From positions 124,001 through 188,000 of the forward strand of contig NZ_KB905465.1 in the NCBI RefSeq assembly GCF_000379465.1: 64,000 nt of DNA. Direction: 5' to 3'. The notes under the pieces were generated by a model that searched no databases, had not been told where the DNA came from, and saw nothing but the letters and a program-made list of their open reading frames with translations. Shown here in pieces: positions 1 to 64,000 of the stretch (its first letter is position 1; the number at the start of each line of letters is the position of its first letter). The translations under genes were made by a program, and so were the position numbers. This stretch comes from Sciscionella marina DSM 45152 (GTDB taxonomy: Bacteria > Actinomycetota > Actinomycetes > Mycobacteriales > Pseudonocardiaceae).

Positions 1-53
1 CACGGCGCCGCATGAGTTCGGCGCTTGACCTCCACCGCGCTGGAGGTCCGAGC

Positions 54-887
54 ATGGACCGCATGCCCTTGTGGATATGCGATGTATGCGGACTGGAACA
101 CCCCGACACCCCCGAACCGCCGGGCTGCGTGCTCGACCGCGGCGAGGTGACCATCGAGGAACGTGGCGATCTCGGGCCGCATCCCGAACACTGGTCCACG
201 CACGAGGAACTCGTCGCGCAGCCGCACGAAACCGTGCACCACGAGCACGGGCGCGGGATCCACAGCCTGCACCGGGAGCCGCGGTTCGGGATCGGCCAGT
301 GGTCCTTCCTCGTCCAGACCGGGAACGGGAACCTGCTCTGGGATCCGCCGAACTATCTGGACGAGGAAGTCCTGGAACTGGTGCGCGGGCTCGGCGGAGT
401 CGACGCGATCGCCACCAGCCATCCGCACATGTTCGCCGCCCAGGTCAGCTGGAGCCACGCGTTCGGCCGGATTCCGGTGTACGTCAACGCACTCGACGAG
501 GAATGGGTCCCGCGCCCGGATCCGGTGCTCGAATACTGGGACGATGAAACCGAGCCGCTGCCCGGAATCAGGCTCATCCACCTCGGCGGGCACATGCGTG
601 GCAGCGCGGTCGCGCTCACCGCGGACGGGACCTTGCTGGCCGGGGACACCATCAGCGCGGTGCCCACACATCCCGCCTGGGTTTCGTTCACCCGCAACTA
701 CCCCAAGCTCGTGCCGCTCTCCCCCGCCGTGGTGCGCCGCATCGTCGACCGGCTGGACGCCTATGACTACGACCGGCTCTTCGTGCTCAACGGGTACACA
801 GTGGACTCCGACGCGAAACGGGTGGTGCACCGATCCGCGGAGAGCCACATCCGCTGGGCGAGCGGAGAATTCGACCACCTGACCTAG
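54..887 (+). CDS. MBL-fold metallo-hydrolase-like protein
   Basis: This is a 277-residue cytoplasmic protein. The start at 54 is chosen because GGAGG lies 7 nt upstream; an in-frame codon at 12 lacks such a site. The N-terminus carries a CxxC pair and a third Cys (CDVCGLEH, about residues 10-13 and 26) that could bind zinc. The rest resembles the metallo-beta-lactamase fold: a shortened HxH motif (SHPHMF, about residue 125), a later His in LGGHMRG, and an Asp in LLAGDT. The classical HxHxDH is incomplete, so the metal site and substrate are uncertain. The next gene is convergent and ends 10 bp away. Confidence 0.75.
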   Translation: MDRMPLWICDVCGLEHPDTPEPPGCVLDRGEVTIEERGDLGPHPEHWSTHEELVAQPHETVHHEHGRGIHSLHREPRFGIGQWSFLVQTGNGNLLWDPPNYLDEEVLELVRGLGGVDAIATSHPHMFAAQVSWSHAFGRIPVYVNALDEEWVPRPDPVLEYWDDETEPLPGIRLIHLGGHMRGSAVALTADGTLLAGDTISAVPTHPAWVSFTRNYPKLVPLSPAVVRRIVDRLDAYDYDRLFVLNGYTVDSDAKRVVHRSAESHIRWASGEFDHLT

Positions 888-896
888 CAGCCCGGC

Positions 897-1751
897 TCAG
901 CCGCCCAGTTTGGCGACCGGTCCGTGGTGCACGGTGCGGACCTTGTAGTCGGCATCGTGGTATTTCTTCGCCCCCGATTCGTAGACCACGTACAGCTCGC
1001 CCTTCGCGATCGCCAGATCCTCGGACATGTTCGGGGCCACGATGCGTTTGCCGACCGGTCCCTGGCGCGCGTCGACGGTGAGTTCGCTGTCGTTGTTGCG
1101 CCCGAACGAACGGCTCCACACGAAGTTCTTCGGGGTGATCGCCATGCCCTGTACCTTCGCAGGCACCTTGAACGAGGAACCGTCGTATTTCGGCTGTTCC
1201 TTGGCGTCGAGGGTGTAGCGGTACACGGTTCCCTCGTTCTTTTCGTCGAAGGTGCCGGCGTAGAGTTTGTCGCCCGAGATCTCCATGAAGGAGCTCGCCT
1301 TCAGATGCGAGATCCCGGAGTTCTTGATCGTCGAACCGTTCTTCGCCTTGGCGATCGCGTCCTTGGAGTACCGGATCACCTGTTTGTCGCTGCCTTTGGT
1401 GCTGGACACCCACAGGTAGTGCTTGCTCTCCGCGAGGGTTCCGGCGTGGCCCTTGTCGTCCAGTACGAGGGTTTTCTGCTGTTTGCTGGTCTTGCGGTCC
1501 AGGATCGCGATGCGCGCGTTGCCGCCCCCCTCATGGTAGTAGGAGACGACCATCGCGTCCTGCTCGGGCAGATAGGCCAGCCCCTGCGGCACAGAGGGCG
1601 TGGTGTCGAGATAGGGGATTTTCGCGGCACCACGGCTGAACGTGGAGTAGTACTGCTTGTACCGCGGCGGGTCATCGGCGTTCGCGGTCGCGGCGGGCAG
1701 GATCGTGGCGAGCAGCGCGGCACCGGCCGCTGCGGCTATGAGGTTTCGCAT
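897..1751 (-). CDS. Secreted beta-propeller-like protein, function unknown
   Basis: This is a 284-residue protein. Translation from 1751 gives a classical Sec signal peptide (MRNLIAAAAGAALLATILP, then an AxA-type cleavage site near residue 25). A longer reading from 1811 would put charged residues ahead of the signal and is less likely. The mature part is lysine-rich with repeated short beta-like segments (PQGLAYL, RIAILD, YLWVSST, KLYAGTFD), which suggests a propeller exposed outside the membrane. No catalytic motif is recognised. It lies on the same strand as two other genes, including another secreted protein. Confidence 0.7.
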   Translation of the reverse strand: MRNLIAAAAGAALLATILPAATANADDPPRYKQYYSTFSRGAAKIPYLDTTPSVPQGLAYLPEQDAMVVSYYHEGGGNARIAILDRKTSKQQKTLVLDDKGHAGTLAESKHYLWVSSTKGSDKQVIRYSKDAIAKAKNGSTIKNSGISHLKASSFMEISGDKLYAGTFDEKNEGTVYRYTLDAKEQPKYDGSSFKVPAKVQGMAITPKNFVWSRSFGRNNDSELTVDARQGPVGKRIVAPNMSEDLAIAKGELYVVYESGAKKYHDADYKVRTVHHGPVAKLGG

Positions 1752-1864
1752 GTGTCCAGCATCACGATTGTCCGATTCCCCGGCAACATCCGTTCTGCGA
1801 TGTTCACCCATCCATTGGTCGGTGGTGTCAGAACTTAGGGACTATTGCGGCATGACTTGTCCGG

Positions 1865-2353
1865 CTACGTCGTGGCCCGGGCGACGGTGTGCACGTAGAG
1901 GTTTGTGAGCCGTCGGTGCACGATCCGCCAGCCTTCGGGTCGCCGCTCCAGAGTGTCGTGGAACAGGCCCGCGGCGATGACGTTCGCCGGTTCCCCGGTT
2001 TTGGTCTCGTGGGTATGCAGATGCGGGGACACGGCGGTTGCCCGGTCGCCGTCGATCGTCACGGTGGCGTGTCCTTCGACGTGCTGCCAGACGGTGTAGA
2101 TGTCGGCCATGCCGCCATCGCGATCAGGGCCGCGCATCAGGTCGGCGAGGTCCGCACGGCTCATCGCCGCGGGCATCCCGGCCTCGGAGTAGTCGAGTAC
2201 GGCATCCTCGGAGAACACGTCCGCCCAGTGCTCCAGTACGTCGAGATTCTCGTCGTGGGGCTGATGCAGGTCCTGCCCGAGACCGTAGCGCGCGATCACG
2301 TCCTGGATCTCGAGACGATCCAAGAGGTAGCGGACGTCCGATTCGAGTGACAT
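1865..2353 (-). CDS. SnoaL-like / NTF2-fold family protein
   Basis: This is a 162-residue protein. ATG at 2353 is preceded by AAAGGGGA at SD spacing. The pattern of an N-terminal helix (LLDRLEIQDVIARY), an acidic WADVFSEDAVLDYSE segment and a C-terminal GWRIVHRRLTNLYVHT strand is typical of SnoaL_4 or nuclear-transport-factor-2-like proteins. These bind small hydrophobic ligands or act as isomerases, dehydratases or cyclases. The substrate cannot be read from the sequence. The gene is monocistronic or loosely linked to the secreted-protein genes on either side. Confidence 0.75.
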   Translation of the reverse strand: MSLESDVRYLLDRLEIQDVIARYGLGQDLHQPHDENLDVLEHWADVFSEDAVLDYSEAGMPAAMSRADLADLMRGPDRDGGMADIYTVWQHVEGHATVTIDGDRATAVSPHLHTHETKTGEPANVIAAGLFHDTLERRPEGWRIVHRRLTNLYVHTVARATT

Positions 2354-2404
2354 GGGGTCCCCTTTGCTCAACACCGGCGTTACCGACCTCGTGGCCTCAT
2401 ACTC

Positions 2405-3295
2405 TCAGGTGCACACCCCGGCGAGCCGGACGTAACCGCCGAGGTTCTCGTCGTCGGCGCCCAGCAGCCCCTGCGCGGAACCGGGGAGGCAGGCGATGCC
2501 CTCGATCTTGTGCCCGGTGAACCGGCCGCGGGACTCGGGTTTCCCGGTGTTCAGCCGGGCTTTCGCCGAGACGGTTCCGACCCGGTAGACGGCCGAGTCG
2601 AAGGGGCCGTCGTCACCGTCGTCCGAGGCGGAGGAGATCAGCAGCCCGCCCCCGGGCCGGATCTTCACGTCGGAGATGTGCCGGACGTGCTCTTCCGGAT
2701 AGGGAACCCGGACGTCGGCCTCGTCCACTTTCCCGAATGTGAACTTCGCGGTGTCGAAGGGTGCCGCGAACAGCCGCCCGGGCCGCTTCTCGGCCTTGCC
2801 CCGGTCGGCCCACACCGCGACGGTGCCGCCGTCCTGTTCGGCGAGCGCGAAGCCCTCGTAGTTCGCCTTGCCCTTCGCCGAAGGCAGCTCGAAGGTCTTG
2901 CGCACGGTCGCGGTGCCCCCGGCGATGGTGAACGCGTACCCGGTGCCCGCGCTGGCCAGTGCGATGTACTCGCCCGGTTTTCCGGGAACCGCGTCGATCG
3001 ATTCCAGGTCCACCGGTTCCGCACCGGACCAGCGCAGCGGGGTCGGCTTCGCCCCCTCGCCGTCGACGAGGTGCACCGCGGCGAGCCGGTTCTGCCCGGG
3101 TTCCTTGTTGTCCCGCACGACAAGCGCGTCTACCACGCTCTTGGCCGCTCCAGTGCCGGACGACCCGGTGATCACCGCACCACTGACGCCCTCGGTGATC
3201 GAATCGCCGACCCGGTGCCAGGCGCTGTCCGCGCCGGCCGGAACGGACGTGAGGGCACCTGCGGCGGCGAGCGCGAGACCGGCGACGATCTTCAT
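2405..3295 (-). CDS. Secreted hypothetical protein
   Basis: This is a 296-residue protein with a clear signal peptide (about residues 1-22, ending PAGA before DSAW). The mature domain has blocks such as LESIDAVPGKPGEYIAL, NYEGFALAE and HKIEGIACLPG, reminiscent of a propeller or esterase-like phytase fold. No catalytic signature is clear. It is a possible distant relative of the secreted protein at 897-1751, since both are lysine-rich and propeller-like and lie on the same strand. It ends in a Cys-Thr. Function is unknown. Confidence 0.7.
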   Translation of the reverse strand: MKIVAGLALAAAGALTSVPAGADSAWHRVGDSITEGVSGAVITGSSGTGAAKSVVDALVVRDNKEPGQNRLAAVHLVDGEGAKPTPLRWSGAEPVDLESIDAVPGKPGEYIALASAGTGYAFTIAGGTATVRKTFELPSAKGKANYEGFALAEQDGGTVAVWADRGKAEKRPGRLFAAPFDTAKFTFGKVDEADVRVPYPEEHVRHISDVKIRPGGGLLISSASDDGDDGPFDSAVYRVGTVSAKARLNTGKPESRGRFTGHKIEGIACLPGSAQGLLGADDENLGGYVRLAGVCT

Positions 3296-3309
3296 GCGGC
3301 ACAGGCTAG

Positions 3310-5211
3310 CTAATCACCGCGCAGAACGGAACGCAGCGATTCGAGTACGTTCGGGTCCTCGATGGTGGAGGGCACCGGCTCATCGCGGCCGTCGGCGATC
3401 GCCCGCATGGATTTGCGCAATACCTTGCCCGAGCGGGTTTTCGGCAACGCGTCGACCACGGCCACCTCCCGGAATGCCGCCACCGCACCGATATCCCGGC
3501 GCACTGCGTCGACCAGCTCTTCGCGCAGCACCTGCTCTGCGATGTCCACATTGGCCTTGAGCACTACGAATCCCTTGGGCAGCTGGCCTTTCAGCCCATC
3601 CGCCACCCCGATCACCGCGCATTCGGCGACCGCGGGATGCGCCGCGAGTACCGCCTCCATGGACCCGGTGGACAACCGGTGCCCCGCCACGTTGATCACA
3701 TCGTCGGTGCGGCCCATCACGAACAGGTAGCCGTCCTCGTCCAGATAACCGCCGTCCCCGGTCAGGTAATACCCCTCGTAGCGGGACAGGTAGGACTCGA
3801 TGAACCGCTCGTCATCGCCCCACAGGGTGGGCAGGCAACCGGGCGGCAGCGGGAGTTTCACGCAGATCGCGCCCTCGGTGCCCGGCGGGACCTCGGTGCC
3901 GTCCGGGTCGAGCACCCGCACGTCGTACCCGGGAACGGGAACGGTCGGCGAACCGGGTTTGACCGGCATCGGTTCCAGCCCGCGCGGATTCGCCGCGATC
4001 GCCCAGCCGGTCTCGGTCTGCCACCAGTGATCGATCACCGGGACACCCAGTTTCTCGTGCGCCCAGCCATAGGTTTCCGGATCGAGCCGTTCGCCGGCCA
4101 GGAACAGGGTGCCGAACGCGGAGAGATCGTAGTCCGCCAGCAGTTCCGCGTCCGGATCCACCTTCTTGATGGCGCGCAACGCGGTCGGTGCGGTGAACAG
4201 CGCCTTGGCCCGGTATTCGGAAAGCACCCGCCAGAACGCGCCCGCGTCCGGGGTACCCACCGGCTTGCCCTCGTAGATCACCGTGCTCGCGCCGACGAGC
4301 AGCGGCGCGTAGACGATGTACGAGTGCCCGACGACCCAGCCGACATCCGAGGCGGTCCACCACACGTCCCCGGGACCGATGTCGTAGATGTTGGTCATCG
4401 ACCAGGCGAGCGCGACGGCGTGCCCGCCGTTGTCCCGCACCACGCCCTTCGGTTTCCCGGTCGTTCCCGAGGTGTAGAGGATGTAGAGCGGATCGGTCGC
4501 CCGCACCGGAACGCAGTCCACGGGCTCGGCGGCGCGCACCGCGGCGGTCCAGTCCACATCCCGGTCCCCCAGCTCCACGCGCGCCTGTTCGCGTTGCAGC
4601 ACAACGACATGCTCGACGCTGTCCGTCGCCTCGACGGCTTCGTCGACGATCGGCTTGTACTCCACGACCCGGTTCGGTTCGACCCCGCAGGAGGCGCACA
4701 CCAGCACCTTCGGTTCGGCGTCCGCGATCCGCGCGGCCAGTTCCTTGGGCGCGAACCCGCCGAAGACCACCGAGTGCACCGCCCCGATCCGGGCGCAGGC
4801 GAGCATCGCGATCAGCGCCTCGGGCACCATCGGCAGGTACACCACGACCCGGTCGCCCTTGCCCACCCCGAGCCCGCGGAGCACACCGGCGAACCGGGCG
4901 ACCTGATCGAGCAGCTCACGGTAGGTGTAGCTGGCCTTGCTACCGGTGACCGGGGAATCCCAGTACACCGCGACCTGCTCGGCCCGCCCGGCGGCCACGT
5001 GCCGGTCGAGCGCGTTGTGGCAGGTGTTCAGCTCGCCATCCGGGAACCAGTGGTAGAACGGCGGCTCGGTATCGTCGAGCGCGCGGCTCGGCGGGCGCTG
5101 CCATTCGATGGCTCCCGCCGCATCGAGCCAGAACGTGTTCGGGTCCTCGATACTGGCGCGATATTGCGTACTGTAGTCGCCTCCGTGCGCATTCATTGCC
5201 ATATCGTGCAC
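3310..5211 (-). CDS. prpE: Acyl-CoA synthetase, propionyl/acetyl-CoA synthetase type
   Basis: This is a 633-residue ANL-superfamily enzyme that makes acyl-AMP and then acyl-CoA from a short acid, ATP and CoA. The AMP-binding signature YTSGTTGKPKG is at about 246-256, the YLTGDGGY hinge region is near 490, and the C-terminal TRSGKVLR holds the catalytic lysine. The N-terminal ACAS domain and the LPKGFVVLKA block match the PrpE branch better than AcsA, though acetate use is possible. The start is GTG at 5211, with GAGG 8 nt upstream; ATGs at 5202 and 5196 are alternatives without an SD. It diverges from the universal stress gene. Confidence 0.9.
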   Translation of the reverse strand: MHDMAMNAHGGDYSTQYRASIEDPNTFWLDAAGAIEWQRPPSRALDDTEPPFYHWFPDGELNTCHNALDRHVAAGRAEQVAVYWDSPVTGSKASYTYRELLDQVARFAGVLRGLGVGKGDRVVVYLPMVPEALIAMLACARIGAVHSVVFGGFAPKELAARIADAEPKVLVCASCGVEPNRVVEYKPIVDEAVEATDSVEHVVVLQREQARVELGDRDVDWTAAVRAAEPVDCVPVRATDPLYILYTSGTTGKPKGVVRDNGGHAVALAWSMTNIYDIGPGDVWWTASDVGWVVGHSYIVYAPLLVGASTVIYEGKPVGTPDAGAFWRVLSEYRAKALFTAPTALRAIKKVDPDAELLADYDLSAFGTLFLAGERLDPETYGWAHEKLGVPVIDHWWQTETGWAIAANPRGLEPMPVKPGSPTVPVPGYDVRVLDPDGTEVPPGTEGAICVKLPLPPGCLPTLWGDDERFIESYLSRYEGYYLTGDGGYLDEDGYLFVMGRTDDVINVAGHRLSTGSMEAVLAAHPAVAECAVIGVADGLKGQLPKGFVVLKANVDIAEQVLREELVDAVRRDIGAVAAFREVAVVDALPKTRSGKVLRKSMRAIADGRDEPVPSTIEDPNVLESLRSVLRGD

Positions 5212-5284
5212 CGGAGAAGCCTCGAAACACCACCGTTACCGGGAGTGGCTAGCCAAAGTGCAAGAGAGACTGCACCATGACGCT

Positions 5285-6142
5285 ATGGAAGCCGAGCGAC
5301 GACGCCGGATCGTGGTGGGTGTCGATGACGGATCGGACAGTGCCCTCGCGGTGCGCTGGGCCGCCGCACACGCCGCCGCCGTCGGACTGCCACTACACTG
5401 CGTGTACGCAGAGTTCAATCCGTACACCATGGCCGCGGGCGACGCGGGGATCCCGCCCGCGCTCGATCTCGGGATGTCCAGATCGGATACCGACCGAGTG
5501 CTCAGCGACGCCATGCGCATCGCCAGCGAGGTCGCCCCTTCGCTCGACATCCGGGCGCACGCGGAACCGGCGAGCCCGGCAACCCTGCTGCTCGGCGAGG
5601 CGAAGATGTCCTCGCTTCTGGTGATCGGCAATCACGGCGCCGGCGTGCTCTCCGACCTGCTGCTCGGCAGCGTGTGCGGGACCGTGGCGGCGCGTTCGGC
5701 CTGTCCGGTGGTCGCGGTGCGCAGCAGGCTCACCGAGCTGGACCAGCTCGCCCCGGTCGTGGTCGGCGCGGACGGCTCCGAGGTCTCCGAGCGGGCGATC
5801 GAGTGGGCGCACAAGTTCGCCGCCTGGCACGACAAACCGCTGCGGGTGCTGCACGTGTGCCGTCGCGGGCGTGGTGACCTGGACCAGGCGCGGGCCTACA
5901 CCGAGCAACTGCTCGACCGCTGTGCACACCCGGGTGTCCCGGTCAGCACCGAGTTCGTGGACGGCGAACCGGCCGAGGTGCTCGCCGGTGAAGCGGAGAA
6001 CGCCTATCTGCTCGTGGTCGGGGCACGCGGGCACGGGGTGGCCTCGGGCCTGCTGACCGGCTCGGTTTCGCACGCGCTGCTGCGCCAGGCGCCCTGCCCG
6101 GTCGCCGTCGTTCGCAAGCAGGTGGTGCTGCAGCCGGTATGA
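5285..6142 (+). CDS. Tandem universal stress protein (two UspA domains)
   Basis: This is a roughly 285-residue cytoplasmic protein of two UspA domains. Each ends with the ATP-binding motif of the family: VIGNHGAG followed by LLLGSVCGTVA, and VVGARGHG followed by LLTGSVSHALL. Such proteins bind ATP and support survival under hypoxia or stress in actinobacteria. ATG 5285 gives the usual N-terminus before RRRIVVGVDDGSDS. An in-frame GTG at 5258 is possible. It is divergent from prpE and 45 bp upstream of secA2, so it may share its transcript. Confidence 0.85.
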   Translation: MEAERRRRIVVGVDDGSDSALAVRWAAAHAAAVGLPLHCVYAEFNPYTMAAGDAGIPPALDLGMSRSDTDRVLSDAMRIASEVAPSLDIRAHAEPASPATLLLGEAKMSSLLVIGNHGAGVLSDLLLGSVCGTVAARSACPVVAVRSRLTELDQLAPVVVGADGSEVSERAIEWAHKFAAWHDKPLRVLHVCRRGRGDLDQARAYTEQLLDRCAHPGVPVSTEFVDGEPAEVLAGEAENAYLLVVGARGHGVASGLLTGSVSHALLRQAPCPVAVVRKQVVLQPV

Positions 6143-6187
6143 CGAGAGAACCGAGGGCAGGACGGTCGACGCAGTAGCCTGGGCGGT

Positions 6188-8506
6188 ATGGGCATCCGTG
6201 CGCGCGTTCGGGAACTGCTCGAACGCCCGGGTTCGGCGAACCTGCAGCGCTACAGACCGATCGTGACCAGGGCGGGCGAACGCGAGCGGGAACTGCGCGA
6301 GTACAGCGACGCCGAGCTGACCGCGGCCGCGAACCGGCTGCGCGAGGGCACCTTCGACAAGGCGGGGCTGGCGCAGGTGTGCGCGCTCGGCAGGGAGGCG
6401 GCCCGGCGCACTCTCGGCGAACGCCCCTTCGAGGTGCAGCTGCTCGGGGTCGCCGCGATGCTGAACGGGCGCGTCGTGGAGATGGCGACCGGCGAGGGGA
6501 AAACCCTGGTCTGCGCGCTCGCCGCGGCCGGATACGTACTACAGGGCCGCCGGGTGCACGTGGTCTCGGTGAACGACTACCTCGCCCGCAGGGACGCCGA
6601 GTGGATGGCCGAGTTCTACGCGCTGCTCGGGGTCTCGGTCGGGTCGATCGATCAGCACAGCACCGATGCCGAACGGCGCATCGCCTATCGGGCCGAGGTC
6701 ACCTATGCCTCGGTCAACGAGGTCGGTTTCGACGTGCTGCGCGACCGGATGCGCACCGAGGCGAGCGAACTGGTCACCGCCGAGCCCGATGTGGTGCTGG
6801 TGGACGAGATCGACTCGGTGCTCGTGGACGAGGCGACGGTGCCCCTGGTGCTGGCCGGTTCCGCCGAGCGCGCTCACGGGGATCCCCAGCTCGCCGGGCT
6901 GGTGCGCAAGCTGAAATCCGGCACGCACTACGAGGTGGACGCGGACGAGCGCAATGTGAACCTGACCGATACCGGGCTCGATCACGTGGAGCGCGAGCTC
7001 GGCGGGATCCGGCTGCACACCGAGGAACACGCGGCGCTGCTCACCGAGCTCAACCTCGCGCTGCACGCGCGGGCGCTGCTTCGCAGGGACGTGGACTACC
7101 TGGTGCGCAAGGGAAAGGTCGAGCTGGTGAACCGCTCGCGCGGGCGGGTGGCCCGGCTGCAGCGCTGGCCGGACGGGCTACAGGCCGCCGTGGAGGCCAA
7201 GGAGGGACTGGCCGCGAGCCCGACCGGCGAGGTGCTGGACTCGATGATCGTGCAGTCGCTGATCGGCCGGTATCGCACGGTCTCCGGATGCAGCGGGACC
7301 GCCATGGGCGTGGCCACCGAGCTCGCCGAGTTCTACAAGCTCAGCCTCGGCGCGGTGCCGACGAACCTGCCCTGTGTGCGCGAGGACGAACCCGACCGGC
7401 TCTACGAGACCGCGGAGCGGAAGCAGGCCGCACTCGTCGAGTACGTGCGCGAGGTGCACGAGACCGGGCGCCCGGTGCTGATCGGTACCGCCAGCGTCGC
7501 CGAATCCGAGCAGCTGGCAGCCCAGCTCGACGAGGTCGGGGTGTACGGGGTGATCCTGAACGCGAAGAACGATGCGCAGGAGGCCGGGATCATCGCGCGT
7601 GCGGGCGAGCACGGCCGGGTCACCATCTCCACCCAGATGGCCGGGCGGGGCACCGATATCCGGCTCGGTTCGGCGAACGGGCGCGGCGGGGAGCGCATCG
7701 CACGGCTCGGCGGGCTGTGCGTGGTCGGTTCCGGGCGCTATCACACCGGCCGGCTGGACGACCAGTTGCGCGGGCGCGCCGGGCGGCAGGGTGATCCGGG
7801 CAGTTCGGTGCTGTTCACCAGCCTCGAGGATCCGGTCGTCACGCACAACATCGCGGAACCGCGCCCGCCCGCGCAGGTCGGTGAGGACGGCCAGGTGACC
7901 GATCGCCGCTGCGTGGAACTGGTGCGGCACGCGCAGCGCGTCTCCGAGGCCGCGCATCTGGAGATCCACCGCAACACCTGGCGGTACCACCAGCTCATCG
8001 CCAAGCAGCGCGAGCTCGTGCTCACCGAGCGGGACGCGGTGCTGCGCGGCGAACGGGCCGCCGAACTGCTGCGCGAGCGCTGTGCGGACCGGTACGCCGC
8101 GCTGCGCGAGGAGGGGCACGAGCGCTCCGCGATCGACCGCGCCGCCCGGCTCGTCATGCTGTTCCACCTGGACCGCCGGTGGACCGAGCATCTGGCCTTC
8201 CTCACCGATGTGCGCGAGGGAATCCATCTGCGCGCGCTCGCCAGGGAAACCCCGATCGACGAGTTCCACCGGATCGCGGTCGCCGAGTTCGCCCAGTTCT
8301 CCGCTCAGGTCCACGAACGGTCCGCGAGCACCTTCGAGGAAGTGAAACTCACCGAGAACGGCGTGGATCTCGAGGGAATCGGGTTGCGCAGGCCGAATTC
8401 CACCTGGACGTACATGGTGACCGACAACCCGTTCGGTTCCGAAGAAGAGCGCGCGCTCGCTTTTCTCGGGCGTGCGCTCAAATCCCCGAAGACCGATCAG
8501 GACTGA
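6188..8506 (+). CDS. secA2: Accessory Sec preprotein translocase ATPase SecA2
   Basis: This is a 772-residue motor ATPase that drives export of a subset of proteins through SecYEG in actinobacteria. Walker A (ATGEGKT) is at about 100-106 and the DEAD-type Walker B (DEID) at 206-209. Later motifs include STQMAGRGTDIRL and the GRAGRQGDPG nucleotide-binding block. The length is close to mycobacterial SecA2 and shorter than housekeeping SecA, and the C-terminal zinc-binding tail is missing, as expected for SecA2. A TAGCCT box 10 bp before the ATG suggests a very short or absent leader. Its 3' end overlaps the convergent hydrolase gene by 10 bp. Confidence 0.9.
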   Translation: MGIRARVRELLERPGSANLQRYRPIVTRAGERERELREYSDAELTAAANRLREGTFDKAGLAQVCALGREAARRTLGERPFEVQLLGVAAMLNGRVVEMATGEGKTLVCALAAAGYVLQGRRVHVVSVNDYLARRDAEWMAEFYALLGVSVGSIDQHSTDAERRIAYRAEVTYASVNEVGFDVLRDRMRTEASELVTAEPDVVLVDEIDSVLVDEATVPLVLAGSAERAHGDPQLAGLVRKLKSGTHYEVDADERNVNLTDTGLDHVERELGGIRLHTEEHAALLTELNLALHARALLRRDVDYLVRKGKVELVNRSRGRVARLQRWPDGLQAAVEAKEGLAASPTGEVLDSMIVQSLIGRYRTVSGCSGTAMGVATELAEFYKLSLGAVPTNLPCVREDEPDRLYETAERKQAALVEYVREVHETGRPVLIGTASVAESEQLAAQLDEVGVYGVILNAKNDAQEAGIIARAGEHGRVTISTQMAGRGTDIRLGSANGRGGERIARLGGLCVVGSGRYHTGRLDDQLRGRAGRQGDPGSSVLFTSLEDPVVTHNIAEPRPPAQVGEDGQVTDRRCVELVRHAQRVSEAAHLEIHRNTWRYHQLIAKQRELVLTERDAVLRGERAAELLRERCADRYAALREEGHERSAIDRAARLVMLFHLDRRWTEHLAFLTDVREGIHLRALARETPIDEFHRIAVAEFAQFSAQVHERSASTFEEVKLTENGVDLEGIGLRRPNSTWTYMVTDNPFGSEEERALAFLGRALKSPKTDQD

Positions 8507-9768
8507 GCACCCGAATTCCGCAACCGCTCGAGATTCGCCGGAGCGGCGCCCAGCCACCACCGCGGATCCGCGCTGCCCTCGGTGGTCTCGCCGTCCCGGT
8601 GCACGAAGAACCGCTCGTCCCGTCCCGGTGTGTCGAACGCGCCGTCCAGTGCGCGCCGCACCCATTCCGCGCTGTACGCGAACACCTCGGCCGCGACCCC
8701 GCCGAGCGGGTGGAATTCGTTCTCGTACACCCGCATTTCCTTGGGTGCGGTGATTTTCTCGAACGTCGCGATCGCGTTCTCCACCGGGGTCAGCTCGTCG
8801 AATTCCCCGGTACCGAGCAGCACCGGGCGCTCGATGTTCCGTACCAGATCACCGAGCGGCATCTGCTGTTTCAGCTCCCGGTCGAAGGCTTCCTCATCGG
8901 TGTACCCGGCCATGAAGAGATAATTGTTCTTGAAGCTCGGCTGGGCGCGTTCGAAGATCGTCTCGAAATCCCCGGAAACCGCTTCGTAGGAGGCCACCGC
9001 GCGCAACCGGGTGTCCGGGTTCGCCAGCGCACGCAGTGACCAGTAGCCGCTCATGCTGATCCCGAACATGCCGATGCGGTGCTCGTCCACCTCCGGAAGA
9101 CCGGCCAGGTATCCGGCGTAGGTCTCGATCGCCCGCTCGTAGTTGTCCAGCGTGACGGTGCAGCCGTTTACCCGGGTCTCCCCCTGGCCCGGCCCTTCGA
9201 TGGACAGCGCGACCACCCCGCGCGCGGTGTAGTAGCGCTCGGCCGCGTAGATGTAGTCCTCCTTGATCATGTCCATCCCCGGGCCGAGGATCACCGCGGG
9301 CGCACCGGTCACCGGGCGATCGGGCAGGTGCAGCAGCGCGTAGATCGTCCGGCCCTCGAAGTCCAGCTCCACCCGGCGCACCGTGTTCCCGCGCAGTTCG
9401 CCGAGCCGGGCCACGCAGTGATCACAGCGCTCGCGCAGGTTCGCCTTGCGCGCATCGACCGGGTCGAAGATGGAGTACTGCGCGCGCCCGTACATCACCG
9501 CGGCCCGCAGGTACAGATCCGAGGCGGTGCGCGCGAAGCCGAGCGATTCGTGGTGCTCGGCCCGCCGCTGCGCCTGTGCCGCGATCGCACCCCAGGCCTT
9601 CGGCTGCATCGCCCCACTCTTGACCAGGGCGAACACCTTGTCGAAGTCGGTGTGATCGTGGCCGAGCTGTTCCAGGGTCCCCTTTCCTTCCGGGTGCAGC
9701 GCGTCGAAACCGCCCTGGGCGAGGGCGATGTCCAGCGACCAGCTCTGTCCCGTCGAACGTGTGGTCAC
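8497..9768 (-). CDS. Alpha/beta hydrolase, FrsA / dihydroxypseudooxynicotine-hydrolase-like
   Basis: This is a 423-residue protein with a helical N-terminal region of about 130 residues followed by an alpha/beta-hydrolase core. The nucleophile elbow is GISMSG (Ser at about 238), the likely acid is in TGEFDEL and the His in NEFHPLGG. This layout matches the FrsA/DHPON hydrolase group, which cleaves C-C or ester bonds. GTG at 9768 is chosen because GGAGG lies 6 nt upstream; the TTG at 9780 overlaps that SD. The gene diverges from marR across an AT-rich palindrome, so MarR control is likely. The substrate is unknown. Confidence 0.85.
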   Translation of the reverse strand: MTTRSTGQSWSLDIALAQGGFDALHPEGKGTLEQLGHDHTDFDKVFALVKSGAMQPKAWGAIAAQAQRRAEHHESLGFARTASDLYLRAAVMYGRAQYSIFDPVDARKANLRERCDHCVARLGELRGNTVRRVELDFEGRTIYALLHLPDRPVTGAPAVILGPGMDMIKEDYIYAAERYYTARGVVALSIEGPGQGETRVNGCTVTLDNYERAIETYAGYLAGLPEVDEHRIGMFGISMSGYWSLRALANPDTRLRAVASYEAVSGDFETIFERAQPSFKNNYLFMAGYTDEEAFDRELKQQMPLGDLVRNIERPVLLGTGEFDELTPVENAIATFEKITAPKEMRVYENEFHPLGGVAAEVFAYSAEWVRRALDGAFDTPGRDERFFVHRDGETTEGSADPRWWLGAAPANLERLRNSGAQS

Positions 9769-9798
9769 GGCAACCTCCAACTGTGTCAGCAGAAAATA

Positions 9799-9825
9799 CT
9801 AAGTACTTATTGATTAACTACTTAG
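9799..9825. promoter_or_regulatory. Candidate MarR operator in divergent promoter
   Basis: The 126-bp gap between the hydrolase (-) and marR (+) holds a strikingly AT-rich block in otherwise GC-rich DNA. It contains the inverted repeat CTAAGTA (9799-9805) and TACTTAG (9819-9825), with the self-palindrome AAGTACTT at 9801-9808. Spacing and symmetry fit a dimeric winged-helix repressor. MarR proteins commonly bind such sites to repress themselves and a divergent gene. Confidence 0.6.
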
Positions 9826-9903
9826 CTAATGTAGCGAGGCTTCCGGTCGGGCGCAAACCGCCCTCGGACAGGCGGCCGGGACGGGACAGAGAGGATGTGC
9901 CGG

Positions 9904-10347
9904 ATGAGCGACCGAACAACGGCGGTGGACCAGCTCGCGAAGGCCGCGTACCGACTCAGCGCGGCCGATTCCCGGCTGCGCGGCCGGGCCACCCGCGTAC
10001 CCGGCGCGCTGTCCCTGGCACACGCACGCGCGCTGAAGAGCCTCGCCGAGCACGGCCCGATGACCGTCGGCAAGCTGGCCGCCCAGGTGGAAACCACCGG
10101 GGCCGCGGTGACCCAGCTGGTCACCGGGCTGGTCACCGCAGGATTCGTCACCAGAGAGCGCCTGCGGTCCGGGGACCGGCGCACCACCACCGTCGCACTC
10201 ACCGAGGCCGGGCTGGCCCGGCACCGGGAACGCGAACAGGTGGTCACCGAAGGGCTGACCGAACTGCTGCACGAGCTGGACGCGGACTCGATCGAGACGG
10301 CCGCGAACGTGCTCGATCAGCTCGCGGTCCTCTACGACCGGCTCTGA
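9904..10347 (+). CDS. MarR-family transcriptional regulator
   Basis: This is a 147-residue winged-helix regulator. The HTH (PMTVGKLAAQVETTGAAVTQ, about residues 50-70) is followed by the wing RLRSGDRRTTTVALTEAG, which contains the DR-x-R family signature. ATG 9904 has GAGAGG 9 nt upstream; ATG 9895 is in frame but overlaps the SD. It probably controls itself and the divergent hydrolase through the palindrome at 9799-9825, releasing DNA on binding a phenolic or related ligand. Its stop codon sits inside the first unit of a 17-bp tandem repeat. Confidence 0.88.
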   Translation: MSDRTTAVDQLAKAAYRLSAADSRLRGRATRVPGALSLAHARALKSLAEHGPMTVGKLAAQVETTGAAVTQLVTGLVTAGFVTRERLRSGDRRTTTVALTEAGLARHREREQVVTEGLTELLHELDADSIETAANVLDQLAVLYDRL

Positions 10348-10393
10348 ATCACGACCGGCTCTGAATCACGACCGGCTCTGAATCACGACCGGC
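10334..10393. repeat. 17-bp tandem repeat, 3.5 copies
   Basis: Three perfect copies of ACGACCGGCTCTGAATC start at 10334, 10351 and 10368, followed by a partial fourth. The first copy encodes the last residues and the stop codon of marR, so the array is a duplication of the gene end. It forms no strong hairpin. It may be a replication-slippage product and a variable-number locus between strains. Confidence 0.9.
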
Positions 10394-10544
10394 CCCTGCC
10401 CGCGCGGTTAGCACGACCGCCGGAAATCGGCCAGGAAACTCACCCTCGTGTCCGGGGAATCGTCCGGGCGAACTCGCGCTGAACCCCAGGAACACCACGT
10501 TCGGTGCAGAATGCGGTGACGGGCAGAGTGAGGGGAGCCACCAT

Positions 10545-11426
10545 ATGCCGCAGCCGAGCGAGAATGCCAGACCGGAAAACCGAATCGAAACGGTCGCCGA
10601 GCGCACCAGGGCGAAACTCGGCGAGCTTTCCCCGAGCGAACGCAAAGTCGGCCGGATACTGCTCGCCGCCTATCCCATCGCCGGCCTCGAAACGGTTTCC
10701 GAATTGGCCAAACGGGCCGGGGTGAGCGCGCCGACCGTGCTGCGATTCGCCGCACGCCTCGGATTCGGCAGCTATCCCGCCTTCCAGGACGCGCTGCACC
10801 GCGAGGTGCACGAGCTGCTCGGCGCGGGACCGCACCTGGCGCCGATCCCGGACTGCGACGGGCCCCAGCTCACCGAGGCGCACGGCCGCTATCAGGAGAC
10901 GATCACCGCGACGTTCAGTGCGCTGCCCGCCGCCGAGCTCGAACGCGCGGCCGAACTGCTCGCCGATCCCAGGCTGCGCGTGCACCTGCTCGCCGGCCGG
11001 TTCGGCACCTGCCTCGCCGACTACCTGTGGAACCAGTTGCTGCTGGTGCGCAAGGACGTGCTGCTCATCCCGGAGAACGAGCCCTACCGCACGAGCACCC
11101 TGCTCGATCTGGGCCGCCGGGACACGCTGATCGTGTTCGACTTCCGCCGCTACGACACCGCGATCGTGGACTACGCGCGCCGGGCCCAGGCGGGCGGCGC
11201 GCACATCGTGCTGTGCACCGATCCCCGGATGTCCCCCGCCGCCGAGGTGGCCGAGGTCGTGCTCTCCGCCCGGATCGAGGGACTGACCCCGTTCGATTCG
11301 CTCGTGCCCGCCTGCGCGGTGGTCGAAGTGCTCACCGCCGCGGTCGCCGAACGCATCGGCAATCCCGCACGCGCCAGGCTGCACCGGATCGAAGCGATGC
11401 GCGCGTTCACTGAACCGACCGGTTGA
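10545..11426 (+). CDS. RpiR/MurR-family transcriptional regulator with SIS domain
   Basis: This is a 293-residue protein. The N-terminal HTH_6 domain (LSPSERKVGRILLA through VSELAKRAGVSAPTVLRFA, about residues 25-75) is the classical RpiR DNA-binding motif. A C-terminal SIS phospho-sugar-binding domain follows (about 125-265). It likely senses a phosphosugar or a related catabolite. GGGGAG lies upstream of ATG 10545. Its 3' end overlaps the convergent MFS gene by 20 bp. Targets cannot be read from the sequence. Confidence 0.85.
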   Translation: MPQPSENARPENRIETVAERTRAKLGELSPSERKVGRILLAAYPIAGLETVSELAKRAGVSAPTVLRFAARLGFGSYPAFQDALHREVHELLGAGPHLAPIPDCDGPQLTEAHGRYQETITATFSALPAAELERAAELLADPRLRVHLLAGRFGTCLADYLWNQLLLVRKDVLLIPENEPYRTSTLLDLGRRDTLIVFDFRRYDTAIVDYARRAQAGGAHIVLCTDPRMSPAAEVAEVVLSARIEGLTPFDSLVPACAVVEVLTAAVAERIGNPARARLHRIEAMRAFTEPTG

Positions 11427-12807
11427 TCCCGCCGCGCAGCTGCCGCGAGAACACGGCCGTGACCAGCAGTACCGCGCCGATTCCCGCGACCACGTACCCC
11501 AGCACATGCATGCCCTCGGTCGGTGTCCTGCCGGTCTGGGCGAGTTCGATCACCGCGGCCGCGATGTTCGCGCCGATGTACTGCGAGGTGCGGTAGAGCC
11601 CGGAAGCCGCGCCCGCTTGCTCGGCCGGCGCGGCCGCGTACACCGCCGACTGGTTGCCGATGGAGTTGAAGCCGTTCGGCAGGCCGAGTACCGCGGCCAC
11701 CCCGAACAACAGCGCGAGCGGGGTGTCCCTGGCGACGAGGGCGAGCAGGCAGGCACCGGCCAGCAGCCCGGTGGAACCGATCACCAGCAGCGGCCGGATC
11801 CCGTTCCGGCGCTGCATGCGCGAGGCGATGGTGACCACGACGACGCCGAGCGCGGCGAGCGGGAGCATGACGAGTCCGGCGAGCCCGGTGTCCAGTCCAC
11901 GGCCCGATTCGAGCCAGGAGGGCATCCCGTAGAAGATCAGATAGAAGGCCACGTAGGTCAGCGCGGTGCGAGCATAGGTCGCGCGCAGGCTGGGATCGGT
12001 GAGCAGCCGCAGATCCAGGAACGGCCGGGCGGCGGCGCGTTCGCGGACGAAGAGCACGACACCGAGCAGCACCGTGATCGGCAACAGGTACCACTGCGGA
12101 GTTTCCGCGAGCGAGAGCAGGAACAGCATCAGCGCCGACATCGTCGCGGTGAACAGCACCAGGCCGGAACCGTCCACAGTGGACAGCTTGCGCAACACCC
12201 CGCTGCGCTGCTCGTCGGCGGGCAGATAACGCACCGCGAAGAACACGGCGACCGCGATGAGCGGCAGGTTCACCAGGAAGATCGACTGCCAGCCCGCGAA
12301 CTGTACGAGCAGGCCGCCCAGTGGCGGGCCGAGCGCGACCGCGACCTGACCGGCGATCGCGAGCACCCCGATGCCACCGACCGCATTGCCGATTCCATGC
12401 CGGTCGGCGTAGGCCCGGATCATCGCGATCCCCGCCGGATACGGCGCCGCCGTCCCGATGCCGAGCAGCACCCGCAGGGCGATGAGCACCCCGATGTTCG
12501 GCGCGAACGGGGCGAGCACCGAGCTGATCGCCACGATGGCCAGTCCGCCGAAGAACACCTTGCGCGGGCCCAGAATGTCCGCGAGCCTGCCCATCAGCGG
12601 AGCCCCGACCGCGGTCGCCAGGTAGAGCCCGGAGATCAGCCAGGAAACCGAGGCGCCCGCGTGGAACGAGGAACGGATACCGACCAGCGCGACCGCGATC
12701 ATCGAGGAGTTCAGTGCCTGCAGCAGGGTGCCGAACGCGATCGGCACCACCAGCTTGGCGGGGACCTTCGGTGCGCGCGCCGCGTCCTGGCGCGCGTTCG
12801 ATCGCAT
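11407..12807 (-). CDS. MFS drug-efflux-type transporter (DHA2-like, 14 TMS)
   Basis: This is a 466-residue integral membrane protein with about 14 hydrophobic segments. The loop motif GRLADILGPRKVFFGG after TM2 is the MFS motif A. ATG 12807 is favoured because GAAGGAAAG is at SD distance; the longer frame to 12846 adds a charged extension without a site. The DHA2 family exports drugs and dyes by proton antiport. The 3' end overlaps rpiR by 20 bp on the opposite strand. A divergent gene upstream encodes a second, unrelated efflux MFS. Confidence 0.85.
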   Translation of the reverse strand: MRSNARQDAARAPKVPAKLVVPIAFGTLLQALNSSMIAVALVGIRSSFHAGASVSWLISGLYLATAVGAPLMGRLADILGPRKVFFGGLAIVAISSVLAPFAPNIGVLIALRVLLGIGTAAPYPAGIAMIRAYADRHGIGNAVGGIGVLAIAGQVAVALGPPLGGLLVQFAGWQSIFLVNLPLIAVAVFFAVRYLPADEQRSGVLRKLSTVDGSGLVLFTATMSALMLFLLSLAETPQWYLLPITVLLGVVLFVRERAAARPFLDLRLLTDPSLRATYARTALTYVAFYLIFYGMPSWLESGRGLDTGLAGLVMLPLAALGVVVVTIASRMQRRNGIRPLLVIGSTGLLAGACLLALVARDTPLALLFGVAAVLGLPNGFNSIGNQSAVYAAAPAEQAGAASGLYRTSQYIGANIAAAVIELAQTGRTPTEGMHVLGYVVAGIGAVLLVTAVFSRQLRGGINRSVQ

Positions 12808-12945
12808 CGGTGTCACTTTCCTTCGTCTTGACTCATTGCTGAGCATGGCTCACTAATGTGTGCCGGCGCAAATCGGAATACTCCGGACACGAGCGGTGGT
12901 TATGCTCGTCTGGGTCCGATGTATGGCGATACGAAAAGGACGAAC

Positions 12946-14163
12946 GTGACAGCCACCCAGGCTATCGACCAGACCAGAAACCACCCGCTCCGCACCAGAA
13001 TCAGGTTCGCCTTGATCCTCGGCGCGCTCACCGCATTCGCGCCGCTCTCGATCGACATGTACCTGCCCGCACTTCCCGCACTGCGTAACGAGTTTCACAG
13101 TTCCGAATCGCTCGTGCAGCTCACCCTCACCGCCTGTGTCGTCGGTCTCGGCGTCGGCCAGCTGATCGCCGGTCCGCTCTCCGATTCGCTCGGCAGGCGC
13201 CGCCCGCTGCTGGTCGGGCTCGGCATCTACGCGCTCGCCTCACTCGCCTGCGCGTTCGCCCCTTCGGTCCCCGCGCTCATCGGTCTGCGGCTGGTGCAGG
13301 CGCTCGCCGGGTCGGCCGGGCTGGTGATCGCCCGTGCCGTGGTGCGCGATCTGTTCTCCGGCAAGGCGATGGCCAAGTTCTTCTCCATGCTCATGCTCGT
13401 CAATGGGCTCGCCCCGATCCTGGCCCCGGTGCTCGGCGGTCAGCTGCTGCGGGTCACCACCTGGCGCGGGGTGTTCGTGGTGCTCACCGTCGTCGGGGTG
13501 CTGCTGCTCGCGACCACCGTGTTCACCCTCCCGGAAACCCTGCCGCACGAACGGCGCGGTGCCGGGAAGGTGAGCGCGACCCTGCGTACCTATCTGCGCC
13601 TGGTCACCGACCGCGGCCTGCTCTCCTGCGTGCTCGTCGCAGGCATCTCGTTCGGCGCGCTGTTCACCTACGTGAGCAGTTCCTCGTTCGTCCTGCAGTC
13701 CGGATACCACCTGAGCCCCCAGCAGTTCAGCTTCGTGTTCGGCGCGAACTCCATCGGCATCGTGTTGTTCGGCCAGCTCAACGGCAGGCTGGTCGGCCGC
13801 TTCTCGCCCCGGGCCCTGCTCGGCGCCGGGCTCGGGATCTCCGCGGTGGCCGGGCTGCTGCTCGTGCTCGCCGTGCTGTTCGGCGCCGGGCTGGCCGTGG
13901 TGCTCGTGCCGATGTGGGTATCGGTCTCCTCGGTCGGGATGATCATGCCCAACGCGAGCACGCTGGCGCTGTCCGATTACCCGGATTCGGCGGGCTCGGC
14001 CTCCGCGCTGCTCGGTTTCGGGCAGTTCCTCATCGGTGGGGTCACCGCCCCGATCATCGGTCTCGGCGGCGCGAACCCACTCCCGATGGCCGGGTCCATC
14101 TGCGGTTTCGCCCTGATCGCACTGCTCGTATACCACACCATGGTCAAGCCGGCCACGCGCTGA
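12946..14163 (+). CDS. Bcr/CflA-family multidrug MFS transporter
   Basis: This is a 405-residue protein with 12 transmembrane segments. The motif SIDMYLPALPALRNEF in TM1 and GPLSDSLGRRRPLL after TM2 are hallmarks of the Bcr/CflA drug:H+ antiporters. Translation is placed at GTG 12946 because AAAAGGA ends 5 nt upstream; ATG 12919 lacks a site. It diverges from the DHA2-like efflux gene. The substrate could be sulfonamide, bicyclomycin or chloramphenicol-like, as for family members, but the sequence does not decide this. Confidence 0.87.
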   Translation: MTATQAIDQTRNHPLRTRIRFALILGALTAFAPLSIDMYLPALPALRNEFHSSESLVQLTLTACVVGLGVGQLIAGPLSDSLGRRRPLLVGLGIYALASLACAFAPSVPALIGLRLVQALAGSAGLVIARAVVRDLFSGKAMAKFFSMLMLVNGLAPILAPVLGGQLLRVTTWRGVFVVLTVVGVLLLATTVFTLPETLPHERRGAGKVSATLRTYLRLVTDRGLLSCVLVAGISFGALFTYVSSSSFVLQSGYHLSPQQFSFVFGANSIGIVLFGQLNGRLVGRFSPRALLGAGLGISAVAGLLLVLAVLFGAGLAVVLVPMWVSVSSVGMIMPNASTLALSDYPDSAGSASALLGFGQFLIGGVTAPIIGLGGANPLPMAGSICGFALIALLVYHTMVKPATR

Positions 14164-14165
14164 TC

Positions 14166-14191
14166 ATTCGACGGCTGAATTCGACGGCTGA
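14166..14191. repeat. 13-bp tandem duplication
   Basis: Two perfect copies of ATTCGACGGCTGA lie directly after the stop codon of the Bcr/CflA gene. They are a small slippage duplication comparable to the 17-bp array after marR. No regulatory role is evident. Confidence 0.85.
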
Positions 14192-14234
14192 AATTCGAGG
14201 GCGCAGCACCGAGTCACTGTGTACAGTCCCGCCC

Positions 14235-14807
14235 ATGCTCGAACTGGCGCTCGATGAGGACATCCGGCTCACCTCACTGGAACCGTGGCAGGCGGCGGAA
14301 TTCGCCGAGTTCATCGCCACGCACCGGGAACACCTGGGCCGGTGGCTGCCGTGGGCGAACACGATCACCGATACCGAGGGTGCCCGGGCCTGGCTGGCCG
14401 ATTACGCCGAGAAACAGCGCGCCGATTCCGCCCGCGTCTACGCACTGCGCGACCGGGGAACCATGCTCGGCGGGGCGGTGTTCCGGGTGTTCAGCGCCGA
14501 ACTGGGATTCTGCGAACTGGGCGTGTGGCTCGCCCCGCACGCCCAGGGGCGCGGGCTCATCACCCGGACCGCGATCGCGATGATCGACTGGGCGGTCACG
14601 GTGCGCGGCATCGCACGGGTGGAATGGCGCTCCGTCTCCGCCAATGAGCGCAGTATCGCGGTTGCCGGGCGGCTCGGCATGCACCGCGACGGGGTGCTGC
14701 GCGAGGCGGTTCCGCGCGACGGTCAGCGCCTGGACATCGAGGTGTGGTCGCTGCTCGGGCACGAATGGCCGGCCATGCGCGCCAAGCTCATCGGCCGCTG
14801 TAGCTGA
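14235..14807 (+). CDS. GNAT acetyltransferase, RimJ/RimL type
   Basis: This is a 190-residue protein with the RimJ/RimL layout: an N-terminal RLTSLEPWQAAEFAEF segment, a WLPWA motif, the acetyl-CoA-binding block GVWLAPHAQGRGLIT (Q/R-x-x-G-x-G/A, about 95-110) and a C-terminal RLGMHRDGVLRE. Such enzymes N-acetylate ribosomal proteins or small molecules. ATG 14235 begins the conserved domain. The 3' end overlaps the convergent MFS gene by 20 bp. Confidence 0.85.
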   Translation: MLELALDEDIRLTSLEPWQAAEFAEFIATHREHLGRWLPWANTITDTEGARAWLADYAEKQRADSARVYALRDRGTMLGGAVFRVFSAELGFCELGVWLAPHAQGRGLITRTAIAMIDWAVTVRGIARVEWRSVSANERSIAVAGRLGMHRDGVLREAVPRDGQRLDIEVWSLLGHEWPAMRAKLIGRCS

Positions 14808-16131
14808 TCGATTCGAGGCTGCGCCCGGTCGTGCGCGGCCCGAGCACGGCAACATCCACGATCACCAGCACCATCGCGGCGACGATCACCGCGAACAGCG
14901 AGGCCGATCCCGCCAGGTCGAGCACCGGGACCAGCAGGAACGGCATCGCCGCATTGGTGAGCCTGCTGATCGAGTAGGCGCTTCCGGCTGCCGTGGCCCG
15001 CACCGAGGTCGGGAAGATCTCGACCTCGTAGGCGTGGTACGCATTGGAGAAGACGTTCGAGGAAAGCGTGTAGCAGAACCCGAACACTGCGATGAGCACC
15101 GCGCTCGTGGTGAAACCGAAGGCGAGCCCGAACGCGATCATCGCCAGCGCGCCACCGCACACCAGCCACTTGCGCTCACCGCGTTCCATGATCGGCACCG
15201 AGAGCAGCGAACCGACCGGATAGCCGAGGTAGGACAGCGCCGTATAGGTCAGCGTCGAGGTGACCTCGAATCCCTTCTGCTGCAACACGAGCGGCACCAT
15301 CGTGCCGAACCCGTAGTAGCCGACCGTCTGGAACACGTGGAAAATCCACAGCATCACGGTCCGCTTGCGCCACTGCCCCGCGAACAGCTGGCGCAGCGAG
15401 AGCCGCTCGCGTTCGGGTTCGAGCTCCACCGGTTCCCTGGCCCTGTCCCCGGCCAGCCGCTCGAACCGCCTGGTCGCCTCGTCCGCTTCCGCTTGCCTGC
15501 CAACGGATTCCAGCCAGCGCGGCGATTCCGGGAGGGTGCGGCGCAGGAACCAGATCAGCACCGCGCCCACTGCGCCCGCGCCGAGCAGCCAGCGCCAGCC
15601 TGCGATACCGAGCGGTGCGGCGGGAGCCAGCGCCATACCGGCGAACCCGGCGACCGGCATACCGCAGAAGCCGACCGTGAAAGCCAGTGCCACGAACCGG
15701 CCGCGTACCGCCGAGGGCAGCAGATCCGCCAGATAGACCGCGCCGAGCGGAAGTTCCGCGCCGATCCCGACCCCGGCGAGGAACCGCGCCACGATCAGCA
15801 GCTCCACCGAATTCGAGAACGCACCGAGCAGCGAGAACACCGAGTACACCGCGAGGGTGGCCAGGAACGCCGTCCGCCGCCCGATCCGGTCCGCGACCCG
15901 GGACATGATCAGCGCGCCGAAGAACGAGCCGACATAGACCGAGGCCAGGAGCAGCTTCTTCGCCGTGGCACTGCCACCGAGCTCCTCGGTGAGCGTCACG
16001 GCGAGAATCCCGGAGAGGAAGGACTCATAGAGATCGAAGAAGAAACCGATCCCGATGACCATCGTCGCCTTGCGGTGCAAGGCCGTTATCGGGAGCGCGT
16101 TCAGCCGCGCCGCAACCGAGAAATCCGCCAC
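14788..16131 (-). CDS. MFS transporter, sugar-porter / metabolite:H+ symporter type
   Basis: This is a roughly 447-residue membrane protein with 12 TMS. Motif A (SRVADRIGRRTAFL) follows TM2, the sugar-porter motif PESPRWLESVGR lies at the central loop, and a long hydrophilic stretch follows. EIFPTSVRATAAG after TM10 is the conserved PET/ExFPTxxRAxG signature. It probably imports a small acid or sugar. GTG 16131 has a weak GGACGGA upstream; TTG 16143 is an alternative. The upstream 180 bp is shared with a divergent acetyltransferase. Confidence 0.85.
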   Translation of the reverse strand: MADFSVAARLNALPITALHRKATMVIGIGFFFDLYESFLSGILAVTLTEELGGSATAKKLLLASVYVGSFFGALIMSRVADRIGRRTAFLATLAVYSVFSLLGAFSNSVELLIVARFLAGVGIGAELPLGAVYLADLLPSAVRGRFVALAFTVGFCGMPVAGFAGMALAPAAPLGIAGWRWLLGAGAVGAVLIWFLRRTLPESPRWLESVGRQAEADEATRRFERLAGDRAREPVELEPERERLSLRQLFAGQWRKRTVMLWIFHVFQTVGYYGFGTMVPLVLQQKGFEVTSTLTYTALSYLGYPVGSLLSVPIMERGERKWLVCGGALAMIAFGLAFGFTTSAVLIAVFGFCYTLSSNVFSNAYHAYEVEIFPTSVRATAAGSAYSISRLTNAAMPFLLVPVLDLAGSASLFAVIVAAMVLVIVDVAVLGPRTTGRSLESISYSGR

Positions 16132-16312
16132 GTGTCCGTCCAACCATTGACCGACAGCCGCCTACCGCGGCCAGTTCGACTTCGGCATGCTAACCGGTTG
16201 CCCGGAGCCGGAGAGCCCCGGCTGGCACACTTCCCGCTCAGTGGGAAGCCGGAAATTCTGTCCTCACCGAAGACATCTGGCCCACCCGGCGGCGCCGTCC
16301 TAGACTCGCCGG

Positions 16313-16759
16313 ATGACCGCGATCCGAGCCGCGCGCGTCGGCGATGCCGAGGAACTGTCCACAGTGGCCAGGGACGCCTACGCGCACTACGCGGACCGGA
16401 TGGGCAAGGAACCGGCGCCGATGCGGGAGGACTACCTGGCCGCCATCGAAACCGGCGGGGTCTGGGTGGCCGAAGACGACCGGGCACTCCTCGGCCTGCT
16501 CGTGCTCAAGTTCGAGCCGGATCATCTGCTCCTGGACAACATCGCGGTATCCCGCGAGGTACGCGGCACCGGGCTCGGCGCCCGGCTGCTGGCGTTCACC
16601 GAGGAACGGGCGCGCGAGCACGGCCTTCCGGAAATCCGGCTCTACACCAACGAAGCCATGACCGAGAACCTGAGTTACTACCCGCGGCACGGCTATGTGG
16701 AGACACACCGTGGCGTCCAGAACGGCTACCGCCGGGTGTTCTTCTCCAAGCACCTGTAG
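16313..16759 (+). CDS. GNAT-family N-acetyltransferase
   Basis: This is a 148-residue single-domain acetyltransferase. The acetyl-CoA pyrophosphate loop is VRGTGLGARLL (about 84-94), preceded by the beta4 strand LLLDNIAV. The C-terminus YPRHGYVETHR is the usual GNAT final strand. A TAGACT box lies 8 bp before the ATG with no SD, which suggests a leaderless mRNA. The SMP-30-like gene follows 36 bp downstream. The acceptor substrate is unknown. Confidence 0.85.
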   Translation: MTAIRAARVGDAEELSTVARDAYAHYADRMGKEPAPMREDYLAAIETGGVWVAEDDRALLGLLVLKFEPDHLLLDNIAVSREVRGTGLGARLLAFTEERAREHGLPEIRLYTNEAMTENLSYYPRHGYVETHRGVQNGYRRVFFSKHL

Positions 16760-16795
16760 CCGCCGCAACCGAGCCGAGGATGAGGACGAGAAACC

Positions 16796-17659
16796 ATGGT
16801 CGAGTATCTGCCCCCGCCCCGCACCCTGCTCAGCGGACTGGCCATGGTCGAGTCCGCCCGGTGGCACGACGGCCGGTTGTGGTTCGCCCACTGGGGTGTC
16901 GGCGAGGTCGTCGCCGTGGACATGGACGGCAATGCCGAGGTGATGGCCGCGGGCCCGCCGAGGATGGGGTGGTCGCTCGACTGGTTGCCCGACGGGCGCC
17001 TGGTCACGACCGGACCGGAGGTGACCCGCCGGGAACCGGACGGGACACCGGTGACGCACTGTGAACAGGGCGGCAACGAGATCGTGCTCGATCCGCGGGG
17101 ACACATGTACGTCAACGGTTTCGATTTCGATTTCCTCGGCGGCGGGGCACCGGAGCCGGGCTGGATCAACCTCGTCGCGGCCGACGGGTCCTACCGGCAG
17201 GTGGCCGACGGCATCGAGTTCCCCAACGGGATGGTGGTGACCCCGGACGGTTCCACCCTGGTCGTGGCCGAGTCGTTCGCCGGGCGGCTCAGCGCGTTCG
17301 ACATCCGGGAGGACGGCGCGCTCACCGGCCGCCGGGTATGGGCGCAGGATCTGGGCCCGGACGGCATCTGCGTCGACGCCGAATCGGCGATCTGGACGCA
17401 GACCGCCGACACCGCCGCACACGCCGGTGATCCGGACGCTCCCGCCGGAGCGTGCGTCCGGGTGCTCGACGGCGGCAGGATCACCCACCGCATCGAAACC
17501 GAACTGCCCTGCTTCGCGGTCACCCTCGGCGGGCCGGAGGGACGCCACCTGTTCCTGCTCTGCAACGAATTCGAGGGGGTCGACCAGCTGCAGGCGGTAC
17601 AGTCGCGGCGCTCCGCCCGGATTCTCGTGACCGAGGCGCCGGTGCCCGGGGCGAACTGA
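16796..17659 (+). CDS. SMP-30/gluconolactonase-like beta-propeller hydrolase
   Basis: This is a 287-residue protein matching the SMP-30/Gnl/LRE family, six-bladed propellers with a divalent metal at the centre that hydrolyse lactones. Visible metal-site candidates are the Glu in MVESARWHDGRLW (about 19), the Asn in EFPNGMVVTPDG (about 143) and the Asp in LGPDGICVDAE (about 190). GAGGATGAGGA precedes ATG 16796. It is probably co-transcribed with the acetyltransferase upstream. The substrate lactone is unknown. Confidence 0.85.
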   Translation: MVEYLPPPRTLLSGLAMVESARWHDGRLWFAHWGVGEVVAVDMDGNAEVMAAGPPRMGWSLDWLPDGRLVTTGPEVTRREPDGTPVTHCEQGGNEIVLDPRGHMYVNGFDFDFLGGGAPEPGWINLVAADGSYRQVADGIEFPNGMVVTPDGSTLVVAESFAGRLSAFDIREDGALTGRRVWAQDLGPDGICVDAESAIWTQTADTAAHAGDPDAPAGACVRVLDGGRITHRIETELPCFAVTLGGPEGRHLFLLCNEFEGVDQLQAVQSRRSARILVTEAPVPGAN

Positions 17660-17675
17660 GTCCGGCGCGGCGCGC

Positions 17676-18029
17676 TCAGTTCTCGAGCCGAACGGTGACC
17701 GTCACCTTTCCCGATTCGTCGCGGTGCGCGATCGCGTGACCGTCGCGTACGGCGCCGTCCAGCTCGAGCGAGATCGGCCCGCCCGGATCGGTGAAGTTGC
17801 GCCACCAGTTCTTCGTATCCGGCATCCGGACCCCGATCCGGACCGTGTCTCCGTGCCGCCGGTATCCCACCGGGGTGCTGAACTTCCGGCCCGAGCGCCT
17901 GCCGGTGTAGGTGACGACGGCGATGCGCCTGCCGACCAGTTTTCCCCACCGCGGGGACGAGTGCAGTGCACCGACCCGTGCGTTGAACCACTCGACGGCA
18001 CGTTCGATCGGTGGTGCTACGGAGCGCAT
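17676..18029 (-). CDS. DUF385/Ddn-like deazaflavin-type small reductase
   Basis: This is a 117-residue protein with the split-beta-barrel signature TYTGRRSGRKFSTPVGY, typical of the actinobacterial nitroreductase or F420-dependent quinone reductase family (DUF385, Ddn-like). GGAGG lies 4 nt before ATG 18029. Members use F420H2 to reduce nitro compounds or quinones. Cofactor use here is inferred only from family. It lies downstream of the ferredoxin-reductase-like gene on the same strand with 54 bp between them, so both could share a transcript. Confidence 0.75.
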   Translation of the reverse strand: MRSVAPPIERAVEWFNARVGALHSSPRWGKLVGRRIAVVTYTGRRSGRKFSTPVGYRRHGDTVRIGVRMPDTKNWWRNFTDPGGPISLELDGAVRDGHAIAHRDESGKVTVTVRLEN

Positions 18030-18083
18030 GGAACCTCCAGGGCAGAGTGATCGGGAACCGGCACGCCTACGGCGTAGCCGGGG

Positions 18084-19298
18084 TCATCCGGCGAGCTCAC
18101 CGAGCTCCCCTTCGCACAGCGCGTCCGCGGAAACCTCGGTTCCGTTGTCCACCAAGGCTTGCAGTGCGTCCCCGTCGTCCCAGAGGTTCACGTTCATCGC
18201 CGCGCGGACGGCTCCCTCGCGCAGCCAGAAGGCGATGAATTCCCGGTCGGCCAGCGATCCGCGCACCACCAGCTCGTCCTTGCCCGGATCGGCCAGCCCG
18301 CGGTACTCGCAGCCGAGCTCGTACTGATCGGTGAAGAAATAGGGCGCGGCGGTGTAGTCGCCCGCCTCGCCGAGGATCGCCGAGGCGGCGTGGATGCCCT
18401 GGTCCTTGGCATTGGACCAGTGCTCCACCCGCACCCGGGTGCCGTATCGCGGATGGTCGTGCGCGGCGATGTCCCCGATGGCGTAGATCTCCGGAACGGA
18501 GGTGCGCAGCGCGGAGTCGACGGCGACCGCTCCCCCGGCGATCTGGATCCCCGCGGCCTCGGCGAGTTCGATGCGCGGCTGCGCGCCGACGGCGAGCACG
18601 ACGACATCGGCGGGCAGTTCGCTGCCGTCGTCGAGCCGCACCGAGCGCACCGCCGCGTCCCCGGTGAACCCTTGGACACTGCGGCCGAACCGGAACTCGA
18701 CACCGTTCTCGGTGTGCAACCGGGTGAACACCTCGGCGATCTCGTCCCCGAGCACGCCGAGCAGCGGAGCAGGCCCCTGCTCGACGACGGTGACGGCGGT
18801 GCCGTGCTTGCGTGCGGCCGCCGCGACCTCGCAACCGATCCAGCCGGCGCCGATCACCACGAGCCGGGCGCCCTCGGTGAAGGTCTCGCGCAGCGCGAGC
18901 GCGTCCTCCAGGGTGCGCAGGGTGTGCAGGCCGGAGAGCTCGATTCCCGGCACGGCAAGGGTTTTCGGCCGTGACCCGGTGGCGAGCACGGCCGCGTCAT
19001 AGGCGTAGCTGCCGCCCGCGGCGTCGAGTACGGTGTGCTCCTCGGTGAGCAGCCGGGTGACGTCGGTCCCGGTGCGCAGGTCGATGTCGAAGTCGCGGTA
19101 GAAGCTCGGCTCCCGCACCCAGTCGGGCTCGTCCGCCTCGCCGAGCAGGATGCCCTTGCTCAGCGGGGGCAGTTCATAGGGCTGGTGGCGCTGCGCGGAA
19201 AGCAGCGTCACCGCGCCGTCGTAATCGCGCTCGCGCAGCTGCGCGGCGGCACTCGCCCCGGCCAGACCGGCACCGACAATGACAATCCGCGACACCAT
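18084..19298 (-). CDS. FAD-dependent NAD(P)H:ferredoxin reductase-type oxidoreductase
   Basis: This is a 404-residue flavoprotein. The N-terminal FAD motif VGAGLAGASAA (about 8-18), the NAD(P) motif VIGAGWIGCEVA (about 150) and the FAD-ribityl motif YAIGDIA (about 280) are all present, plus the C-terminal reductase domain. This is the BphA4/rhodocoxin reductase type that passes electrons from NAD(P)H to a ferredoxin, for instance for a P450. ATG 19298 has CGGAGGT 6 nt upstream. No ferredoxin gene is adjacent. Confidence 0.88.
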   Translation of the reverse strand: MVSRIVIVGAGLAGASAAAQLRERDYDGAVTLLSAQRHQPYELPPLSKGILLGEADEPDWVREPSFYRDFDIDLRTGTDVTRLLTEEHTVLDAAGGSYAYDAAVLATGSRPKTLAVPGIELSGLHTLRTLEDALALRETFTEGARLVVIGAGWIGCEVAAAARKHGTAVTVVEQGPAPLLGVLGDEIAEVFTRLHTENGVEFRFGRSVQGFTGDAAVRSVRLDDGSELPADVVVLAVGAQPRIELAEAAGIQIAGGAVAVDSALRTSVPEIYAIGDIAAHDHPRYGTRVRVEHWSNAKDQGIHAASAILGEAGDYTAAPYFFTDQYELGCEYRGLADPGKDELVVRGSLADREFIAFWLREGAVRAAMNVNLWDDGDALQALVDNGTEVSADALCEGELGELAG

Positions 19299-19431
19299 GG
19301 CATACCTCCGTAGTCGAAATGTCCGCCAATCGGGTGATGAACAAGCAGAACGGTCGCTACTCGCGTCATCCATGCCTTCTGCCATGCTCTCACCTCCGCA
19401 ACGGGACGCAGCAGGGGAAGGTGAACCGACC

Positions 19432-19650
19432 GTGTCGAATCAGTGGCGGCTGCACTATCGGGACATCTCCGGCCGCAAGCGCGAGCTGAAAGTGGTCTCC
19501 GAGCCCTCTTCGGTGACGCTGCTGCTGCCGACCGGCGATCGTGCGACCTTCACCCCGCTCGAGATCGGCAGGCTGCGCGCGGCGCTGCGGGATGCCGCCG
19601 CCGAGGCGACCGCGGCCGCCGAGGCCATCGTGTGGCACCCGAACCGGTAA
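19432..19650 (+). CDS. Small conserved hypothetical protein
   Basis: This is a 72-residue soluble protein, GTG start with GGGGAAGG about 10 nt upstream. The sequence runs from beta-rich (WRLHYRDISGRKRELKVV) to helical and Ala-rich (ALRDAAAEATAAAEA). No known domain is recognised. An in-frame ATG at 19375 would add a poorly coding extension. It diverges from the reductase gene and precedes the YdbS/YdbT pair. Confidence 0.6.
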   Translation: MSNQWRLHYRDISGRKRELKVVSEPSSVTLLLPTGDRATFTPLEIGRLRAALRDAAAEATAAAEAIVWHPNR

Positions 19651-19725
19651 CCATGACGGATGTAATCGGGACGAATCAGCTGTCTGTCGCCACCGGGCCG
19701 GGGCCGGGACGGCATGATGTGCCCT

Positions 19726-20259
19726 ATGCGACCCGCAAACGTTCCCTCCGCGGAGCACAGTAAGCAGTTACGGCTGCGCAATCCGGCCCACCGGGTGAGT
19801 CCGAAAGCCAAGCGCATGTGGCTGGTCGAGGGCTCGATCGGCTGGCTGGTACTGCTCGTGCTCGAGGTCCTCGCGGTCACGCTCGACTGGTTCCCCGGCC
19901 TGCCGACGGCGATCCGGGTGCTGATCCTGGCCGTCACCGTGCTGGCCGCCGCGGCACATCTGACCCTGATGCCGCTGATCCGCTACCGCGTGCACCGCTG
20001 GGAAACCACCGGCGAGGCGGTGTACACCCAGAGCGGCTGGCTGAACGTCGAATGGCGGATCGCCCCGGTCTCACGCATCCAGACCGTGGACACCAAGCGG
20101 GATCCGATCGAGCGGATGTTCGGGCTCTCCTCGGTCACCGTGACCACCGCCTCCGCTGCCGGGCCGGTGCGGATCAAGGGGCTCGACCACGAGATCGCGA
20201 TGTCGCTCGCCGATGAACTGACCGCGACCACCGCGAGCAGCGCGGGAGACGCGACATGA
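19726..20259 (+). CDS. YdbS-like bacterial PH-domain membrane protein
   Basis: This is a 177-residue protein with two hydrophobic segments (about 35-80) followed by a bPH_2 (DUF304) domain that starts at YRVHRWETTGEAVYTQSGWL. The first ATG of this frame is at 19714; 19726 is preferred because the frame start lacks an SD and the family N-terminus is short. It overlaps the next gene by ATGA, so the two are translationally coupled. YdbS/YdbT pairs are membrane proteins of unclear role, in some bacteria linked to resistance to membrane-active peptides. Confidence 0.8.
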   Translation: MRPANVPSAEHSKQLRLRNPAHRVSPKAKRMWLVEGSIGWLVLLVLEVLAVTLDWFPGLPTAIRVLILAVTVLAAAAHLTLMPLIRYRVHRWETTGEAVYTQSGWLNVEWRIAPVSRIQTVDTKRDPIERMFGLSSVTVTTASAAGPVRIKGLDHEIAMSLADELTATTASSAGDAT

Positions 20260-21827
20260 GCGCGCCGCAGGCGGCACCGGAACAGCCCTGGCGACGGCTC
20301 AACCCCAGGATGATCGTGGTGCGCCCGATGCACGACGGGATCACCCTGGTGCCCGTGCTGTTCTTCTACCTCGTCTTCGGCGAGGGTGACCGGCTCAAGA
20401 TCATCCTGTCCTGCGCGGCGTTCGTGCTGCTGCTCGCGCACGGGCTCGCGCACTGGTACCTGACCACCTACCGGATCGATGCCGAACAGGTGCAACTGCG
20501 CACCGGACTGGTCTCGCGCAAACGCCTCTCGGTGCGCACCGACCGCATCCGCACGGTCGAGACCACGGCCAAGTTCGGGCACCGGATCTTCGGCCTCGAA
20601 GCGGTGCGCATCGGGACCGGTCAGCAGGTCAAGGAACACGAGGACGAGCTCAAACTCGACGCGATCACCAAGACCGAGGCCGAACGGCTGCGCCTGACCC
20701 TGCTGGATCGCGGCCGGAAAGCCCGGGCGGCCCCGGAACTCGGCACCGAATCCGCCACCGACCCCACACAACCGGTGCCGCAGCGCGCCGAGGGCACCGT
20801 ACTGGCCAGCATTCGGTGGGCCTGGCTGCGCTATGCCCCGCTCACCCTCACCGGGCTGACCGCCTCGGCCGTGATCATCGGCGTTTTCCTGCGCGCGCTC
20901 AACGAGCTCCAGGTCGATCCGGCCAGCGTCGGCGCCGTCGACTGGGCGGTGGACACCGTGCGGCGCAACAGCATTGTCGTGGATGTGCTGCTGATCCTCG
21001 CCGTACTGCTGGTGATCGTGGTCGTCGGCGGGCTGATCGGTTACGTGGTCCAGTTCAGCAACTACCGGCTCACCCGCGAACCGGACAAGACCATCCGGGT
21101 GCGCCGCGGCCTGATCACCACTCGCTCGATCACCGTCGAGGAAGCCAAACTGCGCGGGATCAGCGTGCGTGAACCGGCCCTGCTGCGGCTCGGCAAGGGA
21201 GCGCGGACCGTACTCATCGCCACCGGCATGAGCAAACGGGACCAGACCCCGCTGCTCGTTCCGCCCGCACCGAAACGGGTCGCGCACGACGTCACCCGGG
21301 ATGTGCTGCGCACCGAACAGCCACCGACGGACGCGAAGCTGCTGCGGCATCCCCCGGCCGCGCTGCGCAGGAGGCTGGTGCGGGCGCTCGCCTTCGCCGC
21401 GGTGATCACCGGCGGGCTCGCAATCGCCGCGGCCGCGGGCGGACTTCCCGCGTGGCCATGGCAGCTCGCGCTGGTGCTCGTGCCGATCTGCCTGTGGCTG
21501 GGCTTCGACCGGTACCGTTCCCTCGGGCACGCGCTCTCCGGGCCGTACCTGGTCAGCCGGTCCGGATCGGCCCAGCGGGACACCACGGCACTGCAGCGCA
21601 CCGGGGTCATCGGCTGGACCGTGCGGCAGTCCTTCTTCCAGCGCCGCTCCGGGCTGGTCACCCTCACCGCGACCAGCGCGGCGGGACGGGGCGCGTACCA
21701 CGTGTTCGACCTGGACCAGGGCGAGGCGACCGCGTTCGCCGAAGCCGCCACTCCGGGCCTGCTCAGCCCCTTTCTCGAACCGGGTGCCAGCGAAGACGAA
21801 CCAGCCGAGTTAGGCTCACCAGCGTGA
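20256..21827 (+). CDS. YdbT-like multi-PH-domain membrane protein
   Basis: This is a 523-residue membrane protein with three repeated units of paired TM helices plus a bPH_2 domain. The domain starts are recognisable as [20 protein letters not shown] (about 70), [18 protein letters not shown] (about 270) and [13 protein letters not shown] (about 430). Together with YdbS it probably forms one membrane assembly. It begins inside the stop codon of ydbS and its own stop overlaps the GTG of orn, so all three genes are coupled. Confidence 0.82.
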
Positions 21828-22438
21828 ATGACCATCTGGTATGGATCGACTGCGAGATGACCGGGCTCGACCTCGGGAACGACGCGCTCATCGAGATCGC
21901 CGCACTGGTCACCGATGCCGAGCTCAACGTGCTCGGGGACGGCGTGGACCTCGTGATCAGCGCACCCGAGGAGAAACTCGAGCGCATGCCCGATGTCGTG
22001 CGGGAAATGCACGCCAACTCCGGGCTCACCGAAGAGGTACGTGCCGCCACCGTCACTCTCGCCGAAGCCGAACAGGCCGTGCTCGACTACATCCGGCAGT
22101 ACGTGCCCGAGGGCAAGAGCGCCCCGCTGGCGGGGAACTCCATCGCCACCGATCGCGGCTTCATCAGCAGGGACATGCCCACCCTCGACAGCTACCTGCA
22201 CTACCGCATGGTCGACGTCTCCTCGGTCAAAGAGCTGTGCCGCCGCTGGTACCCGCGCATCTACTACGCTCAGCCCGACAAGGGCCTCGCACACCGCGCG
22301 CTCGCCGACATCAAGGAATCCATCAGGGAACTCGAGTACTACCGCAAGGCCGCTTTCGTCGCGCATCCCGGGCCGAGCACCGACGAGGCCAAGGCCATCG
22401 CGGCCGAACTCGCCGCCAAACCCCTCCCCGGTGACTGA
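21824..22438 (+). CDS. orn: Oligoribonuclease
   Basis: This is a 204-residue DEDDh exonuclease that degrades 2-5-nt RNAs, including pGpG from c-di-GMP turnover. The acidic residues are visible in WIDCEMTG (Asp, Glu), SIATDRGFI (Asp) and [11 protein letters not shown] (His, Asp). The start is GTG 21824 in a GTGA overlap with the upstream gene. Length and sequence are typical of actinobacterial Orn. The neighbouring tRNA-His is an arrangement also known from mycobacteria. Confidence 0.95.
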
Positions 22439-22483
22439 GCCCGCGAGCGTTGCGCTAAGCTAGCCGAGCCGCGTGCGGCGATG

Positions 22484-22559
22484 GTGGGTGTAGCTCAGCA
22501 GGTAGAGCACCTGGTTGTGGTCCAGGAAGTCGCGGGTTCAAGTCCCGTCACTCACCCCA
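22484..22559 (+). tRNA. tRNA-His (GTG anticodon)
   Basis: The acceptor stem GTGGGTG pairs with CACTCAC at 22549-22555 with one G-T pair. The anticodon arm CCTGG-TTGTGGT-CCAGG carries GTG (His), the T-arm is CGGGTTCAAGTCCCG, and the CCA end is encoded. A G precedes position 1 (22483) and faces the C discriminator, giving the G-1:C73 pair that is specific to tRNA-His. The island described below starts directly after this gene. Confidence 0.97.
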
Positions 22560-22575
22560 AAAGTTTTTGCAGGTC

Positions 22576-22604
22576 AGAGGGGCACCCGAGGAAGGTGTCC
22601 CTCT
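22576..22604 (+). terminator. Stem-loop terminator after tRNA-His
   Basis: AGAGGGGCACC (22576-22586) and GGTGTCCCTCT (22594-22604) form an 11-bp stem with one G-T pair and a 7-nt loop, 17 nt after the tRNA. No U-tract follows, as is common for actinobacterial terminators. Confidence 0.65.
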
Positions 22605-22951
22605 AGCACCCCGAATCCGTCCCCGCGGTCGGCCGGAGTCGGCCTCCTGGCGAGTAGCAAGCGAGGTCCGCATGGAAACGAGACAGCTGCCTGCCGCCCA
22701 GTGTGATCCAGACCATCAGCGCAACGATGGGGTCACCGGACATTCGATGGTCCAGGACATGCTCAATGGCTTCGGCAGCTGTCGGACGCGAACTCGGCGA
22801 GGCACGCGGCGCACAACTCGTGCCCTGCTCCAGGAGCGGCTCCGCGAGCCACCACAGATCGATATTCTCACCGGACCGAGCATCTGCCCGATCAGACCTC
22901 GGCTCGACGAGATCTTCCCACGGCGATGAACCGTTCCGGTGGAATGCCCCG
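22605..22951. other. Gene-poor stretch at island left end
   Basis: About 350 bp separate the tRNA-His terminator from the 3' end of the ABC-F gene. Open frames exist on both strands but have no SD, no recognisable protein and irregular codon use. They may be remnants of a deleted integration gene. I see no repeat of the tRNA 3' end here. Confidence 0.4.
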
Positions 22952-24625
22952 TCAGTCTCGAGTCAGCTTCCGGTGGATGTCGTGGTGCGCTCGGGTGGCT
23001 TCGCCGCCGAGCCGCGAATACTTGTTGTGTTCGTAAGCGGCGTAGTTGCCTTCGAACCAGAACCACCGTGCCGGATCCTCGGGCGTGCCTTCCCACGCGA
23101 GGATGTGAGTGGTGATCCGGTCGAGGAACCATCGGTCGTGTGTGGCGACGACGACGCAGCCCGGGAAGGCGAGCAACGCCGATTCGAGAGATCGCAATGT
23201 CTCGATGTCCAGGTCATTGGTCGGTTCGTCGAGCAGCAGGACATTGCCGCCTTGTTTGAGTGTGAGCGCGAGGTTGAGCCGAGTGCGCTCGCCACCGGAG
23301 AACAGCCGCGCGGGTTTCTGTTGGTCCGTCCCGGTGAATCCGAACGCGGCGAGATAGGCACGGGACGGGATGTCGACCTTGCCGACGGTGACGTAGTTTT
23401 CCCCCGCCGCAACCAATTCCCAGGCCGTCTTGTCCGGTTCCATTCCGGTACGCTGCTGGTCGACATAGGACAGTCGGACGGATTCGCCGAGCCTGATTCG
23501 CCCCTCGTCGGGACTGAGGACTCCGGCGATCATCGTGAACAGGGTTGTCTTCCCGACACCGTTGGGCCCGATCATACCGACAATACCGTTTCGGGGCAGT
23601 GAAAATGACAGGTCCCGTATCAGGTGGCGCTCACCGAGCGATTTGGATACGTGCTCGGCCTCGATCACCGAGCTGCCCAGCCGCGAACCGGGCGGGATCT
23701 GTATTTCCTCCGGATCCACGGCACGGGCGGTGGTCGCCGCGGACATCATTTCTTCGTATCGGCTCAACCGGGCTCTTGCTTTCGCTCGTCGCCCCTTCGG
23801 GCCCGCGCGGCCCCAGGACAATTCTTCTTGCAGGTGTTTGCGTCGCTTGGCGTCTTTGCGCTGTCGACCGTCCAGCCGGGCTTGTTTTTCGTGTAGGTAA
23901 TTCGAATAGTTACCCTGGTAGATATAGGCATGCCCGCGATCGATCTCGAGAATCCATTCGGCGACATTGTCCAGGAAATATCGATCGTGGGTGACCGCGA
24001 CAACGGTGCCCGGATACGATTCCAGATGTCCCTCGAGCCATTCGACACTCTCCGCATCGAGGTGGTTGGTCGGTTCGTCGAGCAACAGTAGGTCAGGTCG
24101 TGCGAGCAGCAACCGGCACAAGGCCACTCGCCTGCGCTCGCCACCGGAAAGTGAGCGCACCGCCATGTCCGCGGGCGGGCAGCGCAGCGCCTGCATCGCC
24201 TGCCCGAGGCGGGCGTCGAGATCCCAGGCACCCACCTGGTCGAGCCGTTCCTGCAACGCCCCGAGCTCCTCGAGCGCATGCTCGGTCGCGGAGTGCGCCA
24301 ATTGCCCCGTCAGTTCGTGGAACCGGCTGAGCATGTTCCTGGTCCTGCGGACACCTTCTTCGACGTTGCCGAGCACGGTCGTCGTGTCGTCGAGCTGTGG
24401 TTCCTGGAGCAGAACGGCTCTGGTGGCCTCAGGGCTCAGCGTGATCTCGCCGCCGGAGGGAGGATCCAGGCCGCCCATGATCCGCAAGGCGGTGGATTTT
24501 CCGGCGCCGTTGGAACCGACGACGCCGATCCTGGCTCCGGAAAGGAGTGCCAGAGTCACATCGTCGAGGAGCACCCTTCCGCCACGGGCGACCCGAATCC
24601 GGTTCAGCTGGAGAATCGTTCGCAT
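22952..24625 (-). CDS. ABC-F ATPase, EttA-like translational regulator
   Basis: This is a 557-residue protein with two ABC domains and no membrane segments. Walker A motifs are GSNGAGKS (about 37) and GPNGVGKT (about 335). Signatures are LSGGERR and FSGGERT, and the Walker B motifs are LLLDEPTNHLD and LLLDEPTNDLD. A charged linker (DGRQRKDAKRRKHLQ) lies between them. Length and linker match EttA, which binds the ribosomal E site and gates elongation by ATP level. ATG 24625 has GGGAGGG upstream; ATG 24688 in the same frame overlaps the stop of a short leader ORF. The gene is under riboswitch R1. An antibiotic-resistance ABC-F is a less likely alternative. Confidence 0.88.
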   Translation of the reverse strand: MRTILQLNRIRVARGGRVLLDDVTLALLSGARIGVVGSNGAGKSTALRIMGGLDPPSGGEITLSPEATRAVLLQEPQLDDTTTVLGNVEEGVRRTRNMLSRFHELTGQLAHSATEHALEELGALQERLDQVGAWDLDARLGQAMQALRCPPADMAVRSLSGGERRRVALCRLLLARPDLLLLDEPTNHLDAESVEWLEGHLESYPGTVVAVTHDRYFLDNVAEWILEIDRGHAYIYQGNYSNYLHEKQARLDGRQRKDAKRRKHLQEELSWGRAGPKGRRAKARARLSRYEEMMSAATTARAVDPEEIQIPPGSRLGSSVIEAEHVSKSLGERHLIRDLSFSLPRNGIVGMIGPNGVGKTTLFTMIAGVLSPDEGRIRLGESVRLSYVDQQRTGMEPDKTAWELVAAGENYVTVGKVDIPSRAYLAAFGFTGTDQQKPARLFSGGERTRLNLALTLKQGGNVLLLDEPTNDLDIETLRSLESALLAFPGCVVVATHDRWFLDRITTHILAWEGTPEDPARWFWFEGNYAAYEHNKYSRLGGEATRAHHDIHRKLTRD

Positions 24626-24680
24626 GAGATCGATCCCTCCCGGTTGTGCGCGCTTGGTCTGACCGGGTGGCCGGATGGCC

Positions 24681-24734
24681 TCAGTCATCCCGGACTGCTG
24701 GGGAGAGCGGTTCATCCTTGCGTGAAGTGGGCAC
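24681..24734 (-). CDS. Leader ORF (17 aa) between R1 and ABC-F gene
   Basis: GTG 24734 follows an AGGAGG at close SD spacing and reads 17 codons (VPTSRKDEPLSPAVRDD) to a TGA that overlaps the ATG at 24688, which is in frame with the ABC-F protein. The SD is the one predicted to be masked by the R1 riboswitch. The ORF would couple riboswitch control to the main gene. The peptide itself is probably not functional. Confidence 0.5.
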   Translation of the reverse strand: MPTSRKDEPLSPAVRDD

Positions 24735-24755
24735 GACCTACCTCCTGTGTCATGA

Positions 24756-24807
24756 GGTAGGGACCGTTGGCGGTCGGTCACCGCATACCATGGCGGGTCC
24801 CTCCGCC
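24756..24807 (-). promoter_or_regulatory. Fluoride riboswitch R1 (variant)
   Basis: On the minus strand the element reads GGCGGAGGGACCCGCC, a P3 hairpin GCGGT/ACCGC, then CCAACGGTCCCTACC. The loop hexamer GGGACC is exactly complementary to the downstream GGTCCC (pseudoknot). The following CCTACCTC is complementary to GAGGTAGG, which holds the SD of the leader ORF. This is the crcB motif with CAACGG instead of the usual TGATGG, so I call it a variant. A TATCCT box lies 15 bp upstream. It heads the ABC-F gene. Confidence 0.75.
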
Positions 24808-24855
24808 GGTATCGCCGTGTCCAGGATAGCGCATCGACTCTGGAGTCGCGCCGGC

Positions 24856-24885
24856 TTGACTGCCGACTGTGCCTGCGGTCATGCT
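24856..24885 (+). promoter_or_regulatory. Promoter of the R2 unit
   Basis: TTGACT (24856-24861) and CATGCT (24880-24885) are separated by 18 bp. The predicted transcription start is a few bases before aptamer R2. Confidence 0.6.
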
Positions 24886-24896
24886 GGCTTCGTTGT

Positions 24897-24955
24897 AGCG
24901 ATGGGGCTCGCTCATTGCCTCACCGGCCCTGCCGGTGAGACTGATGGCTCCTACT
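24897..24955 (+). promoter_or_regulatory. Fluoride riboswitch R2
   Basis: AGCGATGGGGCTCGCT forms P1. A perfect P3 hairpin CTCACCGGC/GCCGGTGAG follows, then CTGATGGCTCCTACT. The loop GGGGCT pairs with GGCTCC through G-C and G-U pairs. The strand GGCTCCTACT is also complementary over 10 positions (with G-U pairs) to GGTAGGAGCT, the SD of the ORF at 24990. This fits the crcB/fluoride consensus closely and predicts translational ON control. It heads a short ORF, a Nudix gene and an MFS gene. Confidence 0.9.
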
Positions 24956-24989
24956 GGTCTCCGGTGCCGTATCGGGAGGTAGGAGCTGC

Positions 24990-25265
24990 ATGCGGTTGTC
25001 GCGGTACGCGGTTCAGCGCGCCCGCCTGGCCTATGGGGATGATCAGGCCCGCTCTGCTGCGGTGCTCTTGACGGTCGGCACCAGATCCGCCCGGCGGTTT
25101 CCACCCGGCGTACTCGGTCCACCAGTCCCGTGCGCGGTACGGGCTCATCCGCACCGCAAGCCTTCGTGGTGGATGAACGGAACCGGAACACGGTCCTTGC
25201 GGGCAGTTGCCGGGACCATCCGGAAGCGAAAGGAGTGCGATCGTGGTCAACAAGGACGACGCTGA
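24990..25265 (+). CDS. Riboswitch-proximal short ORF, 91 aa
   Basis: ATG 24990 has AGGAG 4 nt upstream, exactly the segment that R2 can mask. The 91-residue product is Arg-rich (MRLSRYAVQRARLAYGDDQA at the start) with no recognised domain and only moderate codon bias. It overlaps the Nudix start by 23 bp. It may be a real small protein or a coupling ORF that carries ribosomes into the Nudix gene. I recognise no homologue. Confidence 0.45.
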   Translation: MRLSRYAVQRARLAYGDDQARSAAVLLTVGTRSARRFPPGVLGPPVPCAVRAHPHRKPSWWMNGTGTRSLRAVAGTIRKRKECDRGQQGRR

Positions 25266-25707
25266 TACCAATCTCCGGTGTTCTGTCGTTGTGTATCGCG
25301 GCGACGATGTTCTGCTCTGCCGGCGGCGTTCGGACTGGGTGCTGCCCGGCGGCACCCCTCGCAGACACGAAAGCACCGCAGCTGCGGCGCGGCGCGAAAC
25401 CGTGGAAGAAGCCGGTCTGCAAGTCGCCCCGACGAGGGTCGCTTTCGTCTTGGAGACGGTCAACACCGCAGCCGGTCACCATCTGGTCGAGATCGTTTTT
25501 CTGGCGCATATGGCCGAACACGGGACGGAACCCGTGCAGCGCGAGGACGGTCTCGTACCGCAGTTCGTGTCACTCGCCGAGCTGCACACGCTGCGCCTGA
25601 GTCCGCCGATCGGCGGACATATCCGTGCGCTGCACCGCCAGGCCGGGGCAACGGGCGCTTACCTGGGTAATGTCTGGCGACCGCAACCAGCCGAGGAGGT
25701 CGAGTAG
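25243..25707 (+). CDS. Nudix hydrolase
   Basis: This is a 154-residue protein. The Nudix box runs from GGTPRRHESTAAAARRETV through EEAGLQ (about residues 37-60) and matches Gx5Ex7REUxEExGU apart from a Thr at the U position. Such enzymes hydrolyse nucleoside diphosphates linked to another group, often removing damaged nucleotides or signalling molecules. GTG 25243 has AAAGGAG 9 nt upstream. It is second in the R2 unit and followed by the MFS gene after 33 bp. Confidence 0.85.
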   Translation: MVNKDDADTNLRCSVVVYRGDDVLLCRRRSDWVLPGGTPRRHESTAAAARRETVEEAGLQVAPTRVAFVLETVNTAAGHHLVEIVFLAHMAEHGTEPVQREDGLVPQFVSLAELHTLRLSPPIGGHIRALHRQAGATGAYLGNVWRPQPAEEVE

Positions 25708-25740
25708 CACGGCCGCCACCTGCGAGACGGGAGCGGACAG

Positions 25741-26982
25741 GTGACCGGTTCTGCTGGAAACCCTGAGCCCGGTGCCCGTGCGCCGCAACGGAAGGGTCGT
25801 TTCCCGCGGCCGCGGCGGTATCCACTGGCGGTGCGGTTCGTCATCGTGGTCGGCGTGATGAGCTTCTTCGCCGATTTCACCTACGAGGGCTCGCGCAGCA
25901 TCCTCGGTCAGTATCTCGGTCTCCTGGGGGCCGGGACGCTGACGATCGCGGTCATCAGCGGGCTCGGCGAATTGCTCGGCTACGGATTGCGGCTGCTGTC
26001 GGGTCCGGGAGCCGATCGGACCGGCTGGTATTGGCCGATCACCATCGGCGGTTACGTGCTGCAGATGTCGGCCGTGCCCTTGTTGGCCCTGGCCACGTCG
26101 TGGCAATTCGCCGCCGTGTTGGTCATCCTCGAGCGGATCGGAAAGGCGATTCGCAACCCTCCCCGGGATGCGATGCTCTCGCATGCCGCCGCGGGAATGG
26201 GCTATGGGTGGGCATTCGGGATACACGAGGCTCTGGACCAGTTCGGAGCCATGATCGGGCCGTTGGTGATCGCGCTGGCCTTGGCGGTCTCCGCCCACGA
26301 CTACCGGCTCGCATTCGCCGTTCTGGCCGTCCCGGCCGCATTGATGCTCGCGTTGTTGGTCGCTGCGCGGTTTCTGTATCCCCGCCCGCAGGATTTCGAG
26401 TCCACGAACACCGCTACGAACGGACCCGGTCATCCGCGCATGTTCCGGGTCTACGTGGTGGCGACGGCATTGGTCGCCATGGGGTTCGCCGATTTCCCCG
26501 TGATGGCATTCCACTTCCAGCAAAACGGTGTGCCGACGGTGATCACGCCGATCTTCTACGCCAGTGCGATGGCCGTGTCCGGGGCCGGTTCCCTGGCGTT
26601 CGGGCGGCTGTTCGACCGGGTCGGGATCGGCCTTCTCGTGCCACTGACCGTGATTGCCGCGGTGTATGCACCACTGGCATTTCTCGGCGGGTTCTGGCCG
26701 TCCCTGATCGGCAGTTGCCTGTGGGGGCTGGGCATCGGCGTGCACGAATCGATCATTCCGGCCGCCGTTGGCTCAATGGTCCCTCCGGCACGACGGGCAT
26801 CGGCCTACGGGATTCTGACAGGCAGCTACGGGATCGCCTGGTTTGCCGGCAGCGTGGCGATCGGCGCCCTGATCGGTGTGTCTTTTCCGGCTGTCGTGTC
26901 GTTCTCCGTGGCAATCCAGCTCGCCGCGATCCCGCTGCTTCTGGTCGTCCGCCGAGAACGGCGTCCTGCCCGAGCGCGTTGA
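25741..26982 (+). CDS. MFS transporter in the R2 unit
   Basis: This is a 413-residue protein with about 12 TMS and Arg-rich tails on both ends. It carries an unusual motif, ERIGKAIRNPPRDAMLS, in the central loop region and the conserved segments GVMSFFADFTYEGSRS and FDRVGIGLLVP. Relatives of this MFS subgroup are poorly characterised. Because it sits in a fluoride-controlled unit it may export a toxic or accumulating metabolite. Fluoride itself is unlikely, since known exporters are Fluc and CLC-F. GTG start with GGGAG upstream. Confidence 0.8.
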   Translation: MTGSAGNPEPGARAPQRKGRFPRPRRYPLAVRFVIVVGVMSFFADFTYEGSRSILGQYLGLLGAGTLTIAVISGLGELLGYGLRLLSGPGADRTGWYWPITIGGYVLQMSAVPLLALATSWQFAAVLVILERIGKAIRNPPRDAMLSHAAAGMGYGWAFGIHEALDQFGAMIGPLVIALALAVSAHDYRLAFAVLAVPAALMLALLVAARFLYPRPQDFESTNTATNGPGHPRMFRVYVVATALVAMGFADFPVMAFHFQQNGVPTVITPIFYASAMAVSGAGSLAFGRLFDRVGIGLLVPLTVIAAVYAPLAFLGGFWPSLIGSCLWGLGIGVHESIIPAAVGSMVPPARRASAYGILTGSYGIAWFAGSVAIGALIGVSFPAVVSFSVAIQLAAIPLLLVVRRERRPARAR

Positions 26983-27099
26983 TCAGCATGCACGACATCC
27001 GCTGCCCCCGATCCCTCATCGATGCGGTGGTGACCGATCGGAGGAGCTCGGACGGCGAGCGAGTCCTGTCCGCGTTGCTCACCGACCGGAACCGAGGGC

Positions 27100-27369
27100 T
27101 CACCGCCCCAGACTGCGGAGCTCGGGGCTGAGCAGGTCGAGCAATCTGCTACAGGGCCAGGCGCTGCGCCGCCGTTCGGTCTGGTCGACGGTCTCATGCA
27201 GTTGGGCCTGGTAATCGTCAGGGCCAGACCAGCGCGGACACCGTTCGTACAGCGGGCACGGGCTTGGCCTGCGTTTTCCGCGCGCACTACAGATCGGTGT
27301 CTTCCCCGTACGAAAGGCACGCAATGCGCGCCAGAGCAACAAAACCTCGTCATCGCTCACCCGAGCCAT
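27100..27369 (-). CDS. Small hypothetical Cys-containing protein
   Basis: This is an 89-residue protein with ATG 27369 and GAGGTG 6 nt upstream. The middle holds three cysteines (PICSARG, SPCPLYERCPRW) that could bind metal. Basic residues are abundant. I recognise no family. It is convergent with the MFS gene and downstream of the PAP2 gene on the same strand, so it may be the last gene of the R3 unit, although 123 bp separate them. Confidence 0.5.
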   Translation of the reverse strand: MARVSDDEVLLLWRALRAFRTGKTPICSARGKRRPSPCPLYERCPRWSGPDDYQAQLHETVDQTERRRSAWPCSRLLDLLSPELRSLGR

Positions 27370-27492
27370 GCCGACACCTCGCTTTCTCCCAACAGTGATC
27401 GGCCGGTTGGCAACGGCATGGCCGGCGATCTGTCCCCCACCGCCGCGTCTGCCGCCATGCCAGGACGCTCATCGTCTCGGAAACGTCGTGGG

Positions 27493-28122
27493 TCACAGGA
27501 ATTGCTCAGGCATCACCGACCCATGGGACTGCGGTGGGGAATCGGTATTCTCGGGCGCGGTTTTCGGCCACAGCACCACCGCCGCGCCGGTACTGATCGC
27601 CCACCCGGCGATGACGTCGGTCGGCCAGTGAACACCGAGCACCAGTCGGCTCAACCCGACTGCCGCACCGACCACCACGACGATGGCGGCACTGCTCCGA
27701 GTTCGGTCGGGACACAGCGAGGAGGCCACGAGTACGGCCCCGGTCCCGGCCAGTGTGGTGTGCCGGGAAGGGAAGCTCGGACCCGAATACCGTGCGCGAC
27801 GCAGGTGCTCGGGCGGGCGCGCCCGATCGACCGACCGCGCCAGCACATACCGGGACAGCGAGATCAGCAGCAGTGCCACCACGGGCCTGCAGACCGCTGC
27901 CGGGTGCCGCGCCCGAATCCCGGCCGCGACACTCGTTGCCGCTACCGCGCTCCACACCAGAGAAGTCTCCCCCAAGCAAGTGACCGCGTTCGCCAGCCGA
28001 ACCTCGCGTTCGCCCGTGGCCAGCGCGATCTGCTCGAGGATCCGGTACTCGATCTCGCGATGCCGCGCCGGTCCGCGGTACCCGGACCGGCGGATCGATG
28101 ACTTCAGCGAAAATGAGGCCAT
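27493..28122 (-). CDS. PAP2-family membrane phosphatase
   Basis: This is a 209-residue protein with the three acid-phosphatase motifs of the PAP2 superfamily: a K-less version of motif 1 (RSVDRARPPEHL), motif 2 PSFPSRHTT (Gly replaced by Arg in PSGH) and motif 3 SRLVLGVHWPTDV. Several hydrophobic helices place it in the membrane, where relatives dephosphorylate lipid pyrophosphates or phosphatidate. The altered motifs 1 and 2 leave activity uncertain. ATG 28122 overlaps the upstream Nudix gene by 19 bp. It is third in the R3 unit. Confidence 0.8.
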   Translation of the reverse strand: MASFSLKSSIRRSGYRGPARHREIEYRILEQIALATGEREVRLANAVTCLGETSLVWSAVAATSVAAGIRARHPAAVCRPVVALLLISLSRYVLARSVDRARPPEHLRRARYSGPSFPSRHTTLAGTGAVLVASSLCPDRTRSSAAIVVVVGAAVGLSRLVLGVHWPTDVIAGWAISTGAAVVLWPKTAPENTDSPPQSHGSVMPEQFL

Positions 28123-28640
28123 TGCGCCCGGTCCCGGCTGTGCTCGACTCGCAGGCGAATCGGTGCTGTGAGGTCGATCTCGTCGAGATCGGCCTCGGCG
28201 ACCCACTGAATCCCGCTCGATTCGACGCTGACCCGCATTTGCCCGCCCACCGGATGAGCCAGAAAACACACGGCGAATTCTTGTCGCACATGCCCGTCCG
28301 GATAGGCCATGACGTAGGCGGGATCCGAATAGATTCCGACCAACCCGGCCAGCGCGATGTTGATCCCGGTCTCTTCCTTCACCTCACGGACAGCGGCGTG
28401 CCCGACGGTCTCGCCGACCTGTTGCGCTCCTTCGGGCAGATTCAACGCGCCGGTATCGGCGCGCCGGATCATCAACAACGCACCGGCCTCGTCGAACACG
28501 CAGGCGCACGCGGTCACGGCGATGATGTTGGCCGCCGGAGCGTTCTCGCTGTGGAAATACTCCAGCCGTGCCGGCTCCGCCGAAACCGGGTCGTCATCGT
28601 CCGGGGGCAGCCACTCTCGTTGCCTGGCAGTTCCGGCCAA
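28104..28640 (-). CDS. Nudix hydrolase in the R3 unit
   Basis: This is a 178-residue protein. The Nudix box GAQQVGETVGHAAV then REVKEETGI (about residues 72-95) is complete, with both catalytic glutamates. An N-terminal extension of about 35 residues (PPDDDDPVSAEPARLEYF) precedes it. The start is a TTG at 28640, 4 bp after the stop of the upstream gene, which suggests coupled translation. It is paired with a PAP2 phosphatase downstream, so the two may act on the same phosphorylated metabolites. Confidence 0.85.
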   Translation of the reverse strand: MAGTARQREWLPPDDDDPVSAEPARLEYFHSENAPAANIIAVTACACVFDEAGALLMIRRADTGALNLPEGAQQVGETVGHAAVREVKEETGINIALAGLVGIYSDPAYVMAYPDGHVRQEFAVCFLAHPVGGQMRVSVESSGIQWVAEADLDEIDLTAPIRLRVEHSRDRAQWPHFR

Positions 28641-28644
28641 GGGT

Positions 28645-29058
28645 TCATCCCGCCTTTCGTGCTGTATGGCTCAGCGCCGCCAGTGCCAGCGCGGCCGTCT
28701 GGCTGTTCGGATACGTCTTCGTCGAACGCAGGGGTCGCGGCGGGACGATCCGCCATCGCCGTCTGCCCGCGGGATCGGTCTCCCGGCGTATCCTTCCCAC
28801 GTAGGCGCCGTCGCAACACACCACCTGGATCACCGCCGAACCGGGAACCAGATCGGCGCGGCACGGACCGGCCTGTTCCGCCAGACGGGCAATGGCCTGC
28901 TCCTCCAGAGCCATCAGCCTCGCGTGGTAGACCGTCTGGGCGGCCCGATCGGAAACGAGGTCGAACGAACCGCCTGTCAGCGCGTTCGATGAGACCGGCG
29001 AGCTGGACACCGCCAGGGGATCGGCGCAGCCTGGCCCACCCCGCCACGGAAACACCAT
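28645..29058 (-). CDS. Hypothetical protein, first gene of the R3 unit
   Basis: This is a 137-residue soluble protein. GGAGGTAG lies 9 nt before ATG 29058 and is the segment that R3 can mask. The middle has a helical AQTVYHARLMALEEQAIARL segment and a beta-like IQVVCCDGAYVGRIRRE. The C-terminus is basic and Ala-rich. No family is recognised. Being first in a fluoride-controlled operon, it is a candidate new fluoride-response protein. Confidence 0.6.
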   Translation of the reverse strand: MVFPWRGGPGCADPLAVSSSPVSSNALTGGSFDLVSDRAAQTVYHARLMALEEQAIARLAEQAGPCRADLVPGSAVIQVVCCDGAYVGRIRRETDPAGRRRWRIVPPRPLRSTKTYPNSQTAALALAALSHTARKAG

Positions 29059-29095
29059 GTGCCGCTACCTCCGATCCGCGCGTTTCCGCGCTCGA

Positions 29096-29148
29096 GGTAG
29101 GGACCGTTGACGGCACGAACACCGTGATTGGCGGCGAGCCCCTCCGCC
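29096..29148 (-). promoter_or_regulatory. Fluoride riboswitch R3 (variant)
   Basis: Minus strand: GGCGGAGGGGCTCGCC (P1), P3 arms ACGG/CCGT, then TCAACGGTCCCTACCTC. The loop GGGGCT pairs with GGTCCC using G-U pairs. CTACCTC is exactly complementary to the SD region GAGGTAG of the gene starting at 29058. A TAAACT -10 box lies 10 bp upstream (29159-29164). It shares the CAACGG variant with R1 and R5. Confidence 0.78.
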
Positions 29149-29321
29149 GTGCTACCGAAGTTTAACGCACGGTCCCAGGATTTCCCAGCATTCGCGATCC
29201 GCGTCGCGCGCGGCGGCGATGGCGGAAGTCCGCCGCAGAACACCGCCGCAAGGTGGCCGCGGTCGCCCGGCACGCATCGCCAGATGACCCGATCGATCGG
29301 TTTCCCGGCTCGGATCCGCGG

Positions 29322-29350
29322 TTGACGGAACTTCGCGATTGACGCAGGAT
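29322..29350 (+). promoter_or_regulatory. Promoter of the R4 unit
   Basis: TTGACG (29322-29327) and CAGGAT (29345-29350) have a 17-bp spacer, and the aptamer starts 9 bp later. Confidence 0.55.
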
Positions 29351-29359
29351 CAGAGACGA

Positions 29360-29409
29360 CGCGATGAAGCCCGCGGATGCGCCCACCGAGGACGATGATG
29401 GCTCCTACC
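29360..29409 (+). promoter_or_regulatory. Fluoride riboswitch R4 (divergent copy)
   Basis: CGCGATGAAGCCCGCG forms P1 and GATGATGGCTCCTACC the 3' part, so the ends match the crcB motif. The loop GAAGCC pairs with GGCTCC except for one A-C mismatch, and P3 is not obvious. CTACC can pair with GGTGG just before the start of the ABC ATPase gene. This is the weakest of the twelve copies and may be degenerate. Confidence 0.55.
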
Positions 29410-29440
29410 GAGGCCCATCAACGCCTAGGTGGTGTCGCGA

Positions 29441-30190
29441 ATGGCGAGCGTAGATCTCCGGCACGCAACGGTCGATTTCCCTGTCTTCGACGCGAAGAGC
29501 AGGTCCTTGAAGAAGACGGTCCTCACCGGAGCCGGGAGCCGGATCGCGACCGCTGACCGGATTCCGGTCGTACGCGCACTGGACGATGTCTCACTGCGAC
29601 TCAATGTGGGTGATCACCTCGGGCTCGTCGGCCACAACGGTGCGGGAAAATCCACGCTGCTGCGCGTGATCGCCGGCATTTACGAACCGACGGCCGGACA
29701 TGCCACTACGAGAGGACGGGTGGCGCCGGTATTCGACATGGGCGTCGGTATGGACCCCGAGTTGAGCGGATACGAGAACATCTTCATCCGCGGCCTTTTC
29801 CTCGGAGTAAGCCGCCGCCGAATGCTGGGCCATGTCGACGATATCGCCGAGTTCACCGAGCTCGACGACTATCTGTCCATGCCACTGCGCACGTATTCCA
29901 CCGGCATGCGCGTCCGCCTCGCCTTGGGTGTCGTCACCTGCCTCGCTCCGGAGATACTCGTGTTCGACGAGGGAATCGGCGCCGTGGACGCGAGTTTCCT
30001 GAACAGGGCACGACAACGGTTGCGCAGCATGGTCGACCGCGCGGGAATCATGATTTTCGCGAGCCATTCCGAACAGATGCTCCTCGACCTGTGCGATCGG
30101 GCCCTCTGGCTGGACGGCGGGCGGATTCGGGCGGTGGGCACGGCACGAGAAATCCTGGACGGATACACGACACAATCGCGGACACCGTGA
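29441..30190 (+). CDS. Orphan ABC transporter ATPase, Wzt/TagH-like
   Basis: This is a 249-residue ATPase with Walker A GHNGAGKST (about 64-72), signature YSTGM (about 153) and Walker B ILVFDEG (about 175). The N-terminal VDFPVFDAKSRSLKK extension and the sequence type match the polysaccharide or teichoic-acid exporter ATPases (Wzt, RfbE, TagH). No permease gene is nearby, which is unusual. The start at ATG 29441 is chosen because GGTGG lies 7 nt upstream; GTG 29429 is possible. It is the only gene of the R4 unit. Confidence 0.8.
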   Translation: MASVDLRHATVDFPVFDAKSRSLKKTVLTGAGSRIATADRIPVVRALDDVSLRLNVGDHLGLVGHNGAGKSTLLRVIAGIYEPTAGHATTRGRVAPVFDMGVGMDPELSGYENIFIRGLFLGVSRRRMLGHVDDIAEFTELDDYLSMPLRTYSTGMRVRLALGVVTCLAPEILVFDEGIGAVDASFLNRARQRLRSMVDRAGIMIFASHSEQMLLDLCDRALWLDGGRIRAVGTAREILDGYTTQSRTP

Positions 30191-30216
30191 GATCCGCACC
30201 GCCGTGAGCTCGTTTT

Positions 30217-30276
30217 CCCTATAGCGGGCCTCGCTGGCGGCAGGAAAGAAATAGGGGCTCACTGCGCCAGCGAGGC
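30217..30276. other. Two crossing inverted repeats (possible pseudoknot or bidirectional terminator)
   Basis: CCCTAT (30217-30222) is complementary to ATAGGG (30251-30256). GCCTCGCTGGCG (30228-30239) is complementary over 12 bp to CGCCAGCGAGGC (30265-30276). The pairings interleave, which would make an H-type pseudoknot in RNA. The element lies between two convergent genes, so a terminator is the simple reading. Confidence 0.5.
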
Positions 30277-30287
30277 GGTCAGCGGAA

Positions 30288-30337
30288 AGCGCAACCATCA
30301 CGCTGACCGCCATCGAGTCTATCAGCGTGATTGCGCT
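30288..30337. terminator. Bidirectional stem-loop between convergent units
   Basis: AGCGCA plus ATCACGCTGA (with a 3-nt bulge ACC) pairs perfectly with TCAGCGTGAT plus TGCGCT at 30322-30337, giving a 16-bp stem with a 15-nt loop. It is placed between the R4 ABC ATPase (+) and the R5 unit (-) and likely ends both transcripts. The rest of the roughly 320-bp gap has no gene. Confidence 0.65.
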
Positions 30338-30512
30338 CAGAGAAGATTGTGCTGACGCCGAAAAGCAGCTTCTGACCGAGACGTGTTGCGCTCGGAACGC
30401 AGCACATCCCGGCATTGCACAGGCGACGAATACTAATTCTGTACCGGTGACCGACACGGTTCTCGACGGAGCACGGTCCCCGCTATGCCTGCGAACAGAG
30501 CATTTCCGGTTG

Positions 30513-31523
30513 TCAGTCGACGGCCTCCATCTCCAATTGTCGCCGGTCCTCCTCGCTCATGATGTGCGACAGGGCTTGTCGCGCAGCGGCGGGAAGAGAA
30601 CCGAACTCGCGTGCCACGGTGCGCAGATGCCTGCGTTTGGCTGCTCGCCGGGGTAGTCCTGGCGAGGGCTCCAGCTGTGCAGGTATCTGATCCCGGACCT
30701 CGTCGTCTCCGGCGGTATCGCCACTCGAGGTGAGAGATTCGGTCTCGGCCTCCGTGTCTTTCTCTTCGCTCATTCCTATCGGACCGGAGCGATCACCATG
30801 CAGAAACTGCCGCACCACGTGTTCGTGACTGGTCAACAGCACCTCGCGTGGACCGAACATGACAAGACGTTTCCGGAACAGCATTCCGAGGTTGTCCGGA
30901 ACAGTGCGCGCGATGTTGATGTTGTGGGTGACGACGAGAATGGTCGCGTCGATCTGGGTGTTGATATCGATCAGGAGCTGCGACAGGTAGGCCGTACGTA
31001 CCGGGTCGAGGCCGGAATCCGGTTCGTCGCACAGAATGATTTCCGGATCGAGCACGAGTGCCCTGGCCAGACTCGCCCGCTTGCGCATGCCACCGGAGAC
31101 CTCGCCGGGCAGCCTGTCCTCCGCCCCGGAAAGGCCGACCATGGCGAGGCGTTCCAGCACATTGTTCCTGATCTCGTGCTCACTTTTCCGGGTGTGTTCG
31201 CGCAGCGGGAAGGCGATGTTGTCGTACAGATTCATCGAGCCGAACAGGGCTCCATCCTGGAACATCACACCGAACAGGCGACGAGCTCGATAGAGTTCAT
31301 GCTCCGAGCAATGCACGAGGTCCGTGCCGGCGACGGTTATCCGGCCGCTCTCGGGTTTGAGGAGCCCGATCAAGGCTTTCAGCAGCACCGACTTGCCCGT
31401 ACCCGAAGGTCCGAGCAGCACGCTGACTTCCCCCGCGGGAAGGGTCATGGTGACGTCGCGCCAGATATCGGTCGGCCCGAACGACTTGCTGATGTGGTCG
31501 ATCTCGACAGCCCTGCCCGTCAT
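30513..31523 (-). CDS. MlaF/Mkl-like ABC ATPase with C-terminal extension
   Basis: This is a 336-residue protein. Walker A GPSGTGKS (about 38-45), the Q-loop in VMFQDGALF, signature VSGGMRKR and Walker B IILCDEPDSGLDP are intact. The sequence is the MlaF/Mkl(MceG) type that powers lipid import through Mce or Mla systems. A hydrophilic, Glu-rich tail of about 90 residues (after residue 245) is unusual. No mce or permease genes are adjacent, so it may serve a system elsewhere. It starts in an ATGA overlap with the unknown gene upstream. R5 unit. Confidence 0.82.
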   Translation of the reverse strand: MTGRAVEIDHISKSFGPTDIWRDVTMTLPAGEVSVLLGPSGTGKSVLLKALIGLLKPESGRITVAGTDLVHCSEHELYRARRLFGVMFQDGALFGSMNLYDNIAFPLREHTRKSEHEIRNNVLERLAMVGLSGAEDRLPGEVSGGMRKRASLARALVLDPEIILCDEPDSGLDPVRTAYLSQLLIDINTQIDATILVVTHNINIARTVPDNLGMLFRKRLVMFGPREVLLTSHEHVVRQFLHGDRSGPIGMSEEKDTEAETESLTSSGDTAGDDEVRDQIPAQLEPSPGLPRRAAKRRHLRTVAREFGSLPAAARQALSHIMSEEDRRQLEMEAVD

Positions 31524-32464
31524 CGTTGTTCACCTCCTGTCACGACGCCGGGCGCTGCGCCGCTCCGGCTGTACAGTTCCGCCGGGAGCGCCGAACTCAG
31601 CTCGGGGGACAACGCCCAGCGAAGCGAGGAACCGTCGTCGAAGTCGGCGAACAGTTCCGCTTCCGCTGTCCGGATGCTCCTGGCCGGGCCGACGGGGACG
31701 GCCACCATGCTCACCCCGTGCACCAGCGGCAGCCGCTCATCGTCGCGCCGAAGCACCAGCAGCTCCGAACTCGTGAGGATGGCACAGGTGTCGAGGCATT
31801 CGGTCTTTCCTCGGCGGCGTGCTCGTTGCCGCGGCCGTATGCACAGCGGTTCGCCCGGGGAGAGCCGGACCAGCGGAGAATGTTCGATGTGCCGCCATGG
31901 GGTCGACAGCGCCGCACCGGTCAGCCGCGGGTAGCGAGAAGGAACATGCCCGCCGAGGCGCACCCGGATATCGATGAGGAGATTGCCGATCAGCGGCCAC
32001 GAGGTCCGTGGATACCGGAACATCAACCGCCGGTCCGCGCCTGTCACGGTCAGCAGGCCACACGCCCCGTCGATCGTGTGCTCCACGGCGGTGATCTGCG
32101 GGTAGGCGAACGCGGCCGCGACTCGTTCGTATGGCAGATCGTCGACCCAGAGCGCCACACCGTTCTTTCCGATACCGAGCACCTGTGTCGGTGTCAGGAC
32201 CCAATCCCTGCCGACGCGGGCAAGGTCGGCCGGGGCCACCAGCAGCTGTTGCGGGTACCGCACATCGACCAGCTCACGCAGCGCGGCCACCGCATCCCCC
32301 GGCGCCGCCGACCAGGTGGACGGCAGATACGGCGGAACGCTCACCTGAAAGGCTCTGAGGAGCTTGACGGTCGAGGCGTCGAGCCCGATCTCCCACGGCA
32401 GTAACGCTATGGCTGAATCCCGGTTCGTGGCACGGTCACCCGTGACGACGCTGAAGAACCCCAT
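31520..32464 (-). CDS. Hypothetical protein, first gene of the R5 unit
   Basis: This is a 314-residue protein without membrane helices. GGGAGG lies 5 nt before ATG 32464. The middle part (VLGIGKNGVALWVDDLPYER and LLTVTGADRRLMFRYP) has the alternation expected of a PH-like or beta-barrel domain, and a basic stretch RPRQRARRRGK follows. The C-terminus contains a similar block. I recognise no family with confidence. Translational coupling to the MlaF-like ATPase suggests that the two work together at the membrane. Confidence 0.6.
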   Translation of the reverse strand: MGFFSVVTGDRATNRDSAIALLPWEIGLDASTVKLLRAFQVSVPPYLPSTWSAAPGDAVAALRELVDVRYPQQLLVAPADLARVGRDWVLTPTQVLGIGKNGVALWVDDLPYERVAAAFAYPQITAVEHTIDGACGLLTVTGADRRLMFRYPRTSWPLIGNLLIDIRVRLGGHVPSRYPRLTGAALSTPWRHIEHSPLVRLSPGEPLCIRPRQRARRRGKTECLDTCAILTSSELLVLRRDDERLPLVHGVSMVAVPVGPARSIRTAEAELFADFDDGSSLRWALSPELSSALPAELYSRSGAAPGVVTGGEQR

Positions 32465-32487
32465 ACCTACCTCCCGCTCGTGCTGGA

Positions 32488-32542
32488 AGTAGGGACCGTT
32501 GGCGAAGCAGTCGTCCGCATCAGTTCGGCGAGCCCCTCCGCC
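32488..32542 (-). promoter_or_regulatory. Fluoride riboswitch R5 (variant)
   Basis: Minus strand: GGCGGAGGGGCTCGCC (P1), P3 closing GCG/CGC, then CCAACGGTCCCTACTTCC. Loop GGGGCT pairs with GGTCCC. CCTACTTCC is complementary over 9 positions to GGAGGTAGG, the SD of the gene at 32464. A TGCTACCAT extended -10 lies at 32552-32560, 9 bp upstream of P1. Only about 22 nt separate the element from the start codon, which leaves no room for a promoter between them. Confidence 0.8.
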
Positions 32543-32676
32543 GATGTCGTCATGGTAGCAACGTGATCACCGGCGTGGCCAGCTCGAGGCGGTGAGGAAC
32601 CCACCGCCCGCGCCCGGTCCGGTCATGGTCGTGGTCTCGGTGGCCAACCGCGGGCGATGCGGTTAAGCTGATGGTG

Positions 32677-32725
32677 GGTGATGGGGCTCACCGACATGCC
32701 GCGTCCGAATCGCTGACGGTCCCTG
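32677..32725 (+). promoter_or_regulatory. Fluoride riboswitch R6
   Basis: GGTGATGGGGCTCACC (P1), a short P3 GCG/CGC, then CTGACGGTCCCTGC. The P1 change to GGTG/CACC keeps pairing, a compensatory change against the GGCG/CGCC copies. Loop GGGGCT pairs with GGTCCC. GTCCCT can pair with GAGGAC in the SD of the MutS-like gene with one mismatch. A TAAGCT box is at 32664-32669. It diverges from R5 across 134 bp. Confidence 0.82.
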
Positions 32726-32752
32726 CGGATGGAGACTGGACGGAGGACGGGC

Positions 32753-34309
32753 ATGTGCAGCGCACCCGGGGACACCTTCGCTTTCGCCGGTCTGCTCTTC
32801 GACCGGGTGGACGTGCGCGACCAGGCTCTGCGGTCCGCGCCTCCCGACTGCCTCACCGATCTGTGTCTCGATCAGGTGATCGAGACGATCATGCCCGGTG
32901 AGCAAGAGCCCGCGAAGGCGTTCTTCTACTGCCCCCAGCCGACCATCGAGGCGATCACCGCACGCCAGCAGCTCCTGCGGGACATCGAGCAGCCCTTTCT
33001 CTTCGACGCGTTCCAGACCTTCTGCACGGCGATCGGACGGGTGCGGAACCTTGTCGCTCAGGCCGGCCGCACCTACTATCGACGGGCCCGGGAGGCCCGG
33101 CTGCTCGACGCGGCGCAAACCTATTTCGCGACGGTACGCGAGCTGCACCGCCGGTTGTGCGCTGCCCAGCTGCACGCGACTCGACTGCGCACTCTGCGGC
33201 AGTGCCTGACCGGATATGTCGAATCGGCCTGGTTCAGGCGAGCTGAGCAGGCCGAAGCGCAAACTCGGGCGCAGCTGCGGGAGATCCGCTATTGCGTTCG
33301 GATCAAGGGGCAGCGAGTGCACGTCTTCGGCTACGAAGGCGAAGCCGACTTCAGCGCCACGGTCGCCGATCTCTTCACGAGACTGCATCCCGTCCGGCCG
33401 ACCGAATTCCCCGAGTCCCCCGATGAGACCTCGGCCATGGACCACGTGCAGGCCGCCATCCTCGATCGCGTCGCTCGCCTGTATCCAAGGGCCTTCTCCG
33501 CCCTCGACATGTTCTGTTCGGCGTATCCGGATCTCCTCGGCCCCGGGGTCGAGCGCCTCGATGCCGATCTGCGGTTCTGCCTTGCCTGCCTACGTTTCGT
33601 ACAAGACTTTCGTGCTGCCGGGTTCGCCTGGTGCTACCCGGAGGTCGTGCAGCGGCCCGAAACCGTGTACGCCAGCGGTTCCTTCGACCCTGCCCTGGCG
33701 CACCGGCTGCGCGCTACGGGAAATCCCATCGTCCGCAATGACTTCCACCTCTCCCCTGCCGAGCGGCTGATCGTGCTGACCGGTCCCAACCAGGGTGGTA
33801 AGACGACCTTCGCCACTTTGTTCGGCCAGTTGCACTATCTGGCGGGCCTGGGTCTTCCGGTTCCCGCCACCGCTGCCCGCCTCGCGCGATTCGACCGGAT
33901 ACACACGCATTTCGGGCGGCGCGAACATCTCGCCGATCTGCGAGGTGGTCTGGAAAGCGAGCTCCGGCATCTGCACCGGATCGCCGAGACGGCCACACCG
34001 GACAGCATCGTGATCTTGAACGAGGCTTTCAGCTCCACCAGCACCGCCGATGCCGTCTCTCTTGGGACACGCTTCATCCGGCTGCTCCTCGCGCGCCGAG
34101 TCCTCGGCGTCTACGTCACCTTCCTCGATGAGCTCGCCGCCGAGGACACCGGAATCGTCAGCATGATCGCCGAATTCGACACCGGGACTCCACCCGAACC
34201 CAGTTACCGCATCCGCCGCGGCCCACCGTGTGGCCGTCTGCACGCCAGCATGCTCGCCGCCCGCCACCGGCTCTCGTACCGGGATGTCATCGAACGGATC
34301 GCGCGATGA
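32753..34309 (+). CDS. MutS-like ATPase, type A (R6 unit)
   Basis: This is a 518-residue protein. The C-terminal MutS domain V ATPase is clear: Walker A GPNQGGKTT (about 344-352), a D/E box in SIVILNEAFSST (about 417-428) and a helix-rich lever region before it. There is no mismatch-recognition domain I, so it is not a repair MutS of the classical type. ATG 32753 has GGAGG upstream; ATG 32729 is possible. It overlaps the next gene by ATGA. A homologue sits at 52749-54329 and has the same partner gene, so A and B probably form a heterodimer. Confidence 0.85.
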   Translation: MCSAPGDTFAFAGLLFDRVDVRDQALRSAPPDCLTDLCLDQVIETIMPGEQEPAKAFFYCPQPTIEAITARQQLLRDIEQPFLFDAFQTFCTAIGRVRNLVAQAGRTYYRRAREARLLDAAQTYFATVRELHRRLCAAQLHATRLRTLRQCLTGYVESAWFRRAEQAEAQTRAQLREIRYCVRIKGQRVHVFGYEGEADFSATVADLFTRLHPVRPTEFPESPDETSAMDHVQAAILDRVARLYPRAFSALDMFCSAYPDLLGPGVERLDADLRFCLACLRFVQDFRAAGFAWCYPEVVQRPETVYASGSFDPALAHRLRATGNPIVRNDFHLSPAERLIVLTGPNQGGKTTFATLFGQLHYLAGLGLPVPATAARLARFDRIHTHFGRREHLADLRGGLESELRHLHRIAETATPDSIVILNEAFSSTSTADAVSLGTRFIRLLLARRVLGVYVTFLDELAAEDTGIVSMIAEFDTGTPPEPSYRIRRGPPCGRLHASMLAARHRLSYRDVIERIAR

Positions 34310-35865
34310 AGGTGTGGCTGCTGCACGCCGATCGCGACTCCGAGCAGGAGCCCGCGCAACCCTGCGATGCCGACACTCTCGCCGAAGACCTCGAACTGGG
34401 GACGCTCGTCGACGCGATGGCCGACGGCGACCCCTTCCTGGCGGCGACCGGACGGCGAATACTGTTGTCCAGCCGCACCGACCCGGACGAGCTGCGTTAC
34501 CGGCAGGCCGCCGTGCAGGACGCGATAGCACAACCCACAACCGTCGAACGGCTGTATCGTCTCGCGAGCCAAACCCTGGAACAACGCCGCCGCATCTGGC
34601 GGTCCCTGCTGCACAAACCGGAGACGATCCTGCCGTGGGCACTCGACACACTCGAGGTCTATCTCGACACGTTCGAGGAGCTGGCGCCGGTTCTCGATCA
34701 GGCGGATCGGTTCCGGTCACCGGCCTTCACACAGCTGTTCGATCGCCTGACCGGCGAGCTCGAGCAGGGTTACCTGAGCCGGGTCGGCACGATCTCGCAC
34801 ATGCTCCGGATGCGCTCCGGGGTATTGTTCAGCGCGACACTGGGGCGTGGCCACACCGGCAGCGACTACCTGTTGCATCAACCCCGGGACTGGCCGGCTC
34901 GGGCGCGCACAGCGGCTTCGCCGCGACGGAAGACCTACAGCTTCTCGATACCCGATCGCGACGAGGCCGGGGAACGCGCACTATCGGCGATGCGCGACCG
35001 GGCCCTGAGCACGGTCGCCGCCGTCGTCAGCCAGGTCGACGAGCACCTGTGCCTGTTCTTCACCACGTTGCGGCGCGAACTCGCCTTCTATCTCGGTACT
35101 GTGCGCCTGCACCGGCGGCTCACCGCTCTCGGGCAACCGACGTGTTTTCCCGTTGTGCACACCGTGAACGATCGGTCCTGGTCCGCGCGGCAACTCTACG
35201 ATCCCTGCCTGGCTCTGCACCAGGACAAAGCTGTGGCCGGTAATGACCTCCATGCCGACCACCGTGCTCTGGTGCTTGTCACCGGCGCGAATCGCGGCGG
35301 TAAGTCGACGTTCCTGCGTGGCCTCGGCGTGGCTCAGCTGATGACCCAGTGCGGAATGTTCGCACCGGCCGAGGAACTGGAGATCAGTATCTGTCCCGGG
35401 ATCGCGACCCACTATCGACTTGGTGAGAATCGGAGTCGCACGCGCGGGAAACTCGACGAGGAATTGCACAGGCTTTCCCGGATCGTCGAGCACGCCGAGC
35501 CCGGTGCACTGCTGCTGTGCAATGAATCGCTGGCGGCGACCAACGAACGAGAGGCCGCGCTGATCGGTTCCGAGCTGATCGCCGCCCTGGTCGAACGAGG
35601 CATCAGAATCGTGTTCGTGACCCACTTCTTCGAGCTGGCGAACAAGCTGACGCATCAGCATGGCTCCGGAGTGCTGTGCCTGCGCGCCGAGCGGCGCGCC
35701 GACGGGGAACGGACCTTCCGCATGACCGAGGGCGAGCCTTCGCCCACCAGTTTCGGCCAGGATCTCTACGCCCGGTTCTTCGGCGGCGAATCAGCCGATC
35801 CTGCCTGGTCCGAAACCGGGAGACCGGGATCCGCCGTGGTGTGGAACGGATCCGGGCGATCATGA
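34306..35865 (+). CDS. MutS-like ATPase, type B (R6 unit)
   Basis: This is a 519-residue protein. Walker A GANRGGKST (about 327-335), the LLLCNESLAATNEREA box (Walker B and signature-like) and VTHFFELANKL (H-loop) identify a MutS-family ATPase. The N-terminal half is helical with LRYRQAAVQD, a motif shared with type A and with the other type B copy at 51244-52752. The start ATG overlaps the stop of the type A gene, and its own stop overlaps the dynamin-like start. DNA or another ligand is unknown. Confidence 0.85.
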   Translation: MKVWLLHADRDSEQEPAQPCDADTLAEDLELGTLVDAMADGDPFLAATGRRILLSSRTDPDELRYRQAAVQDAIAQPTTVERLYRLASQTLEQRRRIWRSLLHKPETILPWALDTLEVYLDTFEELAPVLDQADRFRSPAFTQLFDRLTGELEQGYLSRVGTISHMLRMRSGVLFSATLGRGHTGSDYLLHQPRDWPARARTAASPRRKTYSFSIPDRDEAGERALSAMRDRALSTVAAVVSQVDEHLCLFFTTLRRELAFYLGTVRLHRRLTALGQPTCFPVVHTVNDRSWSARQLYDPCLALHQDKAVAGNDLHADHRALVLVTGANRGGKSTFLRGLGVAQLMTQCGMFAPAEELEISICPGIATHYRLGENRSRTRGKLDEELHRLSRIVEHAEPGALLLCNESLAATNEREAALIGSELIAALVERGIRIVFVTHFFELANKLTHQHGSGVLCLRAERRADGERTFRMTEGEPSPTSFGQDLYARFFGGESADPAWSETGRPGSAVVWNGSGRS

Positions 35866-37622
35866 GCGGCACCGGCAGCACCGATCCGCGACACGGCACC
35901 GCCCGGCTGTCCGTGCTGGCCGCGCAGGTGCGACCACTGTTGTCCACGGCGGAGAACCGAATCCTCGACGATGCCGTGCAGCGCACCCGACAGGGACAGC
36001 TGCGGGTGCTGGTCGTCGGCGAGGCCAAACGCGGCAAGAGCACACTGGTGAACCGGCTTTTCGGCACCGAACTGTTGCCCACAGGGGCATTGCCGGTCAC
36101 CAGTGTCGCCACGGTGGCCACGGTCGGCACCGACCGCAGCGCCGGGGTGCGCTACCTCGACGGCCACGAGCAGCTCATCGACACCGAGGAGATAACACGA
36201 TTCGTCAGCCAGCGCGAAAACCCCGACAACCGGATGGGAGTCGACCACGTCCATCTCACCGCGCCGAGCGCGGTGTTGCCCGACGGCATCCAAGTCGTCG
36301 ACACACCGGGCACCGGCTCGGTGCACACCGCCAACACCGAGGAATCGGCCCGCGCCCAAGCCACGGTCGATCTCGCGCTGTTCGTCGTGGCTGCCGATCC
36401 TCCCATCTCGGCAGCCGAGCTCAGCCTGGTCGACGACGTCATGACCACCGCCTCGGCCTCGGCGATCGTGATCAACAAGATCGATCTGGTCCCCGCGGCC
36501 GAGGTGCCCCGGATCGTCGAGTTCACCCGCGAGGCCATCGCCGGCGTCCTGGAATCCCCGCCGGTGCTGTTCCCGACCTCGCTCCGGCAACCGGGCGCCC
36601 CGACCGAACTCGCCACCTGGTTGTCCGGTCATATCGACGCGCACGGCACCCGCGACATCCAGAACTCCACCGCACGGGTGCTCCGCAGGCACGCGACATC
36701 CGCGCTCGACGGGTTGCGGGTACGGCAGCATCTGCTCCGGCAATCCCAGCGGCAGCAGGCCGATACGGTCGAGGCGCTGCGACAGATCCTCACCCGTGCG
36801 CAGGCCTCCTCCTCGACCGCCGCCGATCACATCCGCGGCGAGCGCGACCGTGTCCTGCGACAGCTCAACGACGACCACGAACACGCGGTGGCCGAGGCTC
36901 GCATGGCGATCGGGCGGGAAGCGGCCCTGCCGCTCACGACCACCGATCCGCCCGAAGAAGCGACCGCGCGGCGCCGCACGGAACTTTCGGCGCTCACCGG
37001 AGAGTACTGCGCCGTCTGGTTCGATTCCCTCGGCCCACGACTCGAGCAGGCCATGCGCGATGCGGCCGGTCAGGCTCTCGGCGAGCTGCGCGAACAGCTC
37101 CGGCAAGCGCGCCAGGCCGCTGAGCGGACACTGGACCTTCCGCTCTCGGATGTCGACGAGCCCGAACCGCCCACGCCACCACGCCTGCCGCACATAGCGC
37201 CGACCGATTCCGCCGTCTGGCACGAACTGGTCACCGGCACACTCGTCAAGCAACTCCCCCGCGGTGCACGCAGACAGCGGCTCCAGCGCCGGCTCCGCAC
37301 GTGGGGACCGGACAGGGCGGCGCAGGCATTCGGCAAAGCACGCGCCAGTCTTCAGCAGTGGCTGTACGATACGGCACTCACCTATGACCACAGCCTGGTC
37401 GCCATTCACCGAACCCAGCTTGCCGCGCTGGAAGAGGGAATCGACCACGTGCGACAGCACTCCTCCGACAGCGACACCGCAGCTCAGTGCACCGCATTGA
37501 CAACGCAGATCCATCGGCTCGAGCACGTTCTCGCCGAGCTGGACACCGTGCGTGCACCCGAGTTCGCAGGCGAACACTCCACCCGGACGCCAGGGAATCG
37601 GCAACTGCCCGGCAACGAATAG
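35862..37622 (+). CDS. Dynamin-like GTPase
   Basis: This is a 586-residue protein. G1 GEAKRGKST (about 53-61), G3 DTPG (147-150) and G4 NKID (205-208) form a dynamin-type GTPase domain. A long helical region with many Gln and Arg follows (about 260-480), then a short basic segment that could touch membrane. Bacterial dynamin-like proteins remodel or seal stressed membranes. It is coupled by ATGA overlap to the type B MutS-like gene and is last in the R6 unit. The type A and B pair at 51-54 kb has no such partner. Confidence 0.85.
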   Translation: MSGTGSTDPRHGTARLSVLAAQVRPLLSTAENRILDDAVQRTRQGQLRVLVVGEAKRGKSTLVNRLFGTELLPTGALPVTSVATVATVGTDRSAGVRYLDGHEQLIDTEEITRFVSQRENPDNRMGVDHVHLTAPSAVLPDGIQVVDTPGTGSVHTANTEESARAQATVDLALFVVAADPPISAAELSLVDDVMTTASASAIVINKIDLVPAAEVPRIVEFTREAIAGVLESPPVLFPTSLRQPGAPTELATWLSGHIDAHGTRDIQNSTARVLRRHATSALDGLRVRQHLLRQSQRQQADTVEALRQILTRAQASSSTAADHIRGERDRVLRQLNDDHEHAVAEARMAIGREAALPLTTTDPPEEATARRRTELSALTGEYCAVWFDSLGPRLEQAMRDAAGQALGELREQLRQARQAAERTLDLPLSDVDEPEPPTPPRLPHIAPTDSAVWHELVTGTLVKQLPRGARRQRLQRRLRTWGPDRAAQAFGKARASLQQWLYDTALTYDHSLVAIHRTQLAALEEGIDHVRQHSSDSDTAAQCTALTTQIHRLEHVLAELDTVRAPEFAGEHSTRTPGNRQLPGNE

Positions 37623-37752
37623 ATTCCGGTCACGCCGACGAACGAACCCGAGCCGGGCGCCGGTCCAGCCCGTCCGGAAACCAGCCGGAACGGAGGTCAC
37701 GGCTGCTCATCGCGGCACACGGGCCTGGTTCGGAGGGAGCGTTTACCCGGTA

Positions 37753-37781
37753 TTGCCGCGGCTTCGCGGAACGAATATGCT
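37753..37781 (+). promoter_or_regulatory. Promoter of the R7 unit
   Basis: TTGCCG (37753-37758), a 17-bp spacer and TATGCT (37776-37781). The aptamer begins 10 bp after the -10 box, so transcription should start at its edge. Confidence 0.65.
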
Positions 37782-37791
37782 CGGGAGCAAT

Positions 37792-37842
37792 GGCGATGGG
37801 GCTCGCCAACAACCGCGGCGCTTCGCTGCTGACGGTCCCTGG
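37792..37842 (+). promoter_or_regulatory. Fluoride riboswitch R7
   Basis: GGCGATGGGGCTCGCC (P1), the conserved AACC, P3 GCGGCG/CGCTGC, then TGACGGTCCCTGG. Loop GGGGCT pairs with GGTCCC. GGTCCCTG pairs with CAGGAGCC in 7 of 8 positions; that segment holds the SD of the pyrophosphatase-Usp gene. It is a close match to the fluoride consensus. Confidence 0.88.
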
Positions 37843-37876
37843 TCGATGCGGTAGTGCGCGGTCAGGAGCCACGTGG

Positions 37877-38911
37877 ATGATGCTGGGCGAGCAACGTATG
37901 GTGGACGTCGTAGTCGAACAGCCGCGAGGTCACCGCCACCGATACGAGGTCGGCCATGATGGCCTGAAAAAGCGTCTGCAGGGAATAATCCAGACTCACG
38001 CCCGATGTCCCGGTGAATACGGCTATATCGTCGGAACCGCGGACTCCGGTGGGCCGCTGCACGCCGTCGTGCTGACCGAGGAAGCCACTTTTCCCGGTTG
38101 CGTCATCACGGCCCGGCCGATCGGTGTGCTGTGTTACGAACGAGATATGCGCGCATCCGTGATCGTCGCGGTTCCCGCGGTTTATTCCTCCTATCAGGAA
38201 ATCGAGGACATCGACTCCTTGCCCGGGCACCATCGGACCGAACTGCGACAGCGGATCGAGCGGCTGACGGGGGTACAGCCCGATAGGGACGCGACCGTCA
38301 CGAAGTGGGGAGACCACACTATGGCACGGCGAATCATCAACAAGGCCTTGGACGATTCCGGCGAACAGAACACGGCTGTTCGATCGGCCGCAGATCAGCC
38401 CGCTGCGGAACCCCGGGGGCATCCGGGCGACCGGGGAGCTACGGCCCCTCGTTTCGCCGCGCACGCGGTTCTGGGTTTCGAGCCGCATCATGAGGGTGAC
38501 ACGGTGCTGGCGGCCGGAGTGGATCTCGCGTCCCGTCTGGGGCTCACCTTGCACGTGGTGCATGCCATCAACCTCACCGACTATCCGGTCGATCCGGATT
38601 CCGCGAACTGGGAACGTGACGGTCAGTCCCATGTGGACGCCGACCGGCGCCGAGCCGAGAACATGCTGCGGCGATCCGGGATCACGTGGACCTATCGGGC
38701 CGATCGTGGCGACCCGGTACAGCTGCTGCGCGGTGTGGCGGACGAATACGACGCGTTGATGTTCATCGTCGGCAGCTCCGGAGAAGGGCCGAGCCGTGTG
38801 GTGCGGCGCCTCTTGCAATCACCGTCGGTCTCGCATGCCTTGATCAACCGGACCCACAGACCGGTGGTGGTGGTCCCCCCGCATGCCCTGGAACACACGG
38901 CACCCAGCTGA
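37877..38911 (+). CDS. Degenerate inorganic pyrophosphatase fused to UspA domain
   Basis: This is a 344-residue protein. Residues 8-135 align by eye with family I soluble pyrophosphatases: VVVEQPRGHRHRYEV, CPGEYGYI, PLHAVVL, FPGCVITARPIGVL, VIVAVPAVY. The catalytic metal ligands are gone: the DGDPxD motif reads SGGPLH (57-62), the later two Asp and a Lys are not present, and KYE is RYE. Residues about 190-335 are a UspA domain with a VGSSGEGPSRVV nucleotide loop. The frame is continuous across the junction. AGGAG lies 8 nt before ATG 37877. Pyrophosphatase is a classic fluoride target, so a sensing or scaffold role is possible. Confidence 0.8.
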   Translation: MMLGEQRMVDVVVEQPRGHRHRYEVGHDGLKKRLQGIIQTHARCPGEYGYIVGTADSGGPLHAVVLTEEATFPGCVITARPIGVLCYERDMRASVIVAVPAVYSSYQEIEDIDSLPGHHRTELRQRIERLTGVQPDRDATVTKWGDHTMARRIINKALDDSGEQNTAVRSAADQPAAEPRGHPGDRGATAPRFAAHAVLGFEPHHEGDTVLAAGVDLASRLGLTLHVVHAINLTDYPVDPDSANWERDGQSHVDADRRRAENMLRRSGITWTYRADRGDPVQLLRGVADEYDALMFIVGSSGEGPSRVVRRLLQSPSVSHALINRTHRPVVVVPPHALEHTAPS

Positions 38912-38977
38912 AGGGACATCTCCGGAACGGCTTGCACCGGTCGCGGTGTCGCGGCGACGTCCTCGGAGTGTGCACGG

Positions 38978-39889
38978 CTATGGGACCTCGGCCCCCGAGT
39001 GTTTGCCGGGGACGGATACCGACGCCGATTCCTGCTTTGTGCGCCACCGATACCAGAACGGCGATCGTCCTCCGGGGGCACGACGCGCGATAGCCGCCCG
39101 GGACAAGGCTTTGATGATCGTAGCGCCGGCTTGTCCGGTGATCATCTCGATCTGGAGCGCGGACAGACCGCAGTCGGTGTACAGGGCATCGAGTGCCTCA
39201 CGCGTGAGAACGACCGGGCTCGGAAAGCGTTCCCAGACGGGTCTTCCCGGCGGGACAAGGGGAATACCGAACCGGCGCAGCGTCTCGAGAACCGCTTCGT
39301 CTTCATACAGTGCCGAGATGAGTTCGACACCATCGGAGCTCTCGGCGTGGTTCCCACCGAAGCGAACCGCCACACCGGCGTCATGCGCCGTGCGCAGCGT
39401 GCTTTGATAGGGAGCCTGCAGCCGCTCGCTGATCTCGAGCAGCGACAAGGCACATTCGTCATGGAGATAGGCGAGCGCGGCGACGTCGATCTTGTGCCGG
39501 TCGGCTCGGTCCAGACCGCCGCGCGGGCGCGCCGCTATCCCGGCCTGGCGAAGCCGGGTACGGACGCGGCGTTCCGGTATTTCGAACAACGCGGCGATCT
39601 GCTTCGAGGACAACCGTTCCTGCTCGTACAGTCGTCGCAATACGGTGGAAAACCCGGGCGGTTCGGCCACCCGGCGAGCCGGGCGAGCACGTCCGGCACC
39701 TCTCGATGCGACGGAAACGCCTGCCTCCTCGAGTAGGCGAGTCGCGCGCCGGCGATCGATACCGAGATCCACGGCGATCTGTCGTATCGATTCCCCTCGG
39801 CATGTGTAAGCATGCACCACGGCGTCTTCCAGCGTGTCGATGCTGGCACAGACACAGGAAAAGCCGTCCACAATGGCCTGACTACCCAC
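38978..39889 (-). CDS. Protein with four HTH-like repeats (possible regulator)
   Basis: This is a 303-residue protein. Four HTH-like units are visible: ESIRQIAVDLGIDRRRATRL (about 33-52), LSSKQIAALFEIPERRVRTR (93-112), LSLLEISERLQAPYQSTLR (149-167) and LSALQIEMITGQAGATIIKA (244-263). The first, second and fourth end in a G/A-(I/V)-rich turn followed by a basic RxxG patch. No ligand domain is obvious. GTG 39889 follows GGAGGGG. R8 lies about 30 nt upstream. It may regulate other genes of the island or bind DNA structurally. I know no named family. Confidence 0.6.
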   Translation of the reverse strand: MGSQAIVDGFSCVCASIDTLEDAVVHAYTCRGESIRQIAVDLGIDRRRATRLLEEAGVSVASRGAGRARPARRVAEPPGFSTVLRRLYEQERLSSKQIAALFEIPERRVRTRLRQAGIAARPRGGLDRADRHKIDVAALAYLHDECALSLLEISERLQAPYQSTLRTAHDAGVAVRFGGNHAESSDGVELISALYEDEAVLETLRRFGIPLVPPGRPVWERFPSPVVLTREALDALYTDCGLSALQIEMITGQAGATIIKALSRAAIARRAPGGRSPFWYRWRTKQESASVSVPGKHSGAEVP

Positions 39890-39918
39890 GAGACTACCCC
39901 TCCGGCAGCGGTCTTCCG

Positions 39919-39971
39919 GGTAGAAGCCATCAGGACGTCACGGTGTCCGGTTCACGGTGGGCCTCATCACC
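39919..39971 (-). promoter_or_regulatory. Fluoride riboswitch R8
   Basis: Minus strand: GGTGATGAGGCCCACC (P1), AACC, P3 GGAC/GTCC, then TGATGGCTTCTACCC. Loop GAGGCC pairs with GGCTTC, a coordinated change compared with the GGGGCT/GGTCCC copies. CTACCC is complementary to GGGTAG next to the SD of the HTH-repeat gene. Confidence 0.87.
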
Positions 39972-40133
39972 GTCGAGACTTCTTTCTTACTAGGCGGATC
40001 GAGGCGTCGCAAGTACTGTCGTAGAGTTCGTTCTCACGTCTACTCCGTTCGGTTTCGCACGAAACACGGGCATGGCAACGGATCGGGTGCTCGAAGAGCC
40101 GAATCCGTGGATCGGCCGGTACGAGACGGTCGG

Positions 40134-41429
40134 CTATTCCCCGCGGACCGGTATCGTTCCGGCGGGCAGTCCGTAGGGCATGCTCTGTTCGCCGCGTTCG
40201 ATCGCGAGTAGCCGGTTGTACTTGGCGACCCGCTCACCGCGGGCGGGCGCCCCGGCCTTGATCTGGCCGCAACCGATACCCACGGCGAGATCGGCGATGA
40301 AGTCGTCCGGGGTCTCGCCCGAGCGATGCGAGACCATCTGTCCCAGCCCGCCGGCTTGCGCTCGTTCGATGGCCTGGCGAATCTCGGTGACGGTGCCTGC
40401 CTGGTTGGGCTTGATCAGCACGGCGGTGCAGAGCTCTTCGCGGACGGCCCTGTCGATCAGCTCCGCATTGGTGACCAACAGATCGTCACCGACGATCTGC
40501 GTTCGTTCTCCGAGTTCCTCGGTGAGCAGCCGCCAGCCGTCGAGATCGTCCTCGGCCATCCCATCCTCGATGCTCCATACCGGATAGTCGCGGACGATCT
40601 CCACATACCGCGCGGCCAGTTCGGCGGCACTGTGCGAATGTCCGGCCAATCGGTAGGTTCCGTCCGGATCCCGGAACTGAGACGCCGCCGGGTCGATGGC
40701 GATGGCGAGCCCGTCGAGTCCCTCCGCGTAACCCGCATCCTGAATAGCGCGTTGCAGCAATTCGATCGCCTGTTCCGGAGTGCGAAGGTCCGGCGCGAAA
40801 CCACCTTCATCACCGAGGCCGGTCGCATACTTCTGCTCGGCCAGCAGCGCCCGCAAACGGTGGTACACCTCTGCTCCCGCGCGAACGCCCTCGGTCAGCG
40901 AAGGAGCACCGATCGCGGCGATCATGAACTCCTGGAATTCCAAACTCGTCCTGGCGTGCGCGCCACCGTTGAGGATGTTCATATGTGGCACGGGTAGGCG
41001 CGGTTGCCCGCGTCGGGACCGGAGGCTCGCCCACAGCGGACGTTCACCGATCTCGGCCATCAGACGCGCCACCGCGAGCGAAACTCCGATCAGGGCGTTA
41101 CCACCGAGCCGGTCCCGGGTCCGCGTTCCATCGGCCTCGATCATCGCCTGGTCGATGGCCTCCTGACCTTCCCAGGTGCGGGACCGGAGAAGGTCGGCGA
41201 TTTCCCCGTTGACCGAGGCGACCGCTTTCGTGACTCCGGCGCCGGAATACCGGTTCGGGTCGCCGTCACGGAGGTCATGTGCCTCCTTGCTTCCCGTGGA
41301 CGCCCCGACCGGCACGCTCGCCGAGGTACGGAGTCCGTCCCCGCGCATCACGGTCACCGATAATGTCGGCATGCCACGCGAATCGAGAATCTCTTCGGCG
41401 TGCACGGAGGAAAGATGCAGTCGGCTCAC
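40134..41429 (-). CDS. eno: Second enolase (phosphopyruvate hydratase), divergent type
   Basis: This is a 431-residue enzyme converting 2-phosphoglycerate to phosphoenolpyruvate. Catalytic and metal residues are in place by alignment with yeast enolase: His157, Glu166, Glu208 in GDEGG, Asp246, Glu288, Asp315, Lys340, His368 in VSHRSGET and Lys391. The mobile loop reads VPVGASTG, with Val41 where enolases nearly always have Ser (VPSGAST). GTG 41429 has AAGGAG upstream. It follows the Hyf-like genes on the same strand with 107 bp between and likely belongs to the R9 unit. The sequence suggests an accessory, stress-related copy, not the housekeeping one. Confidence 0.88.
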   Translation of the reverse strand: MSRLHLSSVHAEEILDSRGMPTLSVTVMRGDGLRTSASVPVGASTGSKEAHDLRDGDPNRYSGAGVTKAVASVNGEIADLLRSRTWEGQEAIDQAMIEADGTRTRDRLGGNALIGVSLAVARLMAEIGERPLWASLRSRRGQPRLPVPHMNILNGGAHARTSLEFQEFMIAAIGAPSLTEGVRAGAEVYHRLRALLAEQKYATGLGDEGGFAPDLRTPEQAIELLQRAIQDAGYAEGLDGLAIAIDPAASQFRDPDGTYRLAGHSHSAAELAARYVEIVRDYPVWSIEDGMAEDDLDGWRLLTEELGERTQIVGDDLLVTNAELIDRAVREELCTAVLIKPNQAGTVTEIRQAIERAQAGGLGQMVSHRSGETPDDFIADLAVGIGCGQIKAGAPARGERVAKYNRLLAIERGEQSMPYGLPAGTIPVRGE

Positions 41430-41536
41430 AATGATGTGTCTCCTTAGGTTTCGGGAACATGACCGCCGGTTCCGGACCTGAAATTTCCGGGAACGGCGGG
41501 GGCCGGTCATCTCCGTACTGGCACTGTGTTTCACCT

Positions 41537-43582
41537 CTAGTTCAGCGCGACGACGACAGCGAGCACGGCAACGAAAGCGATGAGCATATAGCTGACATAG
41601 GCGTCGAGCCTGCCGTTCTGCAGCCGTTTCACGATATGGATCAGTCCCAGGAACGGCTTGAGCAGCGGCCGGTAAAGCAATTTCTCGACAAGCTCGGCCA
41701 CGTCACTGGTGTAACCCAGGTGCGCGGTCTCGATGTCATGGTCCTGGTCGGTCTGCTGCCCGCCGGTCTCGGCCTCGAGGACGTGCAGCTCCGAGCGGGT
41801 GAGCAGGACATTGGCGAGAACTTTGCGGGTGGGATTGGCGAATCCGAAAGGAGTGTATTGGTTCTCGCCTGCCACACCGCTGGTGGCCGAACGCCAGGCC
41901 GGGACCGATCGTATTCGCCATACCCGGTGACGGCCGAACGCGATGGCGATAGCCAGGACGCACAGCGCCAGCACGGGAATCGCGATGATCAGCCAGGACG
42001 GGGAGAGTATCGAGAAATCCGGGTAGACCGGCTGTACTATCCACGGCGACTTCGATACACCTTCCAGGACATGCCGCGGCACGATCTCGCTCAGCCCGGT
42101 GGTCACGACGGTGAGTTCGAGCGGAGTGACCGCCGCGATGGCGAGGCAAGCGAATGCCAATACGAGAAGTCCGATACGGGCGACACCGCCGGCATCGAGT
42201 TGCCGGTGCACCTCGTGCCAGCCGCGCGGCCCGAGAACGGTGAGGCCGACGATCCGGACGAACGCGACGGCGGCGAATCCCACGGTGAGGGCCACGAGCG
42301 CACCGCTGATCGCGAGTGGGAGCGCGAAATACAGGTGGCCGACCCGGAACTGCTGCATCAGGGCCTCGAGCAGAAACCATTCGGAGACGAAGCCCACGGT
42401 CAGCGGCAGCCCGGCCAGCGTGACGGCACCGACCGCAAGGCCGGCGCCGCTGGTGCGCAAGCGGTGCCCGACACCACGCAGTTGTTCCAGTTCAACGGTC
42501 CCGGTGGCGGCTTCGATCGTCGCGGTACTGCAGAACAGCAGCGACTTCGCGATCGCGTGGGCGATCATCTGCAGGGTGGCGGCCACCAGGCCGATGCCGA
42601 TCAGCTGTGGTTTCGCCAGGGCGGCACCGACCAGCGCCACCGCGAAACCGACGGTGATGAGCCCACCGTTCTCGACACTGGAGTAGGCGACGACTTCGGT
42701 GAGCCTGGTCTGCACCGTGGTGTGGACGATGCCCAGCACCGCCGTGCACGAGGCGAGCAGCAGCAGTACCACGACGAGCCACACCGGTGGCCGCCCGAGC
42801 ACCTCCAAGGTGCGCCACATGCCATAGAAACCCACGTTCACCGCGACTCCGGCCAGCAGTGCACGCAACGGTCCGGGGGCGGCCGCGTACCCTCGTGGCA
42901 TCCAGACATGGAACGGGATCACTCCGACCTTGACCGCGAATCCGGCCAGCAGCAGCGCATACGCGGCGTCCCGGACACCACCGCCGGAGACGTGGGTGAA
43001 GCTGCTGATCGTGAAACTTCCACTGCGGCTGGAGAGCAGCAGAAAGCCCAGCAGCAGAAAGGCTCCGCTGATCTTGCCGAGAATGACGGTCACGTTCGCG
43101 GCGTTCGGGCGCCCCGCGCGCCCGCGGTCGTGCGCGACGATCAGGTAGAAGGACAACGTCAACGCCTCCCAGGCGAACAGGAAGCAGAACACGTTGTCGG
43201 CGGACAGAATCGTCGCGATCGCCGCCAGGGCGATACTCTGCGCGCTCGCGAGCCCGCGGGCTCTTACCTGACCCGGACGGCGTGCCCAGTGCACGGTCAC
43301 CACGCTCACCAGAGTCGCGACACCGAACACCAATACCAGGAACAGCCCGGAAAGCCGCCCCACGACCAGTCGACTGTCGCCGAACCCGAAGAAAGCATCA
43401 AGATGCAGGGTGACGCCGTGCCCGGCCATGGCCTCGGCACCGGCAAGGGTGAACAGGACGCTCGCCACCGCGGCCAGCAGGTACGGTGCCGGCCGCAGGC
43501 TCGGGCGCGAGACACCGAACACGACGTCGACCACGAGCGCGAGCCCACAGCAGGCGTATCCGGCGATGAAGACGGCGTTCAT
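41537..43582 (-). CDS. HyfB/HycC-like proton-pumping membrane subunit
   Basis: This is a 681-residue membrane protein with about 15-16 helices. It belongs to the Mrp/NuoL family: the conserved Lys in GFAVKVGVIPFHVWMPRGY and the Glu in FLFAWEALTLSFYLI mark the antiporter core. A C-terminal extension with a lateral-helix-like segment (TSDVAELVEKLLYRPLLK) is present. In hydrogenase-4 and Ehr complexes this subunit translocates H+ or Na+. The start overlaps the NuoB-like gene by 4 bp. It is the last structural gene of the complex before enolase. Confidence 0.85.
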   Translation of the reverse strand: MNAVFIAGYACCGLALVVDVVFGVSRPSLRPAPYLLAAVASVLFTLAGAEAMAGHGVTLHLDAFFGFGDSRLVVGRLSGLFLVLVFGVATLVSVVTVHWARRPGQVRARGLASAQSIALAAIATILSADNVFCFLFAWEALTLSFYLIVAHDRGRAGRPNAANVTVILGKISGAFLLLGFLLLSSRSGSFTISSFTHVSGGGVRDAAYALLLAGFAVKVGVIPFHVWMPRGYAAAPGPLRALLAGVAVNVGFYGMWRTLEVLGRPPVWLVVVLLLLASCTAVLGIVHTTVQTRLTEVVAYSSVENGGLITVGFAVALVGAALAKPQLIGIGLVAATLQMIAHAIAKSLLFCSTATIEAATGTVELEQLRGVGHRLRTSGAGLAVGAVTLAGLPLTVGFVSEWFLLEALMQQFRVGHLYFALPLAISGALVALTVGFAAVAFVRIVGLTVLGPRGWHEVHRQLDAGGVARIGLLVLAFACLAIAAVTPLELTVVTTGLSEIVPRHVLEGVSKSPWIVQPVYPDFSILSPSWLIIAIPVLALCVLAIAIAFGRHRVWRIRSVPAWRSATSGVAGENQYTPFGFANPTRKVLANVLLTRSELHVLEAETGGQQTDQDHDIETAHLGYTSDVAELVEKLLYRPLLKPFLGLIHIVKRLQNGRLDAYVSYMLIAFVAVLAVVVALN

Positions 43583-44358
43583 CGTGCTCGCCCCGATTCC
43601 TCCGGCAGGCGTCCCATTGCCAGCAGTAGCGCGAACAACAGGCTGAACGGCGAGGGTGGCGCGCCGGGGACCCAGATATCCACATCCGCCAGTTCGCCGA
43701 CCCCGGCCGATACCGCGTACGAGGGAGCGAGGAGTCCACCGCTGATCGCATCGACCCCGGCGGCGATCACGACCGCCGGGCGTGGCGTCGCTTCCAGACT
43801 ACGGCGCACCGGCTCCGCCATACCGTGCGCGCCCGCCCCGGTCAGCAGCAACACGTCGGCGTGCCTGGGGCTGGGGGTGAAGAAGATTCCGAGCCGGTGC
43901 ACGTCGTAGACGGGATTCAACAGCGCGAGGATCTCCCATTCCTCGGTTCCGTCCGATCCCGCGTCGACATGGCGGACATGGATGGACCGGCGAAAGGCCC
44001 GGGTACGCTCGGCGAGTGCCGTGCGCACACGATCGAGCTGGTCATCGTCTTCCTCCAGCGGTGGAACGGACAATCCGGAACGCCGGAGGGTCGCCGTTTC
44101 ACTGCCCGGCCGCCATTCGAACACATCCGGCCGTTCGCGAACACACAGTCCACAGAGGACACATCGTCCGGCATCCACTCGTACCGGCCCGGTACTGATC
44201 GCCCCGGTCGGGCACAGGCGGCCGAGATCCCCGTCCTCCGAAGGCGGATCCTCCCTCGGCACCACCCTGGCAGGGAAAGAGTTCGCATAGTGGTCCGGCC
44301 GCCGCGGGTACCGTGTCGTGACGATTCCCTCGCGCAGACCGCGGAAGACCCATGGCAT
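43579..44358 (-). CDS. NuoB/HyfI-like subunit fused to a ferredoxin domain, N2 cysteines lost
   Basis: This is a 259-residue protein. Residues 45-80 hold a ferredoxin-like site (Cys49 in RLCPTGAI, Cys66, Cys69, Cys72 in RCVLCGLC) sufficient for one [4Fe-4S]. Residues 125-245 match HyfI/HycG by IHVRHVDAG, ALLNPVYDVHRLGI, SPRHADVLLLTG and PGAPPSPFS. All four cysteines that bind cluster N2 in relatives are replaced: SDGTEE for SCNGCD, GVDAISG for GDCACSG and PGAPP for PGCPP. Electron transfer through N2 is therefore not expected. It abuts the large-subunit gene (its ATG directly follows the TAG). Confidence 0.8.
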   Translation of the reverse strand: MPWVFRGLREGIVTTRYPRRPDHYANSFPARVVPREDPPSEDGDLGRLCPTGAISTGPVRVDAGRCVLCGLCVRERPDVFEWRPGSETATLRRSGLSVPPLEEDDDQLDRVRTALAERTRAFRRSIHVRHVDAGSDGTEEWEILALLNPVYDVHRLGIFFTPSPRHADVLLLTGAGAHGMAEPVRRSLEATPRPAVVIAAGVDAISGGLLAPSYAVSAGVGELADVDIWVPGAPPSPFSLLFALLLAMGRLPEESGRAR

Positions 44359-45843
44359 CTACAACACCGCCCCGGCGATCGAGAGCCCGAAGCTCGCTTC
44401 GATGAACGGGAAGTCCGTCAGGACATCCCCGCGAAAGGTCGATGCGAAAACGGCCAGATTGTGAAAGGACGCCGAGCGCGGTGCACACCGTTCGATGCGC
44501 CCGTCATCGTTGACCGCGACCACATAGAGCACCTCGCCCTGCGGTGCTTCGGCCCAGCCGACCGCCCGCCCGGCAGGCACCCGCAGCGGCACGCGCAGAC
44601 TGTCGCCACCAGCCAGTTCCAGCAATTCCGTCGCCTGTCGGATCAGCGCGACCGAGTCGTTGACCTCCTCCCAGCGCACCTGGAGCCGAGCCATCGCATC
44701 GTCTCCGCCCCGCCGGTCCCCGACCACCGGCTCCAGCCGTGGGTAGGCATCGTAGGGCCGCACCCAGCGCGCATCGTCATAGACTCCCGACGCCCGCCCG
44801 ACCGGGCCGAGCGCACCGTGCACCCGCGCCTGTTCATGCGACAGCGATCCCGTACCGCGTAAGCGGTCCAGGAACGACGGAGTGTCCATCAGCGCGTCCG
44901 CGTCCCCCCGGATGCCCTCGGCCAGCGCATCCAGCCGCGCACGCAGATGTGCCGGGGGCATCCGGGGTACAGCCGTCACACCACCGGGCAGCACGACGCC
45001 ACGGCCGAACCGGCTGCCGCACATTGCGCCGATCAGTCGCAGACAGCGCTCCTTGTGCAGGCCGAACCGGGCGACCGCCACCGCAAGGCCGGCGGCGTCC
45101 GCGAGTTTCATCGCCACGTCCAGGTGGTTGGCGATCCGTTCCAGCTCCGCATGAACGACCCGGACCAGCGCGGCCGCCGGGGGCACGGTCACGCCCGCGA
45201 GCCGTTCCACCGCATGGGCGTAGGCCAGCGCATGGGCTACCGAAGCGACGCCCTCGACGCGTTCGGCGAGCAGCATTCCGTGGTGTACCGACAAGTCCTG
45301 GAATCGGTTCTGCACACCCCGGTGCTTCGCATAGGGCCGAACGTTCAGGTGTGGGATGTCCTCACCCGGGGTCTCGATCACATACTCCACCGACTCGAAC
45401 ACCCCGGAACGGACCGGTCCGTGCGGGATGGTGAAGACGCCGGTACCGAGCACTCGCTGCGGGATGGCGCGTTCATCCGGGACCACCCGGTCCGGCGAGC
45501 TCGACGCGCCAGGACAGGGCAGCGGGTCGTACTGCTCGTCATGCGGCAGGATCAGCGGATCGAGGCGCGGATGGTTCTCCGCGACGACACCGAACAGGTC
45601 GTGCAGGGCGCGCTCGTACCAGAACGCTGGTTTGATCTCGCGGCTCATCGTCGGGTAGCGCACCGCACCGGGCGCCAGTTCGGCGTCGAGCAATTCGACA
45701 TCCTCGGAAGTGGCCAGCATCCCGGTGATGGTGACTCCTTTGGTCGGCGCTCCGCTGCCGAACAGCCCGGCGAACCGGTCACCGGAGGCCAGCCGCTCGG
45801 TCATCGCCTCGAGCAATGCCGCCGCACCGTCGACCCCGTTCAT
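44359..45843 (-). CDS. HyfG/HycE-like large subunit (NuoC-NuoD fusion) without NiFe site
   Basis: This is a 494-residue protein. The N-terminus carries the 30-kDa (NuoC) signature FWYERALHDLFGVVAENHP (about 74-92). The NuoD-like part follows (NVRPYAKHRGVQNRF, LERIANHLDV). In hydrogenases RxCGxC binds nickel; here that place reads AERVEGVAS (193-201). The C-terminal DPCxxC is missing as well (DFPFIEASFGL). So neither pair of nickel-binding cysteines exists. This is typical of Ehr (hydrogenase-related) complexes. ATGA-type overlap with the upstream hyfF-like gene. Confidence 0.83.
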   Translation of the reverse strand: MNGVDGAAALLEAMTERLASGDRFAGLFGSGAPTKGVTITGMLATSEDVELLDAELAPGAVRYPTMSREIKPAFWYERALHDLFGVVAENHPRLDPLILPHDEQYDPLPCPGASSSPDRVVPDERAIPQRVLGTGVFTIPHGPVRSGVFESVEYVIETPGEDIPHLNVRPYAKHRGVQNRFQDLSVHHGMLLAERVEGVASVAHALAYAHAVERLAGVTVPPAAALVRVVHAELERIANHLDVAMKLADAAGLAVAVARFGLHKERCLRLIGAMCGSRFGRGVVLPGGVTAVPRMPPAHLRARLDALAEGIRGDADALMDTPSFLDRLRGTGSLSHEQARVHGALGPVGRASGVYDDARWVRPYDAYPRLEPVVGDRRGGDDAMARLQVRWEEVNDSVALIRQATELLELAGGDSLRVPLRVPAGRAVGWAEAPQGEVLYVVAVNDDGRIERCAPRSASFHNLAVFASTFRGDVLTDFPFIEASFGLSIAGAVL

Positions 45844-47300
45844 GACGCGCCTCCGAGTTCGAGTGCGCCCTGGTGCAACAGCGCGGCCAGTGCCTCCGGC
45901 GGGTGGATGCCGAGCAGCAGCAGCACGAGGATCCCGGCCACCATCGGCGCCACCATCCATCCGCTCGGTTCGCCGCGCAGCAGAGCCTGCCCACCGCCGG
46001 GCGTGTACACCATGCGAGTGGTCGCGATCGAAAGACCGAAGAACGCCAGGGTGACCAGTCCGACCAAGACCACGGCGGGAAGGTGCGTGCCGGAACCGAG
46101 CCCCCCGGCCACGATCTGGAACTCGCTGCGGAAGATGCCGAATGGGGGAAACGCGGACAACGCCAGGATGCCGAACAGGAAAAGCGGCGCGGTCCACGGA
46201 AGCACGTCCAGTCCCGACCTGATGGCGGCGATGTCCTTGGTTCCGTACTTGCGCACCAGAACCCCCGCACCGAAAAAGGCGTTGCCCTTCGCCGCGGCGT
46301 GCGCGATGACGTGCAGCAGAACACCGGCCATCGCGATGGGGGCGCCGAAACTCACCCCGATGGCCAGTATCCCCATGTGCTCGACGCTCGAATAGGCCAG
46401 CAGGCGTTTGACATTACGTTGCTCGATCAGATAAAGCGCGGCCAGCAGCAGCGAGAGCACACCGAAGACCAGCATGACCGTGCCGGAGAACCGCGGCCCG
46501 AGCGTGCCGACGGCGACCTGGTAGTAGCGCAGGATCGCGTAGAAACTGACCGCGAGCAGGGAACCGGAGAGCAGCGCGGACACCGGCGTCGGCGCCTCCG
46601 AGTGGGCGTCCGGCAGCCAGGTGTGTACCGGGAACAGACCCACCTTGGTGCCGAATCCGACGATCGACAACACGAATGCCAATTGCACGGCCGTGTGCGG
46701 CAAGGCATGGCCCGCTTTCAGCAGGGGACCGAAAGCAAGGTCGAAGGACTGCCCCAGCGTGGTGCTCCCCGCGTAGTACATCACGATCGTCGCCAGCAGT
46801 CCGAGCCCGAGCCCGGCCGAGGCCAGCAGCACGTATTTCCACGAGGCCTCCGCGGCCGAATCCGTCCGATCCGCGGCCACCAGCAAGGCGGAGACCACGG
46901 TGGTGATCTCCACCGCCACCCACAGCAGGGCGAGTCCGTCGACGAGGGGCGCGCACATCATCGACCACGCGAACAGGTTCAGTCCCAGATAAAAGCGACG
47001 GCTATAGCCCGATGGGTCGGTGTTCTCCGGATCGCTGCGCAGGTAACCGATCGCGTAGATCGAGGCGGCCGCGTACAGAAAAGTCGTGCCGAGCAGGAAC
47101 ACCACCGAAACAGCGTCGGCGCGGAGGAAACCGAATTGCAGCGCACCGTGCGACACGTGCGGCATCAACACGATCGCCAGTCCGAACGAGCCCGCTCCGA
47201 GCAACGCCGTCACGGTCTCGGTTGCCCGCTGGTGTCCCAGCAGCGCGACCGCCGCACCCAGCAGGGGCACGGTCGTCAGCAGTACGAGTACCACGTTCAT
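45840..47300 (-). CDS. HyfF/NuoN-like proton-pumping membrane subunit
   Basis: This is a 486-residue protein with about 14 helices. Antiporter-family motifs include VDGLALLWVAVEITTVVSAL (Glu of TM5), GFGTKVGLFPVHTWLPDAHS (Lys of TM7 and broken helix) and LLAYSSVEHMGILAIG. It is the second of two antiporter-like pumps in the complex. ATG 47300 is 4 bp from the preceding gene. It probably carries ions but needs a driving reaction from the peripheral arm. Confidence 0.87.
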   Translation of the reverse strand: MNVVLVLLTTVPLLGAAVALLGHQRATETVTALLGAGSFGLAIVLMPHVSHGALQFGFLRADAVSVVFLLGTTFLYAAASIYAIGYLRSDPENTDPSGYSRRFYLGLNLFAWSMMCAPLVDGLALLWVAVEITTVVSALLVAADRTDSAAEASWKYVLLASAGLGLGLLATIVMYYAGSTTLGQSFDLAFGPLLKAGHALPHTAVQLAFVLSIVGFGTKVGLFPVHTWLPDAHSEAPTPVSALLSGSLLAVSFYAILRYYQVAVGTLGPRFSGTVMLVFGVLSLLLAALYLIEQRNVKRLLAYSSVEHMGILAIGVSFGAPIAMAGVLLHVIAHAAAKGNAFFGAGVLVRKYGTKDIAAIRSGLDVLPWTAPLFLFGILALSAFPPFGIFRSEFQIVAGGLGSGTHLPAVVLVGLVTLAFFGLSIATTRMVYTPGGGQALLRGEPSGWMVAPMVAGILVLLLLGIHPPEALAALLHQGALELGGAS

Positions 47301-47303
47301 CGA

Positions 47304-47978
47304 TCAGCCCCGTAGTTTCGTCAGATGCTCAGTGGACAGTGACCGGGCACGTCGGTGGTGCACCCGCATCAGCACACCGAAGACCACCACCGCTACCAGC
47401 AGATCGAACAGGAACGCCACCTCCAGGATCAATGGCAGCCCGGCCGCGACCACCAAGCTGGCCAGGGAGACCCCGTTCTCCAGGGAGAAGAAGCCCACCG
47501 CTTGGGAAACCACGTCACGGCGCACGATCATCAACACGAACGACACCGCGATCACCGCCACCGCCAATCCCAGCGCGGTGGTCGGCAACGCAGGACTGGC
47601 GATATGGAACCGGCTGGTCGCGAAAAAGGCCAGGACCGCGACCACCACGGCGACGAGAACCTCGCTGGCCACGCCGAGCACACCACTGCCGGCGATCTCG
47701 GTCCGTGTCTGGCGCAGCTGCCGCATCACGACCCAGGGGACGACGACGACCTTCAGCGCCAGCGAGAGAGCCGCGAGCACGTACAACTCGGGTACGTCCC
47801 GCCCCCAGGCCACGACCGCGGCAAGTACGGAGACGAGCAGAGACTGGGCCGCGTACAACCGCATCTGTGCCCGCAGCAGCGCGGCGCGCAACATCGCGAA
47901 CTCGCTGAGCAGCACGAGCACGGCGAGAACATTCGCGACACCCGCGTAGGTCCCGGGCGGAGTAACCGTCGGTGCCAT
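47304..47978 (-). CDS. HyfE-like membrane subunit
   Basis: This is a 224-residue protein with six to seven hydrophobic helices, including SFVLMIVRRDVVSQAVGFFS and LENGVSLAS, the HyfE signature related to NuoK/MrpC. ATG 47978 directly follows the stop of the NuoH-like gene. It is a small hydrophobic linker subunit of hydrogenase-4-type complexes. No unusual feature is seen. Confidence 0.8.
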   Translation of the reverse strand: MAPTVTPPGTYAGVANVLAVLVLLSEFAMLRAALLRAQMRLYAAQSLLVSVLAAVVAWGRDVPELYVLAALSLALKVVVVPWVVMRQLRQTRTEIAGSGVLGVASEVLVAVVVAVLAFFATSRFHIASPALPTTALGLAVAVIAVSFVLMIVRRDVVSQAVGFFSLENGVSLASLVVAAGLPLILEVAFLFDLLVAVVVFGVLMRVHHRRARSLSTEHLTKLRG

Positions 47979-48932
47979 TCATCCGCCTCCGAAATACAAG
48001 GTGCACACCGCCAGCACGGCAAGCAGGAACGCGGCCGCCACGAATTCGGTGATCTTGAACAGCCGAAGTTTGGCGAACGTATTGTCGATCACCGCCACGA
48101 CGCCACCGAGCACACATGATTTCCCGAGCAGCGCGAGAATGGCGAGTGCCACGGCCAGCAGCGACCGGTCACCGGCCAGTCCCCACGGAGCCACGAAGAC
48201 GTTGATGAACAGAATGTAGAGAATCAACTGCTTCATCGTCGAACCCCACCGCAGCAGGGCGAGGAACGGCCCCGAGTGTTCGAACACACGGACTTCTTCG
48301 AGCATACCGAATTCGTTGGTCCCGGAATGCGTTTCGACCGGTATACGGCCGGTCTCGTAGAGAATGACCAGCAACAGTCCGGCCGCGGCGAGCAGGTGTG
48401 CCGGGCGCACGATCTGTTCGGACGAGGCACGTACCGTGGCGGCCAGAGCGTACGGCTTGTCCGTTCCGGTCACCAGCGCCACCGTGAAGAACACGAACAG
48501 CATCACCGGTTCGGTGATGGCGCCGAAGGTCTTCACCCGGCTCGCGCCGAGCTGCGCATACGGCGCGCCGGTCTCGGTCGCCGCCACCGCCACCAGAAAG
48601 CTCGCCAGCCCCAGGATCATGCCACCGCCGAGAATGTCCCCCATGTCACCGAGTGGCAGATCGAAACTGGTCAGCACCGGAATCAGCATCGGCACGGTCA
48701 GATAGCAAGCCATGGCACCGACCGGAGCGGCGAGAAACACCCAGCTCGTGCCGTGTGGGACCAGGGTTTCCTTGGCGAACAGCTTCCGCAGGTCGTAGTA
48801 GGGCTGCAGTATCCGGGGCCCGCGCCGACCCTGCAGGCGCGCCTCGACACGGGCGATCACACCACTGATCCCGGGCGCCGCGCACAGCACGGTCAGCATC
48901 TGCAGGGCCTGGATCAGCGGCTCGGGGACCAT
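47979..48932 (-). CDS. HyfC/HycD/NuoH-like membrane anchor subunit
   Basis: This is a 317-residue protein with about eight helices. NuoH-family blocks are GRRGPRILQPYYDLRKLF (about 36-53), ETGRIPVETHSGTNEFGM (about 195-212) and KQLILYILF. Several Glu residues of the ion channel (E-channel) are kept. It anchors the peripheral arm. It is the first structural gene of the R9 operon, 9 bp after a 35-codon leader ORF. Confidence 0.85.
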   Translation of the reverse strand: MVPEPLIQALQMLTVLCAAPGISGVIARVEARLQGRRGPRILQPYYDLRKLFAKETLVPHGTSWVFLAAPVGAMACYLTVPMLIPVLTSFDLPLGDMGDILGGGMILGLASFLVAVAATETGAPYAQLGASRVKTFGAITEPVMLFVFFTVALVTGTDKPYALAATVRASSEQIVRPAHLLAAAGLLLVILYETGRIPVETHSGTNEFGMLEEVRVFEHSGPFLALLRWGSTMKQLILYILFINVFVAPWGLAGDRSLLAVALAILALLGKSCVLGGVVAVIDNTFAKLRLFKITEFVAAAFLLAVLAVCTLYFGGG

Positions 48933-48941
48933 GGCGCCTTT

Positions 48942-49049
48942 TCACCTACCGCCACGGTGTCGAGCCCTGGGGCGAAGACCCCGCGCGGCGGTCGCGCACA
49001 CCCGCGTCAAACGGCGCGAGTATCCCTGGGAATTCGGGAGTACTCCCAT
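48942..49049 (-). CDS. Leader ORF (35 aa) between R9 and the Hyf-like operon
   Basis: ATG 49049 has GAGGAGG 5 nt upstream, the segment that pairs with R9. The product (MGVLPNSQGYSRRLTRVCAT at its start) is Arg-rich with no domain. It ends 9 bp before the NuoH-like ATG, which itself has only a weak SD. Coupled translation is the likely purpose. Confidence 0.5.
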   Translation of the reverse strand: MGVLPNSQGYSRRLTRVCATAARGLRPRARHRGGR

Positions 49050-49098
49050 GCACGCCTCCTCTACCGTCAAGCTGGTGAGTGCGCGCACCCACCAGTGT

Positions 49099-49150
49099 GG
49101 TAGAGGCCATCAGCGGGAGAATTCCCGCGGTTGCGGCGAGCCCCATCGCC
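49099..49150 (-). promoter_or_regulatory. Fluoride riboswitch R9 (near-consensus)
   Basis: Minus strand: GGCGATGGGGCTCGCC (P1), AACC, P3 GCGGGA/TCCCGC, then TGATGGCCTCTACC. Loop GGGGCT pairs with GGCCTC. CCTCTACC is perfectly complementary to GGTAGAGG overlapping the leader SD. The layout is nearly identical to the crystallised Thermotoga fluoride aptamer as I remember it. A promoter candidate TTGCGC-18-GACACT lies at 49181-49210, leaving about 30 nt before P1. Confidence 0.93.
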
Positions 49151-49277
49151 GTCCGGCGAACCGGCGTTCGATTCCCCCTCAGTGTCGACCATGACCCGCT
49201 GTTCGCGCAAGGCGACACCACGGCCGGGGATGATCTCGTCCTCGTTCGAAGAGGTCACCGAGGCGATCGGACGCACC

Positions 49278-50360
49278 CTAGAAGGGCGGGTCGCCGAGGA
49301 CCGTACCGCCACGGTGGTCACCGTTACCGTCGAAGGCGGTCAGGGCAGGCACCGATTCGGTGGTGACCAATCCCTGTTCGCCGGTGAGCTCGTCGATGAT
49401 GTCGAAGGACGCGGCGATGTTGTCCGGGCGATCGATCACGATCGTCACCACGGGAACATGCCTGGCCAACTGGAACACCCGGTCGCCGTGCGGTCGATGG
49501 TCACCGTGGAAACCCCACAGACCACGCAACACCGTGGCACCACGCGCGGTCGAAGATCGGCGCAGCCGCTGCACCAGGGCCCGATGGATCGGTTGGTGGT
49601 CATGCAAGGCGGCCTCGGAGGTGAACACCATCAGCTTCTGCCACAACCGCAGCCCCTGCTCATCGAACTCCGGGAGCTGGCGTGGCCGCTCGACCACGAC
49701 ACCGTCACGTTTGCACACCCGGACCCGCTCCAAGGTCATCAGCGGATGCCGCAGGAACCCACCCAGCTCCGGCAACACCCGGGCGATGCGCTCGCCACTG
49801 CCCACCGCCATGATCATCACCGGCACATCGGTGTTACGGCTGAAAAACCGCGCACGCTCGCGCTCTCCATGCCTCGTACCGTCCACGCCGAGCAGGACCG
49901 TCGCACCATCGATCCCGCGCCGGTACAACAGATCACAGATCGCGTGGTAAGCGGACTCCCGATAGACACGATCCTGGCGGCCGACATAGATCGTCAACTT
50001 CGTCGCTTCATGCAACTGCTCGGGCAACGCCACCTGACCGATCTCTCCCTGCAGCAGGCGCGCGCGTTCGAGCGTGAGCAAACCGCCCCGGTTCAGATCC
50101 AGCACCTCGGGGACCAGAGCCTCGATGTGTTCACGGTCGTCCACGGCTATCGCGGAGACCGGCAGATCCTCGGAGAGGGTGAGCAGCTCGTCGGTACGCA
50201 GATGATGCTTGAGCCCGAAACCGGCGATCCCGCGCAACAGGATACTCGTGGCGACCTCCCGACGACCGTACACATCCATCAGCGCATCCGCGAACAGCCG
50301 TTCTCCGGTGCGCGTACGCTCACCGAAATAGCTGGTCAGTTTTACACAATCCGCGTTCAC
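49278..50360 (-). CDS. Triple DUF190-domain protein
   Basis: This is a 360-residue soluble protein made of three DUF190 units (about 7-100, 118-220 and 240-345), each with an early KLTxYxG or KLMVF strand, an Ile/Val-rich RG(I/L)xG or GVDG turn and a late VLPEL- or VPEV-like helix. DUF190 proteins are PII-like in fold and are commonly encoded beside crcB. The start GTG 50360 overlaps the stop of the crcB gene. It may bind and regulate the Fluc channels. The frame continues to 50378, but that start has no site. Confidence 0.8.
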   Translation of the reverse strand: MNADCVKLTSYFGERTRTGERLFADALMDVYGRREVATSILLRGIAGFGLKHHLRTDELLTLSEDLPVSAIAVDDREHIEALVPEVLDLNRGGLLTLERARLLQGEIGQVALPEQLHEATKLTIYVGRQDRVYRESAYHAICDLLYRRGIDGATVLLGVDGTRHGERERARFFSRNTDVPVMIMAVGSGERIARVLPELGGFLRHPLMTLERVRVCKRDGVVVERPRQLPEFDEQGLRLWQKLMVFTSEAALHDHQPIHRALVQRLRRSSTARGATVLRGLWGFHGDHRPHGDRVFQLARHVPVVTIVIDRPDNIAASFDIIDELTGEQGLVTTESVPALTAFDGNGDHRGGTVLGDPPF

Positions 50361-50722
50361 AACCTCACCCCGATCCATTGCCCCAGTGCCGCCGCGCCCA
50401 CGCCGAAAACAAGACTCAGCAACACGTTCGACACCGCGGCAGCGACCCGCCGCTCCTCACCCACGCGATGGGTCTCCAACATCCACGTGGAGAAAGTCGT
50501 ATAGGACCCGACCGCGGCCGTGCCCGCGAGCAGCGCCGCATCACCGTTGAACGCCAGGCCACCCACCAGTCCCAACAGCACGGCACCGGTGCAGTTCACC
50601 ACAAAGGTTCCCAGGGGAAACCTGCCGCCGAACCGCGCGGATACCGCCCCGTCGACGAGAAAACGCAATACCGAGCCCGCACCGCCGATGAGCGCCACCG
50701 CTATCCACACGAGCACCGTCAT
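50357..50722 (-). CDS. crcB: CrcB/Fluc fluoride channel subunit 2
   Basis: This is a 121-residue, four-helix membrane protein. Fluc hallmarks are GGAGSVLRF in TM1, [16 protein letters not shown] in TM2 (pore Asn) and [13 protein letters not shown] in TM3 (Phe box and the Na+-site break). Fluc channels are dual-topology dimers that let F- leave the cell. ATG 50722 overlaps the stop of the first crcB gene (ATGA), which indicates a heterodimer of paired, oppositely oriented subunits. It is in the R10 operon. Confidence 0.93.
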
Positions 50723-51174
50723 GACCGGATCCGCACCCGTCGCACGAGCGCCGTGGCCGCGTACACGGCGAGAAATCCGCCGCACACGCTCGCCGCCGCG
50801 TATCCGAGCGCCAGCCCGTAGACGTGATGTTCGAGCATTTTGAGCAATTCGACCTGCATCGTGGAGAACGTCGTCAAACCGCCGCACAGCCCGGTTCCGA
50901 GCATCGGGCGGCGATAGCTGGTCATCGGCAGACGTTCCTGAAGCCGTGTCGTGAAATACCCGAGCAGCGCGGCGCCGACGAGGTTGACACCGAACGTCAC
51001 CCACGGCCAGCTGGTCGGATCCTGGACGAACAATTCACTGAGCACCGCTCGGACGAGGGTGCCCAGCGCGCCACCGGCGAAGATCGCCCCCAGTTCCCGG
51101 CGGTCACGGGGCTGCATGCGTCCCGTGCCCCGGCGAGGGCGCCGACCGGCGGCCCGGTTGACGGTCGGGTCCAC
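50719..51174 (-). CDS. crcB: CrcB/Fluc fluoride channel subunit 1
   Basis: This is a 151-residue protein. A basic N-terminal tail of about 30 residues precedes four helices. Motifs: [12 protein letters not shown] in TM1, [15 protein letters not shown] in TM2 and [15 protein letters not shown] in TM3. GTG 51174 has AGGGA upstream. It is 69 bp downstream of the MutS-like type B gene and likely co-transcribed with it under R10. The long basic tail would favour one orientation in the membrane, opposite to subunit 2. Confidence 0.92.
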
Positions 51175-51243
51175 AACGAATCCCTGTCATCCTTCCATCG
51201 CGGCTTTTCCGGATACTCTACGGAACTCGGGGCCCACACGCGA

Positions 51244-52752
51244 TCATGGCGACCGTCCCGCGGAATCGAATATCATGCGATACAGATCCTGACCATGACT
51301 CGTGGGCCTGGGCGCACCGGCCACCAGCCGGAAAGAGCGGTTTCCGTCCGCGTCTCGGTCTGCCCGAAGAAAGGTCACGGCTCCCGTCCCCCGCCGGGCA
51401 AGAGCAGCGGACAGCGCGTACATGTGCGTCACGCAGAACACCCGAACCCCGGCAGCACACAGCGCTTCGAGCACCTCGAGTGCGATCTCGGAGCCTTCGC
51501 TTTCGTTCGTGGCGGCAAAGGATTCGTTGAACAGCACCATGCTTGCCGCGGTAGCGGACTCGGTGATGTTCCGCAGTCTTCGCAATTCCTCGTCGAACTT
51601 CCCGCTTTCCATCTCATCGTCCTCCTCTCGCCGGTAGTGCGTGAAGATCCGGTCGCACACACTCGACGAAAGACTCTCGGCGGTGACGAACAGGCCGGCC
51701 TGGGCCATCAGCTGCGCGATTCCGCAGCTACGCAGGAAGGTGGATTTCCCTCCCTGGTTGGCGCCGGTCACGATCACCAGCGGCCTGCCGCTCGATTCCA
51801 CGTCATTGCCGACGACCCCGGACCCGGACCGCAGCAGTAGTACGACATCCCGCAGGTCTCGCGCGGCGAACGCCAGTTCCGCTCGTTGCCGCGGAACGGG
51901 GAACGAAAGCGGTGCCCCCGCGTCTGTCAGTGCGGTGTGCAGATTCAGGCATCCGAGGTAGAAAGCCAGGTCGGTGCGCAACGCGACCAGGAAATCGTGG
52001 ACATGATCGGCCGACTCGGCCAGGGCATGCACCGCGTTTTCGATACCGCGCGCCCGGAGCTCGCTCAAGGCACGAGCACCCGATTCGTCGCGCTCGTCTA
52101 TCTTGAACGTGTAACCGGTGGCCGACCCACCGGTGACTCGTTCCCACCAGCCCGGCTTCTGCTTCTCCGGCATGTGCAGTCGATACGCGCGGCCCTGATT
52201 CTCGTCCCCAAGGGCCGCGCTGAGTTGTACGCCGGAGCGTAATTCCATCCGGCGCAGATGCTTTCGCATCGTATCGAGGTATTCATCGCTCAACTCCTGC
52301 GTGAACAGATCGAACAGCTCACCGAATCCGTCCGACTCGAAATCGTGTCGTGCCCGCTCGGCCAGTGAGCGCAGGTTCGTCAGGCCCTCGAGGAAGATTC
52401 CGAGCACTTCCACCGAGCGTGACCGCATCGATTCTATGTGTTTCGTGAACAACCCGCGCCATACCTGTTTTTCCCGATTCAGGCAGTCCACGGCGCCGTG
52501 GTAGAGTTCGCGAACGGTAGACTGGTTTTGCAGACAATCCCGCAGTACTGCCTGACGATAGCGGATTTGATCGACGGTTCTCAGCGAATCCGGCAGTAAT
52601 TGCCGAACGACACCGCGGATGAATTCGTCACCGGACGCCATGGCGTCGAAGAGGTCATCGAGTCCGAGGTCGTCCACGAGCTCTTGATCGAGTTCGCCGT
52701 CACGCCGCCGAGCCGGTGACGCGCCCTGGTGATTCAGCAGACACGACTTCAT
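51244..52752 (-). CDS. MutS-like ATPase, type B (R10 unit)
   Basis: This is a 502-residue paralogue of the gene at 34306-35865. Walker A GANQGGKST (about 326-334), MVLFNESFAATNESEG (Walker B region) and CVTHMYALSAALAR (H-loop) are present. The helical N-terminus with IRYRQAVLRD is shared. ATGA overlap with the type A gene upstream. It has no mismatch-recognition domain. With type A it forms the same ordered pair as in the R6 unit. Confidence 0.85.
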   Translation of the reverse strand: MKSCLLNHQGASPARRRDGELDQELVDDLGLDDLFDAMASGDEFIRGVVRQLLPDSLRTVDQIRYRQAVLRDCLQNQSTVRELYHGAVDCLNREKQVWRGLFTKHIESMRSRSVEVLGIFLEGLTNLRSLAERARHDFESDGFGELFDLFTQELSDEYLDTMRKHLRRMELRSGVQLSAALGDENQGRAYRLHMPEKQKPGWWERVTGGSATGYTFKIDERDESGARALSELRARGIENAVHALAESADHVHDFLVALRTDLAFYLGCLNLHTALTDAGAPLSFPVPRQRAELAFAARDLRDVVLLLRSGSGVVGNDVESSGRPLVIVTGANQGGKSTFLRSCGIAQLMAQAGLFVTAESLSSSVCDRIFTHYRREEDDEMESGKFDEELRRLRNITESATAASMVLFNESFAATNESEGSEIALEVLEALCAAGVRVFCVTHMYALSAALARRGTGAVTFLRADRDADGNRSFRLVAGAPRPTSHGQDLYRMIFDSAGRSP

Positions 52753-54329
52753 CGCAGGACCCGTTCCTTGATCCGATCATAGGTGAGTCCGTACTTCTCG
52801 GCGATCGCTTCGGCATACGAATGTCCGTCCGCCGGCCGGCGGACGAGCTGGTAGGTTCGGATGGCCGGATCTTCCGGATCCACGACGCTGACCATGCTCA
52901 CCGTGGCCTTCCCCAGTCTCGACAGCTCGTCGATGAATGTGACGCAGACGCACAGGCAGCCCAGTTCGATCATCCGCAGAAGGATTTCGGTTCCCATTTC
53001 GGAAGCGTCGGCCATGCTCGTGGAGGTGAACAGCTCGTTGAGGATCACGATCGACCGGTCGGTTGCCGTGTCCAGTATCGAACGCATCCGCAGCAGGTCG
53101 TCCTGAAGTTTGCCGCGCAGATCGCCGAGATTCTCGCCGTGCTCGAAGTGGGTGAACAGCTGGTCGAACAGGTACACCCGCGCTTCGCTTCCCGGAACGA
53201 GCAGGCCGAGCGCGGCCAGGTAGTGCACCTGGGCGAAGGTCCGCGCCATGGTCGTCTTACCGCCCTGATTCGGTCCGGTGATAACCAGTATCCGCTCCCG
53301 ATCGTGAAGCCGGAGATCGTTGCAGACGACGGTCTTGTTCGCTTGGGTCAGCTTGTGCGCCAGGGCGATGTCGAAGGTCTGCCCGGCTTCGACCTCCTTG
53401 CCGGACGTGCTCACGACCGGGAAGCAGAATCGCAGCCCGGCTTGCCGAAGGGGATCGATGAACTCCAGGTAGGCCAGGTAGAAATGCACCTCACGGTCGA
53501 ATGAGGATATCGTTTCGTCGACGAAATCGGCGAATTCGCTGTTGAACCTTTCCAACAGTGCGAACGGCTCTGGGTACAGCTTCGCGACCAGTTCGAGTAC
53601 CGCCATCTCGACATGGTTCAGCTCGAGGCCGTCGCTGCGCCGCGTACGGCGCTCAGCTGCTTTTTCCTGCGCGAATTTCTGGAATGTCCGGCGGATCTCG
53701 GCACCGTAGTCGGGTTCATCTCCGTATCCGCTGACCCGAACCCGGCTGCCCTTGATATGCACGCAGTAGCGTATGGCCGCGAGCGCCTGATCCACCTCAC
53801 CCGCGCGTTGTTCCAGCGATACGAAGGCTTTCGAGGCACGGTATCTCGTCAGGAAGTCCACCAGCGAACGAAGACCGCTCGAGGTGACTCGCATCGACTC
53901 CACCGCAGCACCGAATTGCCGGACACCCTGGCAATACCGTTGTGCCGCACGGAGAAAACACGCCTGTTGCTGGTAGCGACAGTGCATATCCCGTGCCCGC
54001 CCGAGACATCCGCGAACCGAGCGCATGGCGGCGACGAAGTTCCATACCTGATCGGAGGGTTCGGGCACCGTATCCAGTTCGTGCAGCACCGCCTGCCGAT
54101 AGCCGACCACGGCGGGGTCCTGTTCGGGATGGCGGAAGAAGGGGGCCAGCCGATGCTCGGCGTAGCCGGCGGTCAGCTCCTCGACGACCTGGTCGAGATT
54201 CAGGTCCGCGAAATACGCCGGGTCCTCGTCCGGCAACGGAGGCACAGCACCGGCATCCGGATACAGGATACTGAAAGCGCAACCGGTCGAACTGTCCTCG
54301 GCAGCAGGCTGCAGCGGGTTGGCGCGCAC
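52749..54329 (-). CDS. MutS-like ATPase, type A (R10 unit)
   Basis: This is a roughly 526-residue paralogue of the gene at 32753-34309. Walker A GPNQGGKTT (about 344-352), SIVILNELFTSTS and VTFIDELSRLGK are clear. Conserved IRYCVHIKGSRV and LNLDQVVEELT blocks link it to its paralogue. GTG 54329 is chosen because AAGGAG lies 5 nt upstream; the frame opens at 54344 with another GTG. It is first in the R10 unit that also carries crcB and DUF190, tying this ATPase pair directly to fluoride export genes. Confidence 0.85.
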   Translation of the reverse strand: MRANPLQPAAEDSSTGCAFSILYPDAGAVPPLPDEDPAYFADLNLDQVVEELTAGYAEHRLAPFFRHPEQDPAVVGYRQAVLHELDTVPEPSDQVWNFVAAMRSVRGCLGRARDMHCRYQQQACFLRAAQRYCQGVRQFGAAVESMRVTSSGLRSLVDFLTRYRASKAFVSLEQRAGEVDQALAAIRYCVHIKGSRVRVSGYGDEPDYGAEIRRTFQKFAQEKAAERRTRRSDGLELNHVEMAVLELVAKLYPEPFALLERFNSEFADFVDETISSFDREVHFYLAYLEFIDPLRQAGLRFCFPVVSTSGKEVEAGQTFDIALAHKLTQANKTVVCNDLRLHDRERILVITGPNQGGKTTMARTFAQVHYLAALGLLVPGSEARVYLFDQLFTHFEHGENLGDLRGKLQDDLLRMRSILDTATDRSIVILNELFTSTSMADASEMGTEILLRMIELGCLCVCVTFIDELSRLGKATVSMVSVVDPEDPAIRTYQLVRRPADGHSYAEAIAEKYGLTYDRIKERVLR

Positions 54330-54350
54330 CGGCACTCCTTCCACCTCGTG

Positions 54351-54400
54351 TCAGGGACCGTCAGCGGCACGCACCGCAGCTTGTGGCGAGCCCCATCGCC
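54351..54400 (-). promoter_or_regulatory. Fluoride riboswitch R10
   Basis: Minus strand: GGCGATGGGGCTCGCC (P1), P3 GCGG/CCGC, then TGACGGTCCCTGAC. Loop GGGGCT pairs with GGTCCC. GTCCCT can pair with AGGAGT in the SD of the type A gene (5 of 6). A GATAAT -10 box (ATTATC at 54411-54416 on +) lies 10 bp upstream of P1. It heads the unit with crcB, the best-known fluoride-controlled gene, which supports the assignment of the whole set. Confidence 0.92.
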
Positions 54401-54586
54401 CGTGACATTCATTATCCGCCACCAACGGCGGGACCGCCACCCCAGAAACCGGCCGGACCACAGCAATATCTCGTCGGGCCGGGGAGCCCCGGAAGCGGAG
54501 TATCCTCAGTGCACGAGGCAACGTCACCGCTGGTCCGTTACCCACGGCGCCCTGCCGCGGACCGCGGGAAACGACAGGGATGGACA

Positions 54587-54907
54587 GTGAACGATCGCTC
54601 CGACGACCGCTACCGCGGAGCCATGTTCTGGTTACCGGACACCGGCTTCGGTAACGGCGTCCCCGCGAGCCATTGGGCCGAGCTGGCCGACCTTCCCGAA
54701 GGCGAACTCGCCCCTGTCCTGTTCGCTCTCTTCGAGGCCGACATCGGTGCTTACGCGGCACGTCGGCACCCACCGCTGCGTCTCCCGGACGCGCATTCCC
54801 CGTATCGACTCTGGGTCGATTCGCTGTACTACCGCAGTGCCGAGGAGGTCCTGATGACCGAGCTCGCCCGGCTGCACGGCGTACGCCCGCCGACCATCGA
54901 GGACTGA
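54587..54907 (+). CDS. Small hypothetical protein divergent from R10
   Basis: This is a 106-residue acidic soluble protein, GTG start with AGGGA about 8 nt upstream. Segments such as AMFWLPDTGFGNGVPASHWA and SPYRLWVDSLYYRSAEEVLM are rich in Trp and Tyr. No family is recognised. It is the only gene in the 54.4-55.0 kb gap and is transcribed away from R10. I see no fluoride aptamer in front of it. Confidence 0.6.
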   Translation: MNDRSDDRYRGAMFWLPDTGFGNGVPASHWAELADLPEGELAPVLFALFEADIGAYAARRHPPLRLPDAHSPYRLWVDSLYYRSAEEVLMTELARLHGVRPPTIED

Positions 54908-55050
54908 CCGCGGACAGCCGTTTCCCGGCCGACCGGTGCTCGGACCGATCTCGGCGCCTTGGCGTGTCATCCGGAAAGCTCCCGGCACTCCAGCACGATA
55001 CCTGGGTGTTCATGCGATCGCGCCGGGCTGTTTCCTGGACAGTCCGCCGA

Positions 55051-55689
55051 TCAGCCCGGAGCAACCGGTTCCTTCGGGCTCGACCCTACCGGCCAGACAG
55101 GAAGGAAACGTTTTCCGAATGTGGCGGCGGTGATATCACTGGCGGCGTGATACCAGGCGAGAACGGCAAACGCCAAGGTGACCCAGCCTCCGGCGACAGC
55201 CGCCCACTGTTGCGCGGACGACTCGGCCCAGGCCAGCAGGGCCAGACCGATGACGATCAATGCCAGGATCACGGCCAGCACGATATCGGTTCGCAGTGCG
55301 GCGAGAAAAAGGTAGAAACTCACGACCGCGAACACCGCGAGGAACAGTCCCAGGGCCGAATCCACGCTGGTTTTCGGTATATCGCTGGCGAAAAGGCTGT
55401 TCAACGCCGCATAGATGACCCAGAACGGGCCATAGGTGCCAAATACACAGGCCCCGAACAGGTTTCCCCGGAATATCTCCAGCACCGCCACGACAATCTG
55501 TATGAATCCGCCGAAGAAGAAAGCAAAAGGCACTGCCAGGGCCACACCTGCTTTGTCCATCAGCCCGGCGTTGTACATTCCCAGGACAAATGACGTGGTC
55601 GCGAACGCGGTGACCGCCCAAGCTCCCGGATCCGCCAGCCGCGAGGGAGCCGGGCGGTGATCGGCCGGTCGTTGTTCATGCTCCCCCAT
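55051..55689 (-). CDS. GPR1/FUN34/YaaH (SatP)-family transporter
   Basis: This is a 212-residue protein with six helices. It belongs to the acetate/succinate uptake family: ADPGAWAVTAFATTSFVL in place of the NPAPLGL entry motif, and FGTYGPFWVIYAALN in TM3. The NPAPLGL motif is altered, so substrate may differ from acetate. ATG 55689 has GGAGG 6 nt upstream and overlaps the preceding short ORF by 14 bp. R11 unit. Uptake or release of a small organic acid could help energy balance or pH when glycolysis is blocked. Confidence 0.83.
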   Translation of the reverse strand: MGEHEQRPADHRPAPSRLADPGAWAVTAFATTSFVLGMYNAGLMDKAGVALAVPFAFFFGGFIQIVVAVLEIFRGNLFGACVFGTYGPFWVIYAALNSLFASDIPKTSVDSALGLFLAVFAVVSFYLFLAALRTDIVLAVILALIVIGLALLAWAESSAQQWAAVAGGWVTLAFAVLAWYHAASDITAATFGKRFLPVWPVGSSPKEPVAPG

Positions 55690-55930
55690 GATCGGCCTCC
55701 GCCCGGCCCGGCCCGCTTACCTGCCGGGCACACCCGTCGGCTTCGTCCACTTCGGACGACCGCACTTCGGGAAACAGCGAGGGACCTGCGCAGCGATTCG
55801 CTCTTCCGGCCGCGAACAACCAGACCGGCCAATCGACATCGCCGGATCCGTCCGGAGGCCTCCGGCACACCCGGGGACGCAGGCGGACGAGGCCGTGATC
55901 GTCTCGTTGGAGAGCACCGTTTTCGTGCAT
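55676..55930 (-). CDS. Riboswitch-proximal short ORF, 84 aa
   Basis: ATG 55930 has AGGAG at close distance, exactly the segment R11 can mask over 10 bp. The product is Arg- and Asp-rich, with no recognised domain, and overlaps the transporter start. It has the same layout as the ORF after R2. It may be a coupling ORF or an uncharacterised small protein. Confidence 0.45.
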   Translation of the reverse strand: MHENGALQRDDHGLVRLRPRVCRRPPDGSGDVDWPVWLFAAGRANRCAGPSLFPEVRSSEVDEADGCARQVSGPGRAEADHGGA

Positions 55931-55972
55931 GAAGCTCCTACTCACGCCACGTATTCCTTCCTACGAGCGCAC

Positions 55973-56023
55973 AGTAGAAGCCATCAGAGCAGGGATACCC
56001 GGTTGAAGGTGGGCCTCATCACC
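55973..56023 (-). promoter_or_regulatory. Fluoride riboswitch R11 (near-consensus)
   Basis: Minus strand: GGTGATGAGGCCCACC (P1), AACC, P3 GGG/CCC, then TGATGGCTTCTACT. Loop GAGGCC pairs with GGCTTC. GGCTTCTACT is complementary over 10 positions to AGTAGGAGCT, the SD of the ORF at 55930. R8 and R11 share the GAGGCC/GGCTTC pair. Confidence 0.9.
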
Positions 56024-56031
56024 TGTAGATC

Positions 56032-56060
56032 AGTGTGACCGCACCGAGGGTGTCGTGCAA
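56032..56060 (-). promoter_or_regulatory. Promoter of the R11 unit
   Basis: On the minus strand TTGCAC, a 17-bp spacer and CACACT; the -10 box ends 8 bp before aptamer R11. Confidence 0.6.
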
Positions 56061-56312
56061 GTCCGCTCGGTGATGATCACTCCCATGCGTGAAGCCGGAC
56101 GAGCGGACCAGAGGTATCGAGTGCACCACGGCGCGGCACCGAGGGCGTCACCACTCCGGATCGCGGCACTGTCCGATTTGGCCGGTGAGGTGCGGCGCGC
56201 GGCAACCCCCGCGCGATCGACGGCTGAAAACGGCCGACCCGTTGGCGTCCTGCCGATCCAGCGCGCATCCCGTCGAACTCGGATTCGCCGAACACCGGAA
56301 ACGGCTGTGGCC

Positions 56313-56570
56313 TCAGGCTTGCGAAGGCACAACCGGTGGCGAGAACCGGTAGGTGTCCGCGTGGTGAGCATCGAGGGCGGTGGCACAGGTCTGGCAGACG
56401 AGTTTCCGGACGGTCGTGAATGCTTCCGCTGCGGTGGTGAACCCGCTGGCGTGGGTGAGGGTATCCACGCCGATGCGGGCGCACGAACGGCACACCGCCA
56501 CACCGCAGGTGGTGCAGATACCGACAGCAGGCCGGGTTCGGTCCTGACTGGCGCAGTCGAAACATTCCAT
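56313..56570 (-). CDS. DUF2180-like small zinc protein
   Basis: This is an 85-residue protein. Four CxxC pairs or near pairs are visible: Cys3-Cys6, Cys19-Cys22, Cys27-Cys30 and Cys59-Cys62. The start MECFDCASQDRTRPAVGICT matches the DUF2180 pattern known from archaea and actinobacteria. ATG 56570 is preferred; ATG 56585 is also in frame. The frame is open up to GTG 56732, which overlaps the stop of a 10-codon ORF (56729-56761) after R12, so a longer product is possible. It probably binds zinc. Role unknown. Confidence 0.7.
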   Translation of the reverse strand: MECFDCASQDRTRPAVGICTTCGVAVCRSCARIGVDTLTHASGFTTAAEAFTTVRKLVCQTCATALDAHHADTYRFSPPVVPSQA

Positions 56571-56811
56571 GTCGAATATGTCCATTCCTTGTCGAGGATG
56601 ATCATCGGGTGTGTGCCTGCCACTGGGCGCACCTATCCCCCGCGACCTCGGCGGATGAACCCGGTTCCACACACCGACTGCTGATCGGCGTGATGGGGTT
56701 CGGCCGGATCGGCGATGCCCTGTTCGTGTCACATGCTTTCGGGGAACGCGACGCGAGCCATGCTGGCGCGTACCTGGCCTGAGAGCTCCTTTCCTGCGCG
56801 GCGTCTACCGA

Positions 56812-56876
56812 CGCAGGAACCATCAGCCCGATCCCGGGGCGGTTCGGTCGCTGGTGACCTGGCGGGGCCCATCGCC
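56812..56876 (-). promoter_or_regulatory. Fluoride riboswitch R12 with extra hairpin
   Basis: Minus strand: GGCGATGGGCCCCGCC (P1), an inserted hairpin GGTC-ACCAGC-GACC, then AACC, P3 GCCC/GGGC, TGATGGTTCCTGCG. Loop GGGCCC pairs with GGTTCC with one C-U mismatch. TTCCTGCG is perfectly complementary to CGCAGGAA, which is followed by AGGAG. It has the strongest promoter of the set. The insertion makes it the longest copy. Confidence 0.75.
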
Positions 56877-56882
56877 ATGATC

Positions 56883-56911
56883 AGTACATCGCACCCCCGA
56901 TGTGGCGTCAA
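56883..56911 (-). promoter_or_regulatory. Promoter of the R12 unit
   Basis: On the minus strand TTGACG, a 17-bp spacer and TGTACT; the -10 box ends 6 bp before aptamer R12. Confidence 0.65.
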
Positions 56912-57141
56912 CCGGTAACCGGCGCCGTCACCAGGGATGACGATGGCAGGGCCAGTTCACGCCAAGACGCGGGCAAGGTGACGTATCTTGACCGTGATCT
57001 ACCGGCGGGAATGGTCGACTGCTCCTGATGTGCCCCGAAGGTTCGGCCGGCCCATCCGCCCCAGTGCCGCAGGCGGCCTGGGACGCGCCATTCGCTGTCG
57101 GCGATCGCTGTCGCCGTGCGTTGTTCGGGAAGGAAGTATCA

Positions 57142-57882
57142 ATGATCGACCGGCGTTTCGACCCTCCGACGGTTCCGGTACCGGCGGTGGCCTCGCGACA
57201 TTGGGGACGGCACCTGATTCTCGGCGCACTGCTCGTCGTGCTGGTGTTCGTGCTGGGGGTGATCATGAAGATCGATGCGGTCGGCAGGTGGTCGCTGCAG
57301 GTGGACCAGAACATCGCCGAACACGGGCGCGAGCCCGCACTGACAACGGCCGCCTCGGCGCTGACCGCGATCGCCACCCCCGAGATCGTCGGTATCGGTG
57401 CGATGGTCCTGATACCGCTCTTACTGCTGCTGTTCGGCAAGCGGATCGATGCGGCACGGGCGCTGTGCATACTCGGCGGTGCTCTGGCCCTGGCCGCGGT
57501 GGCCAAGTCCGCCATCGCCGAACACCGTCCGCCGCGGGCGTTGTGGGCCATCCCGGCGGACTCCGGTGCCTCGTACCCAAGCGGTCATACGACGGTCGCC
57601 GCCGCGATTGTCGTGGCCCTGTTGGTAACCGTGGCTCGTCCCCGCCCGTTGCGGCTCGTGCTGAGCTGTCTGGGAGTGCTCTACATCCTCGGAGTGGCCC
57701 TGAGCCGGATATATCTGGCCGATCACTATCCCCTCGACGTACTCGGCAGCATCCTCACCGCCCTCGCCGCAGGGTTCGTCGTGACCGGAATCGCCGCGCA
57801 CCCCTGGATTCGCGCCCGGCTGATCCGGCTCGAGGGCACGCGCGAGAAGCCTCGGACACGGGGCGAAGCCCGACACCCCTGA
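57142..57882 (+). CDS. PAP2-family membrane phosphatase
   Basis: This is a 246-residue protein with about six helices. All three PAP2 motifs are intact: KSAIAEHRPP (motif 1, about 120-129), YPSGHTT (motif 2, about 145) and SRIYLADHYPLDV (motif 3, about 183-195). Likely substrates are undecaprenyl pyrophosphate or phosphatidyl compounds at the outer face of the membrane. AAGGAAG precedes ATG 57142. I find no fluoride aptamer in the 230 bp upstream. It may still belong to the island, as a second PAP2 sits in the R3 unit. Confidence 0.88.
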   Translation: MIDRRFDPPTVPVPAVASRHWGRHLILGALLVVLVFVLGVIMKIDAVGRWSLQVDQNIAEHGREPALTTAASALTAIATPEIVGIGAMVLIPLLLLLFGKRIDAARALCILGGALALAAVAKSAIAEHRPPRALWAIPADSGASYPSGHTTVAAAIVVALLVTVARPRPLRLVLSCLGVLYILGVALSRIYLADHYPLDVLGSILTALAAGFVVTGIAAHPWIRARLIRLEGTREKPRTRGEARHP

Positions 57883-58085
57883 TTTCGCCCCGGCATTCCT
57901 CGCCAAAGGCAACGGACGCTGCATGACCGCGCGCCGAGTAGCGAACCGTACGGACCGGTGCCGGTCACGGCGTTCACGCTCACCGGCTCGGATGATCCGT
58001 CCCGCTCCGGGCTGTCCTGGTGCCTGCCGAACCGGCGGTTGTCAGCCCCTGGAGTGTTCAGGGCTATCGGGCGGACACGGCCTTT

Positions 58086-58955
58086 TCACCGGCGGGTGGA
58101 CGGCCCGGGCGGCTGCCTCCCGTATTCGGTGAGCGCGGTGACATCCACCTCGCCCCAACCGTCCTCCGCCACCCGCTGGTATGCGGCTCGGGCTGCTTCG
58201 GTGAGCGGCATCGTCCCGGTACCGGTAGCCAGTTCCAATGCGAGGGAGAGGTCTTTGGCGGCCAGTGGGCTGGTGAACCAGCCCGAGTGCTCGGGATCGA
58301 ACAGGCCGTCGCGACGGTTTTGCAACCCTGGGGGCATCTGTGCCGAATCCCGCAACATACTCGACAGAACCGTGTCATCGATACCGGCCGCGCGACCGAT
58401 ACGGACGGTTTCGGCCACCACCGCCAAGCCCGCGAGCAACATCTGGTTGTTCAGGAGCTTCATGACCACAGCGCGAACCGGATCTGCCCCGGCCTCGATC
58501 CGCTCGGTGAGGCACGTCCAGACGGGGGCCAGCGCCTGGCACGCCGATGCGGGGCCACCGGTGATGAATCTCGCCGCACCGGTGCGCACGGCCTGCGGAG
58601 CGCCGACGATCGGGGCGGCGACGAACCGGTCGCCATACGATGCGGCCAGCCGGGCGGTGGTCTCCGCGGAGACCGTGGCGGTGTTGACCACCACGGCATC
58701 CGTCCACGCGGTTCGCCCGTTCCCGTCAGGGAGCACGACATCCGCCACGCTGGCGTCATCGGCCAGACAGACGAGCACGGCCTCGACGCCCGCGCCGAGC
58801 CCGTCGGGCGAATCCAGCACGACGGCACCGCGTTCGGCCAGTTCCGCAGTTCGGCTGCGGGTGCGGTTCCACACCAGCAGCTCGTGGCCCTGGCCGAGCA
58901 GCCGCTCCGCCAGGGCGCGTCCCATGTTGCCGAGTCCCATGATCGCCAGCCGCAT
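58086..58955 (-). CDS. 3-hydroxyisobutyrate dehydrogenase / 6PGDH-like NAD(P) oxidoreductase
   Basis: This is a 289-residue protein. The N-terminal Rossmann motif GLGNMGRALAERL and the R in WNRTRSR suggest NADP preference. The later KLLNNQML block (catalytic Lys region) and the all-helical C-terminal domain place it in the beta-hydroxyacid dehydrogenase family. ATG 58955 has GGAAGG upstream; the frame extends to 59003. The sequence resembles imine-reductase-like actinobacterial members as much as true 3-hydroxyisobutyrate dehydrogenases. Confidence 0.82.
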   Translation of the reverse strand: MRLAIMGLGNMGRALAERLLGQGHELLVWNRTRSRTAELAERGAVVLDSPDGLGAGVEAVLVCLADDASVADVVLPDGNGRTAWTDAVVVNTATVSAETTARLAASYGDRFVAAPIVGAPQAVRTGAARFITGGPASACQALAPVWTCLTERIEAGADPVRAVVMKLLNNQMLLAGLAVVAETVRIGRAAGIDDTVLSSMLRDSAQMPPGLQNRRDGLFDPEHSGWFTSPLAAKDLSLALELATGTGTMPLTEAARAAYQRVAEDGWGEVDVTALTEYGRQPPGPSTRR

Positions 58956-59080
58956 CAGCCGCTCGCCTTCCTGATCGGTTTCCGGAAAGCTCCGGTCCGG
59001 CATTGTCCGCCCCGTGCCCGACGATGCCGCGCGGTGGCTGCCCTACCCGGTGCCCTCTGCCCGGTGTCTCCGCCCGGAAG

Positions 59081-59299
59081 CTACTCCTTGGTGTCCTCGA
59101 GCGTGAAACCCACCTTCACCGTCACCTGGAAATGCGCGAGATCACCATCCTCGACATGCCCGCGAATCTCGGACACCTCGAACCAGCTCACCTCCCGCAG
59201 CGTCGAACTCGCCCTGCGCACCGCACCCCGGATCGCCTCGTCCAAGCTCGACTGCGAACTACCGACCAGTTCGGTCACACGATATACATTGTCAGCCAT
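59081..59299 (-). CDS. Dodecin (flavin-binding dodecamer)
   Basis: This is a 72-residue protein. The order of strand, helix and two strands is typical: YRVTELVGSS, SLDEAIRGAVRRAS, WFEVSEIRGHVEDG and FQVTVKVGFTLED. The Trp of the flavin-binding site (about 39) is present. Dodecins store or buffer riboflavin and FMN and protect against photo-oxidation. It is monocistronic; 126 bp separate it from the dehydrogenase. Confidence 0.92.
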   Translation of the reverse strand: MADNVYRVTELVGSSQSSLDEAIRGAVRRASSTLREVSWFEVSEIRGHVEDGDLAHFQVTVKVGFTLEDTKE

Positions 59300-59538
59300 A
59301 CGAACTCCTTCCCGCGCCGCTCTCTGCTGATCAACCGATTACCCGCAAGGCGAGCGTGATAAACCCGGGCAGCGATCACGTACTCTCGCACCAACCCGCT
59401 GTCCACTGAGGACTGAAAAGATTCCACCGGGCTCGAACCGGGCTCCCCTGAGCGGTGCCACGCGATACTCGCCGAAACCCCGCAGAACCTGCGCCGGTCC
59501 GGCGCAGCGGACTGGACACGCCACCGGCCTTCGTGGGG

Positions 59539-60981
59539 CTAGATGACGGTGAGCCACCCGGCGAGCGCGAGCAGGGTGATCAGCAGGACGGGAACGGTGA
59601 GCAGGATGCCGGTGCGGAAATAGCGGCCCCAGCCGATGTGCATGCCGTTGCGGTCGAGCACGTGCAGCCACAGCAGGGTGGCCAGGCTGCCGATGGGGGT
59701 GATCTTCGGGCCGAGGTCGGAACCAATGACGTTGGCATAGACCATCGCTTCGTGGGTGAGCCCGGTTGTCCCGGCGGCACCGATCGCCAGCGCGGCGATC
59801 AGTACCGTGGGCAGGTTGTTCATGATCGACGCGAGCCCCGCCACGACGACACCGGTGCCGAGGGCGGCGACCAGCACCCCGTGACCGGCGAAGAACCCGA
59901 ACAATGTGGCCAGCTCACCGGTCAGGCCCTGGTTGCGCAGACCGTAGACGACCAGATACATGCCGATGGAGAACAGCACGATCTGCCAGGGAGCCTCCCG
60001 GATGACCTTGCCGACCGGGATGTGGCCCGGCCGGGTGGGAAGGCCGTCGGCCGGGTCGGCGGTGGGCTCGTCCGCACCGGTGGTGTGCGGGTCGCTGACC
60101 GAGCGCGGTGCCGTGGTCTCCGGGCTGCCCGCGCCCACGGCTACCGGAAGCGGCCTGCGGATCGTCTCGGGAAAGGCGAAGGCGGGTTTGCGGGCGGCGA
60201 CGGCGATGAGGATGAGCGCACCGGCTCCGGCCACGGCCGAGAGGGGCACGCCGAGTGGATCTGCGCTGAAGTATCCGGCCAGCAACAGCGCGAGGACGAT
60301 CCATCCGGCGCGGAAGGTCAGGCGGTCGCTGATGGCCTCCGCGGGCCGCCGCAGTGCGGTCACGTCGTAGCGGGCCGGGATGCGGCGGCGAAAGTACAAC
60401 AGCAGCACACCAAGGCTTGCGGCCACCGAGACCATTCCGACCGGGACCATGACCGCGGCGAAACGGTCGAACTCGATGTGGAAGAAATCCGCGGAGACGA
60501 TGTTGACCAGGTTGGACACGACCAGCGGCAGACTGCCGGTGTCGGCGATGAACCCGGTGGCCATGACGAATCCGAGCGCGGCCGCCGGGGGAAAGCGCAG
60601 GGCGAGCATGAGCTGCATGACGATCGGGGTCAGGATCAGCGCCGCCCCGTCGTTGGCGAACACCGCCGCGATCGCGGCCCCGAGTAGCACGACCAACACG
60701 AACAGGACCCGCCCGTGTCCGCGTCCCCAGCGAGCCACGTGCAACGCGGCCCACTCGAAGAAGCCGCACTCGTCGAGGATCAGCGAGATGACGACCACGG
60801 CGACGAAGGCCAGTGTCGCGTTCCAGACGAGACCCACCACGGTGGGCACATCGGAGAGGTGCACCACCGTGGTCGCCAGTGCCACGACCGCGCCGCCCAG
60901 CGCGCTCCAGCCGATCCCCAGCCCCTTGGGCCGCCAGATCACCAGGCTGAGCGTGGCGAAGAAGATCAGAATCGCTGCCAC
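59539..60981 (-). CDS. ArsB/NhaD-type ion transporter
   Basis: This is a roughly 480-residue membrane protein with 11-12 helices. Motifs of the ArsB/NhaD family include [29 protein letters not shown] and [21 protein letters not shown] long cytoplasmic loop (about 285-335, Pro/Thr/Glu-rich) splits the halves. ArsB exports arsenite or antimonite; related proteins exchange Na+/H+. No arsenic genes (arsR, arsC, arsA) are visible nearby, so the substrate is open. GTG 60981 has GAGGAC upstream; the frame extends to 61119. Confidence 0.82.
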
Positions 60982-61446
60982 TGTCCTGGCGTCCTCGTCT
61001 CTTCCGTGGTCGGTCGGATCGGAGGCGGCGGCCTCCCGCACCGGGGCGCCTCCGACAGCGTCACCAGCAGGATACGGGCACAGTCCGGGGTGGTGCGCCG
61101 GTCGAGCGGTGTTCACCACACTCGGACCGCGGCGCCACGACCACGCGCCAGGCGAACCGGATCCGGCCGACCGGCCATCGAGGTGCGGGGTGGCGACTCG
61201 TCACGTGACCGGTCGCAGCCGAGCACGGCGGTGACGACTTCGGTCTCGACACGGTTGCGCGGCGAACGGGTCCTGCCCACCGCCGAGGCGGATCTTCGCC
61301 GATTTCCTCTCCATCGCCCGTCGCCCTGGAGCCCGGCGAACACATCGCGATCACGGGAGTTCCGGAAGCCGCGGATCGCACACCGGCCGGGATGACTCAG
61401 GTGTTGCGAGGTGTGCGGACACCGTTACCCGGACGGCGGGCCGGCA
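60982..61446. other. Intergenic gap between ArsB-like gene and xdhC
   Basis: This 465-bp stretch has no convincing gene. It contains GGAGGC-GGCG-GCCTCC (61021-61036) with an alternative partner CGCCTCC (61047-61053). These could form competing hairpins in the leader of the ArsB-like mRNA. I do not recognise a known riboswitch. Confidence 0.4.
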
Positions 61447-62304
61447 CTAGCGGGTGCCCGCTTCGGACGTGTGCCCTTTCCCGGCCGCGGAGCGCTCCTC
61501 GGCGAAGGCGCGCAACAGGTCTGCCGCGACGCTGACCGCGATGGCCGCCGGTTCCTTTCCGGGTACCCCGTTCAGTCCGATCGGAGTCTTGATCCGGTTG
61601 ATCGTCTCCTCGTCATGTCCGCCCTCGTTCCGCAGTCGCTTCCGGAATCGTGCCCATTTGGCCGAGGAACCGATCAGCCCGATCGAGCCGAACTCGCCGG
61701 TGCGCAGCACGGCGTCGCACAGCGCGGCGTCCTCGGCGTGATCGTGCGTCATGATCAACACATGGGTGCCTCTCGGCAGCTCCCCGAGGATCATCTCGGG
61801 AAGCACGGGGACGTGATGCACGTGCACGCTGGCCAGGGCGTCGCACAGTACCGCGAGCCGTTCCTCGCTCAGGGATTCCGCGCGGGTGTCGATCAGGTGC
61901 AGATCGATGTCATGGCGCGCCAGAATCCGCGCGAGTTCCAGGCCCACGTGTCCGGCCCCGAAGATCGCCACCGCGGGAAGCACGGCGAGCGGTTCGAGCA
62001 GCAGGGTGACCGTGCCACCACAGCACTGCACACCGTGCTGGTAGGGCGCTTTCTCGGACAGCGCGGACTCGAGGAGTTCGGGCACGGTGGCGGTGCGGCC
62101 CAGCATGTCCCGCGCCGCATCGATGGCCACGGCCTCCATATTGCCGCCGCCGATCGTCCCCCAGCTGTCCTCGGCGCTGACCACCATCTTCGTACCGGCG
62201 TGCTGCGGTGCATGGCCGCGCACCGTCGTCAGGGTGATCAGCACACCGGGCTCACGACGATCCCGCAGTTGTGCGACGGCGTCCAGCCAGAACAGGTCAG
62301 GCAC
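61447..62304 (-). CDS. xdhC: XdhC-family molybdenum enzyme maturation factor
   Basis: This is a 285-residue protein. The N-terminal XdhC/CoxI domain (GTIGGGNMEAVAI, QCCGGTVTLLLEPL) precedes a Rossmann-like domain (VAIFGAGHVGLELARIL, about 112-128). XdhC binds the molybdenum cofactor, helps add the terminal sulfur and delivers it to xanthine dehydrogenase. The Cys pair in QCCGG is the family site for Mo. Its start overlaps the xdhB stop by 8 bp, so both are coupled in one operon. Confidence 0.9.
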   Translation of the reverse strand: MPDLFWLDAVAQLRDRREPGVLITLTTVRGHAPQHAGTKMVVSAEDSWGTIGGGNMEAVAIDAARDMLGRTATVPELLESALSEKAPYQHGVQCCGGTVTLLLEPLAVLPAVAIFGAGHVGLELARILARHDIDLHLIDTRAESLSEERLAVLCDALASVHVHHVPVLPEMILGELPRGTHVLIMTHDHAEDAALCDAVLRTGEFGSIGLIGSSAKWARFRKRLRNEGGHDEETINRIKTPIGLNGVPGKEPAAIAVSVAADLLRAFAEERSAAGKGHTSEAGTR

Positions 62305-64000
62305 GGCTCAACCTCCCCTCGCGTGGTGGCGGTTGGATCACCGCGGCGGGCGGCGTGCCGGCCGCCCGTGCCCGTTCGATCGCCCAGTACACCGCCTCGG
62401 GGGTGGCCGGGGAGGCAAGTTCGACGCCGATGCTCGGCGAGCCGAACGCGGCCACGGCTTGGCGCAATGCCTCGCGCACCGAGAATGCCAGCATCAGCGG
62501 GGGTTCGCCGACCGCTTTCGAGCCGTAGACCACGCCTTCCTCCTCGGCGTGCGGCAGCAGGGTGACGTTGAATTCCTCCGGCATCTCGGAGAAGCTGGGC
62601 AACTTGTAGGTACTGGCTGCCTGGGTGAGCAGCCGGCCTCTGCCCTGCCCATCGCCGGTGTCCCAGCGCAGATCCTCCAACGTCAGCCAGCCCGCGCCCT
62701 GCACGAACCCACCTTCGATCTGACCGAGGTCGACCAGCGGGGAGAGACTGTCCCCCACGTCGTGCACGATGTCCACGCGCAGGGTGCGGTACGCCCCGGT
62801 GAAGCCGTCGACCTCGACCTCGGTGGCGGCGGCTCCGTAGGCGAAGTACTTGAACGGCGACCCGCGGAAGGTTGTCGCGTCCCAGTGCAGTCCCTCGGTG
62901 CGGTAGTACCCGGCCGCGAACAACTGCACGCGCTGCAGATAGGCGGCCATGACCAGCTCGTCCCAGTCCAGGCTTGCCGTGCCGTCGAGCGTGCTGACCG
63001 ACCCCTCGGCGATCCGCACCTCGCCAGGGCCGCAGCCGAGCCGGGTCGCGGCGACCACGTGCAGCCGCTCCCGGATCTGCTCGCAGGCGTTCTTGATGGC
63101 GCCGCCGTTGAGGTCGGCCCCACTGCTGGCCGCGGTGGCCGAGGTGTTGGGCACCTTGTCGGTCCGGGTCGGGGCCAACCGCACCCGGTCCAGCGGGATC
63201 CCCAGTGTGGTGGCCGCTACCTGCAACATCTTGGTGTGCAGCCCCTGGCCCATCTCGGTGCCGCCGTGGTTGATCAACACCGACCCGTCCTTGTAGACGT
63301 GCACCAGCGCACCGGCCTGGTTGAAAGCGGTCAGGTTGAACGAGATACCGAACTTCACCGGGGTGACCGCGAGCGCCCGCTTGGTGTGTTCGTGACCGGC
63401 GTTGAATGCCGCGATTTCCTGTTGCCTGGCAAGCACATCGCCGTTGTCGATCACCTGTTCCCAGACTCCGGCGATCCGCTCCGGATGCCGGACCGGCTGC
63501 CCGTACGGGGTGCTCTGCCCCGCCTGGTAGAAGTTGCGCCGCCGCAGTTCGATCGGATCGAGGCCGAGCAGTGGAGCGCAGCGCCCGAGGATGTCCTCGA
63601 ACACCAGCATCCCCTGCGGACCACCGAATCCGCGAAACGCCGTGTTCGACTGTTTGTTGGTCTTCGCGATCCGCCCGTGCACCCGGACGTGCGGGATCCA
63701 GTAGGCGTTGTCGATGTGGCAGAGCGCGCGAGCCAGTACCGGCGCGGAGAGATCCATGCTCCAGCCACCGTCGGCGGTCACAGTCGCTTCGAGGGCGAGC
63801 ACGTGCCCCTCGAGATCGAACCCCACCCGCCAGCGTGCGTGGAAACCGTGCCGCTTTCCGGTCATCAGCATGTCCTGGGTGCGGTTCAACCGCAGCCGGA
63901 CCGGACGGCCGGTGACGGTGGCACCGAGTGCAGCCACGGCGGCCAGACCGTGCGGCTGCATCTCCTTACCGCCGAAACCGCCGCCCATGCGCAGGCACTG
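62297..64000 (-). CDS. xdhB: Xanthine dehydrogenase molybdopterin-binding subunit, 5' end outside window
   Basis: The last 567 residues are present; the reading frame runs past the window edge. The motifs GGGFGGKE (Moco-binding loop) and FRGFGGPQG (substrate and Mo contacts, Arg and Phe) are typical of xanthine dehydrogenase large subunits. EMGQGLHTK and GSKAVGEPPLML hold the MGQG loop and the catalytic Glu (in GEPPL). It oxidises hypoxanthine and xanthine to uric acid. The upstream part, and the FAD and Fe-S subunits, should lie beyond 64000. Confidence 0.93.
   Translation of the reverse strand, partial: QCLRMGGGFGGKEMQPHGLAAVAALGATVTGRPVRLRLNRTQDMLMTGKRHGFHARWRVGFDLEGHVLALEATVTADGGWSMDLSAPVLARALCHIDNAYWIPHVRVHGRIAKTNKQSNTAFRGFGGPQGMLVFEDILGRCAPLLGLDPIELRRRNFYQAGQSTPYGQPVRHPERIAGVWEQVIDNGDVLARQQEIAAFNAGHEHTKRALAVTPVKFGISFNLTAFNQAGALVHVYKDGSVLINHGGTEMGQGLHTKMLQVAATTLGIPLDRVRLAPTRTDKVPNTSATAASSGADLNGGAIKNACEQIRERLHVVAATRLGCGPGEVRIAEGSVSTLDGTASLDWDELVMAAYLQRVQLFAAGYYRTEGLHWDATTFRGSPFKYFAYGAAATEVEVDGFTGAYRTLRVDIVHDVGDSLSPLVDLGQIEGGFVQGAGWLTLEDLRWDTGDGQGRGRLLTQAASTYKLPSFSEMPEEFNVTLLPHAEEEGVVYGSKAVGEPPLMLAFSVREALRQAVAAFGSPSIGVELASPATPEAVYWAIERARAAGTPPAAVIQPPPREGRLSRA

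Follow-up and report, generated by a model that had tools for sequence, protein, structure and literature searches.

What a pyrophosphatase homologue that has lost its active site could be doing in front of a stress protein domain, behind a fluoride riboswitch, is the question raised by a single gene of Sciscionella marina DSM 45152. Inorganic pyrophosphatase (PPase) is a fluoride-sensitive enzyme and enolase is another target of fluoride. Fluoride riboswitches often precede extra copies of fluoride-inhibited enzymes, including PPase and enolase, according to a published account (PMC11139923). The gene was analysed within a window, meaning the whole stretch of 64,000 nucleotides on contig NZ_KB905465.1, to which positions refer unless another locus is named.

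Pfam searching placed a PPase homologue (PF00719 Pyrophosphatase, 80.3 bits against a cut-off of 23.5, E 1.7e-22, profile positions 1–150 of 153) and, following it, a universal stress protein (Usp) domain (PF00582, 50.8 bits against a cut-off of 24, E 3.4e-13) in one open frame of the + strand, as the initial annotation had proposed. The coding sequence is best read from the ATG at 37877 to 38911 (+) and encodes 344 amino acids, with a ribosome-binding site AGGAG found by direct reading at 37864–37868 (+), 8 nt ahead of the ATG. The end at 38911 had been placed correctly; the start at 37792 is out of frame and runs into stops, and 37790/37792 was rejected in favour of 37877 because these bases are covered by the fluoride aptamer and the ribosome-binding site points to 37877. 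A domain homologous to family I PPase but lacking the active site (37907–38353, +; PF00719, active-site table and domain model) is followed by a probably flexible linker (38354–38434, +), where pLDDT was low in the full-length model as it was in the whole PPase half, and by the Usp domain (38435–38908, +). The start-codon list contains no in-frame ATG, GTG or TTG in the linker. GC content by codon position in the PPase part (0.68/0.44/0.72) was similar to that of adjacent genes.

The active site was evaluated by aligning the fusion with E. coli PPase, whose reference sequence is identical to 4um4_A, and 29 relatives at 14 active residues in E. coli numbering. Eleven of the 14 were replaced in the fusion (K29R, R43G, Y51C, D65S, D67G, D70H, D97R, D102A, K104V, Y141L and K142T), leaving only E20, E31 and Y55, and all 14 were retained in 24 of 24 reference PPases. 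At positions 65, 67, 70, 97 and 102, which we take to be the metal-ligand Asp residues, S, G, H, R and A are found in the fusion and D in every reference; at the presumed phosphate- or pyrophosphate-binding positions K29, R43, K104, Y141 and K142 the fusion has R, G, V, L and T. The alignment with E. coli PPase confirmed what had been read from the letters alone, namely replacement of every alignable metal-ligand Asp (all five), RYE for KYE and SGGPLH for DGDPLD. Letters assigned to the fusion in the D97–K104 loop, the second metal loop, vary with the placement of a one-residue gap that a second alignment puts elsewhere; the loop contains one E and one D. Relative to the PPase of Actinomycetospora endophytica (L061) the domain has two single-residue deletions, one in each metal loop. 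In the helix that presumably joins PPase trimers through H136, F137, H140 and D143, the fusion carries H136Q and F137R where the references shown keep H136 and F137; H140 and D143 are likewise not kept in the L061 PPase and are given little weight. Judged on these residues, the fusion is a PPase homologue without catalytic residues, in which pyrophosphate hydrolysis is predicted to be absent. It has the Pfam family, a whole-domain alignment and the predicted fold in common with E. coli PPase and M. tuberculosis Rv3628 (4z71/1wcf), and differs from family I PPases in general in its 11 replaced active residues, in metal loops that are both one residue shorter and in the C-terminal Usp domain.

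Structure prediction returned a PPase-like rather than an unrelated fold for this half. The domain model, with nine sequences in its alignment, reached a pLDDT of 81.3 and a pTM of 0.82; it matched M. tuberculosis PPase (4z71) with a TM score of 0.79 and, in a second structure comparison, with Z 20.6 and an rmsd of 3.0 over 158 residues, a match that rests partly on the PPase rows included in the alignment. In a full-length model made without PPase rows, confidence was lacking for the PPase half (block pLDDT 24–51), and the Usp half was for the most part well modelled. Combined two-domain alignments misaligned the domains and were left out of the models.

The extent to which the PPase half resembles a decaying sequence was investigated by simulation. 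The L061 PPase gene was randomly mutated to the fusion's distance from the PPase consensus in 400 runs. The profile score of the fusion, 95.1 bits, compared with 70.4 +/- 9.8 in the runs and was reached in 2 of 400, and its hydrophobic core, intact in 36 of 40 columns against 29.0, was also reached in 2 of 400. Twelve further settings (four start genes by three base compositions, 300 runs each) reached the fusion's fold score and core in 0–2 runs per setting. As random decay rarely arrives at these values, the fold looks kept. The loss of active residues exceeds the neutral expectation only weakly: three were retained in the fusion against 6.6 in the runs, as few being seen in 19 of 400 and, in the further settings, in 7–13 of 300 runs from L061 and 49–92 of 300 from other starts. 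Fisher tests of kept against lost residues were not significant (p 0.07–0.18 and p 0.054). All of these runs start from a substitute for the true ancestor (L061 or a different PPase), and part of the same signal would also arise if the PPase half had first spent a long time as a divergent but still working enzyme. Since one genome only has the fusion, constraint between orthologues is not measurable. The pattern argues for a fold that was maintained without catalysis, which one sequence cannot prove.

The leader of the gene contains a fluoride riboswitch aptamer (RF01734, 37783–37848, +) that spans model positions 1–64 of 64 and ends 28 nt 5' of the start codon. It scored 32.8 bits in cmscan, just below the gathering score of 34, with E values of 1.9e-7 in 401 bases, 1.4e-5 in a 30-kb scan and 9.4e-7 in the whole genome. 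The earlier placement of the gene under a fluoride riboswitch stands. No signal emerged when the leader was folded freely (z −0.23). Downstream, the nearest likely gene (38978–39889) lies on the opposite strand and is convergent, so that the fusion is probably a single-gene unit and the only gene behind its switch. That neighbouring gene (−), immediately behind a fluoride aptamer at 39914–39980, encodes a product with several helix-turn-helix matches and may add another tier of fluoride regulation.

The 8.5-Mb genome has eight RF01734 matches, four of them above the cut-off, and every one falls within 24888–56885 (no strand assigned). This 32-kb stretch, which may be an acquired fluoride island, also holds enolase, CrcB, DUF190, a dynamin-like GTPase and a YaaH-family transporter. 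Among its other genes are a NUDIX protein (25207–25707, +) behind a sub-threshold fluoride aptamer (24888–24960), two pairs of adjacent MutS domain V (MutS_V) proteins, on opposite strands (32729–35865 and 51244–54344) and a complex-I/hydrogenase-like membrane cluster (41537–48932) behind a fluoride riboswitch at 49094–49159. GC content is slightly lower within the island, 0.63–0.67 against 0.66–0.70 outside in 4-kb bins, and a tRNA gene (22484–22556) precedes the start of the island by about 2.3 kb. MutS and formate hydrogen lyase genes have been linked to the fluoride riboswitch motif (PMC2864571), pyrophosphatase, enolase and formate hydrogen lyase have been linked to fluoride riboswitches (PMC11139923), and Enterobacter cloacae FRM has a fluoride-induced ppaC-uspA-eno operon behind a fluoride riboswitch (PMC5533749). 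Given these published fluoride-linked PPase, Usp, enolase, MutS and formate hydrogen lyase genes, the island itself is of an already known kind. The E. cloacae FRM operon resembles the fusion locus in having PPase, Usp and enolase genes behind the switch and is unlike it in that the genes are separate and the PPase is annotated as manganese-dependent (ppaC; PMC5533749).

The Usp half belongs to a distinct, fluoride-associated subfamily, recognized in a 15-row alignment by the block LHVVHxxDLxDYPIDPDxxDWE. The region of the ATP motif reads GSSGEGPSRVVRRLLQSPS in the fusion, and the usual motif of ATP-binding Usp proteins, which we take to be G-2x-G-9x-G(S/T), is absent; PS or RS replaces the expected GS in 14 of the 15 rows. 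The domain had been described as a stress nucleotide-binding domain, of which the Usp assignment (PF00582) holds and the nucleotide-binding part lacks the usual motif. The mycobacterial tandem Usp TB31.7 (2jax), presumably Rv2623, counts among the closest relatives of the subfamily with a solved structure and differs from the fusion in having two Usp domains and no PPase part. Scanning species genomes with the Usp subfamily, and not with the PPase half, gave 19 loci, in whose examined stretches a crcB match was found seven times, enolase three times and PPase once; RF01734 was above the cut-off in six of the nine loci, out of 19, that were scanned for it.

The one PPase-bearing locus among the 19 is that of A. 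endophytica, and it carries the components of the fusion as separate genes. Its PPase retains 14 of 14 active residues and ends at its own stop; its Usp, 51% identical to that of the fusion, is a gene in a different frame with its own AAGGAGG. Upstream of the PPase lies an RF01734 match (5847–5911 of that locus) with a YaaH-family gene in between, and the locus is like that of the fusion in its riboswitch and in its nearby enolase and YaaH-family genes. L061 is the complete PPase closest by identity to the fusion (38.7%), the other 23 references being 25.8–32.3% identical; identities of 40.4% to a fluoride-linked PPase fragment (L034) and 34.8% to a paralogue (L079) were also obtained. L061 itself is 56.7–62.0% identical to most references and 45.6–50.6% to E. 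coli, L020 and L088. In a tree from which L034 was left out the fusion stood beside L061 with weak support, a position that is unsure because its branch is very long. A normal PPase, scoring 197.2 bits, is encoded elsewhere in the same genome (C2), and the fusion is 29.7% identical to this housekeeping enzyme. The L034 PPase (6695–7200 of its locus, G003), which is split by an apparent frame break, adjoins enolase and RF01734 and was not among the 24 references.

Protein searches for further fusions covered overlapping sets of 60 relatives, 390 family, 397 order and 394 class genomes, with the best five candidates per genome considered in the latter three sets at cut-offs of 1e-20, 1e-25 and 1e-25, respectively. 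No second PPase–Usp fusion was found in the relatives searched or among these best five candidates per genome. A read-through match in G028 was rejected as an ordinary 167-aa PPase. Plasmid searching matched 113 records, none covering at least 80% of the fusion query, and the fusion had no match among viral contigs. The fusion was thus seen in a single genome in these searches for the domain pair; in the literature, where coverage of subscription journals was thin, no paper was found on a PPase–Usp fusion, an inactive family I PPase fusion or a PPase pseudoenzyme.

Degenerate PPases were sought with PF00719 in 386 family genomes (among the matches listed), followed by 44 genomes picked by eye that had at least two matches. 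In these 44, the lowest full-length second copies scored 112.0, 130.5, 136.3 and 156.5 bits, compared with 82.9 for the fusion. Short weak matches (L083–L086) proved to be located in other proteins. Second PPase copies L077, L078 and L079 (G243, G361 and G248) have the replacements Y51F, D67E, D97T or I, D102E and K142R and are possibly altered or inactive PPases. They are like the fusion in being second copies with altered active residues and unlike it in retaining D65 and D70, and the stretches scanned around them contained no Usp match or RF01734.

The main rival to a functional two-domain protein gives importance to the Usp alone: the PPase half would be a decaying in-frame leader, or the Usp would be produced separately from an internal ATG at 38321. 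The PPase half does look accelerated, its identity to L061 being below that of L061 to most references, no PPase occurs in the examined stretches of 18 of the 19 loci with this Usp, and GGGGAG precedes the internal ATG. Set against this are a profile score and hydrophobic core in excess of neutral decay, the fact that GGGGAG is also made up of the codons for W-G-D in the PPase part, the position of the best ribosome-binding site ahead of the PPase half, directly after the aptamer, and a linker that offers the Usp no start codon; on balance we regard this reading as somewhat unlikely. Sequencing or assembly errors might also have created the fusion or its divergence, the genome being a draft of 86 contigs. 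With a 344-codon open frame of coding-like base composition, and because the PPase half departs from the nearest complete PPase at about 61% of residues while its frame stays unbroken, errors are a very unlikely source and receive next to no credence.

A dead protomer might alternatively enter housekeeping PPase hexamers or occupy their partners under fluoride. The same fold is predicted for the PPase half, both proteins are encoded in one genome and the island also holds enolase as a further fluoride target, while the low identity to the housekeeping enzyme and the H136Q and F137R changes in the presumed trimer helix, which speak mildly against co-assembly, make such a regulator or shield quite unlikely. 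The related proposal that the back-up copy has become a dead, metal-free fold which, tethered to Usp, binds the partners of the housekeeping PPase or its subunits and controls pyrophosphate metabolism under fluoride stress is doubtful, though it deserves slightly more credit. Sensing of pyrophosphate, suggested earlier for this protein, is disfavoured because the presumed pyrophosphate-binding residues R43, K104, Y141 and K142 have been lost along with the metal ligands. More broadly, binding of pyrophosphate, a nucleotide or a metal-fluoride complex in the old active site could draw on the remaining E20, E31 and Y55, on R at position 29 and on the E and D of the second metal loop; both one-codon deletions within the domain fall in metal loops, all metal Asp and most pyrophosphate-binding residues are gone and the Usp half is without the usual ATP motif, and a ligand sensor of this sort is improbable.

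The explanation that we prefer, tentatively and at a little short of an even chance, is a fluoride-induced stress protein in which the PPase-derived part serves, without catalysis, for binding or as a scaffold, the gene having arisen from an ancestral PPase and Usp gene pair. In a fluoride island, this pair would have been a back-up PPase gene with a Usp gene behind it, and the two would have merged into one gene in this lineage. Catalysis would then have been lost from the PPase half, with the half retained as a folded, non-catalytic module at the N-terminus of Usp. When fluoride rises, the aptamer would permit expression of a single fusion mRNA, and the PPase-derived part of the product would most likely bind another protein or set the oligomeric state; the product would neither hydrolyse nor sense pyrophosphate. 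What we infer for the fusion is its induction by fluoride, the sequence of events and a role in scaffolding or binding.

In this organism the extra PPase is dead, with its fold apparently kept, and shares one protein with a Usp of the kind whose gene lies beside the PPase gene in a relative. Should the fusion be made and functional, PPase in fluoride islands can serve beyond spare catalysis, and the gene would offer a compact test of the role of Usp in fluoride stress.
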